Source of the DNA: Rhizophagus irregularis
Lineage: Eukaryota; Glomeromycota; Glomeromycetes; Glomerales; Glomeraceae
Direction of reading: 5' to 3'
NCBI RefSeq assembly: GCF_026210795.1
Contig: NC_089433.1
Span: 4,985,001-5,049,000, forward strand
DNA length: 64,000 nucleotides
Part shown: one piece after another, positions 1 through 64,000 of the stretch
Layout of the letters: each line of letters opens with the position of its first letter
Numbering within the stretch: position 1 is the stretch's first letter
Made by a program: the position numbers and the translations under genes
The notes under the pieces: model-generated
What the model saw: only the letters and a program-made list of their open reading frames with translations
Told to the model about the DNA's origin: nothing
Databases searched by the model: none

Positions 1-380
1 TAATTGCGATTTCTCTGATGTATTTGAGTTTTATTAATTGTAAGATATAAATAAAGAGATTATCTTTATCATCTATGAATACCCTGATAAATATTGTAGT
101 CTTGTGGCTTGTGGCTTATGTGGCTTAGGTCCGTCCGGCACGTAACGTCGTAACGTCGTAACGATGTACAACAATTTGGGTTTATAAGTTATAACAATCC
201 CTATAAAAAATTTTTTCCATGTTTTTTTTTCTTGTTACTTCCGTAAATGTATTGAATCCACGGAGTTTTTACAGAAACTATGGATAAAATTTTTTTACAG
301 GGAAGCAGGGAATATTTAACGTACTTTCAGCCATGAAGATAATAAAAAGAAAGAATAAGAAGAATAATAAAAGAATTAAA
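1..380. other. intergenic, no gene seen
   Basis: AT-rich sequence without a convincing reading frame. The only structure I see is a short direct repeat of a cgtaacgt-type unit near 138-165. Confidence 0.5.
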
Positions 381-643
381 ATGATGACCAAATTAAATAT
401 AGATGTTCTATAAAAATATTCTTCATTCTGCCTTTAGTAAATAAAACATTGAATGAGATTATTTTTCCAATTCTATGGAAAAATCCTTGGGAATATCTAA
501 TATACCGAAAGAGGAAATTTCGAGATTTAATCATTTTGTCTTTATCAAGTAAATCAAGAAATAAATTAAAAAATCAATATTCGGGTAACCTTAGATATAG
601 AAATGCTCTTCCAGTTCCTACTTATACTAATTCTAACAAATAA
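381..643 (+). pseudogene. F-box-type protein, N-terminal fragment, broken
   Basis: The start ATGATGACC (381) gives MMTKLNIDVL, then a TAA at 411. The next reading frame continues as LVNKTLNEIIFPILWKNPW and then a Ser/Arg/Lys-rich stretch. The order 'MxKLNxDVL ... LVNKxxxEIIxPILWKNPW' is the opening of the very large Glomeromycotina F-box family, whose members recruit substrates to SCF ubiquitin ligases. One stop and one frame change separate the two parts, and the leucine-rich C-terminal half that normally follows (several hundred residues) is absent. This is a truncated pseudogene. The family call rests on motif memory, not on an alignment. Confidence 0.6.
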
Positions 644-668
644 TCCATAAACAAAAACGGGTTGAATG

Positions 669-1007
669 CAGTGTTGGCCAGTGACTCAAATGACCTCAAA
701 TGACTCAAATGACTGGTCACGTGTCATTTGGGTCATTTCAACTTTAAATGACAAATGACCTAGTCATTTAAAAATTACATCATAATTCTGGCCAGAACTA
801 TTCATATAATTTCACTATTTCATGGATAAAATTTTCACATGATATTAGAAGTTCATAATTCTGGCCGGCATCATTAACTTGGCCTGAATTATAAAGCATT
901 AATTTTAAATGACTCAAATGACAAATGACCTAAATGACTAGGTCATTCGAAGGTCATTCGGAGGTCATCTCAAAATGGGCAAATGACCTAGTCATTTGCC
1001 ATCACTG
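669..1007. mobile_element. hAT-like MITE with perfect 8-bp target duplication
   Basis: The ends are CAGTGTTGGC and (reverse complement of the right end) CAGTGATGGC. The element is flanked on both sides by gttgaatg (661-668 and 1008-1015), an exact 8-bp direct repeat as expected for hAT insertion. The interior has no gene; it is made of many copies of AAATGAC / GTCATTT arranged in both orientations near the ends, plus two 'aattctggcc' motifs. It is non-autonomous, and the identical target duplication suggests fairly recent insertion. Confidence 0.85.
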
Positions 1008-1015
1008 GTTGAATG

Positions 1016-4000
1016 GGCATGAATGATGAAACAGATTTCCAATTATACTGTAACACCATAAAGCATTGTGCAAGTCAAGACTGGAGTAAAATATTCGATT
1101 GGAAGGTTTTGCAAAAAAAAAAATTCTACTGTATTTTAATTAAATTTTATTAGCGTTACATTTAATATTAAAAACATGATTACTATATGATAGAACGAAT
1201 CGTAATATTCAAGTATTTATTTTACAACCTATGCAAATTTATTAACATTATTTCCACATGTATTTCGTCTTCAATTTTTTTTGGCTTGAAAATAAACAAC
1301 GTAAAAAACAGTTTCGATTTTAAATATAAGTTTGTGATCAACGATATGTATCGAAAAATTCAAAGACTTAATAAACAATCTATTGGAGACTTGAATGCTG
1401 ACTTTGAAAATTTGAAACTTGCTCTTTAAAAAAAAAAAAATTAAAATAAAATAAAAAATTCCGAGTTTTTCTCGCTATGAAAATCTTGCTACTACACGTG
1501 ATCGTACCTGATGAAATTTTCAATTATGTAAATAAAAAATTTATTTTTACTGTTTATTTACGTACGTCAAATTTTTTTAAATGAAATCAGAATATTTTCT
1601 ATTTAGAAAAAATTAAAAAAATTTTCTTCTCCTTAAAATAAACTTTCTAAGACGGTAATTAGTAATTACCCTTTTATTACTTTTATTAGGAAAAAAGAGA
1701 AATAAGTACTACGAAGAAAGATAAATTAATATATTTCCTTATTCTGTTCCATCTATTAAAAAACACCTGAATCCCGAATCTACACAATTTTTTTTGTCTT
1801 TGTTTTTAACATACTACTGAACCAAATTTTATTAACATTTATTATTTATATTTACGTAGTTGTTATATATATTTAATAAAGTTCTTTTGTATACAATACG
1901 CGATAATAATACATTCCAAAATTGTTTTCATTACATTAAACATGGCAGGGAGCTTTAAATATTAACGAATGGTATTGAGATGAGATTTAATTTATTAAAT
2001 TTATCTTGCATTTGTGTTGAGTATCTATACCAATAGATTTATTATTAATATTCTATGATTGAAATGGTTGATTGAAATGGTCTCAGATGATTATGCCATT
2101 TGACAAAGAAAAATTTTTAGATAATTACTAGCAGTCACCCATTTCTTCGAAGGTGGAGGCGTGCTGCGCATTACACAATTCAAATTAATTTATTCAGGAT
2201 AATCTAAAAATCACAAATTTTTTTTAATTATATAGATTAATAATATGTTTGATGATATAAGTACACAATTCAATTTTATTTCGTCCTTCCTTGCTTGCAT
2301 TTTATGAAATATTTCTTTTATTTCATCGCTAATTAGTCATATAATTGTCCCAAATCAATCAATTTAAACAAACGGTACCACCCAATTAGGATGTGCTTTA
2401 AACATATGTGGACATATGTTTTTAAATTACCTTTGAAATTTCAAAAATAAGGGATTTTGATTGGCAATTTTAGTCGTATCCTCCTGATCCTCCTGATCAT
2501 AATTTTTACTATTAAACACAGTCCAGATGATCGACAAATCAAAGAATGTGGTTGCGTTTTGTGGCTAAAAAATTTGATAAAATAAATCCTTTAAAAAAAT
2601 AATTAATTAATTAACTTCATATCTGCTTCAAAGAATTTTTTCGTTAAATTCTCTACTAAACAATTATAGTCTTTTTAGTGCATCCTAAAGACTTAAAAGA
2701 TTGCATGTACGACAAACATACTACTTAGCGTTGTTCTCGTGATCAAAATAATTGCACACAATGCATAAAAATGCATTCTTATTTGTTCTGAAATCCTGAA
2801 ATTCGAATACTCGGCTGCATTTTGAATAATTATTATTAACTAACAACTATATATACGCCACATTAATAAAGGCGTTTACTGTACCATACTGATTAAGATA
2901 TTGCCTTTTGAGAATACTCCTATTTTATAAGACCCGGGTATTTTAATCAGTGCAGTACGGTAATAAATATACAGTATACACACCGTCTTTTAGGAAGAAT
3001 TTATATAATGGCGCACAGCAATGATGAAGGTAAAAAGTATAAAGCATGCATATTTGATACAAATTAGAATTATTCTAAAATTTTTAAAAAAATTTGCAAC
3101 ATAATAATAAAACTAGTATCAAATAGTACAAAGGAATCTGAAGGTAAAATATCTAATATAAAAAAAATTTTTGTAAATAATTTAATATTATCTCGTAAGT
3201 TAATAAATAGTTAAATTACTTATAGTATTTTAATATCTTATTATATTCTATACAAATAATTCATTTAATGATTAAAAATGCTATAGTTAGTATATTTTTT
3301 TAGTACATGAAACTCGAATGACTAATTTCTTTATTTAGTAATTAATGATATTATAGATGGTTAGTTATTACTTATTAAAGCCTTTATATTTATTTAATAT
3401 TTACATATAATTCATACTAATTATGTTTTTAAATAATTAGACTGTAAGTGATATATTTCATTTTATACTATGCATTCTCTTGTATAATATTTATGTCTAG
3501 TTTAATGTATTACAGGGTGTAAGTTATGCGTTGCTTATTTTTCTGACATTTTATATAATTCAAACAAACTAAATCTTTATTGGAAAAATTAATAATAATA
3601 TAGGGGGTAAGTAATTTATTTAATTCTGTTATTAGTAGTACATATTTATATATATTTTAATTAACTAAATTCTTTATTCAAATAATTTATTTTAGTTTGT
3701 AAGTTATATTAATTTTACTGTTCACTTAATATTTATAATATTTACATATGATTTAAGCTAATTAAACTCTTTATTTTAAAATAGTTATTAATAATATTAT
3801 AGATGGTAGGTTATTTAATTCTCGTTATATATTCATATTGTACTATTTACACAAAATTTAACTAACTAAATTCTTTATCTAAAAATTATTTGTTAATTTT
3901 TATTAGATAACAAGCTAATTTATTATTATATGTATTTTCTGGCATATAGTTTATACTAACTAATTTATTTTAATAAATTATCTAATTAGTGAGTAAGTTA

Positions 4001-4078
4001 TTCATTAATTTTATTATTGCATATTTTATGATTTTTAACAATTAAAATCATAGATTTGAAAAAAGTGAAAATGCAATT
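1016..4078. other. long AT-rich intergenic region
   Basis: No reading frame here resembles a protein family I know. An 80-codon frame at 1187-1429 is low-complexity and unsupported. A small palindromic element at 2877-2962 is listed separately. The stretch from 3000 to 4078 is almost pure A/T with scattered TTTATT/AATTAA words. Confidence 0.5.
2877..2962. repeat. 86-bp inverted-repeat element, mariner-like ends
   Basis: TACTGTACCATACTGATTAA at the left faces TTAATCAGTGCAGTACGGTA at the right, so the two ends pair imperfectly over about 20 bp and each finishes in TA. The size and TA ends suit a tiny Tc1/mariner-type MITE or solo palindrome. There is no coding capacity. Confidence 0.5.
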
Positions 4079-5263
4079 ATGGATAAATTTATTTCTGAAA
4101 AAAATCTAAAATGGTTTCCTTATAATAAATTTAAAAATGTTAAATATCTTGATAAAGGAGGATTTGATATATAATATAAAGCTATTTTGTTAGATGAAAA
4201 CAAAGTTATAATTCTTAAAAGTCTTAATAACTTGAATGAGAATTTAAATGAATTTTTGAATGAAGCATGATATATACAATATTTATTTTATTTTTGTAAT
4301 TTTTAATTATAATTTATTTATACTATTAATATCTAATTTTATTCCTTTATAGTGGATATATCATGAAAGTTGTTGAAATTATTAATTTAGATGGATTTAC
4401 AATGGATCCAGATACTTTGAATTTTATGGCAGTAATGGATTATGCGAATAAAGGGAATTTAAGAGGAAATTTAACAAAAGTAATTAAAAATAATTGGAAA
4501 CAAAAATTATACATTTTGTATAAAATCATTTTTGGGCTCTATAAATTACATGAACAAAATCTATTTCATGGTGATTTTCATGATGGCAATATTTAATTCA
4601 TAACTTTAAAAAGATAAAGAGAGTGAAGAAAATGAAGTAGGTGAAGAAGATGAAGTAAGTGAAGAAGATGAAGAAAGTGAAGAAGATGAAGAAAGTGGAA
4701 AAAGTGAAGTACATGAAAAAGATGAAGAAAGTAAAGAAAATGAAGAAACTGAAAAAGATGTAGTTTATATCAGTGATTTAGGATTATGTAGACCTGTAAA
4801 ATCTTCTTTAAAAAAAGATGATATTTTTGGAGTTATACCATTTATGGCACCTGAAGTTTTAAGAGGTAAATCTTATACTTAAGCTTGTGATATATATAGT
4901 TACTCTATGATTATGTGGGAATTTACATCTGGAGTTTCACCATTTAATGATAAAGCACATGATATACAACTTGGTTTAAATATTTGTAGAGGTGAACGTC
5001 CTGAGATTATTGAAAATACTCCATAATGCTATGTAAATTTAATGTTAAAATGTTGGGATGAGGATCCACTAAAAAGGCCATCTGTATTTAAAATGTTAAA
5101 TACTATTAAAAACTGGATTTTCCGTCCTAAATTTAAAGATATTAGCGAAGAATTAAAAAGTAACATCATGGAATTTATAAATGCACCAATTGAATATAAC
5201 AATCTTACTACTGAATCTCATGTTATACAAACCGCTTTCTCAACTTTAATAGTGGAAAATTAA
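4079..5263 (+). pseudogene. TKL-type protein kinase, decayed
   Basis: The kinase motifs are in order but interrupted: KWFPYNKFKNVKYLDKGGF (Gly loop), VIILKSL (VxxK lysine), FHGDFHDGNI (catalytic loop, with HGD in place of HRD), ISDLGLC (DLG metal site), MAPEVLRGKSYT, ACDIYSYSMIMWEFTSG, and the C-lobe end CWDEDPLKRPS. In-frame stops follow GGFDI, SYT and ENTP, and there is a further stop and frame change around the catalytic loop. The expected splice donor after NEA is lost. A run of Glu/Asp/Ser codons (4621-4760) sits between catalytic loop and DLG, where kinases normally have about 15 residues. Two stops (after SYT and ENTP) fall where paralogues usually have CAA. Not expressed as a kinase in this form. 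Confidence 0.8.
4621..4760 (+). repeat. acidic codon minisatellite inside the decayed kinase
   Basis: Tandem gaagatgaa / gtgaagaa units encode a run of Glu, Asp and Ser, in the same frame as the following ISDLGLC motif. The expansion lies between catalytic loop and metal-binding site. It may predate or follow decay of the gene. Confidence 0.75.
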
Positions 5264-6798
5264 ATGAAATTCTGGAAAGTGAATGCTTGGATGATTGTTT
5301 AATTGATGAATGAAGCTATTGGATATGTAATCTTATATCAAAATATTAAATTATTTTATATATGATTAGTTTATTTATTTAGTTAGTGAAAATTGATTAT
5401 TATAAAAATGTTTTCGTTTATAGTATAAAGTGATATTTGATATTGTACATTCAACAAAATTTTTTTTATTTTATTGGAATTATTTAAACACTAAGATTAG
5501 AGTAGTAAATATTTTACAAGTTTCTTAGTTTGTAATTTGAATAGTTCTTTCTATCTAATATTAAATATAATTTATTAAATTAATTTTATTCAAAATATTA
5601 AAAATTACAATGTATTAATTTTAACTAAAAAGATTTAATTTGATCGCTTGACTAAAGGATAAAACAAATGAATTTAGCAAAATAATATACATGTTTTTAT
5701 AATTCGTTTTGTACTTAGGGCTGCAATTTAATCCATATTAAAAATAAAAATAATATACTGTGTATTTATAATATCACTCTTTAAAAAAAAGCGCATCATG
5801 TGATAATTTCAAAAAGTTCAGTATGTGAAAATAAAATAAATTGGTAATGTTCACGAAAAATTAAGACTCACTATTCTGTAAAGTTTTTATTTTGTTCAGC
5901 TAGTAGGTAAATAAAAAAAGATATTTTATAATAAAATATGTATAAATTATATATTAAGTGGAAGCTTGCAGAAGTGCTTGCCAAACTAATGAGACAATTA
6001 AAAACAGATAATACCTTACATCAGCAAAAACCATTCAATTTCCAATTTATTAAAAAATAAAGATTTGGAGGAGTTACATAGAGTGTGATGTGGATGATGG
6101 AGATTGATGATAGTAAAAGAATGAATGTGAAAATACAACCAAGCTGTGCACGCACTCTTAATCGATTTGATATTTAAAGCCATGTATATAAACTTTGGAT
6201 TCTCAAAATTTCCTTTATAGTATAGTTAATAAAACCAATTTTCAGGGCTTTTATTTAAAAAAAATCTAGGGAGTAAATTAGTAAATCCAGTAAAAGTATT
6301 AATATTGTTATGAATAATGAAGTTGCTTTAATAAAATTAATATTTGAATGGTTCCATATCTGCTGAACAGTTCAAGCCGATTTCATTTAGCAAATTATTG
6401 AAAAATATGTATAGTTATTTCACTAAAAACATCTAATATTTAAGAACATTAATAAAAATTAACATTTATGTATTTTCATACTTGTTAAATGACACACTCC
6501 TTTATTTAATTGAAGTGTTAAAATTAATATTAAGAGATCCATAAAAACATATAAAAATACAGTTTTATAGCAATATTTCACATCTGAGTTCTTTAAAAAT
6601 ATTTATTTAATAGATTTCTAAAAAATATTTTTTATATGATAAAAAGAGAAAAAAAGTTTGTGGGAGAAATAATTTTGTTGTAGCTGTAAACAACAAACAA
6701 GTAAAGCTGTTCATATCACAAGATTCCATGTATGTATAAGGTACATAATGTAAGATGAAAAAAATTTTATGTACTTTATATTGTTATAACAAGTATCA
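5264..6798. other. intergenic, no gene seen
   Basis: AT-rich spacer between the convergent decayed kinase and the minus-strand N-lobe array gene. I see no coding frame, RNA gene or repeat that I can support. Confidence 0.5.
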
Positions 6799-8743
6799 TT
6801 ACCACCAATCTTCTGCATATTCAATTTTATTTTTATTTATCCTTGTCCATACCAGAACTAAAATATAATTATTTGTATCGGGATTTTGAGATATCCCATA
6901 CATATCATATGTTGAATATTTTTTAACCTAAATATAAAAATAAGGTAATAAATATATTATATTAATAGTATTAAGAATATTTTATAAGAATGTTATACCT
7001 CATTTATTAGAGAGTCAACAGAATTTAGTGAGTTATATAAATATTTTAAACCAACCATTTTACTTGAATCTCTTGTATATCTATCAAAATTCCAACCAAC
7101 ATAACATAATGGACCATTCTTCCAAATTGCGTAATATACTGTTAAACCATCATTATCTATTTCTTCAATTTCATCAAATTGATCATATGGTATCCATTCA
7201 AATACCACATCTTTATGGTTATTCATTTCTTGAATGAAATCGTCAATTTTTTCATTTCCACTAATAAAATTTGCTAAGTTCATGAAATTATTTTGAACCA
7301 AAATATAATCATTTGTATCTGGGTTTTGAGAAATTCCAAATAATACACCTTTTTTTGGTAAATATTTTTTAGCCTAATAATAAAATAATAAAAGAAATTA
7401 AGAAATTAATAATATTATTAAAAGTAAGTAAAATATTTATAAAAATCTTATACCTCATTTATTAGGAAATCAATAGAATTTTCTGAATTATGCAGACATC
7501 TTAAAGAAACTTCTATACTTGAATCTCGTGTATAATGTTGATACTGATAATTATAAAGTAATCGACCATCCTTCCATACTGCTGAATACATTGTAATAGA
7601 ATTAGTATTTTTGCCTATTTCTTCAATTTCATTAAATTGATTGTAGGGTATCCATTCAAATACTACATCATTATAATCATTAATTTTTAATTGTATCTCT
7701 TGAATAAAATCATCAATTTTTTTATCTCCACTCATCAACATAAAATTTTTTTGAACTAAAATATAGTCACTTGTATCAGGATTTTGAGATATTCCATATA
7801 TTTTAGTAATCTGTCTGCCGAATATACTTGTTAATTGCTTTTTAACCTGAATTGTGAATAAAAAGATAATTTAATTGAGATAAAAAAAAAATATTAAAAT
7901 ATTAGAAATATTTGTAGAATGTCTTACTTCATTTGTTAGAATTTCAATAGAATTTTGTGAGCTATGTAAATATTTTAAAGCAACATTTGTATTTGGTTCT
8001 CTTATATACCTCTTATTCAAATCACTGTAAAATAATGGACCATTCTTCCATATTGCTGAATGTACTGTTGTAAAATTATTTTTGCCTGATTCTTTAATTT
8101 TATCAAGTTGATTGTATGGTATCCATTCAAATACATCATCATAATGATTCATTATTTTTAATTGCATTTCTTGAATGAAATCATTAATTTTTTCATTTCC
8201 ACTGATCCAATTTGCTAAATTTATGGAATTATTTTGAACCAAAATATAATTATTTGTATCTGGATCTTGAGATATTCCATACAATGTAATAAATGCATTA
8301 TAATTTGTTGAATACATTTTAGCCTAGATACAAAAAAAAAATAGTAAATATATTAAATTAAAAAAGTATTTAAATATTTCAACATTTACCTCATTCATTA
8401 GAAAATCAATGGAATCTTGTGAGTTATGTAAGCATTTTAAAGCAACCTTTTTATTTGACACTCTTGTATATCCATTATACCAATTATAGTCAAATAATAT
8501 TGGACCGTCCTTCCATATTGCTGAATATAATGTTATAAGACCATTTTTATCTGTCTCTTTGATTTCATTAAACTGATTGTATGGTATCCATTCAAATACT
8601 ACATTATTTTTGTTATTGAATTTTAATTGCATTTCCTGGATGAAGTTATCAATCTTTTCATTTCTACTAGTCCAACATATAAGATTTCTTTTTAAATAAT
8701 TCAGAATGTTAGATGACTCTAAAGGATTTTTTTGGGGAAACAT
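6799..8743 (-). CDS. protein of four tandem kinase N-lobes, no C-lobe
   Basis: Model: complement(join(6799..6927, 6999..7373, 7454..7846, 7928..8323, 8390..8743)), 548 aa. All four introns are phase 0 and 66-81 bp, and every exon is a multiple of three. Exons 1-4 each carry one copy of the same module: an ISGNEKIDDFIQEMQ lead-in, VFEWIPYNQF, a degenerate Gly loop (KNGLITLYSAIWKDGP type), VALKCLHNSQ with the VAxK-type lysine (VGLKYL in exon 4), and an NE(V/A) end. After each junction follows GISQNPDTNNYILV, the beta4-5 region of family kinases, and the next module starts directly. There is no HRD loop, DFG or APE anywhere. The last exon ends shortly after a fifth GISQ segment. A full TKL kinase would need a C-lobe of about 200 aa. 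It may be a pseudokinase-like scaffold or decoy; catalysis is not expected. Start ATG at 8743 is the first in frame. Confidence 0.8.
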
Positions 8744-8951
8744 TATATAAAAGTGCAAAAAAATTTTATTAATAATAAACTATTTGATCATTATATATGT
8801 AACTAAAATTCCAAAAAAGGAATCTTGTATAATACAACTTAAATAAGCTTATGTAAATATTACATAAGCTTAGTAATATTTTTCAAAATGGATAAAAACG
8901 ATGTCAATCATGTAACACACAAAAATCACATATACGAAAAGAATTTAAATT

Positions 8952-9984
8952 AGTGCTTCGACCCGGATGAAAACCATCATCCGGATTACACAAAAAAAAA
9001 TCCAGATTTTATCCGGATTGATCCAGATTCTTTATCCGGGTCAAAAAATCTGGATAGAAAGTAGAAACCGAAATCCGGATTGGATTTACACTGATCGGCA
9101 ATAATTCTGGCCAGAATTCATAACTCCGACCGGAATTACAAATTTGTGTAATATTAAAAATTTTCGTGCCACTATGCTTAGCCGATAAAAAATTTTTCGC
9201 CCGGTGCTAAACTATTTTATCGGTGCCACGTGATATTAATTTCGGCCAGAATTACAAATTTGGCCAAAATTATCTAAAACCGCAAAATTTTCATAATTCC
9301 AATTTTATTCAATACTTTTCTTTAAAACAATTTCATATTATTTCAGCATTGTCTCAAACTATTGTTTAACATTCCTTTGTAAATTAACTAATTATGAAAT
9401 TTTGGGTAAACAAGATATTTTTATATACAACAATAGATTTAGGTTAGTAAGGCAATTTTTAAAATGTTAAAAAGGATTTATTTCTTCTTTCAAAAATTAA
9501 AGAATCATTTGAATCAAATTATAAAACGCTAAGATTTTAATTTTTGAAAAAGGTTGTTATAATTACTGTATATAAATTTTAAAATATCTCAATTTTTTGT
9601 AATTTGATCTGATAATTATTATTTCATTGTAAAAAAAATAATATAAAATTTTTTTCTTTTGAACATTTGAATGCGAAAAATGATTCTTTGTTTAGTAAAT
9701 TATTACATTTTAAACTTCAGTTGATCAACATGCGTAAGTGTTTTAGGTGTTTTCACTTTCAGTACTTAAAATGTTTGTCTATGGTCGCACTTTAATGAAA
9801 AAATTTATATACTTATTTCTATAAATAATTTGTAAATCTTATTGTATGAAGTTACGGTGCTATGCAAAAAAAATAGGATATTTTTCATCCGGATTATAAT
9901 CTGGATGAAAACCACAAAATCCGGATATCTGAAAAAAAAATATCCAGATTGATCCAGATCAATCTAGATACGGGTCGAAGCACT
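8952..9984. mobile_element. non-autonomous TIR element, 1.03 kb
   Basis: The ends are AGTGCTTCGACCCG and its reverse complement. Both flanks carry aatttaaatt (8942-8951 and 9985-9994), identical as a direct repeat though also palindromic, so the target duplication could be shorter than 10 bp. Subterminal regions are full of ATCCGGATT / GATCCAGATT words in both orientations. There is no gene inside. The middle contains several 'ttctggccagaatt' motifs shared with other repeats in this window. A hAT (8 bp) or Mutator-type (9-10 bp) origin fits; I cannot decide. Confidence 0.7.
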
Positions 9985-10237
9985 AATTTAAATTTTTATA
10001 ACTTTGAGCAAAAAAAATTTTAGATAAATACACACTTTATACCATATATATATGTTTATAAAGTTAAAGTTTGACAGGAAATATTTAGAAATTAGAGGTT
10101 TAATGAATACTGTATAATTGAAAAAAAAAAAAAACTCTTTCCCGTGGGACTAAAAATTATTAGAAATCCGCAGTAAGGAAACTAAAATTACAAAAATATA
10201 AAATAAATTTTATTTTCTTATTAAAATACTAATAAAA

Positions 10238-11509
10238 ATGGAGTCATACCGAGGGCAAGAGGAGTTCGAGGAACACATCTTAAAAGAAGTCAAGTCATTT
10301 GTTGGAAAAAATTTTACAAAAGCCAACTCTAGACATAAAGACGAGATAGAGAATATTTTCGACAAAATATTTTTCAGGACGCTAAAAACACATAGGCTAC
10401 TAGTGGAAATAAGTAATATAACTGGCATAAAAGGTGAAAATATAAAAATAATAGCCAGGAGTATACTGAGGTTCGCATATAGAGACCACGATAATGACGT
10501 TAAAAGAATTGGAAACCAGAATATTCGCCTTCGTTCATGGCTGCGGCAGGCGCAGCAAAAACCTTCGACACATGATACACAACTAGATAAAGAAATAGAA
10601 TGCGAGTTAAAAACACCAATCAAAAACGTCTCGGAACAAAGAAAAATGCCGAAAAATAAAAAACGTGAAAAAAAATCAGTTAAGGAAATTGTGCTCCCAT
10701 CAAATGATGATCAGATATCGATCCAAAAAAATACTGGGGCTCAGAGTACAACATCACGTGATATTTTATTTTACGACATACCATCAAGATATAGTGAGGA
10801 AGAGGTAGTCAATGCCATAAATCAATTAGGCAAGGTACACAGAATTAGAATCAAAAAACATTACAAATACCAATCAGTAAGAGCGGACATATCATTATTG
10901 GAAGATTATGAGACATCCTTTTTAAATGGGGTATGGAAGGAGAAAGTGCTAATAGGAAGCAACGATAAAAATAAAAAAGTCATTGACGTTCGTTGGTTCA
11001 AAGGAGATAGGACTGTTAAAGACATAAAAGAAAAATGCAAGTGGAAAGCTTACAAAGTAATATCTACGAATTACTACCAAGATATAGCGAGAAAAAATTA
11101 TACTTTTGAGTATGGAAAAATTGCTCGCTTTGGAAATAAGACAGTTTTCCTGGCGTATTTTAAAGATGAAGATCAATTGAACAATGCAATCGCTCTGGAC
11201 GGCGGGATTACAGATCAAGCCTGGATTATTCACAGAAAACGTCAAGATGGCGCGCCGAAGAAGTCAACAAAAGAGGTCCTTCTGAGGGCGCTAATCAGCA
11301 TGGTCCCGAATAATAAAAAAGAAGAGCTGATAACGACAACCGTGACGTCACCAACAATTATGAAAGATGTAACCACGGAAGAGGTAGTCGATACCGTTAA
11401 TAAATATAGGAAAAACCTGCTGAGTGAAAAGCAAGTAAAAACGATATCGCATCCAATAAAAGATTATACTTCACCAGATAACGTGGTTAAAGTAATTGAA
11501 GAGTACTGA
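10238..11509 (+). CDS. RRM-containing ORF1-like protein of the retroposon
   Basis: An uninterrupted 423-aa frame. The N-terminal 100 residues are charged and helical. Residues 130-150 are very basic (KKREKK). About residues 173-255 look like an RRM: ILFYDIP fits RNP2 and YQSVRADI fits RNP1, with the usual spacing. A second charged domain follows (DVRWFKGDRT, YYQDIARKNYTF, KTVFLAYFKDEDQLNNAI) which may be a second, weaker RRM-like fold. Nucleic-acid binding and packaging of element RNA is the expected role of such ORF1 proteins; this is inferred. The ORF ends in TGA, and the same frame stays open for 57 more codons from ATG 11519. Confidence 0.65.
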   Translation: MESYRGQEEFEEHILKEVKSFVGKNFTKANSRHKDEIENIFDKIFFRTLKTHRLLVEISNITGIKGENIKIIARSILRFAYRDHDNDVKRIGNQNIRLRSWLRQAQQKPSTHDTQLDKEIECELKTPIKNVSEQRKMPKNKKREKKSVKEIVLPSNDDQISIQKNTGAQSTTSRDILFYDIPSRYSEEEVVNAINQLGKVHRIRIKKHYKYQSVRADISLLEDYETSFLNGVWKEKVLIGSNDKNKKVIDVRWFKGDRTVKDIKEKCKWKAYKVISTNYYQDIARKNYTFEYGKIARFGNKTVFLAYFKDEDQLNNAIALDGGITDQAWIIHRKRQDGAPKKSTKEVLLRALISMVPNNKKEELITTTVTSPTIMKDVTTEEVVDTVNKYRKNLLSEKQVKTISHPIKDYTSPDNVVKVIEEY

Positions 11510-11518
11510 GAAGAGATA

Positions 11519-12018
11519 ATGGTTGAATATAATAAAGTGACGTTACCAGTTGAAGATGACAACATGATAAAAGTCTACGACAAAAACCACCCACTGAGTA
11601 AAGCGAGGATTTCTTTATTCAAAAAAAGCGTCAGTGACAAAAAGGGAAGAAGTCAGAGCGTTCTACAAATGGAGAAAAAACTGTGTCTCTGATAGAATTA
11701 CATGAATACAACAAAGTTAACGCTGATTGTACTAAACGTTTACCATCACAAAACAATAGGTCTTCATTTACCGTTTCAAACTGTAACCCATTTATAATAG
11801 GACCAGGTAATGGTTTTTCATCATCATCGGATGATGAAGAACATATAAAAGAAGTCAAGAAGCGTATAAAGAAAAAACAGGGAACGCGAAGTGACACAGA
11901 ATACAAAGAGACTGGAGATGGCTTTAGAGAAGTCAAAAAAGAAAGAAAACCCTGGGCCAGAAAACCTGGAAGCAGGATGTGCCGTAAAAAGAAGAAAAAG
12001 GGTCAAAACAAAAAATAG
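11519..12018 (+). CDS. downstream short frames of the retroposon
   Basis: ATG 11519 opens 57 codons in the same frame as ORF1, ending at 11692. An overlapping frame from about 11683 runs to 12018 and encodes a Ser/Asp patch (SSSSDDEEH) followed by a strongly basic tail (KKRIKKKQG, CRKKKKKGQ). Together they may once have been a C-terminal extension of ORF1 or a second small ORF. There is no recognisable enzyme domain and I cannot name the family. Confidence 0.35.
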
Positions 12019-12296
12019 TTTAGGTTTTTTTTTTTAGTGTAGAATAACGAGATATACCCATGTATGTAGATACTTTGTATATAGGTTGGTGTAGGGGTTA
12101 AAGGTGTTGATCGGGGACGGTAGTGGCCTTGACATGGAGAGAGCGAGTAGTTTTAGACTGCTCAATTTCAATGGTATATTGAGGTTATTCTACTGTCTAT
12201 GTTTGTACTAGTGCGCGAAATACTAACATAGACTCTTTTTAATCAATAAATATGCGTTTGTCATTGTAAAAAAAAAAAAAAAATATTTAGAAATTA

Positions 12297-13513
12297 AAAT
12301 TCAGCGCTAACCATGATAAATAAATTTCTGTATGGGATTTTTTTTAATCTACTGTTTAGAGTTATTGATAAATTTTTTTTATTTATGCAGGTCATACGTT
12401 ATGACCTCCAATTTTAGGTTAAAGTCAAAATTTTTGCCCGTTTCTTACTAAAAATTTTGCCGATCTTATCCGGATTGACCACACTGGATACACAATAATT
12501 AGAGTTCTTTAGTTTATGTCAATACATTATATAAAATATATAATATATATATATGTTTTATATTAACAATTTAATAATTAGGAAAATATATTTGCTTGCT
12601 GTAGAAATGAAAAAAGAAATATTTTCATTGAGGATTTTATTCCCTAGGCATAATATTTATTATCATCATAAATATAATATATACAGTATATATATGTTCA
12701 AAAGCCTAATTAATTTGGAGTTTTTTTTTGTTAATCCAAATTTTTTAACATTGCATTTTTGTAAGGGACTTCATCTCCAAGCTAATCAAGCATAATGTTT
12801 TGTATTTATAATTAAAGAAAAATGGTTAATATCATTGAATTTAAAGGTATGTAAGGTAGCAAAAATGTTCATATTCTTTAACATTGAATAATCTACAGCC
12901 TTTTTCTTTATATTCTGATATATACAATAGATAGTGGAATCTTTTTCAAAAAATTAAAGAATAAAGCGTTTTTAAAAAATTTTTATTATAAAAAAATAAT
13001 TATAAGAACTTCTTTTCAGTTTGTTACTAGGAAAATTAAAAAAAAATTTTTCATTTTGTTTTTATTAGAAAATTTAGAAAGTTGTTTTTTTTTTACAATT
13101 TTCCAATAAAAAAAAACAAAAAAAAAATTTTTTTTCTTTATTAGAAAATTAGAAAATAATTCATTTACTTAAATAAAAATGAAAAACGTAGTAAAGTCCA
13201 AAATTGGCTTAGAAATATAATTGTTTTTTTTAAAAATAATTTTTTTACTCCAAAACAATCAATTTTTTTTGGTACATTTTTAATTATAATTGATTGACAA
13301 ATCAACTCAAAATTAAATTTCATCTTGCATAATTGTTTTTAAGAAATATCTGGTCAAGTTACCAACTTTGAGTTTTTTTAATACATTAATTATTATAAAG
13401 GACGTATAATTTATTATAACGGACGCATAAATTTATTATAAAGGACATGTGAAAAAATTATTTTTTTGCATACATCGCATAATAGAAATTACTACACTAT
13501 TATTATTATATAG
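12297..13513. other. AT-rich intergenic, small tandem repeat
   Basis: No gene recognised. The A/T-homopolymer-rich part (12900-13300) is low complexity. At about 13385-13450 a unit of the form ttattataa(a/c)ggac is repeated three times at about 22-bp spacing, just downstream of the P-loop ATPase stop codon. Confidence 0.5.
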
Positions 13514-14957
13514 CTAATTATTGATCCTTTTAAGAAGATTCTCCATTGCAAATATTGATGGCTTGCTCATAGCGGTTAGAATTACTTCATCTGGTGGATT
13601 AATAATATCATTCGCATAATTGTTGGTTGGTCGTCTATGTAAAAAGTTATATTCGATTAATGACGAAACTGCTTCATGACCAATTTCATTGATCAAATTA
13701 TTCTCAAGAATAAATCCTGGACTCCTTATAATGGCATTCATGGTATCAATGAAATCATCTCTATTCCAGGATGGGATAAATTTTCCTGGTAACCTTAGTT
13801 TTTTAGGATAAAGACCAGAATTTAACCAATCAAGTTCTTGTCTGTATTCTGAAAAATCTATGAAATAAAATTTTTTTTTTAATCAAGTCATTAAAGTCGT
13901 TAAATTTAATGAATATGTATTATAAGGAATATAGACACTTACTTTCAAATTTTCCTCTATGAACTTTATATTCATCAACATAATGATCGATTGTTAGCAT
14001 GCGAGTACCAGTAATACTGCAGACATTATCAAATTGACCTTCAAGCTCACCACGAACCTCATAATCTTTTTCAAATATCAAAGTATAAGTATCATTATAT
14101 ACAAAAAGGATAAATATATAGTTAATATATGATTATACCATGTTTAGGAAGCACATGAAGTTCGAAGTATTCCTCAGCTTCTTCTCTGCTCAAATCACCA
14201 ACAATGTATGGAGTTACATATGGAACAAGTAAAACTATTGATAATAAGTGCAAGTATGATGTAGTTAGAATTAGAGAAAAATATAATTATTAATTATAAT
14301 TGACAAAATAAATATACTTTTTGTAATCCAGTTTATAAAAAATGAATCAGAAGAGGTAAGGACTACATGAAAGAACTTATTTTGTTTTGTACAAGTCACC
14401 AGCCAGTTGAGAAATGATATTAGAAGAGATCCTCCTTCTTTTGATTTAGTAAGTTTAGTAAGTTTGGAGAACAAGTGGGCTTCATCAAAGATCAAAAGAG
14501 GTGGTGATTCTATTTTATTTTTCCATAAAGAATATGTCTCAATTGTCTCATCAATCTTTTCAAATAATTCAATGACATCTTTATTAGTAATCTTAAAATT
14601 ATTTTGTTGTTTATATGATAAAGTGTTCAATAATACGCTACAATTTTTAATCAAGTTTGAATTATTTGCGAAGAATTGACGAAATTGTGCAGAAATTGAA
14701 CAATACAAGTTTTCTGGTGTATCAAATGAACCAGTACGGCAGTCAATAATAAGAGGGTTGACATCACACATTTTTGCTACATCACGAATCAAAGTGGTTT
14801 TTCCAGAATTAGGAGGGCCTAAGATGACATGAATTCTTGGAATATTATAGCTAAATGCCTCTTTAAACTTTTTAATTTCTTGATGTCGATAGAAATAAGG
14901 CCTCATACAATTATGAGGCGAAGTTGATAGATGTCTTAAAGATCTAGTCACAGACAT
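13514..14957 (-). CDS. P-loop ATPase (archaeal-ATPase/STAND type)
   Basis: Model: complement(join(13514..13857, 13943..14065, 14139..14234, 14318..14957)), 400 aa, all phases consistent. Walker A GPPNSGKTT lies at residues 47-55, Walker B LLIFDEAH at 154-161 and a sensor-like VVLTSSDS near 199-206. Later exons give YIVGDLSREEAEEYF and then SITGTRMLTIDHYVDE, the 'DLS-EEA' and 'TGG-like' helices of archaeal-type ATPases (PF01637-like). The first 20 residues (MSVTRSLRHLSTSPH) lack acids and contain Arg/Ser, so a mitochondrial presequence is possible but weak. It is a relative of the plus-strand ATPase at 55.5-57.2 kb. The substrate is unknown; such proteins usually act as ATP-driven switches or remodelers. 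Confidence 0.8.
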
Positions 14958-16590
14958 GATGAAATTTTTTTATTGAATAGCAGTAAAGATAAGTTTACTC
15001 TTAAAATATAAATCATGGAGTAAATTCTGATGCATTATCAGTTGTACAAACTGATCAATTAATTGCCGACAAAGCTTAAGCCACAAATCAGTAAATACTC
15101 ACATAATGGAGATTTCAATAATTGTTATAATAATATTATTATTTTTTTAGTTCAGATTCTTACTTTTCTGCAAAATTTGCAAAATTTACTTTTGAAATTA
15201 CTAATATCAGTAATATGTATTTTTTTTCGCAAATATGTAACTCAAATATTAATGTAACCTGATTTATTATTTAGTTCGAATAATATATTCTGAAACTTTA
15301 TACTTTTAGAACATTTATTATATAATGAATTCGCAAAATATTTTTTTCAGGAGTTTAAAATTATTTTTATCAATTACAATATATTGTATTGTATACGTTC
15401 ACTCACTGCCACAATTAATCAAAGTTTCACAATTTATGGCAAATTATGATTATAATTAACAAGCAATAAGATTTTGTAAAAAAACTGATTTATAAAAAAA
15501 TATAATTACATAATTTTTTTTATTCGGTACTACAATTTTTTTACATTATATTAAAATCAATGTGTATATATTTATTTTAACAGATTAGTTATAGAAAGTA
15601 TTTATAAATTTTTATCCCATACTACAACTCTAATGGTAAGTCACCATATTTTTTTACGTACTAATCAATAAATTTATTTGTTAAATATTTAAGTTTGCTC
15701 TTTTTAATAAAATAATTAAAGTTCAGAGTTTTTGTTATCATCTTAATTTGCTTAATCATTAAATAACTTCGAGGGTTTAATTTGATAAACGAGGGTTAAT
15801 GATAATTGTTAAAAATGCAATTACAGTATATAATAATCAAAATGTAATAAATAATTAATAATTTGCTCTTTTATCGAATTCCTCTTTATTAAAATTTAAT
15901 ATCTTTAACTTGCTTTTTGGATTTCTCATCAAAATCTTTCAATTATTCGAAAAGTAGTTAAATAGTAGTTAAATGTGGATAATTCTAAAATCAACAAAAT
16001 TTATAAATATATCCATAAGTTTGTGATAAAAAATTTATTTTCTTCTTAATTACAAGTAATAATTCGGAAGTTTACCATTAAATTGTATTCGAATTTATAA
16101 TATTCATACAGTATACTATTAGATAATCATTAAATTGTCTTACATAAAACCGATGTTGCAATATATATTATAATGGGATGTTAATCGGATATTATCAATA
16201 TAATAATCGATATTGATAATTCTAGTAAATTAATTTTGTAATAAATATTTCATATAGTTCAAATTACAGATCATGTTTATTGTAATTCTATTCTATAATT
16301 TCTTATAATTTGAACAAATCACAAATTAGAATAAATGTTAAAAAAATAAACTATTTAAATTACAAACTAAGAAATCTATAAAAATCTGTTACTCTAGTCT
16401 TAGTGTTTAAATAATTCTAAATAAAAAAATGTGATAGGAATGAATTAGCCGTAAAAATGTATCATATTTTATCGTTTCGGCTGGATTATCTAACGGATTT
16501 TCGTTAATTCAAAATCCATCTATAAAAAAAATAAAATTTATTTGAACAATTAACAATTTATTATTAAAAATTTGATCTTTTAAATATTTT
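14958..16590. other. intergenic, no gene seen
   Basis: Spacer between the ATPase start and the 3' end of kinase gene A, both on the minus strand. Very AT-rich, no coding frame I can support and no clear repeat. Confidence 0.5.
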
Positions 16591-18945
16591 TTAATAATCA
16601 CCTTCCGGAATTTCTAAATTTTCTTGATCTTCTGAATGAAGGTTTGCATTGTTGGTAATTTCATCTTCTTCCACATCTATTGATGTAAAGTAACAAATAA
16701 AAGTTTAGTCAAAATCCTATTAATAATTGACCAAAGACTGATGCAAAATATAATCAACTCCTAATTAAAATGTAACATTTCTTACCATCATTTGCAATAT
16801 AACGTTTTTGTATATATTGGAATTCTACTTATTATAATTTAATTTTAATAAAATTTATTTATTATAAAACGAAAGATTTTACTAATTTAAAATGATTAAT
16901 TACCTTTATTATTTGATAATTTTATTTTTTTAGACTTGATATTATGATTTACATCGTCTTTATCGTCATCTGTTTAAATAATTGAAAAAAGTCTTTTTAA
17001 TGCAAATTTACTTATCATTAATTGAAAATAATATAATATATTTATTACCATTAAAATTATTTCTTTTAGATTTGCCTTTTACTTCTTTATCTATAAAATT
17101 AATTTTGAATTACTAAAATATATATGAATAATGTTAATATTTTTAAATTATTATATTAATCTTACTGATTGCTGTAGAATTATTTGGTTCAATTTGATGT
17201 TCAGTTTGCTCAGATATAATATCTTCAATTTCTAAAACAAAAATAAGTATAATTATTTGAAAATAAAGTAAATTTCTTAATATACAATGTATAAACTTAC
17301 TACTTGGAATGCTTAAGTTTTGTTGCATACTATGATAAGCTAGAAATATAAATAATTTAATACCTTCTAATATACCAAATAAATAATAACAATAAATAAA
17401 TGTAGTACCTTCTTGTTCTTCTATTAATTTAATAAAGAATAAATTACAAAATTATTAGATATAGCTAACATACGAATGAATTTTAATTATAATTTATTTA
17501 CCTTCAGTAGCATTTTTTGGTTCATGTAAATTTTCAAAAATGTGAAATTTACTAACTTTCCTAACTAATGAATTAATAGAACCAGAATCTGTATAATTAT
17601 TTGTTGCACATATATCATCTATCTGCTGTTCATTATTTTCATTTTGATAGTGTAATTTTCGAATTTCCGCAATTTCATCCTTGAGATACCAAATGTCGGG
17701 TCTTTCTGCTGGATTTGCATTCCAACATTGTTCCATTAATTTTTTATACCTTAAAGGAGTTCCTGGCATTACTTTTGGTCTCATCCCATTTATTATCTTC
17801 AATGCTAAATCACAATCGTGTTCAAAATTAATAAAAGGTGGTTGACCAGATGAAACTTCCCACATTAGCATCGCAATACTATAAATATCAGATGCAAAAG
17901 TACTTTCTTTTCCACAAATAATTTCTGGTGCTATATAAGGAAGATTTCCATATATACTATTTTCTGGTTTATTGGCTGGTCCACAAAACCCGAGATCACC
18001 AACGTGAAAAGTATTTTCAGGTTGTATAGTTAATATATTTCCAGAATGTAAATCTCTATGAATTGTATTCTCTTTATGGATCGAATAAAGTGAACTAATT
18101 ATATCACACATAATGCCAGCCTTTTCCTTCCATGTAAGTTTATAATGATTTTGTTGTAAATATTTTCTTAAATCAATACCCATTTTCATCATTACAAGCA
18201 TATAATTTCCATCCGGTTGATCTCTTGTTAAACCATGACATTTTACCAAATTACCCCATCTGTTATTTATATTCAAATGATATTTACACTACAAATTACA
18301 AAATTTTCAAAAATATAGTTAACATTGAACTATTATCTTATTAGAGCTTAATTATACCTCATCAAACCAATTTCTGCTAGCACTTTCAACATTTTCTAAC
18401 TTCTTAAGTATTACTTCAAGCATTCCATATCTTTTTAGTTGTTGCTCTTTATTATCCCATTTATGGTATGGCCCGTTAATCCAATCTGCTGTATAGATTT
18501 TAGAGCATCCACCTTCAGTTAAATATTTAACATTCTGTAAACTGTTGTAAGGTATCCATTCTACTATCCTATGTGGAATAGATGTTTCCATTTGACAACT
18601 TTGTATTAAATTATCAATATCAACATTTTTAGATGTCCAATTTGAAAATTTTGCTATTAAATAATCTCGAACACAATATTCACAATATAATGTAGCTAAG
18701 CATTCTTTTTGACAATTTTCACAAATCCTTATTGTTCCTGAATTATAAAGAATTTTCTCATCATCAAAACAGATGTCTAAGATTTCATTTATTGCATATG
18801 ACTTTTCATCATCTGTAAGAGATTCATCAGCAAGAATAACTTGTTTTCTGAATTTATGTATTTTTTCTATATGATTATTATAATCTGATAATGATCTTGC
18901 TCTATTTACCACAGCATTAACCAATTCTTTTCAAATATTAGACAT
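16591..18945 (-). CDS. kinase gene A: Cys-cluster + TKL kinase + microexon tail (codon 5 is TGA)
   Basis: Model: complement(join(16591..16676, 16786..16824, 16904..16969, 17049..17090, 17166..17231, 17301..17339, 17409..17420, 17502..18288, 18358..18945)), 575 codons, every junction in phase. The N-terminus has a Cys cluster (CENCQKECLATLYCEYC, residues 75-91). The kinase domain starts at WIPYNSLQ with Gly loop TEGGCSKIY (about 144), VILKK, HRDLHSGN (273-280), DLGFCGP (DLG for DFG), Y(I)APE and CWNANPAERP. Seven small exons, one of only 12 nt, then encode an acidic/basic tail ending NLEIPEGDY. Codon 5 from the only upstream ATG is TGA; paralogue B has MTDIS there. So either this copy is silenced, or an unseen upstream exon or non-AUG start is used. 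The next in-frame ATG would remove the N-lobe. Confidence 0.75.
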
Positions 18946-19039
18946 GTTGAAATGTTAAAATTCGGTTGATTATTTTATAAATGTAAAAAATGTTAACTAT
19001 CTAGAAGAGGAAAAGAATTAAAATGCATTTTTTTTTAGA

Positions 19040-19115
19040 CTGGAACTTTATTTATAATAGCCAATGATCGGCATAAAATTCTAGGATTCTGATTGTTCTG
19101 CAGGTGCAGTGTGAC
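19040..19115. repeat. left part of an interrupted ~150-bp tandem repeat unit
   Basis: Contains ggaactttatttataat, the 'gatcggcataaaattcta' word and a 'gcaggtgcagtgtgac' end that match the units at 20544-20851. The long-TIR element at 19116-20543 is inserted at the end of this unit. It lies within 170 bp of the gene A start codon. Confidence 0.7.
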
Positions 19116-20543
19116 TATACTTGCCGCCCATTTAAAATCCCCTCCCATCCCCTCCCATCCCCTCCCCTCCCCTCCCATATCTCATCCCATCCCAAATCCC
19201 AATCCCAAATCCCATCCCATCCCAGATCCCAAATACTTGTGTAACAGTTCTCCCATTGGCCAATTATCACGTGACGTTACACAGACTTCCAAAAAAAGGA
19301 AATTTTGCCTCCCGCAAAAAATGGGCGGATTTGGTTTCACAAGTATTCCAAAAAAGGAAATTTCTATGCCGATCACATAATTCCGGCCGTAATATTTTAG
19401 TTTTCGAAGTCTAATGTTAATTCAGGTCAGAATTTAGTTTAAATCCTTATCCTACATACCCAAATTTTTAAGAGATTTACCGATCAGATTTTAATGAAAT
19501 TTATATCATTGGATTTGTCTCGATGCAAGGAATTTAATGGCAGTGAAATTATATTCCTAACATTAATATTGACTAAGTTATTATAAAAAATATATTTTAT
19601 AATATATATTATTAAATAACATGTATAAAGCAAGCAATAATTGGTTACTTTTAATATAAAAAGTTTTTAAAATATATTTATTCAATTTATTATTTTATAT
19701 TTTTTATTACAATTTAACTTTGAATTAACTTAAACCTATCTATTAATTCATCAAAAAAAGTTTGATTATTTATTTCTAATATATATAATTTGATAGATAT
19801 TATTATTATTGCATAAATATTTAATAAAATAATATTTACAAACCATGAATTAATTAACTGTTAATCTAAAAAAACAATATCAGCAGATATCATCAAAATT
19901 ATTAATTCAAATAAAATAATCAATATATTACTGAATACTAACTGCTAACATGTTACTTTTAAATAATATATAGTATAAAAATACATTTTTTATAATAAAT
20001 CAGTCAATATTAATTTTAGAAATATGATTTCACTACCATTTAATTCCTTGCATCAAGACGAATCCAAAGATATAAATTTCATTAAAATCTGATCAGTAAA
20101 TCTCTTAAAAATTGGGTTTGTAGGATAAGGATTTAAACCTTTATAATTTGTAATTCCGGCCGGAGTTAAAATATAAACTTCGTAAATCTGTTCGGGATCT
20201 TAATTTTGCTCATATTCTGGTAATGGATGCAATGCTGGCCAGAATTATATGATCGGCGTATAAATTTCCTTTTTTGGAATACTTGTGAAACCAAAATCTC
20301 TCAATTTTTGCGGGAAGCAAAATTTCCTTTTTTGGAAATTTGTGTAACGTCACGTGATAATTGACCAATGAGATTATTTGGGATAAGGGATGGGATAAGG
20401 GATATGGGATATGGGTGGGATTGGGATTTGGGATTGGGATGGGATTTTGGCAAATGGGAGGGGATTTTGGCAAAAGGGATGGGATATGGGATGGGATGGG
20501 ATAGGGGATTCTCCCATCCCATTTAATATGGGTGGCAAGTATA
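19116..20543. mobile_element. long-inverted-repeat (foldback, hAT-like) element
   Basis: The termini are TATACTTGCC and its reverse complement. The 8-bp direct repeat agtgtgac lies on both sides (19108-19115 and 20544-20551). The arms are not short: about 19116-19560 pairs with 20015-20543. The pairing covers a C/G-run block (19138-19230 against 20385-20525), a block with 'cacgtgacgttacac', an 'aattccggcc' block and a block starting 'ttaaatccttatcctac'. The loop of roughly 450 bp is AT-rich. No transposase is present. A read-through transcript would form a very long hairpin. Frames in the CCCATCCC block are low-complexity artefacts. Confidence 0.8.
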
Positions 20544-20851
20544 AGTGTGACACAAAATTTGGAACTTTATTTATAATTCCGTTTATTTTGTGCTAATTAG
20601 GCAGTATTGCCGATTATTGTCATAAAATTCTAGAATTATGTCTAGAATTCTGACAAAGAAACTGTTAGTCCGCCGTTTCTGCAAGTGCAGTGTGACACAA
20701 AATTTGGAACTTTATTTATAATTCCGTTATTCGTGCTAATTAGGCAATATTGCCGATGATCGGCATAAAATTCTAGAATTATGTCTAAGAATTCTGACAA
20801 AGAAACTGTTAGTCCGCCGTTCTGCACTTCTGCAAGTGCAGTGTGACACAA
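20544..20851. repeat. tandem repeat, ~145-151 bp, two full units
   Basis: The word agtgtgac starts at 20544, 20689 and 20840, giving periods of 145 and 151 bp. Each unit has 'ggaactttatttataattcc', 'gtgctaattaggca', 'cataaaattctagaattatg' and 'aagaaactgttagtccgccg'. With the part at 19040-19115 this makes about 2.5 units, the first split by the inserted element. Confidence 0.8.
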
Positions 20852-21138
20852 AATTGGATTAAATTTAGTAATCCCTGAATAAATTAAGTTTCACGAATTT
20901 TTTAGGATAAATTATCACATAAATTATCACAAAATTTAATTATTTGATCATCCAACCATTACCAGTTTAATCTTTCTTTAATTTAATAAAATAATTTTAA
21001 TTTATCTATTTTCACCTTTAACATCATTATTTTTTGATCTATATAGAAATAAAAATCCTTTGTTGATAAAATAAAAGAATAAATGAATATTAAATTATAA
21101 GGTTTATCTCATTAGAAGTATAATATGATTAGGTATAA

Positions 21139-22091
21139 TGTTCCGAAAGGAACGAGTCAGGTCGGGTTTGAGAATGTACTTGAACTCGACCCGAGTATAA
21201 AAACCAAACTCGATAAATATTTGGGTTTACATTTATATAACTCGACCCCTGACCCGACTTGACATAGTTTAACTTCTGAAATAACCTGAGTCAAATAAAT
21301 TTCAAAACAAGTTCATTTATGATCAGTAAGACAATAGGCCACTCAACTTTTACTAGTAAAATTCGATAAATTTTCATATTTTTATTATAGTAAAACAAAA
21401 ATATTTTATATTATTTAATAATTTTTGGCGTATATCTACAGCAACATGTTAATAATAATATCCAACTTTTCATATTGTACACGTTATGGACCGAAGTTGG
21501 TTCAATGAATGATAAGAATAGTCTCAATAATCGTCATAATTATTTTTAATGTAAAATTTAAATTTTAAAATTTATAATCTCATTAGATGTTTCTTTTCAT
21601 ACCCTACACCATCAAGACTTTCAAGCACATACATGCACAGATTGTATTAGTTTTGAGATTGAATCTTTCATAGCTCATTGTCTTTTTGGAACACAACCTA
21701 TGTTCACATAAACGTCCACTTTGATTTCTATCAAATCAATTTTAAAAACCATAAACTTCTCAATGAGTCTTTACATTTTTTATATTGGTGATGGAAATTT
21801 CTCTTCTTCAAAAGTTCTCTAATAAAAAGTTTGTTTCAAAAGAATTTCGCTTTCCAAGAGAGCTTCACACATCTTAATAATATAATTAAAAATTAGAAAT
21901 TAAAAATTACGTAATATAAACATAATCTCATTCATTTAATCATCTGATTAAAACCCGAGTCAACCAGGGAAGTAAAGGAATGGCGGGTTGGATCGAATCC
22001 AGGACTCATGTCAAAAAATGAAAGAACCGATCTGGAATTTAAACACGAGTTGGGTCAAATAACCCGGGTCTGACCTGACTCTTTGAACACT
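21139..22091. mobile_element. probable non-autonomous TIR element
   Basis: The left end TGTTCCGAAAGGAACGAGTC followed by AGGTCGGG and the right end (reverse complement) AGTGTTCAAAGAGTCAGGTC match with small gaps. Subterminal regions carry many CGACCCGA / GACCCGACTT words, as do other hAT-like elements in this window. I could not fix a target duplication (ttaggta occurs near both sides), so the exact ends are uncertain. No coding capacity seen. Confidence 0.5.
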
Positions 22092-23829
22092 AAATTTAGG
22101 TAATTGAGTCAAAGATTATATATCATTCTCTCTTGAGAAAAAACAATGCAGAATAAATTTTAACATTAAAATTATCTAAAAAAAAAACAATTTAAAATAA
22201 TTTAAAAATACTCTAGCAATTATTTAATTAGTAATCTAGTAAATACTGTAAATTACAGGAAAATATGACATCTGGAATGGAATTCCAAAGATTTCCATTA
22301 ATGTCATATTATACGTCCTATAACGAAAATATACATTATTTTTTTAAATATTAGGTAAACCAAACTTTGATGAACATTTTGAGTGTAAAATATATATTAA
22401 ATTAATTTAAATTAATTTAAATGTGAAATTTCAAAATTTAAAAAATTGAGTCGCCAACTCCTGATTAAATAATTTGTTGTCAATATTCTAATATACTTTT
22501 TTTTTAAAAAAAAAAAAATCGGGATTATCTAATTTTAAAATATATGATGCGGTAATTTTTTTTATTTTTTTCGCCAAAAGATTTGAACCTGTATAATATC
22601 AAGTTTTATTATTATATATTATTACGGACATTTTTATTGAGGCGTTTGTGTTTTTTTCCTTTTTTCATTGTTGTAAGACCTAAGCCCGTGATAAATCACG
22701 TTTCCCACCACCTTATTAATAATAGCTTGGTTTAATAATGCTAAAGAATAATTAAATATTTATCCTAATATTCAAATAAATCTCCAAATTCGTAACCTGA
22801 TTTTCCACAAGGTCAATATTTACGCCTTTATATATGAATCCGTAAATAACCTCCTAAAGAAACATTCTGCGCCTCTTACCACTATGTTTTACTGCAAAAA
22901 CCTAAAATTTCCTATCTCATATAATTTCTGCTTATACGAACTACAAGTATTAGTACTTGTTATTTTTCATGTTTTTGAAATTTTCATTTTTCTTCGTCTT
23001 GACCCTCAAAACCATTTCCTTAAATGTTGATCTACAAATTAATCACTTGATTTCCTAATCATCTGATAATCATCTGACTCCTACTATAAAATGATCTATT
23101 AGTTTAACGTCATCCCGGACGTTACATTTATAACGTCACTAAAAATTTATACCAAATATAATACTACGCCTCATAATTAATAAATTTACTAGGTATATTA
23201 CGGCATTACATTGTAAAGGCCATTTTTGTTAAGGCGTTATTGTATTTTTTTCCTTTTTCCATTATAAAGGCCATTTTTGTTGAGGTGTTATTGTATTGTT
23301 TCCTTTTTTCATTGTAAAGGTTTTTTTTTTGAGAACGGAAATTACCGAATTTTATATTCTGATCATCATATTACTTTTCACATGATTGTACTTAGAATAT
23401 TGAAATCACATGATCAATATTATATTCAGTAAACTTTGTTTTATTTTTTATTTAAACAGAGTTAACAGACTACTAACGCTAACATGTCTTGTTTATCTCA
23501 TGAACGAAGCTACTTGTTGATAAAACGATAATACTAAAAAAATGCTTATTCTAAAAACTTGCCGAAATTCACGTGATCAGTCGAGACGTACCATTTTTAT
23601 GACAGGACATCCTATACAAAATTAATAATCCAAAATTCAATATTTAGTTTTTGTATTGATTTGCCCACAACGTAGTCAATCATAAAGGTTATTTTAACCA
23701 AAATACAAACTAAAATACTTTAATCAAAGTTAATATAATAAATACAGTATATAAATTAAAAAAAATAATAATTTTCTAATAAGAAAATTTATAAGAAATT
23801 CAGCATTTTGGGTCAAACTTTATCTTCTT
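22092..23829. other. intergenic with T-rich tandem repeat
   Basis: No gene recognised. A 56-60 bp unit beginning 'aaaggccatttttgtt' and ending 'ttttttccttttt' occurs twice at about 23213-23325, with a diverged third copy near 22623-22675. The rest is AT-rich spacer downstream of C1. Confidence 0.5.
23213..23325. repeat. tandem repeat of ~56 bp, two units
   Basis: Two adjacent copies share 'taaaggccatttttgtt', 'aggcgttattgtatt / aggtgttattgtatt' and a following pyrimidine run. A related single copy lies about 590 bp upstream. Confidence 0.65.
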
Positions 23830-25448
23830 TTAAACTATATTATTATCATCATTATAGTCATCATCGTTTTTGTCACCTAAAAGCTCTAAATTTTCATTAC
23901 GAATATTTAAATGTTTTTCATATCTTTTACGTGTTTTTCCTAACTCATTTAGATAATCACTATCAATATAATACTCTTTTAACAAAATTTCTAATACGGC
24001 TACTCTATCTTCAATTTTACCGTCTGGTGGCAGTTTACGTGGATCTTCTACTAATGGTATTCCTCCACGAGAGACGTATCTATTTGCTAAATATTTTTTT
24101 AACCTCCGACGAAGTGGCCAACAACTTAACAAGTGTGTTTGACAAATTCCCCTTAAAAAAATAAATAATAATAAATTGTTAATAATATTTTTTAAATACT
24201 TATTATAAAATATGTTAATAATTACCATGGAGAAAGTTTTGATGCTCCAAATAGTAAAACAAATATCCCGCTTATAACACTATAAAAACCACCAAAGTTT
24301 TCTATAAGTTTTTTAACTAAATAAAGAAGGAAAATTTATTATAAAAAATGAATAAATTAATATTCAAATACAAAAAAATTTTAATATTTAAAATTATTAA
24401 TTACCGTCATTTTTAAATGTCATAATATCATCATCAACTACGAACTTATATTTCTGTGACAATTCTAACACAGTGAAAGCATTCGGTATTTGTGCAAGTA
24501 TTTTTTCTTTAATTACAATATCCATTCTATCTCTACCTGCATCAAAACCAAGAAATCCAGTAAGATATGAAGAATAATATTTCATACTTTTGTAATAAAA
24601 ATCATACACATGATATTGTCCTGGAGTAATAAAGTATTGGTTAAGAATTAATTTCATCTCAATAATATCATTATACATCGTAATTTTGGTAAATGATTTA
24701 AAACTAATTTCGAAATAATCATAAATTGTCGAATTATCTAAATCAAGAACAAAGAGAAGTTTTTTATTAAATTTATGATTGACGTTTTCATTGTCAGGGG
24801 TAAATTTCATGCAACTATTAGTAACATTAGTAAAAAATTCGGTACTTCTAGGAATTGAATTATTGTTGTATAAATCGTTTATCATGTTTGGATAAAATTC
24901 CTTCATAGCTGTGAAATTAACAAAATAATTAATTTTAAAAAATCAATCGTCAAATTTTAATATCAATAAACTTACTTTTATTGTCATTATCTTTATCATA
25001 GAAAGAATAATTTTTAGGAATATACAATTGTGAACTTATTGCGTATAATTTGTATACCGATATTTTTAATGATGAATTGTTGTCGTAATTGTCTTTTATT
25101 ATGAAGTTAACAAGTATAATGAATACTACATCTTAAATAATGTTTTTTCGAAAAAAAAAAAAATGTTGCAAACTCTTACTTAAAGTTCTTGAACAAATTT
25201 CAAACTCTATTTAAAAGAAAAAAAAAGTTTAAGATTTTATATTATATATAATTTATTGGAAATTGTTAAATACCTGGATATGAAATTGTTATCAATTTTT
25301 TAGTATTAATTTCAGAAATGAATTCGCTAAATGAATTCCAACCATAATAAACAAGAACACATGAAAAGACAACAGCAATCAATAATCGCAATATGCTGAA
25401 AAATTTAGGTTCTGTTTTTTTAAAATGGAAAGATTCTAAAAAAAACAT
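23830..25448 (-). CDS. C1: two-membrane-segment protein of the C family
   Basis: Model: complement(join(23830..24151, 24226..24316, 24405..24908, 24976..25092, 25180..25206, 25274..25448)), 411 aa, all phases consistent. TM1 lies at about residues 20-42 (FSILRLLIAVVFSCVLVYYG), followed by ISYPEFEICSRTL. A presumed outer domain of about 230 residues contains ITPGQYHVYDF and YLTGFLGFDAG. TM2 at about 280-303 includes FGGFYS and FVLLFGASKLSPWG. The tail is basic (LRRRLKKYL), then SRGGIPLVEDP and DGKIEDRVAVLEILLKEYYID, and ends Asp/Asn-rich. Divergently paired with D1 across 475 bp. Function unknown. The two-TM, large-loop layout with a YPxFxIC motif after TM1 and a GAS motif in TM2 recalls DEG/ENaC channels, but that is only an analogy. 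Confidence 0.8.
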
Positions 25449-25923
25449 TTTTAATATGATAAAGTTTTGGTTCCTGACCCAGAAAATATATATAAAAGAG
25501 GTTCGAGTATGATCACGTAGATCTTTCCTGTTATCATAATTCCGGCCCTAAAAAATTATGTACCTTACCCCTGCATATCTCATATTTCTGGTCCTACTGA
25601 TCTACAAGAGAATATAGGTAGAGTATGATATGACCTACATGGTATGGTGCTAAAATTGGCAGGTATGATTATTATGTACAACAGAATGAATATTTTATAC
25701 AAGAACTTTAGTAGATCTTAATTAATTGGTGTTTTATTTTCGAAATTGTTCTTCAATTATCCTACAATTGTTATTTTGAATGAAACGTATACAAGTTAAA
25801 GATTTGTGTTGATACCATAATACTACCAAAGTTTCGTACTACTGTACCTTTACTTAATTAAGTGATTTAAACGTACATTAATAAATAGAATTTTTATCTT
25901 GCAAAAATAATTATATCCAAAAT
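25449..25923. promoter_or_regulatory. shared C1/D1 divergent spacer
   Basis: 475 bp between the two start codons. It contains 'tcaattatcctacaattg', the word 'ttattttgaatgaaa' found also ahead of D2, and a 'cataattccggcc' motif that recurs in the transposons here. No TATA or other core element can be assigned with confidence. Confidence 0.4.
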
Positions 25924-27446
25924 ATGCAGAAATTTTCTTTTTATTTTAATAACTTCAAAAAATATTTACTAATATTCCTGAAACATTTGCAGAATTTAGA
26001 GTTTTTATTTAATGCAATCATTTGTATAAATTCTCTGGTTGCCTTGATTGGAAATTTATTCGTTTGGACTAGTATTGCTAATATGGATTACTATTATAAA
26101 GGGGAAGATCTTGTTATTGTGTTTGACTTGTTTTCAATGTCAAGTTTAACGATTATATCAGGAGTTGTTACAGTAATTATAGTAAACTATTTCTTAAATA
26201 ATGTTAATAATGTTAACTTTTAAAATGATAATTTTATTTTATTGTATTTTATAGGCAACATTAAGAACTCACGATCATACAATAATATATTTTATCACGA
26301 ATGCAGCATACATTTTATATATATATTACGCATTATTTAACAATATAGATATTCCTGACTATAAGTGGATTATGTATTTACATATAACAATAATGTTACT
26401 TTTATTTATTGTATACATTCGGTTACATCGGAAAAGGTAATAAATTAATCTTTATACATTATAAAATTACTCGATAACCCTCTAAAATTCAATTCACGTA
26501 TTAGGGAAAGGGGTGACAAAGATAAAAGGAATGACGAAAATAAAGGAAACGACGAAGTTCCGAAAATTTCAAGTTAAATTTTCACATTTGTTATATTAAA
26601 ATTCTTCATATACTTTCCTAATTATTGTTTTTTGTATGTTTATATTAGAAATTTATAAGGGATATAATAGACAAAAAATTTTGTGTCATGCACAAATTTT
26701 AGTTGCTTTGTGTTCGCAATTTACTTATATAGCTTTAATGATAGAAGACGAAACTATTGTGGAAAATCCGTTTGATCTCTTGAGATATGTAACTTGGCCA
26801 AATGTCCTTTTATGTTTAATTGTTATAATGATGATTAAAGGAGTAAATAATTCAAATTTTTTTTACTTGTATTTTTTCTCAAAAAAAAAAAAAAAATGAA
26901 AAAAAGTAATTAATTATAATACTTATTTATTTAAGGTTCGCGAAGAATCAGGATGTATAATGCTCTTATTTTACATTGCTAGTTTTATTCTTTATGGATT
27001 TTATGTTTATATATCAATAGACGCAATTAAAGTATTAACTTCACAAGACTATTTAGATAACCCTGGATATATATTAGGTACTGTAAATGCGACAAAAATT
27101 GTAATACGGTATTTTACTTTCAAGAAATTTAAACTAATCGATTTTATTTATTTATTTATTTCACTTATAGAGAAAAAAATTGATCTTATTGTGAATATAA
27201 TTTCATTTTGTATAACAACAATTACAATGATAAACTCAATAATTTGCCATAAGAATTTCGGAGCGGAAAAAAAATTTAAAGATCATCGTAAGTAAAAAAA
27301 AAAAAATTTATTTTATTTAGAACTTACAAGAAGGATTTACCTATAATATTTATTATTTAGTTTTAAATGATGAACTGAAACATTTTAAGGAATCATATTA
27401 TTATAAAGATGATATTGATGAATATTATAATAGTAACAACCCTTGA
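25924..27446 (+). CDS. D1: polytopic membrane protein of the D family
   Basis: Model: join(25924..26181, 26255..26436, 26505..26572, 26649..26842, 26936..27077, 27171..27287, 27361..27446), 348 aa, all phases consistent. About eight hydrophobic segments: residues 26-48 (ending NLFVW), 63-90, 96-115, 124-143, then a charged loop (GDKDKRNDENKGND), then CHAQILVALCSQFTY, WPNVLLCLIVIMMIKG, MLLFYIASFILYGF and VNIISFCITTITM. The C-terminal tail is charged and Tyr-rich (ESYYYKDDIDEYY). The donor ending exon 5 is GTACTG; choosing it rather than the later GTATTT is what keeps exon 6 in frame in both D1 and D2. I do not recognise the family. The best-preserved D copy. Confidence 0.75.
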
Positions 27447-27894
27447 ATCATGTATCCTTTGTATAGTAGTATTACAGTGTTTATTTTTTTAAACATTGAA
27501 TTTTTTAAATGTTTTGAAGTAATTAATAATATTTTCAATAAAAAATTTATAAATAAATAGTAAATTTTATAAATGAAATAAATTCGTGAGAATAAAAAGT
27601 CGATAATTAATGAACTCTATTTATTACCTACCTATGTGTTTTGAGCATCAAAAATTGTAATAAAAGGTTCAAATTGGCATTATAAAGTTTTTTTTATATG
27701 GCAACTATGGCAACGCACATTTCTTTATTAGATATAAGTATAAATACATTATCTGACAAGAAATTCATAGTAGTATAAAAATACACTATCTACCATACCA
27801 TATTATGTATGGCTGTATTATGTACTAATATAGTATTCAATACCACTTTTGTTGCTCTATCTAAAAAAAAACTACTACTATTGTATTAATCATT
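27447..27894. other. intergenic
   Basis: 3' flank of D1. The word 'aaattcgtgagaat' near 27580 is shared with the 3' flanks of D2 and D3. Nothing else identified. Confidence 0.45.
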
Positions 27895-28206
27895 TTATTT
27901 TTCTTGTCCTTCTACCTTGTATCTGATTCTTCTGTTTCGACGTTTATACGCTTCTTGCCTTCTTTTATACCGTCGTTTTCCACTTCTTGTGTCTTTTAGT
28001 AACCTTGCTGGGCATTTAGCGTTAACTTCATGATGTTCTTTAAAATCTTCATTCAAGACCGACCGTTGGATTTGCTTTACCTTTTTTTTTCTAACCATTG
28101 TTTTTGCTAAAACCTTTATTGCGTCAAATTTAAGCTTTTCCCATTCTTTCATGAGAAGACAATCATCTATATTTTTTGCGTCTAAAACATGAAAATTTAT
28201 ATTCAT
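27895..28206 (-). CDS. small basic hypothetical protein
   Basis: A single-exon frame of 103 aa from ATG 28206. The first half has LMKEWEKLKFDAIKVLAK (amphipathic, helical). The second half is strongly basic: MVRKKKVKQIQR, then SGKRRYKRRQEAYKRRNRRI. It lies between D1 and the 3' end of C2 and is absent from the equivalent place in the other cassettes. Base composition is richer in G/C than the flanks, which favours coding or recent arrival. No family recognised. The basic tail could bind nucleic acid or be a nuclear signal, but it could also be a chance frame. Confidence 0.35.
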   Translation of the reverse strand: MNINFHVLDAKNIDDCLLMKEWEKLKFDAIKVLAKTMVRKKKVKQIQRSVLNEDFKEHHEVNAKCPARLLKDTRSGKRRYKRRQEAYKRRNRRIRYKVEGQEK

Positions 28207-28650
28207 AGCTTTCCTTCTTCAGTTCCACAAATATCAGATTAACGGGGCTTTATCCATTTCTTCTTTTTTTCCCTTCTTAAATCGTTGATGATAAGCATTA
28301 TCGTAATTTTTGATTAAGCAAATTTTTATAATGGAGAAACTAAGTTCATGATTCATGCGAATTAAAAACCAAACATTCCTTAGTATTTTTTTACTTTTCA
28401 TTATGATACATAAAAAATAATGAATTTTGTTTTCGATTAACCACAACGTAGTCAACCTATCCGAATAACCATTTCAATCGAAAGTACATAAATTAAAAAC
28501 AAATAATAATTTCCTGATTAAGGTAGTTTTATAAGAAATATTGTTAAATAATAAAAGTTAAGCCTAAGCCTTTTTTGTTAACCGCAAAAAAAGAAAAAAG
28601 AAATAATACAAAAGAAATTTGATCAAATTTTAACTCCTTATAAACTTATA

Positions 28651-30250
28651 TCATGCATTTTCGTCTCCTAATACTCTTATATATTTGTTACGTGTTTTTC
28701 TTAACTCATCTAGATAACAATCATCAATATAATATTCTTTTAACAAATTTTCTAATATAGCTACTCTATCTTCGATTCTACCATTCTCTGGTAGATTACA
28801 TGGATCTTCTACTAATGGTATTCCTGCACGAGAAACATATCTACTTGCCAAACTTTTTTTAAATCTCCGACGACATGGCCAACAACGTAACAAGTGTGTT
28901 TGACAAATTCCCCTTAAAATAAATATAATAAAATTATTTATTAATATCATTTTAAATGCATTAAAATATTTTTTATATTTACCATGGAGAAAGTTTTGAA
29001 GCGCCAAATAGTAAAACAAATATTCCGCTTATAGCACTATAAAAACCACCAAAATTTTCTATAAGTTTTATAACTAAAAAGAGAAGAGGAAAATTAATTT
29101 TAAAATTATTCAAATGCAAAATTAATATGTAAATTATAATTACCATTATTTTTGAATGTCATAATATCATCATTAACTATGAAATCATAATAATGTGACA
29201 ATTCTAACACAGTATTCACAGTATTAAAAGTATTCGGTATTTGAGCAAGTACGTTATCTTCAATTACAATATTCATATCATCATCATCTGCATCGAAACC
29301 AAAAAGACCAAAAATAGGTTTAGAATAATATTTCGTATTTTTGTAATTAAAAGTATAATTGTAATATCGTCCTGGAGTAAGAAAGTGCTTGCTAAACCCT
29401 AATTTCAATTTCATCTGTTTTTTAGGACTTAATTCCACCTTCGCCTCATTAAAGTCAAAATTTGTCGCAGTGTAAAATGATTCAAAACCAATTTCGAAGT
29501 AATCATAAATTGAAAAATTATCCAAAGTAATAACAAAGAGAAGAGGGTGCCGTTTATAATAGGGATGTTTGACGAATTCATTTCGAGGAATAAATTCCAT
29601 ACAACGATGATTAAGTTGATTAACATAAATGGAAAAATCGGTTCTTTTAGGAATTAAACTATTGTTGTATAAATAATTTATCATGTTCGGATAAAATTTG
29701 GGCATCCCTGTCGCTGTGAAATTAACAAAATAATTAATTTTTAAAAATCGATCGTTATATTTTAATATCGATAAACTTACGTTCATAATTGAAATCTACA
29801 TAGGAAGACTCATTAGCGAAATACACTTGAAAATCTAAGTCATTATAATATAATTTGTATAATGATATTCCTAATGTAGAATTATTGTCGGAATCGCCTT
29901 TCATTATGAAATTGATAAATATATTTAATATTAATTTATATTATAACTTTAAAATAATATTTTTAATCTCTTACTTAAAGTTCTTAGGCAAATATTAAAC
30001 TCTATTTTTTAAAAAAAAAGTCAATTAAGGCTTAAAGATTTTTACATTATATATAATATAAAAATTAGATACCTGGATATGTAATAAACATGAAATTTTC
30101 AGTATTAATTTCGGAAATGAATTCGTCAAATGAAATCCAAATATAATAACCAAGAGCAACTGAAAAGAAAAGCGCAGTCAACAATCGTAATATGCTGAAA
30201 AATTTAGGTTCTGTTTTTCGAAAACTTTGGTAAGATTCTAAGAGAAACAT
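28651..30250 (-). CDS. C2: two-membrane-segment protein of the C family
   Basis: Model: complement(join(28651..28912, 28983..29073, 29144..29713, 29781..29897, 29975..30001, 30073..30250)), 414 aa, intact. Exon lengths 91, 117 and 27 match C1 exactly. TM1 lies near residues 20-42, then ITYPEFNICLRTL. The outer domain is about 20 residues longer than in C1 (exon 4 of 570 nt) and retains ITL(D)NFSIYDYFEIGF, LTPGRYYNYTF and GLFGFDADDD. TM2 has the same FGGFYS...LLFGASKLSPWG string. The tail is shorter (GRIEDRVAILENLLKEYYID, ending GDENA) and has two extra Cys (CWPCRRR). Paired divergently with D2. Confidence 0.8.
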
Positions 30251-31031
30251 TTTTATTATAGAGTTTAGTACGACTCAGCTATTTTATAGTCCAATCCTAA
30301 TTCTTGTCCGCTGATCAGCAGTTGAATTTTTTTTTTTTGGTAGCACGTATTTGTCGATCATCCTACAATGGTTATTTTAAATGATCTGTATTAGTAAGTA
30401 GCTGCATTAAAATATACAGTTATTGCATATTAAGGAAATTAGGAAATTTCTGAAATTTCTGCAAAAATAGTCAAATATTAAAGTACATTTTAACCGTAAA
30501 GAATATGGATAGTATTTCTAATTACTTTTATGAAATCAAGAGCAATCTACTTCTAAATTTGAGTTCCATAGAGATATTATTTTGTGTCGTCATTCTCGCA
30601 ATAGACGAACTCACTTTTGCTAGGTTCCTTGTGCTATTTTATAACTCTGTCCACTGATCTGCAGTTGATTTTTTTTTTGGTAACACGTATTCTGTAACAA
30701 ACCATATATGTAAAAAAAAAATAAAAATAATTGAGGTTTATTTTCGAAAATGTATGTCGATTATCCTAAAATGATTATTTTGAATGAAATCTTTTACGCC
30801 ATCAAAGCTGTACTACCAGTACAAAATGATTATCAAAATCATAGTTACTATTGGCTAATTTGTTATGTTTAATTATAGATTTTAGGATTTATAACCATGC
30901 TTAACTGCAGTTACTGCATAAATAAGGAAGTTTCTGAAAAATAGCCAATTAAAAATAAACCCACAAAACTTAAAGTACATTCTTAACCGTATAGTAACTA
31001 AAAAAAAAAAAATTTATCCCTCGAAATAAAA
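30251..31031. promoter_or_regulatory. shared C2/D2 divergent spacer, internally duplicated
   Basis: 781 bp. It holds two versions of the same stretch: 'ttttttggtagcacgtatt' (about 30335) and 'ttttttggtaacacgtatt' (about 30673). Each is followed by 'tcctaaaatgattatttt'-type words, a 'ttctgaaa' word and 'taaagtacat...taaccgta'. The first version leads into a D exon 1 fragment, the second into functional D2. The same T-run + agcacgtatt word also occurs beside C3. Confidence 0.5.
30505..30630 (+). pseudogene. fragment of a D-family exon 1
   Basis: ATG 30505 begins MDSISNYFYEIKSNLLL, then SSIEILFCVVILA, which matches the D2 opening MKKISQYFDGLKKNLFL, then SSIENLFCVVLLA. Similarity is lost after about 35 codons (DELTFARFLV), before the TM1 end. 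No later D exon follows before the true D2 start. It is a truncated D copy left by a local duplication of spacer plus exon 1. Confidence 0.75.
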
Positions 31032-32480
31032 ATGAAGAAAATTTCTCAGTATTTTGATGGGCTCAAGAAGAATCTCTTTCTATATTTAAGTTCCATAGAG
31101 AATTTATTTTGTGTCGTCCTTCTTGCATATTCTATTGTTGCCTTGATTGAAAACATTTTCGTTTGGATTAGTTCAAGAGATTTTATAAATTCTCTAGACT
31201 GTTTTTTTAATTCAGTTTTAGTGATTATATCTGGAATTATTACGGTAATTATAGTGAGTTCCTTTTAAAATTATGTTCTAATTTTAAAATAATGTTATTT
31301 CTTGTATTTTTATAGGCAACATTCAGAACTCTTAACCATATATTAATAAATTTTATCGTGAATGTTACACTCATTCTATATACGTATTACCTCTATTATT
31401 ATAATGTAAAAATTTCCGGCTCTATAACGTTTATAGTTTTACAAGCAATATTTCTGTTACTTATTTTGCTTATAGTTATTATTTGGTTACGTCGAAAAAG
31501 GTAAATAAAATTAATAAACATTCTATATATAAAATTATTTAAACAAGAATCCTAACATGTAAAATCTAATTAGTACATTTAAGAAAAGTTTATTTGCGAA
31601 CAAAGAAATGGATACCGAAAATACCAAAATTAAAGGTTAAATTTTTAATATATATAATTTTAATTGAAGTTAAATTTTCTATATACTTTCTAAAATATCA
31701 ATATACTTGATAGAAATCTATAAATGGTATCATTTGCAACTAACTTTGTGTCACGCACAGATTTTAGTTGCTATACTTTCGCAGTTTACTTATATGAATA
31801 TAATGATATCAATAATATACGGTAGTAACGTGGGAAGTCCGTTTGATCTCTTGAAGTATATACCTTGGCCAAGTGTCCTTTTATGTATAATTGCTCTAAT
31901 AATGATTAAAGGGGTAACTAATTTAAACTTTTTTTTTTTAAAAAAAAAGGAATTAATTATCTATCATATTTGTTTATTTGCAGGTTCGCGAAGAATCAAA
32001 ATGTAAAATGATCATATTTTACATTGCTAATTTTACGCTCTATATATACTATATTTGTGTATTAATAATAGAAATTAATATATTAACTTCACAAACTTCA
32101 CAAGGAAACTCTGAATATATTATATTTATATTAGGTACTGTAAATATGACGAAAATTGTCATATGGTATTTTACTTTAGAAATTAAATAACCGAATTTAT
32201 TTATCTACAGAAAGAAAAATTGATATTGTTTTGGTCATAATTTCAATTTTTATAACAACATTTACAATAATAAATTCAATAATTTGCCATAAGAATTTTG
32301 GACAAGACTTAAAAGATTATCGTAAGTAAAAAATTTTTTTTCTTTTTTATAAATTTTAAAAGAAAAATTTTATCAACTAAAATAATATGTATTGTTTTAG
32401 TATTAAAGGAAGAACTGAAACCATTTAGGGAATCATATGATTATAAAGATGATCTTGATGATTATCACGAACGAACGTAA
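31032..32480 (+). CDS. D2: polytopic membrane protein of the D family
   Basis: Model: join(31032..31253, 31316..31500, 31574..31635, 31714..31913, 31984..32134, 32211..32321, 32401..32480), 336 aa, all phases consistent. Same eight-segment plan as D1: NLFLYLSSIENLFCVVLLA, ISGIITVII, CHAQILVAILSQFTY, WPSVLLCIIALIMIKG, a membrane exon after VREES, and a charged tail (FRESYDYKDDLDDYHERT). Exon 3 needs the acceptor at 31571-31573 (tag); the site homologous to D3 is shifted by one base and would break the frame. Exon 5 uses the same GTACTG donor as D1. Its 3' flank (32605-32690) is nearly identical to that of D3. Confidence 0.72.
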
Positions 32481-33264
32481 CGACTCTTGAAACAAATAAC
32501 TTATTTATCAGCACATTTTTTTTTAACGTTAAATTTTTTAAATTTTTAAATTAATAATTACAATATGTTTTATATATATATATATATATACACTACATAT
32601 TTTTTATGAAATGAAATGTATTCGTGAGAATTATTCTTTATTCACGCGAAAATTTTCAAAATGTTACACAAATAAATAATCGACAAAGCTTTTATTTTAT
32701 TACCTTTACGAAACAGAAGCTACCTCGCAGTAAGAGCTGAAAATTATCGGATAAAGGGATTTTTCTATAAAAAAGGCAAAAAATAAAAAATAAATTAAAA
32801 CTAAGATATGAGGAAGTTTAATTTTTTATATCAACCACAGCCAGATTGATCCTTCTTGTCTTCCTTTGATGCCTTTTGATCCTTTTGTTCTTACTACCTG
32901 TATCCTTATTTTTTTGATATATTCTGAGCAGTAAAATCGTCAACAGAATCTTATCCAGTTTATTTATAATAAATGTCTACACTCTCAATATTTGCATTCA
33001 CGTGATTTACATTATAGGTTTTGAACTATACAAATGAAATGTTACTTTTTCTATACATATATATATATATTAATATATATAAAGCTCATTCTGTTAAACA
33101 TTATTTTTACTAGTATGGCGCAGTAAAAGACATTCTTATTATTTAACACCGTTTAACAATAAACACAAGTGCGGATATCTTTCACCTTTTTTTGACACTC
33201 CATACCTAATAGTATAAACGTATGGTAAAGGTTTCGGTCTTTAATAGAAATATACAGCCTTATT
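32481..33264. other. intergenic; D2 3' flank
   Basis: Contains the D-family 3' flank (32605-32690: 'gaaatgtattcgtgagaa', 'ttcacgcgaaaattttcaaa'), a TA run near 32570-32592 and another near 33055-33080. No gene recognised. Confidence 0.45.
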
Positions 33265-34860
33265 TTGAGGACAAAGTTTAATATACAACAAAAAACATTT
33301 TTTACATATATCACTTTCCAAAGAGTTTTTTTTACTTTTCTGCGTTCATATTTTATCCTTTATTTTACAATACTGGTTTTTTTTAACCTTTATTATATAA
33401 ATTTCAATATTATACTCTTTCTTACATATACAATATGTCCTTTTCAAAACCAATTTCCTATCCTCCCGCAAAAAATTCGGTCTCCTTGAAAAAATTTCAC
33501 GTGATTATCAAAAAGTGTTACCACGACAAATACAACAAAAATAAAAATTCTTAATTCAAGACAATATTCTACAAACTGTAACAACAAAACCACAAAAACC
33601 TTTTTTAACTTCACATACAAACGATACCGGTTTTATTTCGGAATTTTCATTCCATGTAATCATGAATATACGGATACACTACAAATGTCTCGTACGTGTA
33701 CTGTACCGAGCCCTTTCATCATGTCACATGACCGACGCGCTTGCGTCCAGCATCAAAAAAATTTTTTGCGTTACATACGTTCAATAACTTCCACCCAAGC
33801 TCCAATCTAACGACAAAGTATCTCATGCTAACCTGCTTTGTCAACTAGTGGCTAATGAACCTACGAAAGAAGTTTATTCTTCAGATATATGGCCAGATAT
33901 CAAGCCAATGACCTCAATTCTTCTTCAATCACGACAAGAAATATATTTATCACAAAAAATATGCAAAGTTTCGTCATGACTACAGTTTAAACCCTCGTAC
34001 TGCAGAAAGACAACGCGCCCGTTTTCAACAGCATTGTGCTCGCATCATCCATTCCGCTCAATCTAGGACTAAAGATCCAGAGAATATGGACTTAGCTAGC
34101 TTCCAAACTGGCTATCGTCAGACGATATAGATTTTTATTTTTGTTATCACAAGTCTTTAATAGACTAATTAAACATTTACGATATCGAAAACTTGATCAA
34201 TCCCCTAATGAAGCTAATTATAAGTTTTCTTTACCAACAACTTCATTCAGTCACCCAGTCTTTAATTACTTTTCAACAACCCCTGACACACCGTCTAAAC
34301 CGCAACCTCCGGTTTCGACTTATGATCAAATTCCTTTACAAACAACTTCTACTACACCCACAACTCCTAATTATACCCATGGATTTAATTTCCTATACCA
34401 GATATACTGGTGCCTTTTCTACCTCAAATGCCTCTTCATTATCACCGAAGTAGTGGGAAACATATTCCCCTCGAACTAGGCAGCCGACGATGGTTTGATG
34501 AACTTTATAACATCAAAAAACGCCATGATGCAAAAGAAAAAGATAAACAACGCGCTCTCGTAAAACAGAATCAAGCCAAGATGTTGGGTACATCTACCAA
34601 CAAGTTAGAACAACGCGTTGATTTAACGCGCGACCTCACAAAATTCTAAGACAAACATATGACGTTGTTCTCTGAACGTCGTACTAGGTTAGGAAATAAA
34701 AACTTAACGATACAAATCGACACATCAATACCGCGAAAGTGGAAAAATTGGAATCTGAATTTAAACAATTTCAAACTTAACTACTTCTCAGTCATCAGTC
34801 GTAACCAACTACACTACAATAACAAAGGTGATCCTCGTACGACACCAAAGGTTTAGAATC
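33265..34860 (+). other. unidentified degenerate coding-like block, GC-richer than flanks
   Basis: Several short overlapping frames with non-AT-biased codon use lie in a row. Recognisable protein-like stretches are FRHDYSLNPRTAERQRARFQ (33968-34027), DLASFQTGYRQTI, a Pro/Thr-rich part (TTSTTPTTPNYTHG) and a charged helix (SRRWFDELYNIKKRHDAKEK). Together they look like an old coding unit, perhaps transposon-derived or captured, now broken into several frames. I do not recognise the family and propose no function. Its 5' limit is vague; base composition changes near 33640 and again after 34870. Confidence 0.35.
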
Positions 34861-35254
34861 TCCTCCACGCATTTGAAGTAATGAAAGCAGTCGAAGGACG
34901 GGGTTTTTTATCTGGATGAATCAACCTGTGTGAGTCCAGGTTGTGATTGTTATCAACATTTCTTTTGAGTGAAATGACCACTACATCATTAACATTTTTA
35001 CCAATTTAGAATAGTGTGAACCATTCCATTTATTACAGTATTGACAAGTGGTGGATGCATAGCAATAAACAGATTATGTACCTCAATTAAATAGAAAAAT
35101 TTGAACTCATTAAAAGCTAAAGTCATTCCATTATATATGATGTTAAATTTATATACTGTATTTATATAGTTTTAATTAAAAATCAAGTTTATTGCAAAAT
35201 AATATAAAACTGTTATTTAAAATAAATGACAAAATGAATTCAGTTATTTAGACT

Positions 35255-35488
35255 AGGACCCCGAACAATATATAAATAGGTCATAGGAAATTGGCAAAAA
35301 TTTACTATTAGCTCCACGCATTTTTTCAGGGCCGGAATTATGATAATGTCAGTCAGTTACTAAATAAAGTAATATATTTCTTACCAACGTTATCAAAATT
35401 TATCTAAAAAAGGAAAGATTTTCATGATTATTTTAGCCTATTCTACGCGTTATTTCTTGTTACCTATTTCAGTATTGCTCGGGGTCCT
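35255..35488. mobile_element. 234-bp MITE with 8-bp target duplication
   Basis: The ends are AGGACCCCGAACAATA and, reverse complemented, AGGACCCCGAGCAATA. The direct repeat tttagact lies on both sides (35247-35254 and 35489-35496). There is no gene inside, and one 'ggccggaattatgat' motif. The size and 8-bp duplication suit a hAT-type MITE. It sits 3' of kinase gene B. Confidence 0.85.
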
Positions 35489-35586
35489 TTTAGACTACTA
35501 ATAATAAAAAACATGTAAAATAATATAAAGGATTTCACATGACATATCTAACTTTTTTTTTTCAGGTATTTAAACACTAAGTATTT

Positions 35587-37940
35587 TTATATATCTTCTG
35601 GAATTTCTAATTCCTCTTGATCTTCTGAATGAAAATTTGGATTATTTGAAATATCGTCATCTTCCATAACTGGTATAACATAAAAGTTATTAATAGAAAA
35701 GTATAAAAAAAATTTACAACATTAAAATCTTACCATTATTATTTGTAACATAATTCATTTGTGAGTATTGGAATTTACCTTAAAATATATTTTTGGAATA
35801 AATATTAATTATTATAGAAAGTCAATAGGAATATATTTTGCATTTTACATTATATGTTAATTACCTTTATTCTCACTTAATTTTATTTTTTTAGATTTAA
35901 TTATATCTTCTTTTTTCTCGTCTGCTTGAAATAATAGAAAAAATATTTTAATATAATTATAATTAATTAAAAAAGTTTTAATATAGAATTATTTAATACC
36001 ATCAAAATAAATTCTTTTAGATTTACTATTATCTGGCTCTACAAAACATAAAATTAGTTTTAAAATACAAAAGTATCATAAACATCATATTTTATTGATA
36101 ATCTTACTGATTATTGTCAAGTCATATTGTCCAATTTGATGTTCAGTTCTTTTAAATACAAAATCTTCAATTTCTAAATAAAAAAATATTTACAAAATAA
36201 ATAAAATAAATTCAATCTTTAATTATTTAATATGTAAATTATTCCTTACCACTCGGAATACTTAAGTTATGTTGTATACTTTGATATTCTAGCGATATAA
36301 ACAATTTAATAAATTTTTAGAATGCATAAAAGTTTTTTAAATAAATATTAAGATATGCAGTACCTTTTTGTTCTAGTATAAAATTATTATAGTTTATAAA
36401 ACAGCAATTTAATTAAATATAATTAACAAACGATTAAATGAATAAATATATTCAAATACATTAATTAATTTACCTTCAGCACTAGCATTTCTTGGAACAG
36501 GTAAATTTTCAAAAATATGGACTTTACTAAGACTTTCAACTAATGAATTAACAGAGCTAGAATCTGTATAATAATTTGTTATGCATACTTCATTATTTAT
36601 CTGCTGTTCATCATTTTCGTTTTGATGATATAGTCTTTTCATTTTTTCGATTTCATTTAAAAGGTAATCAATTTTAGGTCTTTTTACTGGATCAGCATCC
36701 CAGCATTGTTCCATTAATATTCTATATTCATATGGAGTTCTTGGAATTATTTTTGGTCTCATTCCATTTATTATCCGCAATGCTAAGTCACAATCATGTT
36801 CCAAATTAATGAAAGGTGGTTGACCAGATGAAATTTCCCACATTAGCATTGCAATACTATAAATATCAGATGCAAAAGTGGTTTCTTTATTAGCAATAAC
36901 CTCTGGCGCTATATAAGGCAGATTTCCATATATACCATTTAATGGTTTATTAGCTGGTCCACAAAATCCAAGATCACTAATGTAGAATGCTCTAATTTCT
37001 GTAGATAATAATATATTTTTAGAATGCAAATCCCTATGAATTGCATTTTCATTATGAATTCTATAAAGTGCTTCAATTATATTTGACATAATGTTAATTC
37101 TTTCTTTCCAGTTAAGTTTATGAAAATTTTGTTGTAAATATTTTCTTAAATCCATATCCATTTGTTTCATTACAAGCATATAATTTCCATCTGATGGATC
37201 TTTTGTTAACCCGTAACATTGCACTATACTCGACCATTTGTTGGTTATAGATAAATGAGATTTACACTAAAAAAAATAAATAAATAAATATCTTTAATTA
37301 TATAAATTCTTATTTCAATCATGAATATAACATATTTTTATTTATTATATACCTCATCAAACCAACTTCTATTAGCACTTTCAACATTTTCTAATTTTTT
37401 AAGTATCACTTTAAGCATTCCATATCTTTTTAATCGTTGTTTTTTATTATCCCAATCATGGTAAGCTCCATCAATCCAATTTGCCGTATAAATTTCAGAA
37501 TATCCACCTTCAGTTAAATATTTAATATTTTGTAAGTTATCATATGAAATCCATTCCACTATATTGTATGGAGCATATGAATCTATTTGACAATTTTGTA
37601 TTAGATCATCAATGTTAGTATTTCCAGACGCCCAATTTGAAAAATTTTTTTTTAAATGATTCCGAATACAATATTCACAATATGATTTAGCTAAACATTC
37701 TTGGTTACAATTTTCACAAATTCTTTTTGTTCCCCTATTAAAAAGAACTTTGTCATTATCAAATTTAATATTTAATAAACATATTAATACTGATTTTTCA
37801 TTTTTTGTAAGAAATTTATCGGCAAGAATAATTTGTTTTTTAAATTCATATCGTTTTTCTAAAGTATTGTAAATATTATGATCCACCAATGCATACACTC
37901 TATTGTATACAGAAGCAATTAATTCGCTAATATCAGTCAT
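35587..37940 (-). CDS. kinase gene B: Cys-cluster + TKL kinase + microexon tail
   Basis: Model: complement(join(35587..35669, 35734..35778, 35865..35924, 36000..36038, 36108..36173, 36250..36288, 36364..36372, 36474..37266, 37353..37940)), 573 aa, intact. Order: MTDISELI start, Cys cluster (CENCNQECLAKSYCEYC), WISYDNLQ, Gly loop TEGGYSEIY, VILKK, HRDLHSKN, DLGFCGP, YIAPEV, SSGQPPF, CWDADPVKRP. The kinase core is complete except DLG instead of DFG and HSKN at the asparagine loop. A tail built from seven small exons follows, one only 9 nt long; it is charged, with KSKR/KSKK basic patches (possible nuclear signals) and ends in an acidic EDQEELEIPEDI. Exon 1 is 588 nt in both A and B. A Ser/Thr or dual-specificity signalling kinase is expected; its target is unknown. 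Confidence 0.85.
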
Positions 37941-39944
37941 ATTAAATTGTTTAGTACTAATAGTATAATAATAGCATGTGAGCTCAATTGAAATGAAAGG
38001 ATTTTTAAGGATTGAGCCTTTATTTATAATTCTTTCGACTCATAAGTCATTGATTATTTTATTGCCAAACATGGAAGGCAAATACATCATAATACCGAGT
38101 ATATCGTATTCGGCAACAAATTTGCCGTATATTATGAAACGAATAAATCTCTGTAGTCGGTAAATTTTAGCCGTAAGATCTGCAAATCGTTCGTTAATTC
38201 GATTTTTCTATAGTACGATTTACAAATATAGTACTAAGATATACTATATGATTATTAAAATTAGTAATTAAGGAATTGCAAAACTTAGTATGTAGTATAA
38301 TAATACTAGGATTCTAGGAAACGAAAATTGCCGATATACATTGTCACGTACTATACAATTATTATGCATACCGTACGTTGTAAGACTGGGGTCGGTGATC
38401 TTACGTAAATATTCCTTTATTTAATAAAATAAAATATTAATTTACACGATTATCTCCCACTATTGGGGGAAATAAATAATAACATTTGTTCAAAAATTAA
38501 AATATTCATAAAATAAAAATAAATGAAAAATCATCTATTGATAATTTCCCACAAACTTTAATATATTAAATTTGATTCCAAAGTTCAAAATCGATTGTTG
38601 TTATTTTCCGCAGGCCTAAGAAAATATCTTGGTAAATTTTCATAAAGTATTTCCTTATGAATAAGTCTATCTTTTATTACTGCAACATAATTATTTCATC
38701 ATTTGTGATCGATAATTCGGTATACGTAATTCCGAATAATTATTTAAGTTGATAATCATAATAATTTTCCATAAAAGTGTCCCGCAGTGATAAATATTAC
38801 ATCATCGTTTCCATTTCATCAATCATTATTTCCTTAAGTAATATAATCATAAAAAATAAAATTAAAAAGCAACATGAAACGTTACATAATGAGTCAGTTT
38901 ATATTCGTGATCCAGGAGATTTTCAACAAATAATATTTTTGATATTTTTATACACTTATAATAAATATAAGACTATTTCTATTTGTACACTACGTGTGTA
39001 AACAAGAGTCACGTGATTATTGTCATTTTCCGGTGATCTGCATAAAAAATCCTAATTTGGAAATTTGTGTAACGCAATTTCATTTTTACTGAGAAACAAA
39101 ATTTCCTTTTTTGGGTTGTGTAACGTTACTCTACTTTCCAAAATTGGAAATTACAGTAATTTTTGGCTGGAATTATTGGAATTATAAAATTTGGCCGAAA
39201 TTATGGTGTGTGTCATATAATATGTGACAAATAAGGTTTTTCCTACCGAAAAAATTCTCTGTCCCTAGAATAAATAGTAAAAATGGAAAACTATAGGGTG
39301 TGACATGGGTGACAAATTATAGTCACGTGATACGTGTTTCGCACATTAAGAAATTATCTAAATATAATACTGCGTCTTTAACTTATAGATAAAAAATTTA
39401 TCCGCAATTAGTAAGCGAACAATTTTATTCTAATAAATAACATTACATTATTCTAGATACTTAAACACCTTCATATACTTTCATTTCCTAAATTTTTAAT
39501 AAAAAATATTTTATATTCAAAAATCATCCGATAATTTTAATTATAAATAAGGTTTACAGTTAGTAATAATATGATTTGTGAATAAAAAGATCTTAGCTTT
39601 CAAATTTTTAAAAATTACATTACAAAAATCTATGACAAACGAAAATAACTACTATAATAAAATAAATAATCGTAATTATTAACTAAAACAATTTATTACT
39701 TTTTCATGTGATATATAATAGTCGGTAATGAATTTTTCTTTCGATTAAAGATGATTTTATTGTCGAATTTGATTGATTTGATCACAACGTAATCATACAT
39801 ATCCAATCATAAAGGACATAATTTTATAAAATACAAATAATTAAAGTTATATAAATTGAAAATAATTAATAATTTCCTAATTAAGGGGTCTGCACAAAAA
39901 GAAAAAAGAAATAATATGATACAAAAAAAAAGTTAGAAATTATA
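37941..39944. other. intergenic with a relic of the long-TIR family
   Basis: No gene supported. Around 39005-39240 the words 'gtcacgtgattattg', 'ggaaatttgtgtaacg', 'aaaatttccttttttgg' and 'tggctggaattattgg' match pieces of the long-inverted-repeat element at 19116-20543, so this is probably an old partial copy. Short frames at 37978-38163 and 38777-39001 look accidental. Confidence 0.5.
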
Positions 39945-41528
39945 TCATGCAATTTCGTCTCCTGATATTCTTAAATATTTTTCACGTGTTTTTCTTAACT
40001 CAACTAGATAATAATCATCAATATAATACTCTTTTAACAAAATTTCTAATATAGCTACTCTATCTTCGATTCTACCATTCTCTGGTAGATTACATGGATC
40101 TTCTACTAATGGTATTCCTACACGAGAAACATATCTATTCGCCAAACTTTCTTTAAATCTCTGACGACATGGCCAACAACGTAACAAGTAAATTTGACAA
40201 ATTCCCCTTAGAAAAAATATGATAAATTGTTAAGATTTTTTCAATATTATTTCAAATAATTTTTAAATATTTACCATGGAGAAAGTTTTGAAGCGCCAAA
40301 TAGAAAAACAAATATTCCGCTTATAGCACCATAAAAACCACCAAAATTTTCTATAAGTTTTTTAACTAAAAAAGAGAAGAGGAAAATTAATTATTAAATA
40401 TGAATAAGGTTAATATTCAATTATGAAAAATACGAAATTAATATATAAAATTACTAGATACCGTTATTTTTAGAAAAATTAATATCTTCTTTAATTATAA
40501 AATTATAGTCAAAAGAGATTTCTAATACGGTATTGAAAGTATTCGGTATTTGAGCAAGTACGCCATGTGAAATTACAATACTCATATAATTTTTATCTGC
40601 ATCAAAACCAAGAAATCCAGAAAGTTGTGAAGAATATCGATTCGTATTTTTGTAATAAATATTATAAATATTATATTTTCCTGGAGTAATAAAGTATGGG
40701 TTAGGATTTAATTTCATCTCAGTATCATTTTTCTTAAATGATTGAAAATTAATTTCGAAGTAATCATAAATTGACGAATTATCCACAGTAATAATAAAGA
40801 GAAGTGTATTAAATATTTTCAATTGTCGTTTTCCATTAAAATAATTAATTGTTCTGTAGTATTCATCGTTAGGAGTAAATTTCATACAACGATTATCGAG
40901 ATCGTCATTAACAAAAAATTCGGAGCTTTTAGGAATCGAATTATTGATGTATAAATAGTTTGACATGTATGGATAAAATTTCGTCATAGCTATGAAATTA
41001 ACAAATAATTAATTTTTAAAAAATCAATCGTCGAATATTAATATCAATAAACTTACTTTTATTGTCATTATCTTTATCATAGAAAGAATAATTTTCAGGA
41101 ATATACTTTTGTGTTTTATTTAATTTGTATAATTTGTATAACGATATTCTTAATATTGAATTATTGTCGTAATCACCTTTCAATTATGAAATTGATAAGT
41201 ATATTAAAATTAATTATATTACGCCTTAAAAAAATATTTTTTAGAAATCTTACTTAAAGTTCTTTGGCAAATACTAAAATCTATTTAAAAAAAAAAAGTT
41301 TAATTAAAAATTTAAAGATTTTACATAATATATAATGTAAAATTAGTTACTTGGATATGTAAAAGTTATAGAATCTTCAGTCTTAATTTCGGAAACGAAT
41401 TCGTAAAATGAAAACAAAATATAATAACCAAGAGCACATGAAAAGAAAAGAGCAATCAACAATCGTAATATGCTGAAAAATTTAGGTTCTGTTTTTCGAA
41501 AAAGACAACAAGATTCGAAAAGAAACAT
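39945..41528 (-). CDS. C3: two-membrane-segment protein of the C family
   Basis: Model: complement(join(39945..40206, 40275..40365, 40462..40989, 41057..41176, 41254..41280, 41351..41528)), 401 aa, intact. TM1 (FSILRLLIALFFSCALGYYI) is followed by FTYPNFSICQRTL. The outer domain has YIPENYSFYDKDND (almost identical to C1), DNSSIYDYFEINF, ITPGKYNIYNI, QLSGFLGFDADKN and LAQIPNTFNTVLE. TM2 has FGGFYGAISGIFVFLFGASKLSPWG. The tail is closest to C2 (CWPCRQRFKESLANRYVSR, GRIEDRVAILEILLKEYYID). C3 mixes C1-like exon 3 with C2-like ends, which suggests gene conversion or an intermediate age. Paired divergently with D3. Confidence 0.8.
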
Positions 41529-42760
41529 TTTTGTTATTATAGAGTTTTAATACGACTAAGGTTTCTTTTTAATCTTAATGAAATTTTTTTTTTTTGTAGC
41601 ACGTATTATTAAATAATTAACTAGATTAGGTTTATATGTAGCGAATTCATCGTCAGACTATTATAAATTATTAGGTTTTATTAATATCAGCAATCTTGAA
41701 CAATAATAAGTAAGTAAAATCCACCATTCTAAATAATCTTGATTGAATATTTGATGATATTGGTTAGCAATAATAGTCTACACTTAATCCATTATAACCA
41801 TTCATTTCGAGCTAAATATAGTAAAACAATTCATTAGTAATTAATAATAAATTAGTTAATTCATTAAACAATAATTTCGTCATTTATCAAATTGCCACGT
41901 AAACTATTCATTTCGAGATAAGTGTTCTGATCAAAGTTCTTATTTAGCTAGATAAATTAAATAAGTAATAATTACGTCACTTACTAAAGCTTCAAGTCTA
42001 AACCTAAAATAGAGGATAATAATAAAAAAGGTTTAATAAATAGAACATTGTCACCTTACTCGTACTGTTCTGTTTTTGATCGGTACCTTCCATTTCTGAA
42101 ATAGCAAGTAAAGAAACGGAGTTTCCGAAGTTTTAAGTCCAAACCTAAAATAGCAATGAAGAAAAAAATGGGTCGATTAGTAGAATAAAATATTCCATAG
42201 TAATTCAAATAAGAAAATGTAATGTGTGATTTGTAATAATAATAATAATAATAAAGGAACGTAATTAATAATAGATAATACGTAAAAAAGATGTAATATT
42301 TTTATTATATTTATTTATAATTTCAGATCTATCGATTTTAAGGATAGTCTATTTTCTAATTAGCCTAATTTAGCGGAATCTTATCATAATTTGTTAATAC
42401 CGATCATCCAATTTTTTTGCTGAATTAGCCCAATTCCCATTAGTCAGCAAGCGATCGGCTACCACAACCTAACCTTTGATACGTAAAAAAACCCTTACAG
42501 TCCCCCCCTCAGAATACAGATTACTACAATTTGGTAAACATATATAAGAATACACTAAAAAACCCATTTCAAGGTAACACAGATCTTTGATAGATCCATC
42601 CTTTATTATATTGTGAAATCTTTTACGCCATCAAAGCTTTTGTACTACTGATACAAAATGATTATATTAAAATATGCTGTTGCTGTATATTAAGAAAAGT
42701 TCTGCAAAAATAGTCAGATAAAGTTTATCCCACAAAAGAAAATTATCCTACGAAATAAAC
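41529..42760. promoter_or_regulatory. shared C3/D3 divergent spacer, enlarged
   Basis: 1232 bp, the longest of the three spacers. The C3-proximal part keeps a T run and 'gtagcacgtattat'. The D3-proximal part (about 42598-42760) keeps 'gtgaaatcttttacgccatcaa' and the leader seen before D2. The middle (about 41600-42590) is unrelated to the other spacers and probably inserted. It contains a repeated 'cctaaaatag' phrase and an (ata)n run near 42236-42256. No gene in it. Confidence 0.4.
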
Positions 42761-44126
42761 ATGAATGATTTCCGTAAATTCAAGAATAATTTCCTTCCAA
42801 ATTTAAGTCTCATAGAGACTTTGTTTTGTGTCATCATTCTTGCAAATTCTATTGTTGCCTTGATTGAAACCATTGATGTTTGGATTAGAAAAGATTTTAT
42901 AAGGGTAGCTGTTATAGATTCTCTAGTCTTTTTTTTTTATTCAGTTATAGTTATTACATCTGGAATTATTACGGTAATTATAGTGAGTTCCTTTTAAAAT
43001 TATGTTCTAATTTTAAAATAATGTTATCTCTTGTATTTTTATAGGCAACATTCAGAACTCTTAATCATATATTAATATATTTTATCGTGAATGTTATATT
43101 CATTCTAAAAACGTATTACGGCTATTTTCTTACAAAATTTTCCAGATCTATTGCGTTTATAGTTTTAAAAGCAATATTTCTGTTACTTATTTTGCTTGTA
43201 GTTATTATTTGGTTATGTCGAGAGAGGTAAATAAAATTAATAAATATTCTAACATTGACTAACTACATATAAAATTATTTAAACAAGAATCCTAACATGT
43301 AAAATCTAATTACATTTAGGAAAAGTTTATTTGTGATTGTCAATTCGAACAGAATAATGAATACCGAAATTAAAGGTTAAATTTTTCATATATATATATA
43401 TATTAATTTAAGTTGAATTTTTCTATATACTTTCTAAAATATCAATATACTTAATAGAAATCTATAAATGGTATCATTTGCAATTAACTTCGTGTCACTT
43501 ACAGATTTTAGTTGCTATGTTTTCGGAGTTTACTTATATATCTCTATTGGTAAGAAAATATGGTTATGACGTGGAAAATCCGTTGGAAATCTTGAAGTAT
43601 TTACCTTGGCCAAATATCCTTTCATGTATAATTGCACTAATAATGATTAAAGGGGTAACTAATTTAAACTTTTTTTTTTTTAAAAAAAAAGGAATTAATT
43701 GTCATATTTGTTTATTTACAGGTTCGTGAAGAATCAAACCGTATAATGATTGTTACTTATCTTTTTAGATTAATTCTTTATGTATATTATATTTATGTAA
43801 TAATAAAAGTATCTAAAGAAATATCTGTTAATCCTAATAACGCAAGAAGGATAATTGATATTGTTTAGAGCATAATTTCAATTTTTCTAATAACAATTAC
43901 AATGATAAATTCAATAATTTGTCATAATAAGTTTGGAAAAGGCTTAAAAGATTATCGTAAGTAAAAAACAAATTTTTTTTTATAGATTTTAAAAAAAAAA
44001 ATTTTATCAATTACTACAATTACTAAAATAATTTGTATTATTTTAGTATTAAAAGAAGAACTGGAACCATTTAAGGAATCATATTATTATAAAGATGATC
44101 TTGATGATTATTATGAACGAACGTAA
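42761..44126 (+). pseudogene. D3: D-family membrane protein with one nonsense codon
   Basis: Exons 42761..42982, 43045..43226, 43320..43375, 43458..43654 and 43722.. join in phase and give the first 267 residues, ending at TAG (43866-43868). After the stop the homologous frame continues to a normal donor at 43964 and a final exon 44047..44126 (EPFKESYYYKDDLDDYYERT) that is almost the same as in D2. The intron between exons 5 and 6 of D1/D2 is missing, with part of the preceding coding sequence. If translated, it would lack the last membrane segment and the charged tail. Either a young pseudogene or a shortened variant. Its 3' flank matches that of D2. Confidence 0.7.
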
Positions 44127-44249
44127 AATGACTCTACTTAATTTATCAGCACATTTTTTTTTTTAACGTTAAATTTTTTAAATTTTTAAATTAATAATTA
44201 CAATATAATTTTATCATATATATATATACAGTACATACATATATATTTT

Positions 44250-44335
44250 TTATGAAATGAAATGTATTCGTGAGATTATTCTTTATTCACGCGAAAATTT
44301 TCAAAATGTTACACAAATAAATATGACCAATAAAA
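44250..44335 (+). repeat. conserved D-family 3' flank
   Basis: Nearly identical to 32605-32690 downstream of D2: 'tatgaaatgaaatgtattcg', 'ttctttattcacgcgaaa', 'tcaaaatgttacacaaataa'. It shows that the duplicated segment reached beyond the stop codon. It may also include 3' UTR signals. Confidence 0.65.
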
Positions 44336-44601
44336 TCGATAAAGTTATTATTTTATTACCTTTATCTCTTTGACGAGAGACGGATTGATTGATGCATATT
44401 TTATGAGTTTAGCGCTAGTTTAACTTTTGCCTCAGCTACAGCCTCTGATACAAATGGCTGAATGTGACTTTATTAATTCCAGTCAATGGACCCGCTAGGA
44501 TCGAGTGGAGTATTTAATGTCAATAAAAATATCCAACAAGTTTGAACCAACTTTTTCATCACTTTGCATATTATCAATCTCTTACTGATTAACGTCAAGC
44601 A

Positions 44602-45084
44602 TAGGGATGGCAACGGTCATGGTCATTAACCAATTATGACCGGTCAAGACTTCTGACCGACCGTTTGACCGACCAGTTTGACCGACCATTTGACCGACCA
44701 AATTTTTTTATGAAAAATTTAATAAAAAACGTGCATAAACGTTTTTTAATTATTTTAATAGAAAACGTTGCGAAAACGTTTTTTATTAATAATTTAATAA
44801 ACAAAAAACGTTTTTCGCAAACGTTTTTAATTATTTTAACAAAAATGTTGCGAAAACGTTTTTGTTAATAATTTAATTAATAAAAAACGTTTTCGCACGT
44901 TATTATTAATAATTTAATTAATAAAAAACGTTTTCGCACATTTTTTTAATTGCCTTAATAAAAACGCTGCGAAAATATAAAAAAAATGATCGGTCAAACA
45001 GTCGGTCGGTCGTCGGTCGGTCAAAGGTTCTTGACCGGTTATGACCGACCAATGACCGACCATGACCGACCGTTGCCATCCCTA
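44602..45084. mobile_element. 483-bp hAT-like MITE rich in GACCGACC
   Basis: Both ends read TAGGGATGGCAACGGTC inward. The direct repeat gtcaagca lies at 44594-44601 and 45085-45092. Subterminal GACCGACC / GGTCGGTC words form dense arrays in opposite orientation. The centre has repeated 'aaaaacgttttcgca' palindromes. No gene. The TAGGGATGGCAA type of end and the 8-bp duplication are typical of hAT MITEs. Short frames across it are artefacts of the repeat. Confidence 0.88.
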
Positions 45085-45329
45085 GTCAAGCATAGTTTAG
45101 TTAACCAATCAGAATTCTTTTTGTATTTTTTTGTTCAAATTATAAAATCCTGGAATATAATTTTTAAATATTTTATTAATGAAAATTTGAAATAATACGT
45201 TCAAAAAAATATTTGTACGACTTTAATAAATTTAACAAATCTTTTGATTTCAATTGTCGTGATCTTCACCAACAAATTTTCTATTTCGTTTCCATTTTAG
45301 AAGATAATCACCATTATATTAAATTTAAC

Positions 45330-45560
45330 TTCCTATCATTTCTTTTCGTCTCCCTATCATTTCTCTTCATCTTCCCATTACTCCTCTTCATCTTTTCATC
45401 ATTCCTTTTCATCTCCCATCACTCCTCTTCATCTTCTCATCACTCCTTTTCGTCTCCCATCACTCCTCTTCATCTACCATCATGCCCTATTTCTCCTTTT
45501 TGTTTCCTATCACTTCTCACTAATTCTTCTCACTACTCTTTTTTACTCCTTTCATCTTCT
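45330..45560. repeat. pyrimidine-rich minisatellite
   Basis: Imperfect tandem units of the type 'catcactcctcttcatctt', about 25-30 bp each, almost purely C and T on the plus strand. A 129-codon open frame crosses it only because the repeat lacks stops. Confidence 0.7.
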
Positions 45561-46974
45561 ATTACTTTCCATTACTCCATTGTTATTTCATTTTTTTATT
45601 AGCAACTTTCTTCTTGATCATTGTAATTTATTTATCTTTTTATTTATATATTATTGTTATTGTTTCTTTTATTTGTATCACTTCATTAAAAATACGATGA
45701 TTTTTTTCTTTAAAATCGTAAATGTGTGACTTAAATTTGATATTTGCAAATAAAATTTCATCAGATAAGATTAATTTGAATAAATATGTTTGCAAAAAAT
45801 TTTTTTTTAAAATATCTTTTGCGATAAAATTTTTAAGTTTAGTCGATCAAAAATTAGGTAAGTTAAAAAAATCCAATTAATAAATTTACTCTATATGTTG
45901 TACATCATGTGACATATTTGAAAAAAAAACCCAGGCGACAAACGCCCAGGCAACGTTTAGCAATTCCCTTAAATTTTTACTATTTTACTATTTTAACTTA
46001 TAATAAACTGAACTCTGCCATTTCTCTATATTTAATTTACTCATTATAAATAAAAAAAAAATCTTTTGTTTATTCATTTTATTTAAGAAAAAACTAGATT
46101 TAAAAAATTTATTTATTTTAACGAAGCTTGTTTATAAGGGAGAGATCAACAATTTGTATATTTATAAATTGAAGTCATTTTTTTTTTTTACAATAACTTT
46201 CACTTAAAAGATCTTTTAAAAGCATGTCAAGCTCCCCCATGAAAATGACCTCTTGTTATAATTATATTATTTAATTCTATTATTCATCAGATAAACTTAT
46301 TTATTTTAATGTAATAATATAAATAATAAAAATGTTAAATATAAAATTAAATCTATACTACGTAATAAAATTTATAATTTTCAAATAATTTCTTGCTTTT
46401 CCTTTTCTATTAGAAAAAAATACGAATATAAACCTTAATAATAAGTACAATATAAAAATTAGAAAGTATCACATTAAATATTTTAAAAAGAAGTTGTTTC
46501 TTATTGGTTCTATGTACATTAAGTGTTATTAAGTATAATAAATAATGAATGTTACCCTTATTTACTACGCTTAAAAAGGTTTTGTAGCATTTATTAATTT
46601 AAACAACGGAAAGTAAATTAAGATATAATTTAATATTCAAATACAAATTTTTAGTGCTACATTTCACTTATCAACAAAATTAGTAGACTTTTAATAAATT
46701 TTAATTATTGAAATGATCTAGGAAACGGAGTGCTAATTAAAGTTTTATTGTTGTACTTCATCACGTGTCAGACGGACATTTGTATCACCTTCGTTACACT
46801 TCGGGTGATACTGTGATGTATCATAATTATGTCAATGACAATTTTGGTTGGAATAATCCTTTTTTATCTTCATTGAGTATAAATATAAAAATAACGCCAA
46901 TTTTTTTTTTTTGCATAAGATTCTTTCTCACAAATTTGAAACAAACTTAAATTTTAACAGAATATAAATTAAAA
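45561..46974. other. intergenic 5' of kinase gene E
   Basis: AT-rich, no gene recognised. A pyrimidine run and several A runs; nothing assignable as a promoter element. Confidence 0.45.
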
Positions 46975-48590
46975 ATGAATTTTATTAATGAAAACGAAGT
47001 AGTAACTAAATTTAATGAATTAAATATTTCCAATAAAAATCCAAATTCATCAAAAATTAATCATGAAAATTGTTATGACCCAGATAATTTTAAATTTTGG
47101 GGTAAATAATGTATTCCTCGTTGTATAATTGAAGGATGGACCAGTGGAAATGATGATATTGATAATTTTATGAAGGATACGATCTATAATGCAAGTACTT
47201 ACTATTATAAGGGTTATTATCCGTCATTTCTTGAATGGGTTCCATTTGATAGATTTGAAGATATGAAACAAATAGGTGAAGGTGGATTTGCAAAAGTGTA
47301 TTCTGCAACTTGGATTGATGGTATAGCAAAATACATTAAAGATGATGGAAATTGGATAAAAAAAGAACCTAAATCTATGATAGTTGCCTTGAAAAGGCTA
47401 AATGGATTACAGAATATGTCAACTGATTTTTTAAATGAGGTATTTTTTTCACATGTACAGTACTTATTTATAATTTTAAAAACTGTTAAAATATATTTAA
47501 TTTATTTTAATTTGGATAATAGCTTAAAACGCATTGGAAATTAAGTTGTTTACATAGTAATTCTTTAAAATTTTATGGAATAACTAAAGATCCAGAAACT
47601 GAAGAAATTATAATGATTATGCAATTTGCAAATGATGGAAATTTGAGAAATATTCTTTCAAGTAATTTTAACAAAATTTTATGGAGAGAGAAAATTAAAT
47701 ATTTATATTGGTCAGCAATGGACCTTAAATATTTACATGAATTGGGATATTTTCATAGAGATTTTCATAGTGGAAATATATTAAGAATTGAAGGAAGTTC
47801 TTATATATCAGATTTTGGATTATCCGGACCATCAAATAAACAAAAATCAGATAATAAAATATATGGTGTGTTGCCATATATTGCTCCAGAAGTTTTAAAT
47901 GGAGAACCATATACATTATCTTCAGATATCTATAGTTTTGGTGTAGTTATGGTTGAATTATCATCTGGAAAACCACCTTTTCATAAAAGAAAACATGAAA
48001 ATGGCTTAGCATTAGAAATATGTAATGGACTCAGACCAGAATTTGGAAAAGGAACTCCTGAAATTTATAAGAAATTAGCTCATAGATGTATGAATGCTAA
48101 TCCAAATCAAAGACCAACAGCCAATGAATTATATGAAATATTAGAATGTTGGTATAATTATAATGATAATGAAAAATATGGATATAAAGGAGAAGTAGTT
48201 AAAGCTGTATTTAAAGAAGCTGATAAAGAAATACCAAATATTTCAACCTCATATGAAAAGAAACCTGATACTATTTGAGCATTTACATTCAGTAATTTGT
48301 CAAAACCCATTAATTCATCTTTTATTGCTACTACATTTCTTAATGAAGAAGATAATGAAGGTATTACATTTTACTATATTATATTTTTAAATTTTATAAA
48401 ATAATTAAGATAATGATTAATTTTATTTATTATGATAGATTGTCAAGATTCTCAATTAGTTAACTTAGAGGTTCCTAGTTAGGAGGTAAATATAATCTAC
48501 TATATATTTAGGATATTAATTTTATGATGTAAAATAATAATGTAATGTTTTATTATTTAACAGATGATGATAATGATGACTAAATATATT
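46975..48590 (+). CDS. kinase gene E: complete TKL kinase domain, nonsense codon on each side
   Basis: The intact part is join(47170..47439, 47523..48278), 341 aa. It has Gly loop GEGGFAKVY (36-44), VALK lysine K75, HRDFHSGN (168-175), a canonical DFG (187-189), YIAPEVL, DIYSFGVVMVELSSG and the C-lobe end RCMNANPNQRP. All catalytic residues are present, unlike the DLG kinases A and B. Upstream, ATG 46975 is in the same frame but meets TAA at 47107 (after FKFWGK). The text after it (CIPRCIIEGWTSGNDDIDNF) is normal family sequence. Downstream, TGA at 48276 is followed in frame by AFTFSNLSKPINSS and, in a further exon, DCQDSQLVNLEVPS, the usual family tail. So both ends are cut by nonsense codons while the core is untouched. 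It could still make a minimal kinase from ATG 47170. Confidence 0.75.
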
Positions 48591-48623
48591 TATAATTTCA
48601 CTTATAAATTATTTTAAAAAATA

Positions 48624-49140
48624 TGCACAGTGAAATTCGATAAACCGGATCTATCGGTTCCACTAAAAATATCCGGTTTATCAGGATATCCGGTATAGCG
48701 AATATATTAAAAATCTATTATACTGAATTTTTTTGAAAAATTCATGCTAATAAAATTAATACACATTATATTTTAATTTTTTATCTTAGTTTTTAGTCAT
48801 AGAGGTCATGAAAATGAATATAAAATATTTCAATTGAATATATAAGTAATATATAACTTTGGCCGGAATTAAGATTTTTATAATTCTGGCCAAAATTAAG
48901 ATTTACCGCATCACGTTACTTAAATTTTATTGGTTAATAATCACGTGATCTGGTTTATCGAATCATTTTTACTATAGCTGGTTAGAAAATTGATCCGTTT
49001 TATCAAATATCGAGCTTTTACTAGTAAACTCCGGTATATCGAAACTATTTTAATATACGTGATTTGGTTCCAGCAAAAAAATCCGGTTTAGGCCCAAATC
49101 CGGTTTATCGAAGATCCGGTTTATCGAATTTCACTGTGTA
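48624..49140. mobile_element. pogo/mariner-like MITE, TA duplication
   Basis: The left end CACAGTGAAATTCGATAAAC continues CGGATC and faces GATCCGGTTTATCGAATTTC plus ACTGTG at the right. The match is perfect over about 26 bp. A TA dinucleotide lies at each outer edge (48622-48623, 49141-49142). CAGTGAAATTCGATAAACCGG resembles known pogo/Tigger ends. Further inverted CCGGTTTATC copies lie inside, with two 'ttctggccaaaatt' motifs. No transposase. Confidence 0.75.
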
Positions 49141-50235
49141 TATTCATTTATTTATTTAATGGTTTAAATTACGTTTTCTATCATATGGTTTACATAAACA
49201 ACTTTTGAATGAATTATACGTTCAAATTTTTAATAAAAACAATGGAATACTAGCGATTATTGGAATAAGCTACATAATTTTTTGATTTTCGGAAGTTGAA
49301 GGAAAGGACTATACTTTTGCGATTGATATACTATCGTTATGTTAAATTATAAAAATGTATAAATTAGTAAATTAGCCATTTTTTTTAAAAAATAAAGAAA
49401 ACAAATTACAGAAAATAGAAAATTATTAAAACTTCATAAACTTATTCATAGTTATGATAGTTATGATCAGATATAAGTACTATAATATGTTAATTTTATT
49501 AACTTCGTCTTTTGTTTTCGTGAATGGTGATTGATTCATAACTTTTTAAAATAATATTATGTTAAATTTAGCCATATTAATTGAGTTTTTTTATGTAGTT
49601 ATTATTTATTTTTAAAATTTTAACTTATTTTTATTGTAAATATTTAATAAAAAAATACTCTTGGTAAAAAATAAATAAAAAGAAAGACTAAAAATGAAAG
49701 AGTAGTGAATTAGACTAGGCTTCCAAGTTCACTTTTAATCTAGACCTGTGGACCAATTTAGCAATTCCGATAATTTAATTTATTTTATTTTATTTTTACT
49801 ATTTGAAAATACGAATAACTATCATAAGGGTCCCCCTTTTTTTGATTTCATGTAAAAGTTTTTTACTTTACAAAATATCTTTTCATTATAACATGAATAA
49901 TATTAGATCAGCTTCAGTAAATGAAATTATTTGCTTCTCATGAAAAAAAAAAAAATCCTAAATTTGACAATTTGACTTGGCCGAACGGAAAAAAATTATT
50001 TTTTTTAAAAAAAAATTAGCAAATCACTAAAATGATGTTTTTTTTTGCGCAAGCATGTAGTGATAGTTAAATTTATTTTGTGTGTTACAATACAATATGC
50101 TGATTTTTATCGAATTTTGTGATCAGATACCAAATATACCACAAATTACGTAGCAGGTGTACGTAATTCTATTATTGAATAAACTAAAATAAAATCAAAT
50201 GAAAAAATTGATAAATTATGAGCAGATAATAAATC
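49141..50235. other. intergenic, no gene seen
   Basis: AT-rich, long A and T runs, no supported feature. Confidence 0.45.
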
Positions 50236-50880
50236 ATTATATTCCTGCTTTTAAGTTAATAAAGAATGGTATCATTTAGTAGTTCCTATCTTATGGGACA
50301 CTTTAATTGCAAGCAATTAAAAAATTAAATATTTTAATATTATACTTTCCTTCTTACCAACTTCTTCAAAACAACTTTTATTTGATAATAATACTAGATT
50401 ACTCTCAACAATTATTTCAAAATCCCAGTGTTTAATTATATTAGCCTATGTAAATTTCTAAAAGTTGAACTTATACTAAATAATATTATAAGTTTGGTAT
50501 TTAAAGAAGAAATGATACATGCTCTTAATTTATATTCAGAAAAAAGAATTATTTTATAGTAAGAAATTTACAAGTTATTCATTAGTCAATGTAAAAACAT
50601 TAAAGAATTGGAGTAGCATAACTTTTCAACCTTTACAATCATTTCCGAGAGCTATAACATCTTTATATGAGTTTATAGTCTAGATGTTGATCTATGTTAT
50701 GTAAATTCAAATAATTTTTATGAAATGGCACAGATTTGCAAAGATTTGAACGTATTACACTTTGACAATTATAATAAATAAGGAGGGTCATGTGAGAAAC
50801 TAAGCAAGACATTAGAAAGATAATACAATTAATCATCTTACTTTATATAACTCGGTTGGCTTTATTCCATTTATAATCAT
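50236..50880 (+). pseudogene. F-box/LRR-type protein, decayed
   Basis: YSCF-stop-VNKEWYHLVVPILWDTL at 50239-50304 is the F-box core of the Glomeromycotina family, where the stop replaces a Leu codon. It is followed by pieces such as LPTSSKQLLFDNN, LILNNIISLVFKEEMI, LFISQCKNIKELEWS and LQSFPRAITSLYEF, which are the usual linker and first leucine-rich repeats. Stops and frame changes are frequent, so this is a pseudogene. Decayed leucine-rich text may continue to about 51.5 kb, but I cannot place its end. Confidence 0.65.
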
Positions 50881-53040
50881 TGTCCAAAATTAGAATATCC
50901 TACATATTTTGAATGATTTGATTTATGTTAAATTATATTTATGTCTAATATATGGTCAGTTTTAAAATAATTGTAAATATACCATTGAGACAAGTTGGTA
51001 AAAAATGTGCACTTTCATATAATGTACAATATATTATATAACAAACATGTATCAAATTTTTATAAATTTCTTTATTCATTCTATAAAAATTACAAAAATT
51101 AAAATAATCCCATAAATTTCACATTTTTTCTCATTTTAGGGAATAGCTTAGAATAATTTACAATTAATCAACCATAAACATTTAAGAATTACCATAAAGA
51201 TGATTTATGTTTTAAATATTTGATTTGATATCAATTTATTGTACTAAATTATTATTTCTAATTAATACAAAAATAACTGTCATGTTACTAAATATCAATT
51301 TTCGCCTAAATTATCATATTTCCAAAGGTAGTAAAGTATAAGTATCATCATGCATTAGGTACTGAATATGGTATGTTAAAAGTTAAAAAAGTAAAATTGG
51401 TTAGCTACTCAAATTGCAGCAATTGTGTATGTTATCCTCCGTAGGTTCATAGGTCTTCAAACTCGTCTGAAGGTTTTTAATATCATCTTTAGAAAACATA
51501 ACTATTATTTAGACACAATATCTGTAAGTGATTTTAGAGAAAGAAACTATGATAAAATATATTTCAGATGAAAGTTTGAATATATATATACCTACTTTTA
51601 AAAATCTTTCTAAATGTATCGTTACTATCAGTGACTTGTTATGACGATATAGATACTTTGAAAAAAAAAGCAAAAAAAAATTGACTTATAAATGAAAATT
51701 ATGCAAAAATGATTGCGCGAAAAAGGTCTCATGAGTATTTATTAAAGAGGAAATTAATACTGCGCAATTTTTCGGTCGTACGTCATTTATACGCCTTTTA
51801 GAACGTTGTTATCTTGAGGTGAAGGTAATACGGTTGTTAACAAAGACTAATAAATAATAAGTTAAGCTCGATTGAATTATTGCATCATTATAATGAAAGA
51901 GTTATTTTTGATAGTATAAATGTGATGATAACTATCCATAATAAAAAAACGGGCTTTGTGATGTAAGATTTTCTAGACTTTTTAAGGAATCATAATAACT
52001 CTTTGCAGGTTAGGTTGTTAATGTCTTTTGTATTTGATATGACCGGAACACTTAACATATGTAATAAATATAAAGTGATCTACCAGTAATAAGAGTCGTA
52101 TGACATGCAAATTCTTGCCATTTTTCTAAATTATCTGCTAAAATGAAATTTTTAAAAATCTTTTTCAGTGGTTTTGTAAAAATAAAAAATGTGACATTAG
52201 AGAAAATAAATCAGAGTTTTCATAACGGAATCCATATTATTATTTCGTTCCGTTGGACAATCGCAGATGATCATCGAATTCTAACAAAGAACTCAAAAAT
52301 ATTATTGTTAGTCCATTTTTGATTGTTTAAAAATTAAGTTTACCGATATAGAATTCCATTATTAGAACGAGCCGCTGTATTACTAGAATTTCAACAACGA
52401 TTAAGATTACTTATCGAAAATCAACACGTTCTGCTCATATCATTTAAGTCATAAAAAAGTACAACCCATTTCGAAATTTCATATTACAAAGTTTTAAAAT
52501 AGTTTAGAATTGTCCCAAAAAAATGATTAATTTTCGGAGTTTTTTATATAATATTTTTTTTTCAAGATAAATCGAAATTTCATTTGTGTCTGAATACCTG
52601 CAATAACATAAAATTATCTCACAAATAAATTTATTTATTCTAATAAAAAAATAATAGTACATAAAAATTTGTATAATATGTCCGTTATTTTTTATGTTTA
52701 GAATATAATAATTTCGTAAAAAAAATTTTTTTTTTACCTGAAATCTTTTTTGACCAACGTTAATAATAAATAAAGACCACGTGACTTGCACGCAAAGATT
52801 TTCATTGATTATAAATTTTGTACTCACGTTATTAACCAAAAAAGTCAAAATTTTTGAATTATCTTTCTACTTTTAGTATGTAGTAATAATTATTTATTTA
52901 TTAAAAGAAACAACGCCTTTATATTAACTATTTCATTCTTTCCTACTCCATAATTTTTTACTTTGTTTTAATATATTAAGATATTTTGTTATGTTTATCA
53001 TTAGTTGTTAATTTTTGTTTTTATTTTTATTTGTCTTTTT
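50881..53040. other. intergenic, possibly faint F-box/LRR remains
   Basis: No intact frame. The 114-codon minus frame at 52504-52848 is low-complexity and unsupported. Some sequence up to about 51500 may be the tail of the F-box/LRR relic. Confidence 0.4.
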
Positions 53041-53112
53041 TTAGACTTTATTTATAAAAAAAAAAAAGTTTAGCCATTCCGCAAACCACGTAAGGGCGAA
53101 AAATTAGTCATT

Positions 53113-53168
53113 GATCAGCGGAGCCGTAATGGGAAGATCAAGGCTGATCCATGATATATACCATTCTT
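53113..53168 (+). pseudogene. tail remnant of a third Zn2Cys6 copy
   Basis: The stretch tgatcagcggagccg ... gggaagatcaaggctgatcc ... gatatataccattct aligns base for base with 53693-53752 inside the next gene (tgatcggcgaagctgg ... agatcgagattgattcgtga). Its Zn-binding exon is not present upstream. It marks an earlier tandem copy, mostly lost. Confidence 0.6.
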
Positions 53169-53285
53169 ATAAAAAAAAAAGAAAAAAATCACTAACTGGG
53201 GATTGTGGTATGGTTCTTCCCTTCTTGATATCTTGTCACTATAATATTCAAACACTTGATAATTTATTTATATAAAAAAGTTAAT

Positions 53286-53853
53286 ATGTCTTCTATACCA
53301 TTAGAAGGTAATGATTTAAACTTTCCGGAAATTCAACAACAGCAACAAGAACTTTATACACGAAAAAGTGTTTCAGTTCAAACAAAACCTTCTTTTGCTG
53401 AATTATTATCAAAAAGAAATATGAAGAGAGAACAAGTAAAATGTGCTTGTGGTAAATAGTACTTTACGCAACTTTATTTTTTCGTATATTTATTTTTTTG
53501 CTAAAATTATAACACTAATTTGTCATTTTTATGTAACGGTTACATTATTATTTCAAATGATTTTAGTTAACTGTAAGAAGTCATGCAAGAAATGTGATGA
53601 TGAAAGGCCCTGTCAACGCTGTATTAGGCTTAATATCGCCGAAACATGCAGAGATTCCATTAGAAAAGAGAGAAAATTAGGCAAAAAAGTGTTGATCGGC
53701 GAAGCTGGAATGAAAAGATCGAGATTGATTCGTGAAATATATCATTCTTCATCGTATGTAAATGTCAGTAGAAAAAATAATAAAAAATCAGTCATTAAGA
53801 ATCATGGTACTTTAAGCTTTTCTCTTTTTGACATTTCATTGCTACATATTTAA
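53286..53853 (+). CDS. short Zn2Cys6-type protein, copy 1
   Basis: Model: join(53286..53451, 53567..53853), 150 aa. The Gln-rich N-terminus (QQQQEL) leads to KREQVKCACVNCKKSCKKCD, then DERPCQRCIRLNIAETC. The spacing C-x2-C-x6-C-x5-C-x2-C-x8-C fits the fungal Zn(II)2Cys6 binuclear cluster, with one extra Cys before the first and one inside the six-residue gap. A basic stretch (RKERKLGKK) follows, as in DNA-binding members. There is no large middle domain of a normal Zn2Cys6 transcription factor (usually over 500 aa). The intron splits the cluster after its first Cys pair. Possible DNA-binding regulator or competitor; inferred from the motif only. Confidence 0.75.
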
Positions 53854-53877
53854 ACACTTATCGTAATAATTAAACTA

Positions 53878-54293
53878 ATGTTAGTACCACCAGAAGAAAT
53901 TAATTTGAATGCTCAAGAAAGTCAACCGCAACAGCAAGAACTTTCTAACCAGGAAAAAAATGAAGTTCAATCACAACCTTCCCTTATTTGGCCAACCACA
54001 GAAAGAACTACAAAGAGAGAACAAGTAAAGTGTGCTTGTGGTAAATAGAATTTTACTTATTAATCGTCATTGTAATGTTCTTTTTGACGGTAATTCGCAA
54101 TTTGACATTTTATTGTAATGGTTATTTATTTAATGTAGTTAACTGTCAAAAGTCGCGCAAAAAATGTGACGATAAAAGGCCTTGTCAACGTTGTATTGAT
54201 CTTAATATCACTGAAACATGCAAAGACTCTGCTCGAAAAGCGAGAAGAGCAACCAAAAGAGGTCCATATAAGCATCGTGTACAACAAAATTAA
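53878..54293 (+). CDS. short Zn2Cys6-type protein, copy 2
   Basis: Model: join(53878..54040, 54139..54293), 105 aa. Starts 25 bp after the stop of copy 1. Same plan: Gln-rich start (ESQPQQQEL), TKREQVKCACVNCQKSRKKC, DDKRPCQRCIDLNITETC, then a basic end (ARKARRATKRGPYKHR). It carries the standard CxNCQKSRKKCD form of the cluster. The intron is in the same place as in copy 1. The 45 extra C-terminal residues of copy 1 are missing. The close spacing suggests a tandem duplication; the second promoter would have to lie within copy 1. Confidence 0.8.
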
Positions 54294-55492
54294 AATATCC
54301 TAACAAAGTTTCTCTGCTTTAACGAGTTCTGTTTCTTCCGGTATTTTATCGTCTCTGATGGATAGATTGATGAACTGGTGCCGAAGATAATATCAGAATC
54401 CCAATCCATTAATGCAATTTTTTATTTCTTAACGCTAATTACATTATTTCTAAATGAAGATTTGAGTAATATAATTTCGTTGAATTTGTAAGTTTATATC
54501 GAATTTGTGAAAATCAAAAACGACGCCACCTTAGACAAGTTGACACAAAATCTTGTATTAATTGTACTCCTGCTTTGAAAATAAGTATTATAGGAATTCT
54601 AAAATCTGCTGAGATGAATTATTATTTATCTAAATGATATTTTCTAGATATGATTTTAATTGAATTTCGATTTTCTGATTTAGAATCAGTTTTTTCAGTA
54701 AAATTACTAAGTTCATAAGGTGGTGGATTTAGTCTTGATATGATTTATTAGTTTAATAATATTATTTATGATAATTTATGCATGTAATATTTGTTATTAA
54801 ATCTTATAAATTTTCTTTCTGACAAGTTTTCCCATTATTACTATTGTCCGGTTTGCACATAATTCCGATCAAAGTTATCATATTTTCGATCAAAATTGGT
54901 GCTATGTTCAGAAAAATAAATTTATCTGTGCTTGGCTAATAATGAAACATTCCGTAAAATGGGAAAAATTACGAATCTCACGTTAATGTTAAATCTATCG
55001 GAAATATTCTAATAATTAATTAATTAATTTCTACTATTTTCATATAAAATTCACTACATTTTTCGCAATTACAGACTTATTAACTGTGAATATTCTATTT
55101 TAAATAAAAGACATTATAAAATATATAAATTCATTTTTCAGTTATTTATAGCTAAAATTACAGTACTAGTTAATGAATTAAATAGAGCTAGAGCTTGTAT
55201 AGTAATTTGTTACAATCTGACTCATCTGTTATCCGTTCTGTAATCAATTCTAAAACAACACTTAAACCAAATATTTACATATTTATTTAAGACTGAAGTA
55301 AAAGAAAATGCTTGCAAAGGTAAATATGTGAGAATCTTATATCAAAAAAGTCATATAAGAATAAGGAATAAATTATTAAAATTAATAATTTTCAATCTAA
55401 TACTTCATTTATCTTTTCCTAAAAAAATTATTCAGGCCTTTAATAATATTTTTTCATCTCACTTCCGAACACAAAATCTTCAATCGCAGTTG
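54294..55492. other. intergenic, no gene seen
   Basis: AT-rich spacer. The text just before 55493 is open in frame back to 55328 but has no ATG there and looks non-coding (hydrophobic and basic). Confidence 0.45.
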
Positions 55493-57183
55493 ATGAGAAA
55501 CTCAAGACATGGAATACTTCGATTATCACCTTCAAGGTCATTTACGAACTCTACATCAAACTCTGCAAACTCCACAACTTCCACCAAAGCTTCTTCCAAA
55601 AAGTCTACTTTCTACTCTAACCTGAAAAATATTAAAAAACCTGTTGCAGTATGGCTTCCAGTAAAAGATTTTATTATTATTTAATATATATATTATTTTA
55701 GTCAAAAATTTATCATCATCATTTCATTATTTGTAGGCTACGAAATTAATTGTAGCTGGTATTGCTATTTTCTTGTCAGGAGATTTTGCAAATGCGTGGT
55801 ATCAGAATGAATATAATAAAAATCTTCTCAAAAATACCATTGAAAAAGGCACTCAACCTGTGACTGATATTTTAGATAATGAGTTCATTCCTCGACCTCT
55901 ACTTATAAAACGTTTCAAAGAAATTCTTCAACCAGATAAAGATCAATCATTTTATCACGTTATTTGTGGAGAAAAAGGAATCGGAAAAACAACATTAGCT
56001 ACAGTTGCATCAAGAGAAGTTGGACAGGGTGTCATATATGTTGATGTCCCAGAAAATTTTGAATTCTTTGGTGAATCTTTTGGAAAGGCTATTAATTTTA
56101 CATTTAAGGAAAAAATTTCTTTATTAACACGACTAAAACGGAAATTCTTGAGTGAAACTCAAGGTAATATTTTGATTATTGCTTGTATCATTGATTAATA
56201 TTTACTATACAATTATGATTTTAACACAATTTTATTTTGATAGAAAAAGAAAATATGAATCTTCCAAAATGGATGAGAGCTAAGAGAGCCTTTGAGGATG
56301 TCGCTCAATCATACAAAGTAAATCACAATAAACCTTCCGTTATAATTTTTGATAATGTTGACCGATTGAAAAATCATCCAGAAATTATTGATAGTCTACA
56401 GGATTCTGCTATGAAAAATGCCAAACAAAACAAATACATTACCGTATTTATTAGCACAAAAGGTCCTATCCTCGAAAGAATGGAATGTAAGTGTGAAGGT
56501 CATTTGTACTCTTGATAAAATAGAATTATTACATAATCTGATTCTCATTTTTAGCACGTGGTACTTTGTCACAAGTACTTGAAAAACTGGAAATTGGTGA
56601 TCTTAGCGAAAGTGAATCAAAAGATTATTTGATTAAGAAATGCACAGCTGAAAATTTACAATTTGAAGAGACCACAAGAAAATGTATGATCAATGATGAT
56701 GAAGTAAATAAATTATATAAACTTGCCGGTGGTCGTATTTTGGATTTAAAGAGAGAGGTGAATAAATTTCTGCATGGAAAAATTTTTGAAGGTAGGAATT
56801 AGATTCAGATATATTACATCAAAATTCTTTTTATAAATATTTTATTGGATTAAATTCCTTTTTTTTTTTCTACAGAAACTAAAAAGGAAGTAATGGATAA
56901 TGTTGAAAATGAAGTTAAAGCTGCGCACCTATTCCCAAATCAGAAATACTATAAAATAGGAAAACCTATCATCAAAACTTTATTGAATTCGAAAGAGATG
57001 CACTATCTTGATTTTAGGAGTGCTTTCTACACGATAGGGGATGTTGAAAAAGTATTAGAAGAAGTATTAGCATGCAATGTATTTGAATATCATCCAGGGA
57101 AACACATCGTGACATTTAAGTCTCCGTCAGTAGAATACTATTTTAAGGAAAAGTCTGATGTATTCATTAAAAATTATGTGTAA
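55493..57183 (+). CDS. P-loop ATPase with likely mitochondrial presequence and one TM
   Basis: Model: join(55493..55660, 55737..56163, 56244..56486, 56555..56791, 56876..57183), 460 aa, all phases consistent. Residues 1-45 (MRNSRHGILRLSPSRSFTNS and on) have no acids, many Arg and Ser, as in mitochondrial targeting peptides. A hydrophobic segment (KLIVAGIAIFLSGDF) lies at about 59-73. Walker A GEKGIGKTT is at 134-142, Walker B SVIIFDNVDR at about 230-239 and FISTKGP as sensor near 265. Then LEIGDLSESESKDYL and LAGGRILDLKREVN, the GDLS and GGR helices of archaeal-type/STAND ATPases, and a C-terminal winged-helix-like part. It is a membrane-anchored ATPase, probably of the inner mitochondrial membrane (inferred). 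Paralogue of the 13.5-15 kb gene but longer. Confidence 0.82.
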
Positions 57184-57364
57184 TGTGTAATAAAATAGGT
57201 TTATTATCATATAACAATATAATGGAACAAGTCTTAAGAAAGAAATGTATGTTCAGATTCAGATTTTTGCTTGCCAAAGATAACCACTAATTTAATTAAT
57301 ATCACATGATCCTAACAAGTTAGTTTCAATTTGAAATTTTGAGTTTAAAAATCATACAGGCATA

Positions 57365-57534
57365 CCTTTTCCTTTATCGGTCGTGGTTTAGGATCAGTCT
57401 ATACTGTATATCTAGAAGTTAGGGACCGTTATTTAATGGGTGATAGATTAAATGTAGGACAAGATCTTTGTATAGATTAAATGTTCTCTTAGATAGTCTT
57501 TCCTGCTTCACATAAAATAAATTAATAAATAAAA
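57365..57534 (+). mobile_element. 170-bp SINE-like retroposon
   Basis: The exact 18-bp repeat aaaaatcatacaggcata stands at 57347-57364 and 57535-57552. Between them lies 170 bp ending in an A-rich tail with AATAAA-type words. There is no open frame. The body (for example 'gaagttagggaccgtt', 'tagtctttcctgcttcac') shows no clear A/B boxes, so a 5'-truncated LINE tail is the alternative to a SINE. Confidence 0.75.
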
Positions 57535-57839
57535 AAAAATCATACAGGCATAAATAACTATTTATGTAATTATGTCATCTATCACTCCAAACAAAATCAA
57601 AGAAAATAATGATACAGAATCAAAAAGAAATGAAAATTTCACACGTCATGGAATTTAATTTCAGCAAAAGTTAAATTATAAATTTGGAAATACTAACACT
57701 CTTCATATAGGGATGTAGCAAGCTCCGATCCGTCTTCGTCATCAATGTGCACACACTTAATCACGTGATACAAATAACTGCCTTACTGTGTGACTCATTA
57801 TAATCATGAATACATTTAATAGTTTGTTTTATACTCGAG

Positions 57840-57985
57840 TATAGCTACTCTCACACTTGTTCCTTCATTTTTTGTTGTCTCTCATCCTTTCCTCCTCTAC
57901 CTTCTCACTTTTATCATCTCTCCTCTTCTCACTCTTGTTCCTTCCCTTCTTCCCTCCATTATTTCACTTCCTCTCTTCAACTCGT
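57840..57985. repeat. pyrimidine-rich stretch
   Basis: Mostly C and T on the plus strand (ctctcatcctttcctcctct and similar), directly ahead of the GC-rich hairpin repeat. Similar in kind to 45330-45560 and to 63680-63850. Confidence 0.6.
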
Positions 57986-58015
57986 CTGTATAATTGTCTA
58001 AAGAAATATTATAGG

Positions 58016-58345
58016 TATTCTCAGGTGGTCTTCCGGGCACTTTGTTGGAGCAGCATGATGCTATGCACGGGTGGGAGCATAGCATACTTACTTTGTAAGC
58101 CTGTGAGTACCAGCTTTTTCTGCAGTCTCGCAGTAGGGCTGGCTGGGAAATCTTTGGAGCGGTATAGTACTATGCAAAGGGTTGGAGCATAGGCGCTTAC
58201 TTTTAGTAAGCTCGTGAGTACCAGCTTGCTGCAGTCTCGCGATAGGACCGGTTGGTTGTGGTACGGCATGGTGCTATGCGTAATTTTCATGGGAGGAGCA
58301 TAGTGCACTTCTTAGGAAGTCCCTTTGTGGTAGGGCCGTAGTACA
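58016..58345 (+). repeat. GC-rich three-unit repeat with conserved hairpins
   Basis: Three diverged units with a period near 111 bp ('gtgagtaccagctt' starts at 58103 and 58214). Each unit has hairpin 1, ctatgc ... ggagcatag, with a G-rich loop, and then hairpin 2: cttac-ttt-gtaag, cttac-tttta-gtaag, and cttc-tta-ggaag. Hairpin 2 differs between units but stays paired. A 'ctgcagtctcgc' box joins units 2 and 3 to their predecessors. Open frames across it exist on both strands but look accidental. It could be a non-coding RNA or the body of an unknown retroposon. I do not recognise it. Confidence 0.6.
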
Positions 58346-59542
58346 TTGTCATTAATTTCAAATGCAATTAATAAAAATTTCTGATTTTTATAAACAGTTA
58401 TCTTTTTTATTATAAATTTTTTATTTAAGAATAATTATTTTGTTTTCTTTATGAATCAGGAAGGACTTAATTCATTATTAAAAATGAAGTATTAACTTGT
58501 ACATACACTATACGATCAATTTAATTGTCCATTAATAATGTTTATTAAAGTCATATAATTTTTTTTAGCTATGATACGATGCATCATGAATCATATTTAA
58601 TTTTCAATTTCATTTTAAAAATTTGTTATTTCAAAAGTGAATAAATTTAATACTATAATCCATGATAATTGTTTGTTCAGTAGGGTGGTGTGGGATTTTG
58701 ATGTAATAATTAATAATGATTATGTATTTCAGATTTGCTTTAGTTGATAAGTTATCTTTCTTTCGCTAAATAATTTCTTTGAAAATTCAAAATTTGACAC
58801 ATATAATAAGTTATCTTATTGCTCATAAAGCTTTAATCGAGCTTCTATTATATACAGTAGTACTTGGTTTACATGTACTATACATTACTAGGTTTTAATT
58901 TCTAAACACTATATTCTTTTAAAACTTGAATGCTTCAGAAAAGAAGATTTCAATTAGATTACAGCAAACATTATAGAATAGCAATTAGTACTTGTCAAGT
59001 CAAGGTAGATGGATGTGAGTCTGAACTTGCAACTAAAATGCTTGAATTGCAGGCTGTCAAAGCTAAATATGGCATGTATAAACAGCATCTAGATAATACA
59101 GACATGATTAATCATCTAAGTGAGAGTTACGTGAAGATAGTTTTTATTAATTTTATTGATATTTTCTTTAAGAAATTTTGTGCACAATAGTGCACATTAA
59201 ATTTTAAAAATTGTGCACATAAAAATTAAAATGTGCACATGAATTTTACACACTGGACTGTTTTATATAAGTATTAAAATAATAATAATAATTTTAAGGT
59301 AAGATATAATAATTAAACGTAATAATCTAAAAATGAATCCCTGAAAATAATGAGTGGAAAGATTCTTTATATACTAAATGTTTTAATGAAAAAAAAATAT
59401 TTAAAGCAGTATATAATCAAATTTAATCTAAATATAAATTAAGTGGGGAGAATTTTTTTGTATAAGTATAATTAAGGTAAATTAAAAAGAAAGTTAAAAT
59501 TATTAAAAAATATAATATTAAATAGAATATTTTTTATAAAAA
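58346..59542. other. intergenic, one doubtful small frame
   Basis: An 86-codon frame at 58930-59190 begins MLQKRRFQLDYSKHYRIAI and contains CQVKVDGCESELATKMLELQ. It is mildly protein-like but has no family match I can name and may be a lone exon or relic. Around 59177-59240 the word gtgcaca is repeated in both orientations. The rest is AT-rich. Confidence 0.4.
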
Positions 59543-61420
59543 TTAATTAATCTTAATATATCTATAATTAGTAGTTAATTTTTCATCAACGGATTTCCAT
59601 ATTATTCGACGAAATCCTATTACTACAATAACAAATCCTATCAACTTATTAAGATTTGAATTAATTATCTTAATTCGTTCATCACATACTCCTGTGGAAT
59701 ATTTATTTGCCTGTCCTTTTGCAATTATTCTCATGTACCTTTCTAATTGCTTTGCTCCATTGTTTAATATATCATTTATAGTTGTGCAAATATATTTATT
59801 AGTTTTTTTATCATAATATCTATATTGTCTTCTTAACAATATATCTTCATCTTCTCTTTCAATTACTTTATCTAATTCTCCCAATTCATTTGTATCAAAA
59901 TCTTTTCCATCAGTATTACTCACTAACCCAGTTAGTGGAATATATTTTAATTCAATATTTGTATAGCATTCTCCTAGAACAAAAACATCAAGGAAACCAA
60001 ATTTACCATTTCCCTTATTTACTGCAGTATTCATTATTAAGCAAAGTTCAGGAACACGATATCTTGATGGTAAAAGAAGTTCTATAGTTACTTGAAGAAC
60101 TGATTCATTTGCTGAATATAATGACCTTCGTGACCTTGTTAATAATGTTTCCTTTAGAAGTTTAATGAAGCTGATGATATTACCTGAAACAAGATCTTTA
60201 TATGCCAAACCAATATAATCTTCATTTTGTCTTTGTCTCTTTTTAAGGTCTAATAAATTAATATTTTAATGTATAATAAGTTAATGAATCATATAAAAAA
60301 GTAATGCCATTTAATGCTAAAAGTAATGCAATTTAATGATAATAATACTTACTAATAAATGGATCATCACCTGTAACTTCTTCATTATTTCTTTTAATGT
60401 TCTTATTAATTTTTTCGTGAGAAGTTTCAGGATTTTCATTTTGCTTTGACAAATAATAATCCTCATTTTGGTTTTGCTTCTCTTTAAGTTCTAATAAATT
60501 AATATTTGGATATAATAAAATTGGTAAATAATATAAATATAAAATATTGAGATGATTTAATGATAATATAACTTACCAATAAGTAAATTAGATGTATTAT
60601 CATCATCATTTTTTTTAATACTCTTATTAATTTTTTTGTTATCAACTTGAGAAGGTTGAGGAGGATCTTCAGTAAGTAATTTAGCCTTAGGTGTTAAATT
60701 CTGTTTTTCATGTTCTTTGATTATGATTTTCCAAAATGATTTGAATTCATTCTTATACTCCAAGCGTTCTATATTTAGCTATTATTAGTAAGAAAGCATT
60801 ATTAGCAGTGTGTAAACTTTTTATTTAGTAGTAAAAGAAGGTACATAGTCAATTTCTCCTCCAAAATTAACAGACTTTTACCAACGACAAAGAAAGGATG
60901 CCTGAATATCGAGCTATGGAGTGGTTACTACCAAGCGTCTCCAAACAGTAATTCTCAGAAGCCGAAGCACATGGTCACAAAAATCTCAGTAACCTTGTCA
61001 TCTTTACATATAGCTCCATAATAGCATATGTTCAAACTCAATCCTGGCTATTGTGCATGTGGCTCGTCTTAAGAGTTACCCCATCTTTGCAAAATAGAAA
61101 AAATACACACCTTTTGTTTTAATGTTTCAATAACTTCTTGTTGATCTGTAAAAATCTTTTCTACTTCTCTTATGTAATTACTAGCCCAGGCATTTTCAAG
61201 ATCATGCCACTTGAGATCTGAAGTTACTGAGGCAACAACAACATTTTTATGTAGAATTAAGAACCTACGATATGATTTATTGCTTTTCTTTTTTAAATAA
61301 GAGATTAGAGCTAAAAGCCAAAGATTTAGTTAGTAAAAATGCCGAATAAGAAAAAAAATTACTATAAAAATGAAATATTGTTTATATAAACTTACTATCT
61401 TGTCCAGGATATGAATTCAT
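59543..61420 (-). CDS. PD-(D/E)XK nuclease-like protein
   Basis: Model: complement(join(59543..60249, 60353..60490, 60577..60778, 61111..61310, 61396..61420)), 423 aa, all phases consistent; the first exon is only 25 nt. The N-terminal part has VASVTSDLKWHDLENAW and a coiled-coil-like IREVEKIFTDQQEVIETLKQ. The middle is low-complexity and charged, with two related ends (KKINKSIKKN and EKINKNIKRN), so exons 3 and 4 may be duplicates. The last exon holds the conserved domain: SLYSANESVLQVTIELLL (Glu near 237), GFLDVFVL (Asp near 276) and NIELKYI (Glu-x-Lys near 288-290), the E...D...ExK signature of PD-(D/E)XK enzymes (DUF1703/PF08011-like, widespread in Rhizophagus). An AAA domain usually found in front in that family is missing. 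Nuclease activity is inferred. Confidence 0.75.
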
Positions 61421-61620
61421 GTTGAAAATTTGAGAGTTTTCAGAAAATTATTTATTTTGAGAGTTTCAGAGAATTTTAGAGGGCTTTTAAATAAAAGAAA
61501 AGTTCTTGATTCATATTGTGTCAATCTGACACATTATTTCTATTATTGACATGAAGAATAGAAGGAATAATTAAAAATAATGAGGTTTCTCTTTAATCTA
61601 TCTACATGTCTAATTTTAAG
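61421..61620. other. 5' flank of the PD-(D/E)XK gene
   Basis: Short flank with 'gagagttt(c/t)agagaatttt' repeats just upstream of the start codon. No other feature. Confidence 0.35.
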
Positions 61621-62110
61621 TCATAATGATATAACTTTAACTTTATATTTTATTATTTAAATTAATAATACTATAATAATTTATATATTGTAATTATGAC
61701 AGTTAATTTATATTGTTGTGCTCATGTAAAACACAGATACAGTAAGAGTTCATAATGATTAGAATATATAACTTTAACTTAATTATTTTATTATTTAGAT
61801 TAAAAATACTATAATAATTTGGATGTTGTAATTATGACAGTTAATCTATATTGTTATGCTCATGTAAGACACATATACAGTAAGAATTAAAGAATTAATG
61901 ATTAAAATATATAACTTTAACTTAATATTTTATCATTTAGATTAATAATACTATAATAATTTGTATGTTGTAATTATGACAGTTAATTTATATTGTAATG
62001 CTCATGTAAGTCACAGATACAGTAAGAATTAATGATTAATATATATTTGTATGTAGTAATTATGACAGTTAATTTATATTGTTATGTTCATGTAAAACAC
62101 AGATATAATG
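61620..62110. repeat. tandem repeat, ~140 bp, about four units
   Basis: The phrase 'taattatgacagttaat' recurs at about 61692, 61830, 61972 and 62058. Each copy is followed by 'tatattgt(t/a)(a/g)tg(c/t)tcatgtaa' and '(a/g)cacagatacagtaag', and preceded by 'ataactttaactta(at)' and 'aatactataataattt'. The last unit is shortened to about 87 bp. Confidence 0.8.
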
Positions 62111-62276
62111 ATTAAAATATATTTTAATTATAATATTAGGCGGCGAACATAAACTTTCTTCATCACCTTTTATACTTCCTTGGTTTCTTTAGAATACAAT
62201 TTAATTAATTATGTTTAATATCTTTAAAGATGGATTACTATATCTTTAGAATATAATTTAAGAATTTTTCTAACTA

Positions 62277-62391
62277 TCACCGGGGGTGATGATCACCGGT
62301 GACTGAAATTACGACGATCGACCAGCATTAAAAAACATAGTGCCGGTAAAAATTGATAATTCCGGCCAACGGTGATGATTACCCCGGTGAT
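62277..62391. repeat. small inverted-repeat element, CACCGGGG ends
   Basis: A left end like 'atcaccgggggtgatgatca' and a right end 'tgatgattaccccggtgat' pair. About 115 bp, GC-rich compared with the flanks, containing 'aattccggccaac'. No clear target duplication. Confidence 0.5.
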
Positions 62392-63129
62392 TTGAAGTAA
62401 AAATCATAATTTAATTAATTTAATTAATTATATTATTAATTATGTTTAAAGATGTATTACTGTATTAATTAGTACAATTATTAAAAGTCAATATTGTTGC
62501 TTGCGTAATCATGTTTTTCCTGAAAGTTCTAGCATATATTTTTTTATTACGCAACTTTAAATCATTAGTAAAAATGTAAAAAATATTTTTTCTTGGTTAA
62601 TAAATCATTTATCCGATTTGGTGACGATTTATTAAAGTTTTATTAGACAAATTAAATAATATCTCAACAATATCAAATTGATATCGCAGTGATATTGTTA
62701 ATGATATCGTTAAGATTATCTTAACGACCTTGTTTTGATATTCACAATAATTTACTATTGAAGATTATCAAAATTGAAACTACTTAACTACTTAGAAAAT
62801 GATTAGAAACATGTGATGATGAAATAATAAAAAATTTTAAACATTTGTCGTATTGAAAATCACCTAGAAAAAAAAAGAATTGTTAATAACAATTCGTTAA
62901 AATAAAAAATTTTCATGAAGAGAACTAGTCTGGAACCCATAAATCTGGTGTTCTCTAAAAAAAAGGAATTAAAGAATGTTAGAAACTAACATTGTTAACA
63001 AAAATTTAAAAAAAAATAAAATCCCTCTTCCCCAGCGTATCTTGCATCTACTTTGTTTTAACAGGTCCAGGGAGGTTACTCTAAACAATCCATTCACAAT
63101 CCCTAATAGTTAATAATATCAACCATCGT

Positions 63130-63262
63130 AAATTTAAGTTACAAGTAATATTATAAATTTGGTATTTAACAATGAAATTTTAAACTTAAATAATATCAAT
63201 AATTTAGAAAAAAAGAAAAAAAGAATTAGTCAATGTAAAAGCATTAAAGAATTGAGTGGCAA
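63130..63262 (+). pseudogene. short F-box/LRR remnant
   Basis: 'taatattataaatttggtat' and 'agtcaatgtaaaagcattaa' with the following 'agaatt' match 50480-50610 of the F-box/LRR relic, giving the reading NIINLVFNNEI ... ISQCKSIKEL. Only this piece is left. Confidence 0.55.
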
Positions 63263-64000
63263 ATTTTTAGGTTGTTCTTTTGGCTCTTAATTTTGGTGAG
63301 TTGGTTTTTTTAATTGCTCTTATTTAACGAACTATTAACAGTTCATTTTCCTTTCTGGGTCATGAGATATTGATAAAGTAATTTTATTTTTTTTCTTTTA
63401 ACAATTTTAATGAATATTACTAACAATTCATTTTTCAGTTTTTCTTGTAGATTTTGCCAATTTTCTCTGGAAGTGAAACTTGTCCAAAGCTGCAGAAACT
63501 AGTGTCTGAAATATCTGAGTCAGATCTGCAATCTTTAGTATTTTTCTTTTATTATAACTCGCTGAAATACATTTTGATAATTACATTTACTATCTGTAAT
63601 ATGCCCTAAACTACTTTATCAATTCCTATTTCTATAACTATATATATGATTTATTTTTTTTATCTAACCTAGCATGCTTATTTTGCACATTTTTGTCTTC
63701 CTTTTCCTTCTTTTATGAAGTCTTGTATGTCAAACAGCTTTGCATTCCATCCCACTAACCACTCTCCAACCATCTTAATTTTCCTTATCCCAGTTTCCTT
63801 TTCTATTTTTTCTTTTAGCAGCCTCTTTCTTCTTTTCTCAACTCATTAATTACCTCCACTACCTTCTTCAGAGTTGTATATTCATTAATTTTTGTTTATT
63901 GGATAGACGTGTTGTTAAATTTATTCAATTTAATTATGTATATTGAATTTTATTTTTATATATATTTTTTTTTATTATTTTTTATTTATTTTTTGTGTAT
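63263..64000. other. window end, no gene seen
   Basis: Partly pyrimidine-rich (63680-63850), otherwise AT-rich. No supported frame. A gene could continue beyond the window edge. Confidence 0.4.

Follow-up and report, generated by a model that had tools for sequence, protein, structure and literature searches.

A head-to-head pair of membrane protein gene families expanded in the genome of Rhizophagus irregularis

In fungi and animals, NALCN or Cch1 channels with Mid1-like subunits depend on a second conserved protein. In plants, paired NLR immune receptors are encoded by divergent, head-to-head genes whose products act together and diversify. DEG/ENaC channels carry a motif like FPAVTIC after the first transmembrane segment (TM1), a Gly-Gly pair in TM2, a G-x-S selectivity filter following the Gly-Gly and an N-terminal His-Gly gating motif. 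Here we describe two gene families of Rhizophagus irregularis, C and D, that lie head-to-head in many copies. Unlike these, the NALCN/Cch1-Mid1 pairs are, to our knowledge, of other families and do not occur as head-to-head arrays, and the plant NLRs are cytosolic proteins unrelated to the membrane proteins C and D. DEG/ENaC channels share with C an architecture of two transmembrane segments around a large outside domain, with TM2 of C being called in four of six copies. They differ in that C is paired with an eight-TM gene neighbour, and the similarity appears only through C relatives that have no D. A eukaryote-wide survey that covered Fungi reports DEG/ENaC candidates from holozoans and, outside these, from just one alveolate and one stramenopile (PMC10507113). 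No description of such a C/D pair was found in the open-access literature on R. irregularis, fungal ENaC or head-to-head channels, which is in itself weak evidence.

The window, a stretch of 64,000 nucleotides (positions 4985001-5049000 of contig C5), belongs to a 146.7-Mb genome of 32 contigs. It contains three C/D cassettes, whose genes we named C1-C3 and D1-D3; contigs, which are also written C1, C8, C10, C28 and so on, are always called contigs below. Genes in all three cassettes were modelled with a purpose-written spliced protein-to-DNA aligner. The features are as follows, in window coordinates.

23830..25448, minus strand: C1, six exons, predicted 2-TM protein, without stop or frameshift (spliced alignment, CDS check)
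25448-25274, 25206-25180, 25092-24976, 24908-24405, 24316-24226 and 24151 to the stop at 23830, minus strand: exons of C1
25449..25923, no strand: C1/D1 spacer, 475 bp between modelled starts, candidate bidirectional promoter
25924..27446, plus strand: D1, seven exons, multi-TM protein, open frame (spliced alignment, CDS check)
28651..30250, minus strand: C2, six exons, 414 aa, open frame, stop TGA (model 30250-28654)
30251..31031, no strand: C2/D2 spacer, 781 bp
30505-30600, plus strand: remnant of a D exon 1 in the C2/D2 spacer, 32 residues
31032..32480, plus strand: D2, seven exons, 331 aa, eight TM called, open frame
39945..41528, minus strand: C3, six exons, 401 aa, open frame, stop TGA (model 41528-39948)
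41529..42760, no strand: C3/D3 spacer, 1232 bp
42761..44126, plus strand: D3, like D1 and D2 except for one TAG in TM8 and a fifth intron apparently lost

The spliced models bear out the original prediction of three divergent cassettes, with C on the minus and D on the plus strand facing head-to-head, at the coordinates and on the strands proposed. The CDS check likewise agreed with the predicted count of intact genes, as the frames of C1-C3, D1 and D2 are open. The predicted exon plan held for the six exons of every C (intron phases 1,1,1,1,2) and the seven of D1 and D2 (phases 0,2,1,0,1,1), but D3 aligned with six. The spliced model of C1 stops at 23884 with the frame still open, and its 3' end was taken from the ORF. 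In D1, AACCCTTGA directly follows the last modelled codon. Exon 4 of C2 (29713-29144) is a single open exon that the aligner had divided once. D3 is probably truncated or broken by the in-frame TAG in its eighth membrane segment. By eye, a short GT..TTTAG reading that would span this TAG is conceivable. Part of the C3/D3 spacer, from about 41723 to 42615, matches a dispersed repeat found elsewhere in the genome.

In the predicted C protein, an [ST]EP motif lies in the short N-terminus ahead of TM1; a putative outside domain follows, then a TM2 rich in Gly and a tail of some 85 residues. Hydropathy analysis of the six close copies called TM1 in all six and TM2 in four, the Gly-rich TM2 of C2 and C3 being uncalled. 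Every close copy carries six to nine N-glycosylation sequons, all between the membrane regions, and the TM2 pattern GG......GIF..LFG is common to the C superfamily sample. An AlphaFold2 model of exon 4, the largest contiguous C exon, from the three window copies was unusable (pLDDT 32.5). In D, five to eight TM segments were called, all eight in D2 only. The ends and the middle loop of D are rich in Lys and Arg, and several groups have an acidic tail. An internal repeat of four plus four TM segments is at most a candidate, reaching only P 0.032 in the expected register.

Neither protein has a credible match to a known family: not C in Pfam, PDB or, for the wide superfamily sample A6, NCBIfam, and not D in Pfam or PDB, whether single proteins or wider profiles were used. 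A MetallophosN match in one of the six C proteins (Pfam, E 0.0025) was below the cut-off and unrelated, and a best PDB match of D to complex I subunit 10/J (E 0.025), which faded to 8.8 with a wider profile, was also rejected. We compared four C profiles with known structures and families: A1, built from the window C proteins, A6, the wide C profile, and A4 and A7 (trimmed), built from distant, intronless C relatives without D. Profile A4 against PDB gave FaNaC first and ENaC alpha second (E 0.095 and 1.2, sub-threshold), and A7 gave FaNaC first and ENaC alpha third of three (E 0.072 and 0.98). TM2 of the C relatives (PSLTLADLFSNIGGYLSIW) aligned with TM2 of FaNaC (7yvb) and ENaC alpha (6wth). 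One C relative searched alone against PDB returned FaNaC sixth of six (E 0.87). The Pfam ASC family (PF00858) matched five of seven C relatives without D, all sub-threshold. The best of these matches (E 0.017) comprised two stretches, one at TM1 and the region after it (profile positions 18-100), and two other relatives matched at TM2 (profile positions 416-442). The best PF00858 score, 14.6 bits for a C relative, was below the curated cut-off of 23.6. Profiles A1 and A6 did not find DEG/ENaC, and PF00858 matched neither C itself nor anything in the six-frame translated genome.

By eye, YPxFx[IV]C and GGFY in C resemble the post-TM1 and Gly-Gly motifs of DEG/ENaC channels, and the post-TM1 stretch of FaNaC scored weakly, 1.0-1.5 bits, against the C relatives. 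At the place corresponding to the G-x-S filter, all six C copies have G-[IV]-F by eye, and [ST]EP stands before TM1 in all six instead of a His-Gly motif. Profile A1 contains two invariant ectodomain Cys residues rather than a Cys-rich ectodomain. Since C falls short on four defining features of the family, it may work like a DEG/ENaC channel and is not classed as one. The similarity is a lead and not proof because other, unrelated Pfam families outscore it in single C relatives, themselves below cut-off (LPG synthase TM, 0.0007; prefoldin, 0.0086).

The cassette had been counted three times in the window; genome-wide, this figure is far too low. We found at least 28 D loci, and all 28 are faced head-to-head by a C-family gene at a distance of 141-1598 bp. 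The count was obtained by recounting all D rows against C rows and comprises six close, eight C12-like and 14 C8-cluster loci; for one of them, contig C23:2695674, the match is confined to one stretch some 100 residues long. Whole-genome D searches yielded 26 of the loci, while L017 and L025 came from inspection beside C only. Because these two were found solely through the neighbouring C, the unbiased pairing count is 26 of 26.

Several searches contributed to this census. A DNA search with the third window pair found three further pairs in the same arrangement, on contigs C28, C10 and C1. Their spliced models follow almost the same exon plans and contain neither stops nor frameshifts. The aligner inserted one extra intron in the C genes on contigs C28 and C1, and the later introns of the D genes on contigs C10 and C1 differ from the window D plan. 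When two close D proteins served as genome queries, the matches listed were at least the six close members (three in the window and these three) and the exon-1 fragment in the C2/D2 spacer; searches with two distant D proteins returned at least 14 loci of one group and at least six of another. The pairs form paralogue arrays on contigs C8 and C12. C itself matched many further places, with at least 69 rows among the matches listed. Around distant C relatives, the ORFs of 20 loci were searched with a D profile, and seven loci gave matches on the divergent side (E 4e-8 to 0.003).

For these distant loci, a D template for spliced alignment was built by hand from L020. Its scores were 154-804 for the D regions of L017, L018, L019 (two), L022-L025 and L030, compared with 2.6 for one region next to a C fragment. 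In a four-quadrant control at 16 C loci, the upstream-opposite region scored above 100 in nine (one being the template's own locus), whereas the highest score in the remaining three quadrants (48 regions) was 87.2. This D-like score, obtained upstream of C30a, was a false match to an F-box ORF.

Pairing is asymmetric. The only unpaired D sequences among the matches listed are short exon-1 fragments (window 30505-30600; contig C12:3212437-3212520 and C12:3217616-3217720). By contrast, the quadrant test recognised no D beside seven of the 16 C loci (three on contig C30, two on C13, one on C6, and C9b). None was recognised beside the C gene at contig C17:1125535, itself degraded by three frameshifts and two stops, or in the 2.4 kb scanned at each of contig C8:4788k and C8:4734k. 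Distant C relatives without introns also exist, and the two with inspected flanks have no D. In the recount, at least 15 of the C places compared had no D partner; the neighbour scan covered part of the C superfamily, with many weaker relatives outside it. Every D found beyond fragment size thus adjoins C, but C does not always adjoin D. Locus L010 holds a further, degraded pair, which is divergent too. Frameshift marks occur in five of 11 distant D models, which are automated and uncurated.

The two families also share their ancestry. Across 19 pairs, distances in the C and D trees correlated with r 0.903, a value as high being reached in none of 2000 permutations (maximum 0.48), and 10 of the 16 splits occurred in both trees, where 2000 permutations gave two at the most. 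Within groups the correlation was 0.90 (p 0.0125), 0.99 (p 0.0069) and 0.36 (p 0.28), the congruence thus not being significant in one of three groups, and support was low at several splits of the trees. The mirrored trees therefore indicate one ancient pair, duplicated as a unit. Most simply, the pair would have arisen once and then spread by copying of the whole unit. C and D are inherited jointly; that they also function jointly would be a further step, as congruence reflects joint duplication and is by itself no proof that the products interact.

Mere proximity might account for this joint inheritance. The two genes, 141-1598 bp apart and perhaps served by one promoter, would then be active on the same occasion and form no complex. 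The short head-to-head spacing throughout suits this explanation, since both genes would travel together whenever a 4-kb block is duplicated, and linkage alone predicts congruent trees. However, D groups that are only 21-27% identical to one another still lie beside C, and apart from short exon fragments no solitary D turned up when the whole genome was searched with D. Linkage without need would be expected to leave lone D genes over such a time; we consider mere proximity possible, if doubtful.

Selection was estimated in several ways. By NG86, dN/dS for C was 0.86-1.04 among the four closest copies and 0.49-0.76 against the two deeper copies; for D it was 0.73-1.75 for recent copies and 0.50-0.85 in deeper comparisons. 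Transition weighting gave 1.25 for four C copies, 0.98 for six C copies and 1.13 for three D copies; under intron calibration, omega was 1.03 for C (0.86-1.24) and 1.07 for D (0.89-1.29). Values near 1 had been named beforehand as a sign against the original prediction, and all three methods returned them for the recent copies of both families. By region, intron-calibrated omega was 1.08 (0.88-1.35) in the C ectodomain and 0.60 (0.33-1.67) in C TM2, where nonsynonymous change was 0.23 of the intron-based rate and synonymous change was also low, at 0.38. In D exons 1-2 omega was 1.18-1.24, and the bootstrap intervals there and in the C ectodomain include 1. Among the close copies, positive selection was significant in neither C nor D (omega with bootstrap).

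Reading frames tell the other side. They are open in all six close C copies and five of six close D copies, and indel events per aligned bp were about fivefold more frequent in introns (0.047) than in the CDS of C (0.0095) or D (0.0098), where the model admits indels as multiples of three. Thus, the claim that selection has kept the copies is favoured by frames that stayed open despite a high intron indel rate and weakened by the dN/dS of recent copies. Because CDS indels are rarer than intron indels and dN/dS is near 1, the frames are kept while most residues change nearly freely. In our reading, this combination points to a protein that is retained and changes fast, more than to neglect.

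Fast change on kept frames is also what a recognition or conflict system would show, be it hyphal self/non-self or killer/antidote, with diversification as its purpose. The omega values of D exons 1-2 and of the C ectodomain lean in this direction, as do the arrays on contigs C8 and C12. The absence of significant positive selection and of any toxin-like or immune-like domain found in C or D makes such a system unlikely. Least probable is that most copies are duplicates in decay, scattered as blocks through a genome rich in repeats and surviving by chance, as the near-neutral dN/dS of recent copies, the D3 stop, the degraded C17:1125535 and L010 and the frameshift marks in distant D models might suggest; the open frames of the close copies and the indel contrast between introns and CDS speak against it.

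Overall, C and D form an expanded head-to-head pair of two membrane protein families that we could not assign to any known family, a conclusion that is well supported. That their products work as one unit, as originally proposed, is moderately supported: a unit kept at no fewer than 28 loci, congruent trees, kept frames and a channel-like C favour it, and dN/dS near 1 and the lone C relatives weigh against it. A DEG/ENaC-like channel with a sensory or recognition role is tentative. Our main reading, to which we give a probability of about 45%, is that the cassette encodes both halves of one membrane complex, a channel-like C and its partner D, diversified into a repertoire of sensors.

According to this two-protein complex reading, both halves, together a fast-changing membrane receptor or channel, would be made from a shared head-to-head control region. 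C would span the membrane twice: its short N-terminus and its tail would lie in the cytosol, a large glycosylated domain would face outward, and the second helix would be rich in Gly. C would most likely be a ligand- or contact-gated, cation-channel-like subunit and distant kin of DEG/ENaC. Its partner D would cross the membrane eight times, with the two termini on the inner side, and C would depend on it for being made, placed or gated. The 28 or more copies of the pair may have diversified into sensors, for example for chemicals or for self and non-self hyphae. More speculatively, and with less confidence, the families could constitute an obligate two-gene sensor repertoire, perhaps in AM fungi generally: a fast-changing C derived from DEG/ENaC and a new eight-TM D, expressed from shared promoters and copied as whole pairs, sensing plants, soil or hyphae.

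Two membrane protein families that match no known family credibly, kept together in at least 28 places, point to one working unit. The pairing simplifies tests, as each D predicts its own C. If the DEG/ENaC link is true, the known spread of this channel family would change, adding a fungal branch to what the survey presents as a family almost only of animals and their kin (PMC10507113). A working unit of this kind gives experiments a starting point for studying how these fungi perceive their environment.

Relatives of C, the cassette gene encoding a predicted two-TM protein, occur elsewhere in the genome as intronless genes of ~400 aa (loci L031, L033 and L035-L040). These relatives possess an additional hydrophobic segment at the N-terminus and yielded the strongest, sub-threshold, signal of likeness to the DEG/ENaC sodium-channel family. 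No neighbouring D gene, the multi-TM partner of C, was found beside those at L031 and L033.

The following features accompany the three C/D cassettes in the window, spacers being the DNA between C and D starts:
6993-8779 (-), four tandem ORFs with common WIPY-type motifs
14271-14969 (-), P-loop ATPase-like ORF (GPPNSGKTT)
17494-18930 (-), protein kinase-like gene near the cassettes
30505-30600 (+), remnant of exon 1 of a D gene, within the C2/D2 spacer
36409-38039 (-), protein kinase-like gene near the cassettes
about 41723-42615, dispersed repeat within the C3/D3 spacer
47110-48278 (+), protein kinase-like gene near the cassettes
55737-56198 (+), P-loop ATPase-like ORF (GEKGIGKTT)

The dispersed repeat had matches on contigs C1, C2, C4, C5 (that of the window), C10, C11, C16, C23 and C24. 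Judged by eye, the tandem ORFs resemble N-terminal parts of nearby kinases.

Further kinase matches were found at loci L009, L011, L014, L018 and L042. Across 221 aa the two minus-strand kinase-like genes share 67% identity; their duplication may have accompanied that of the cassettes.
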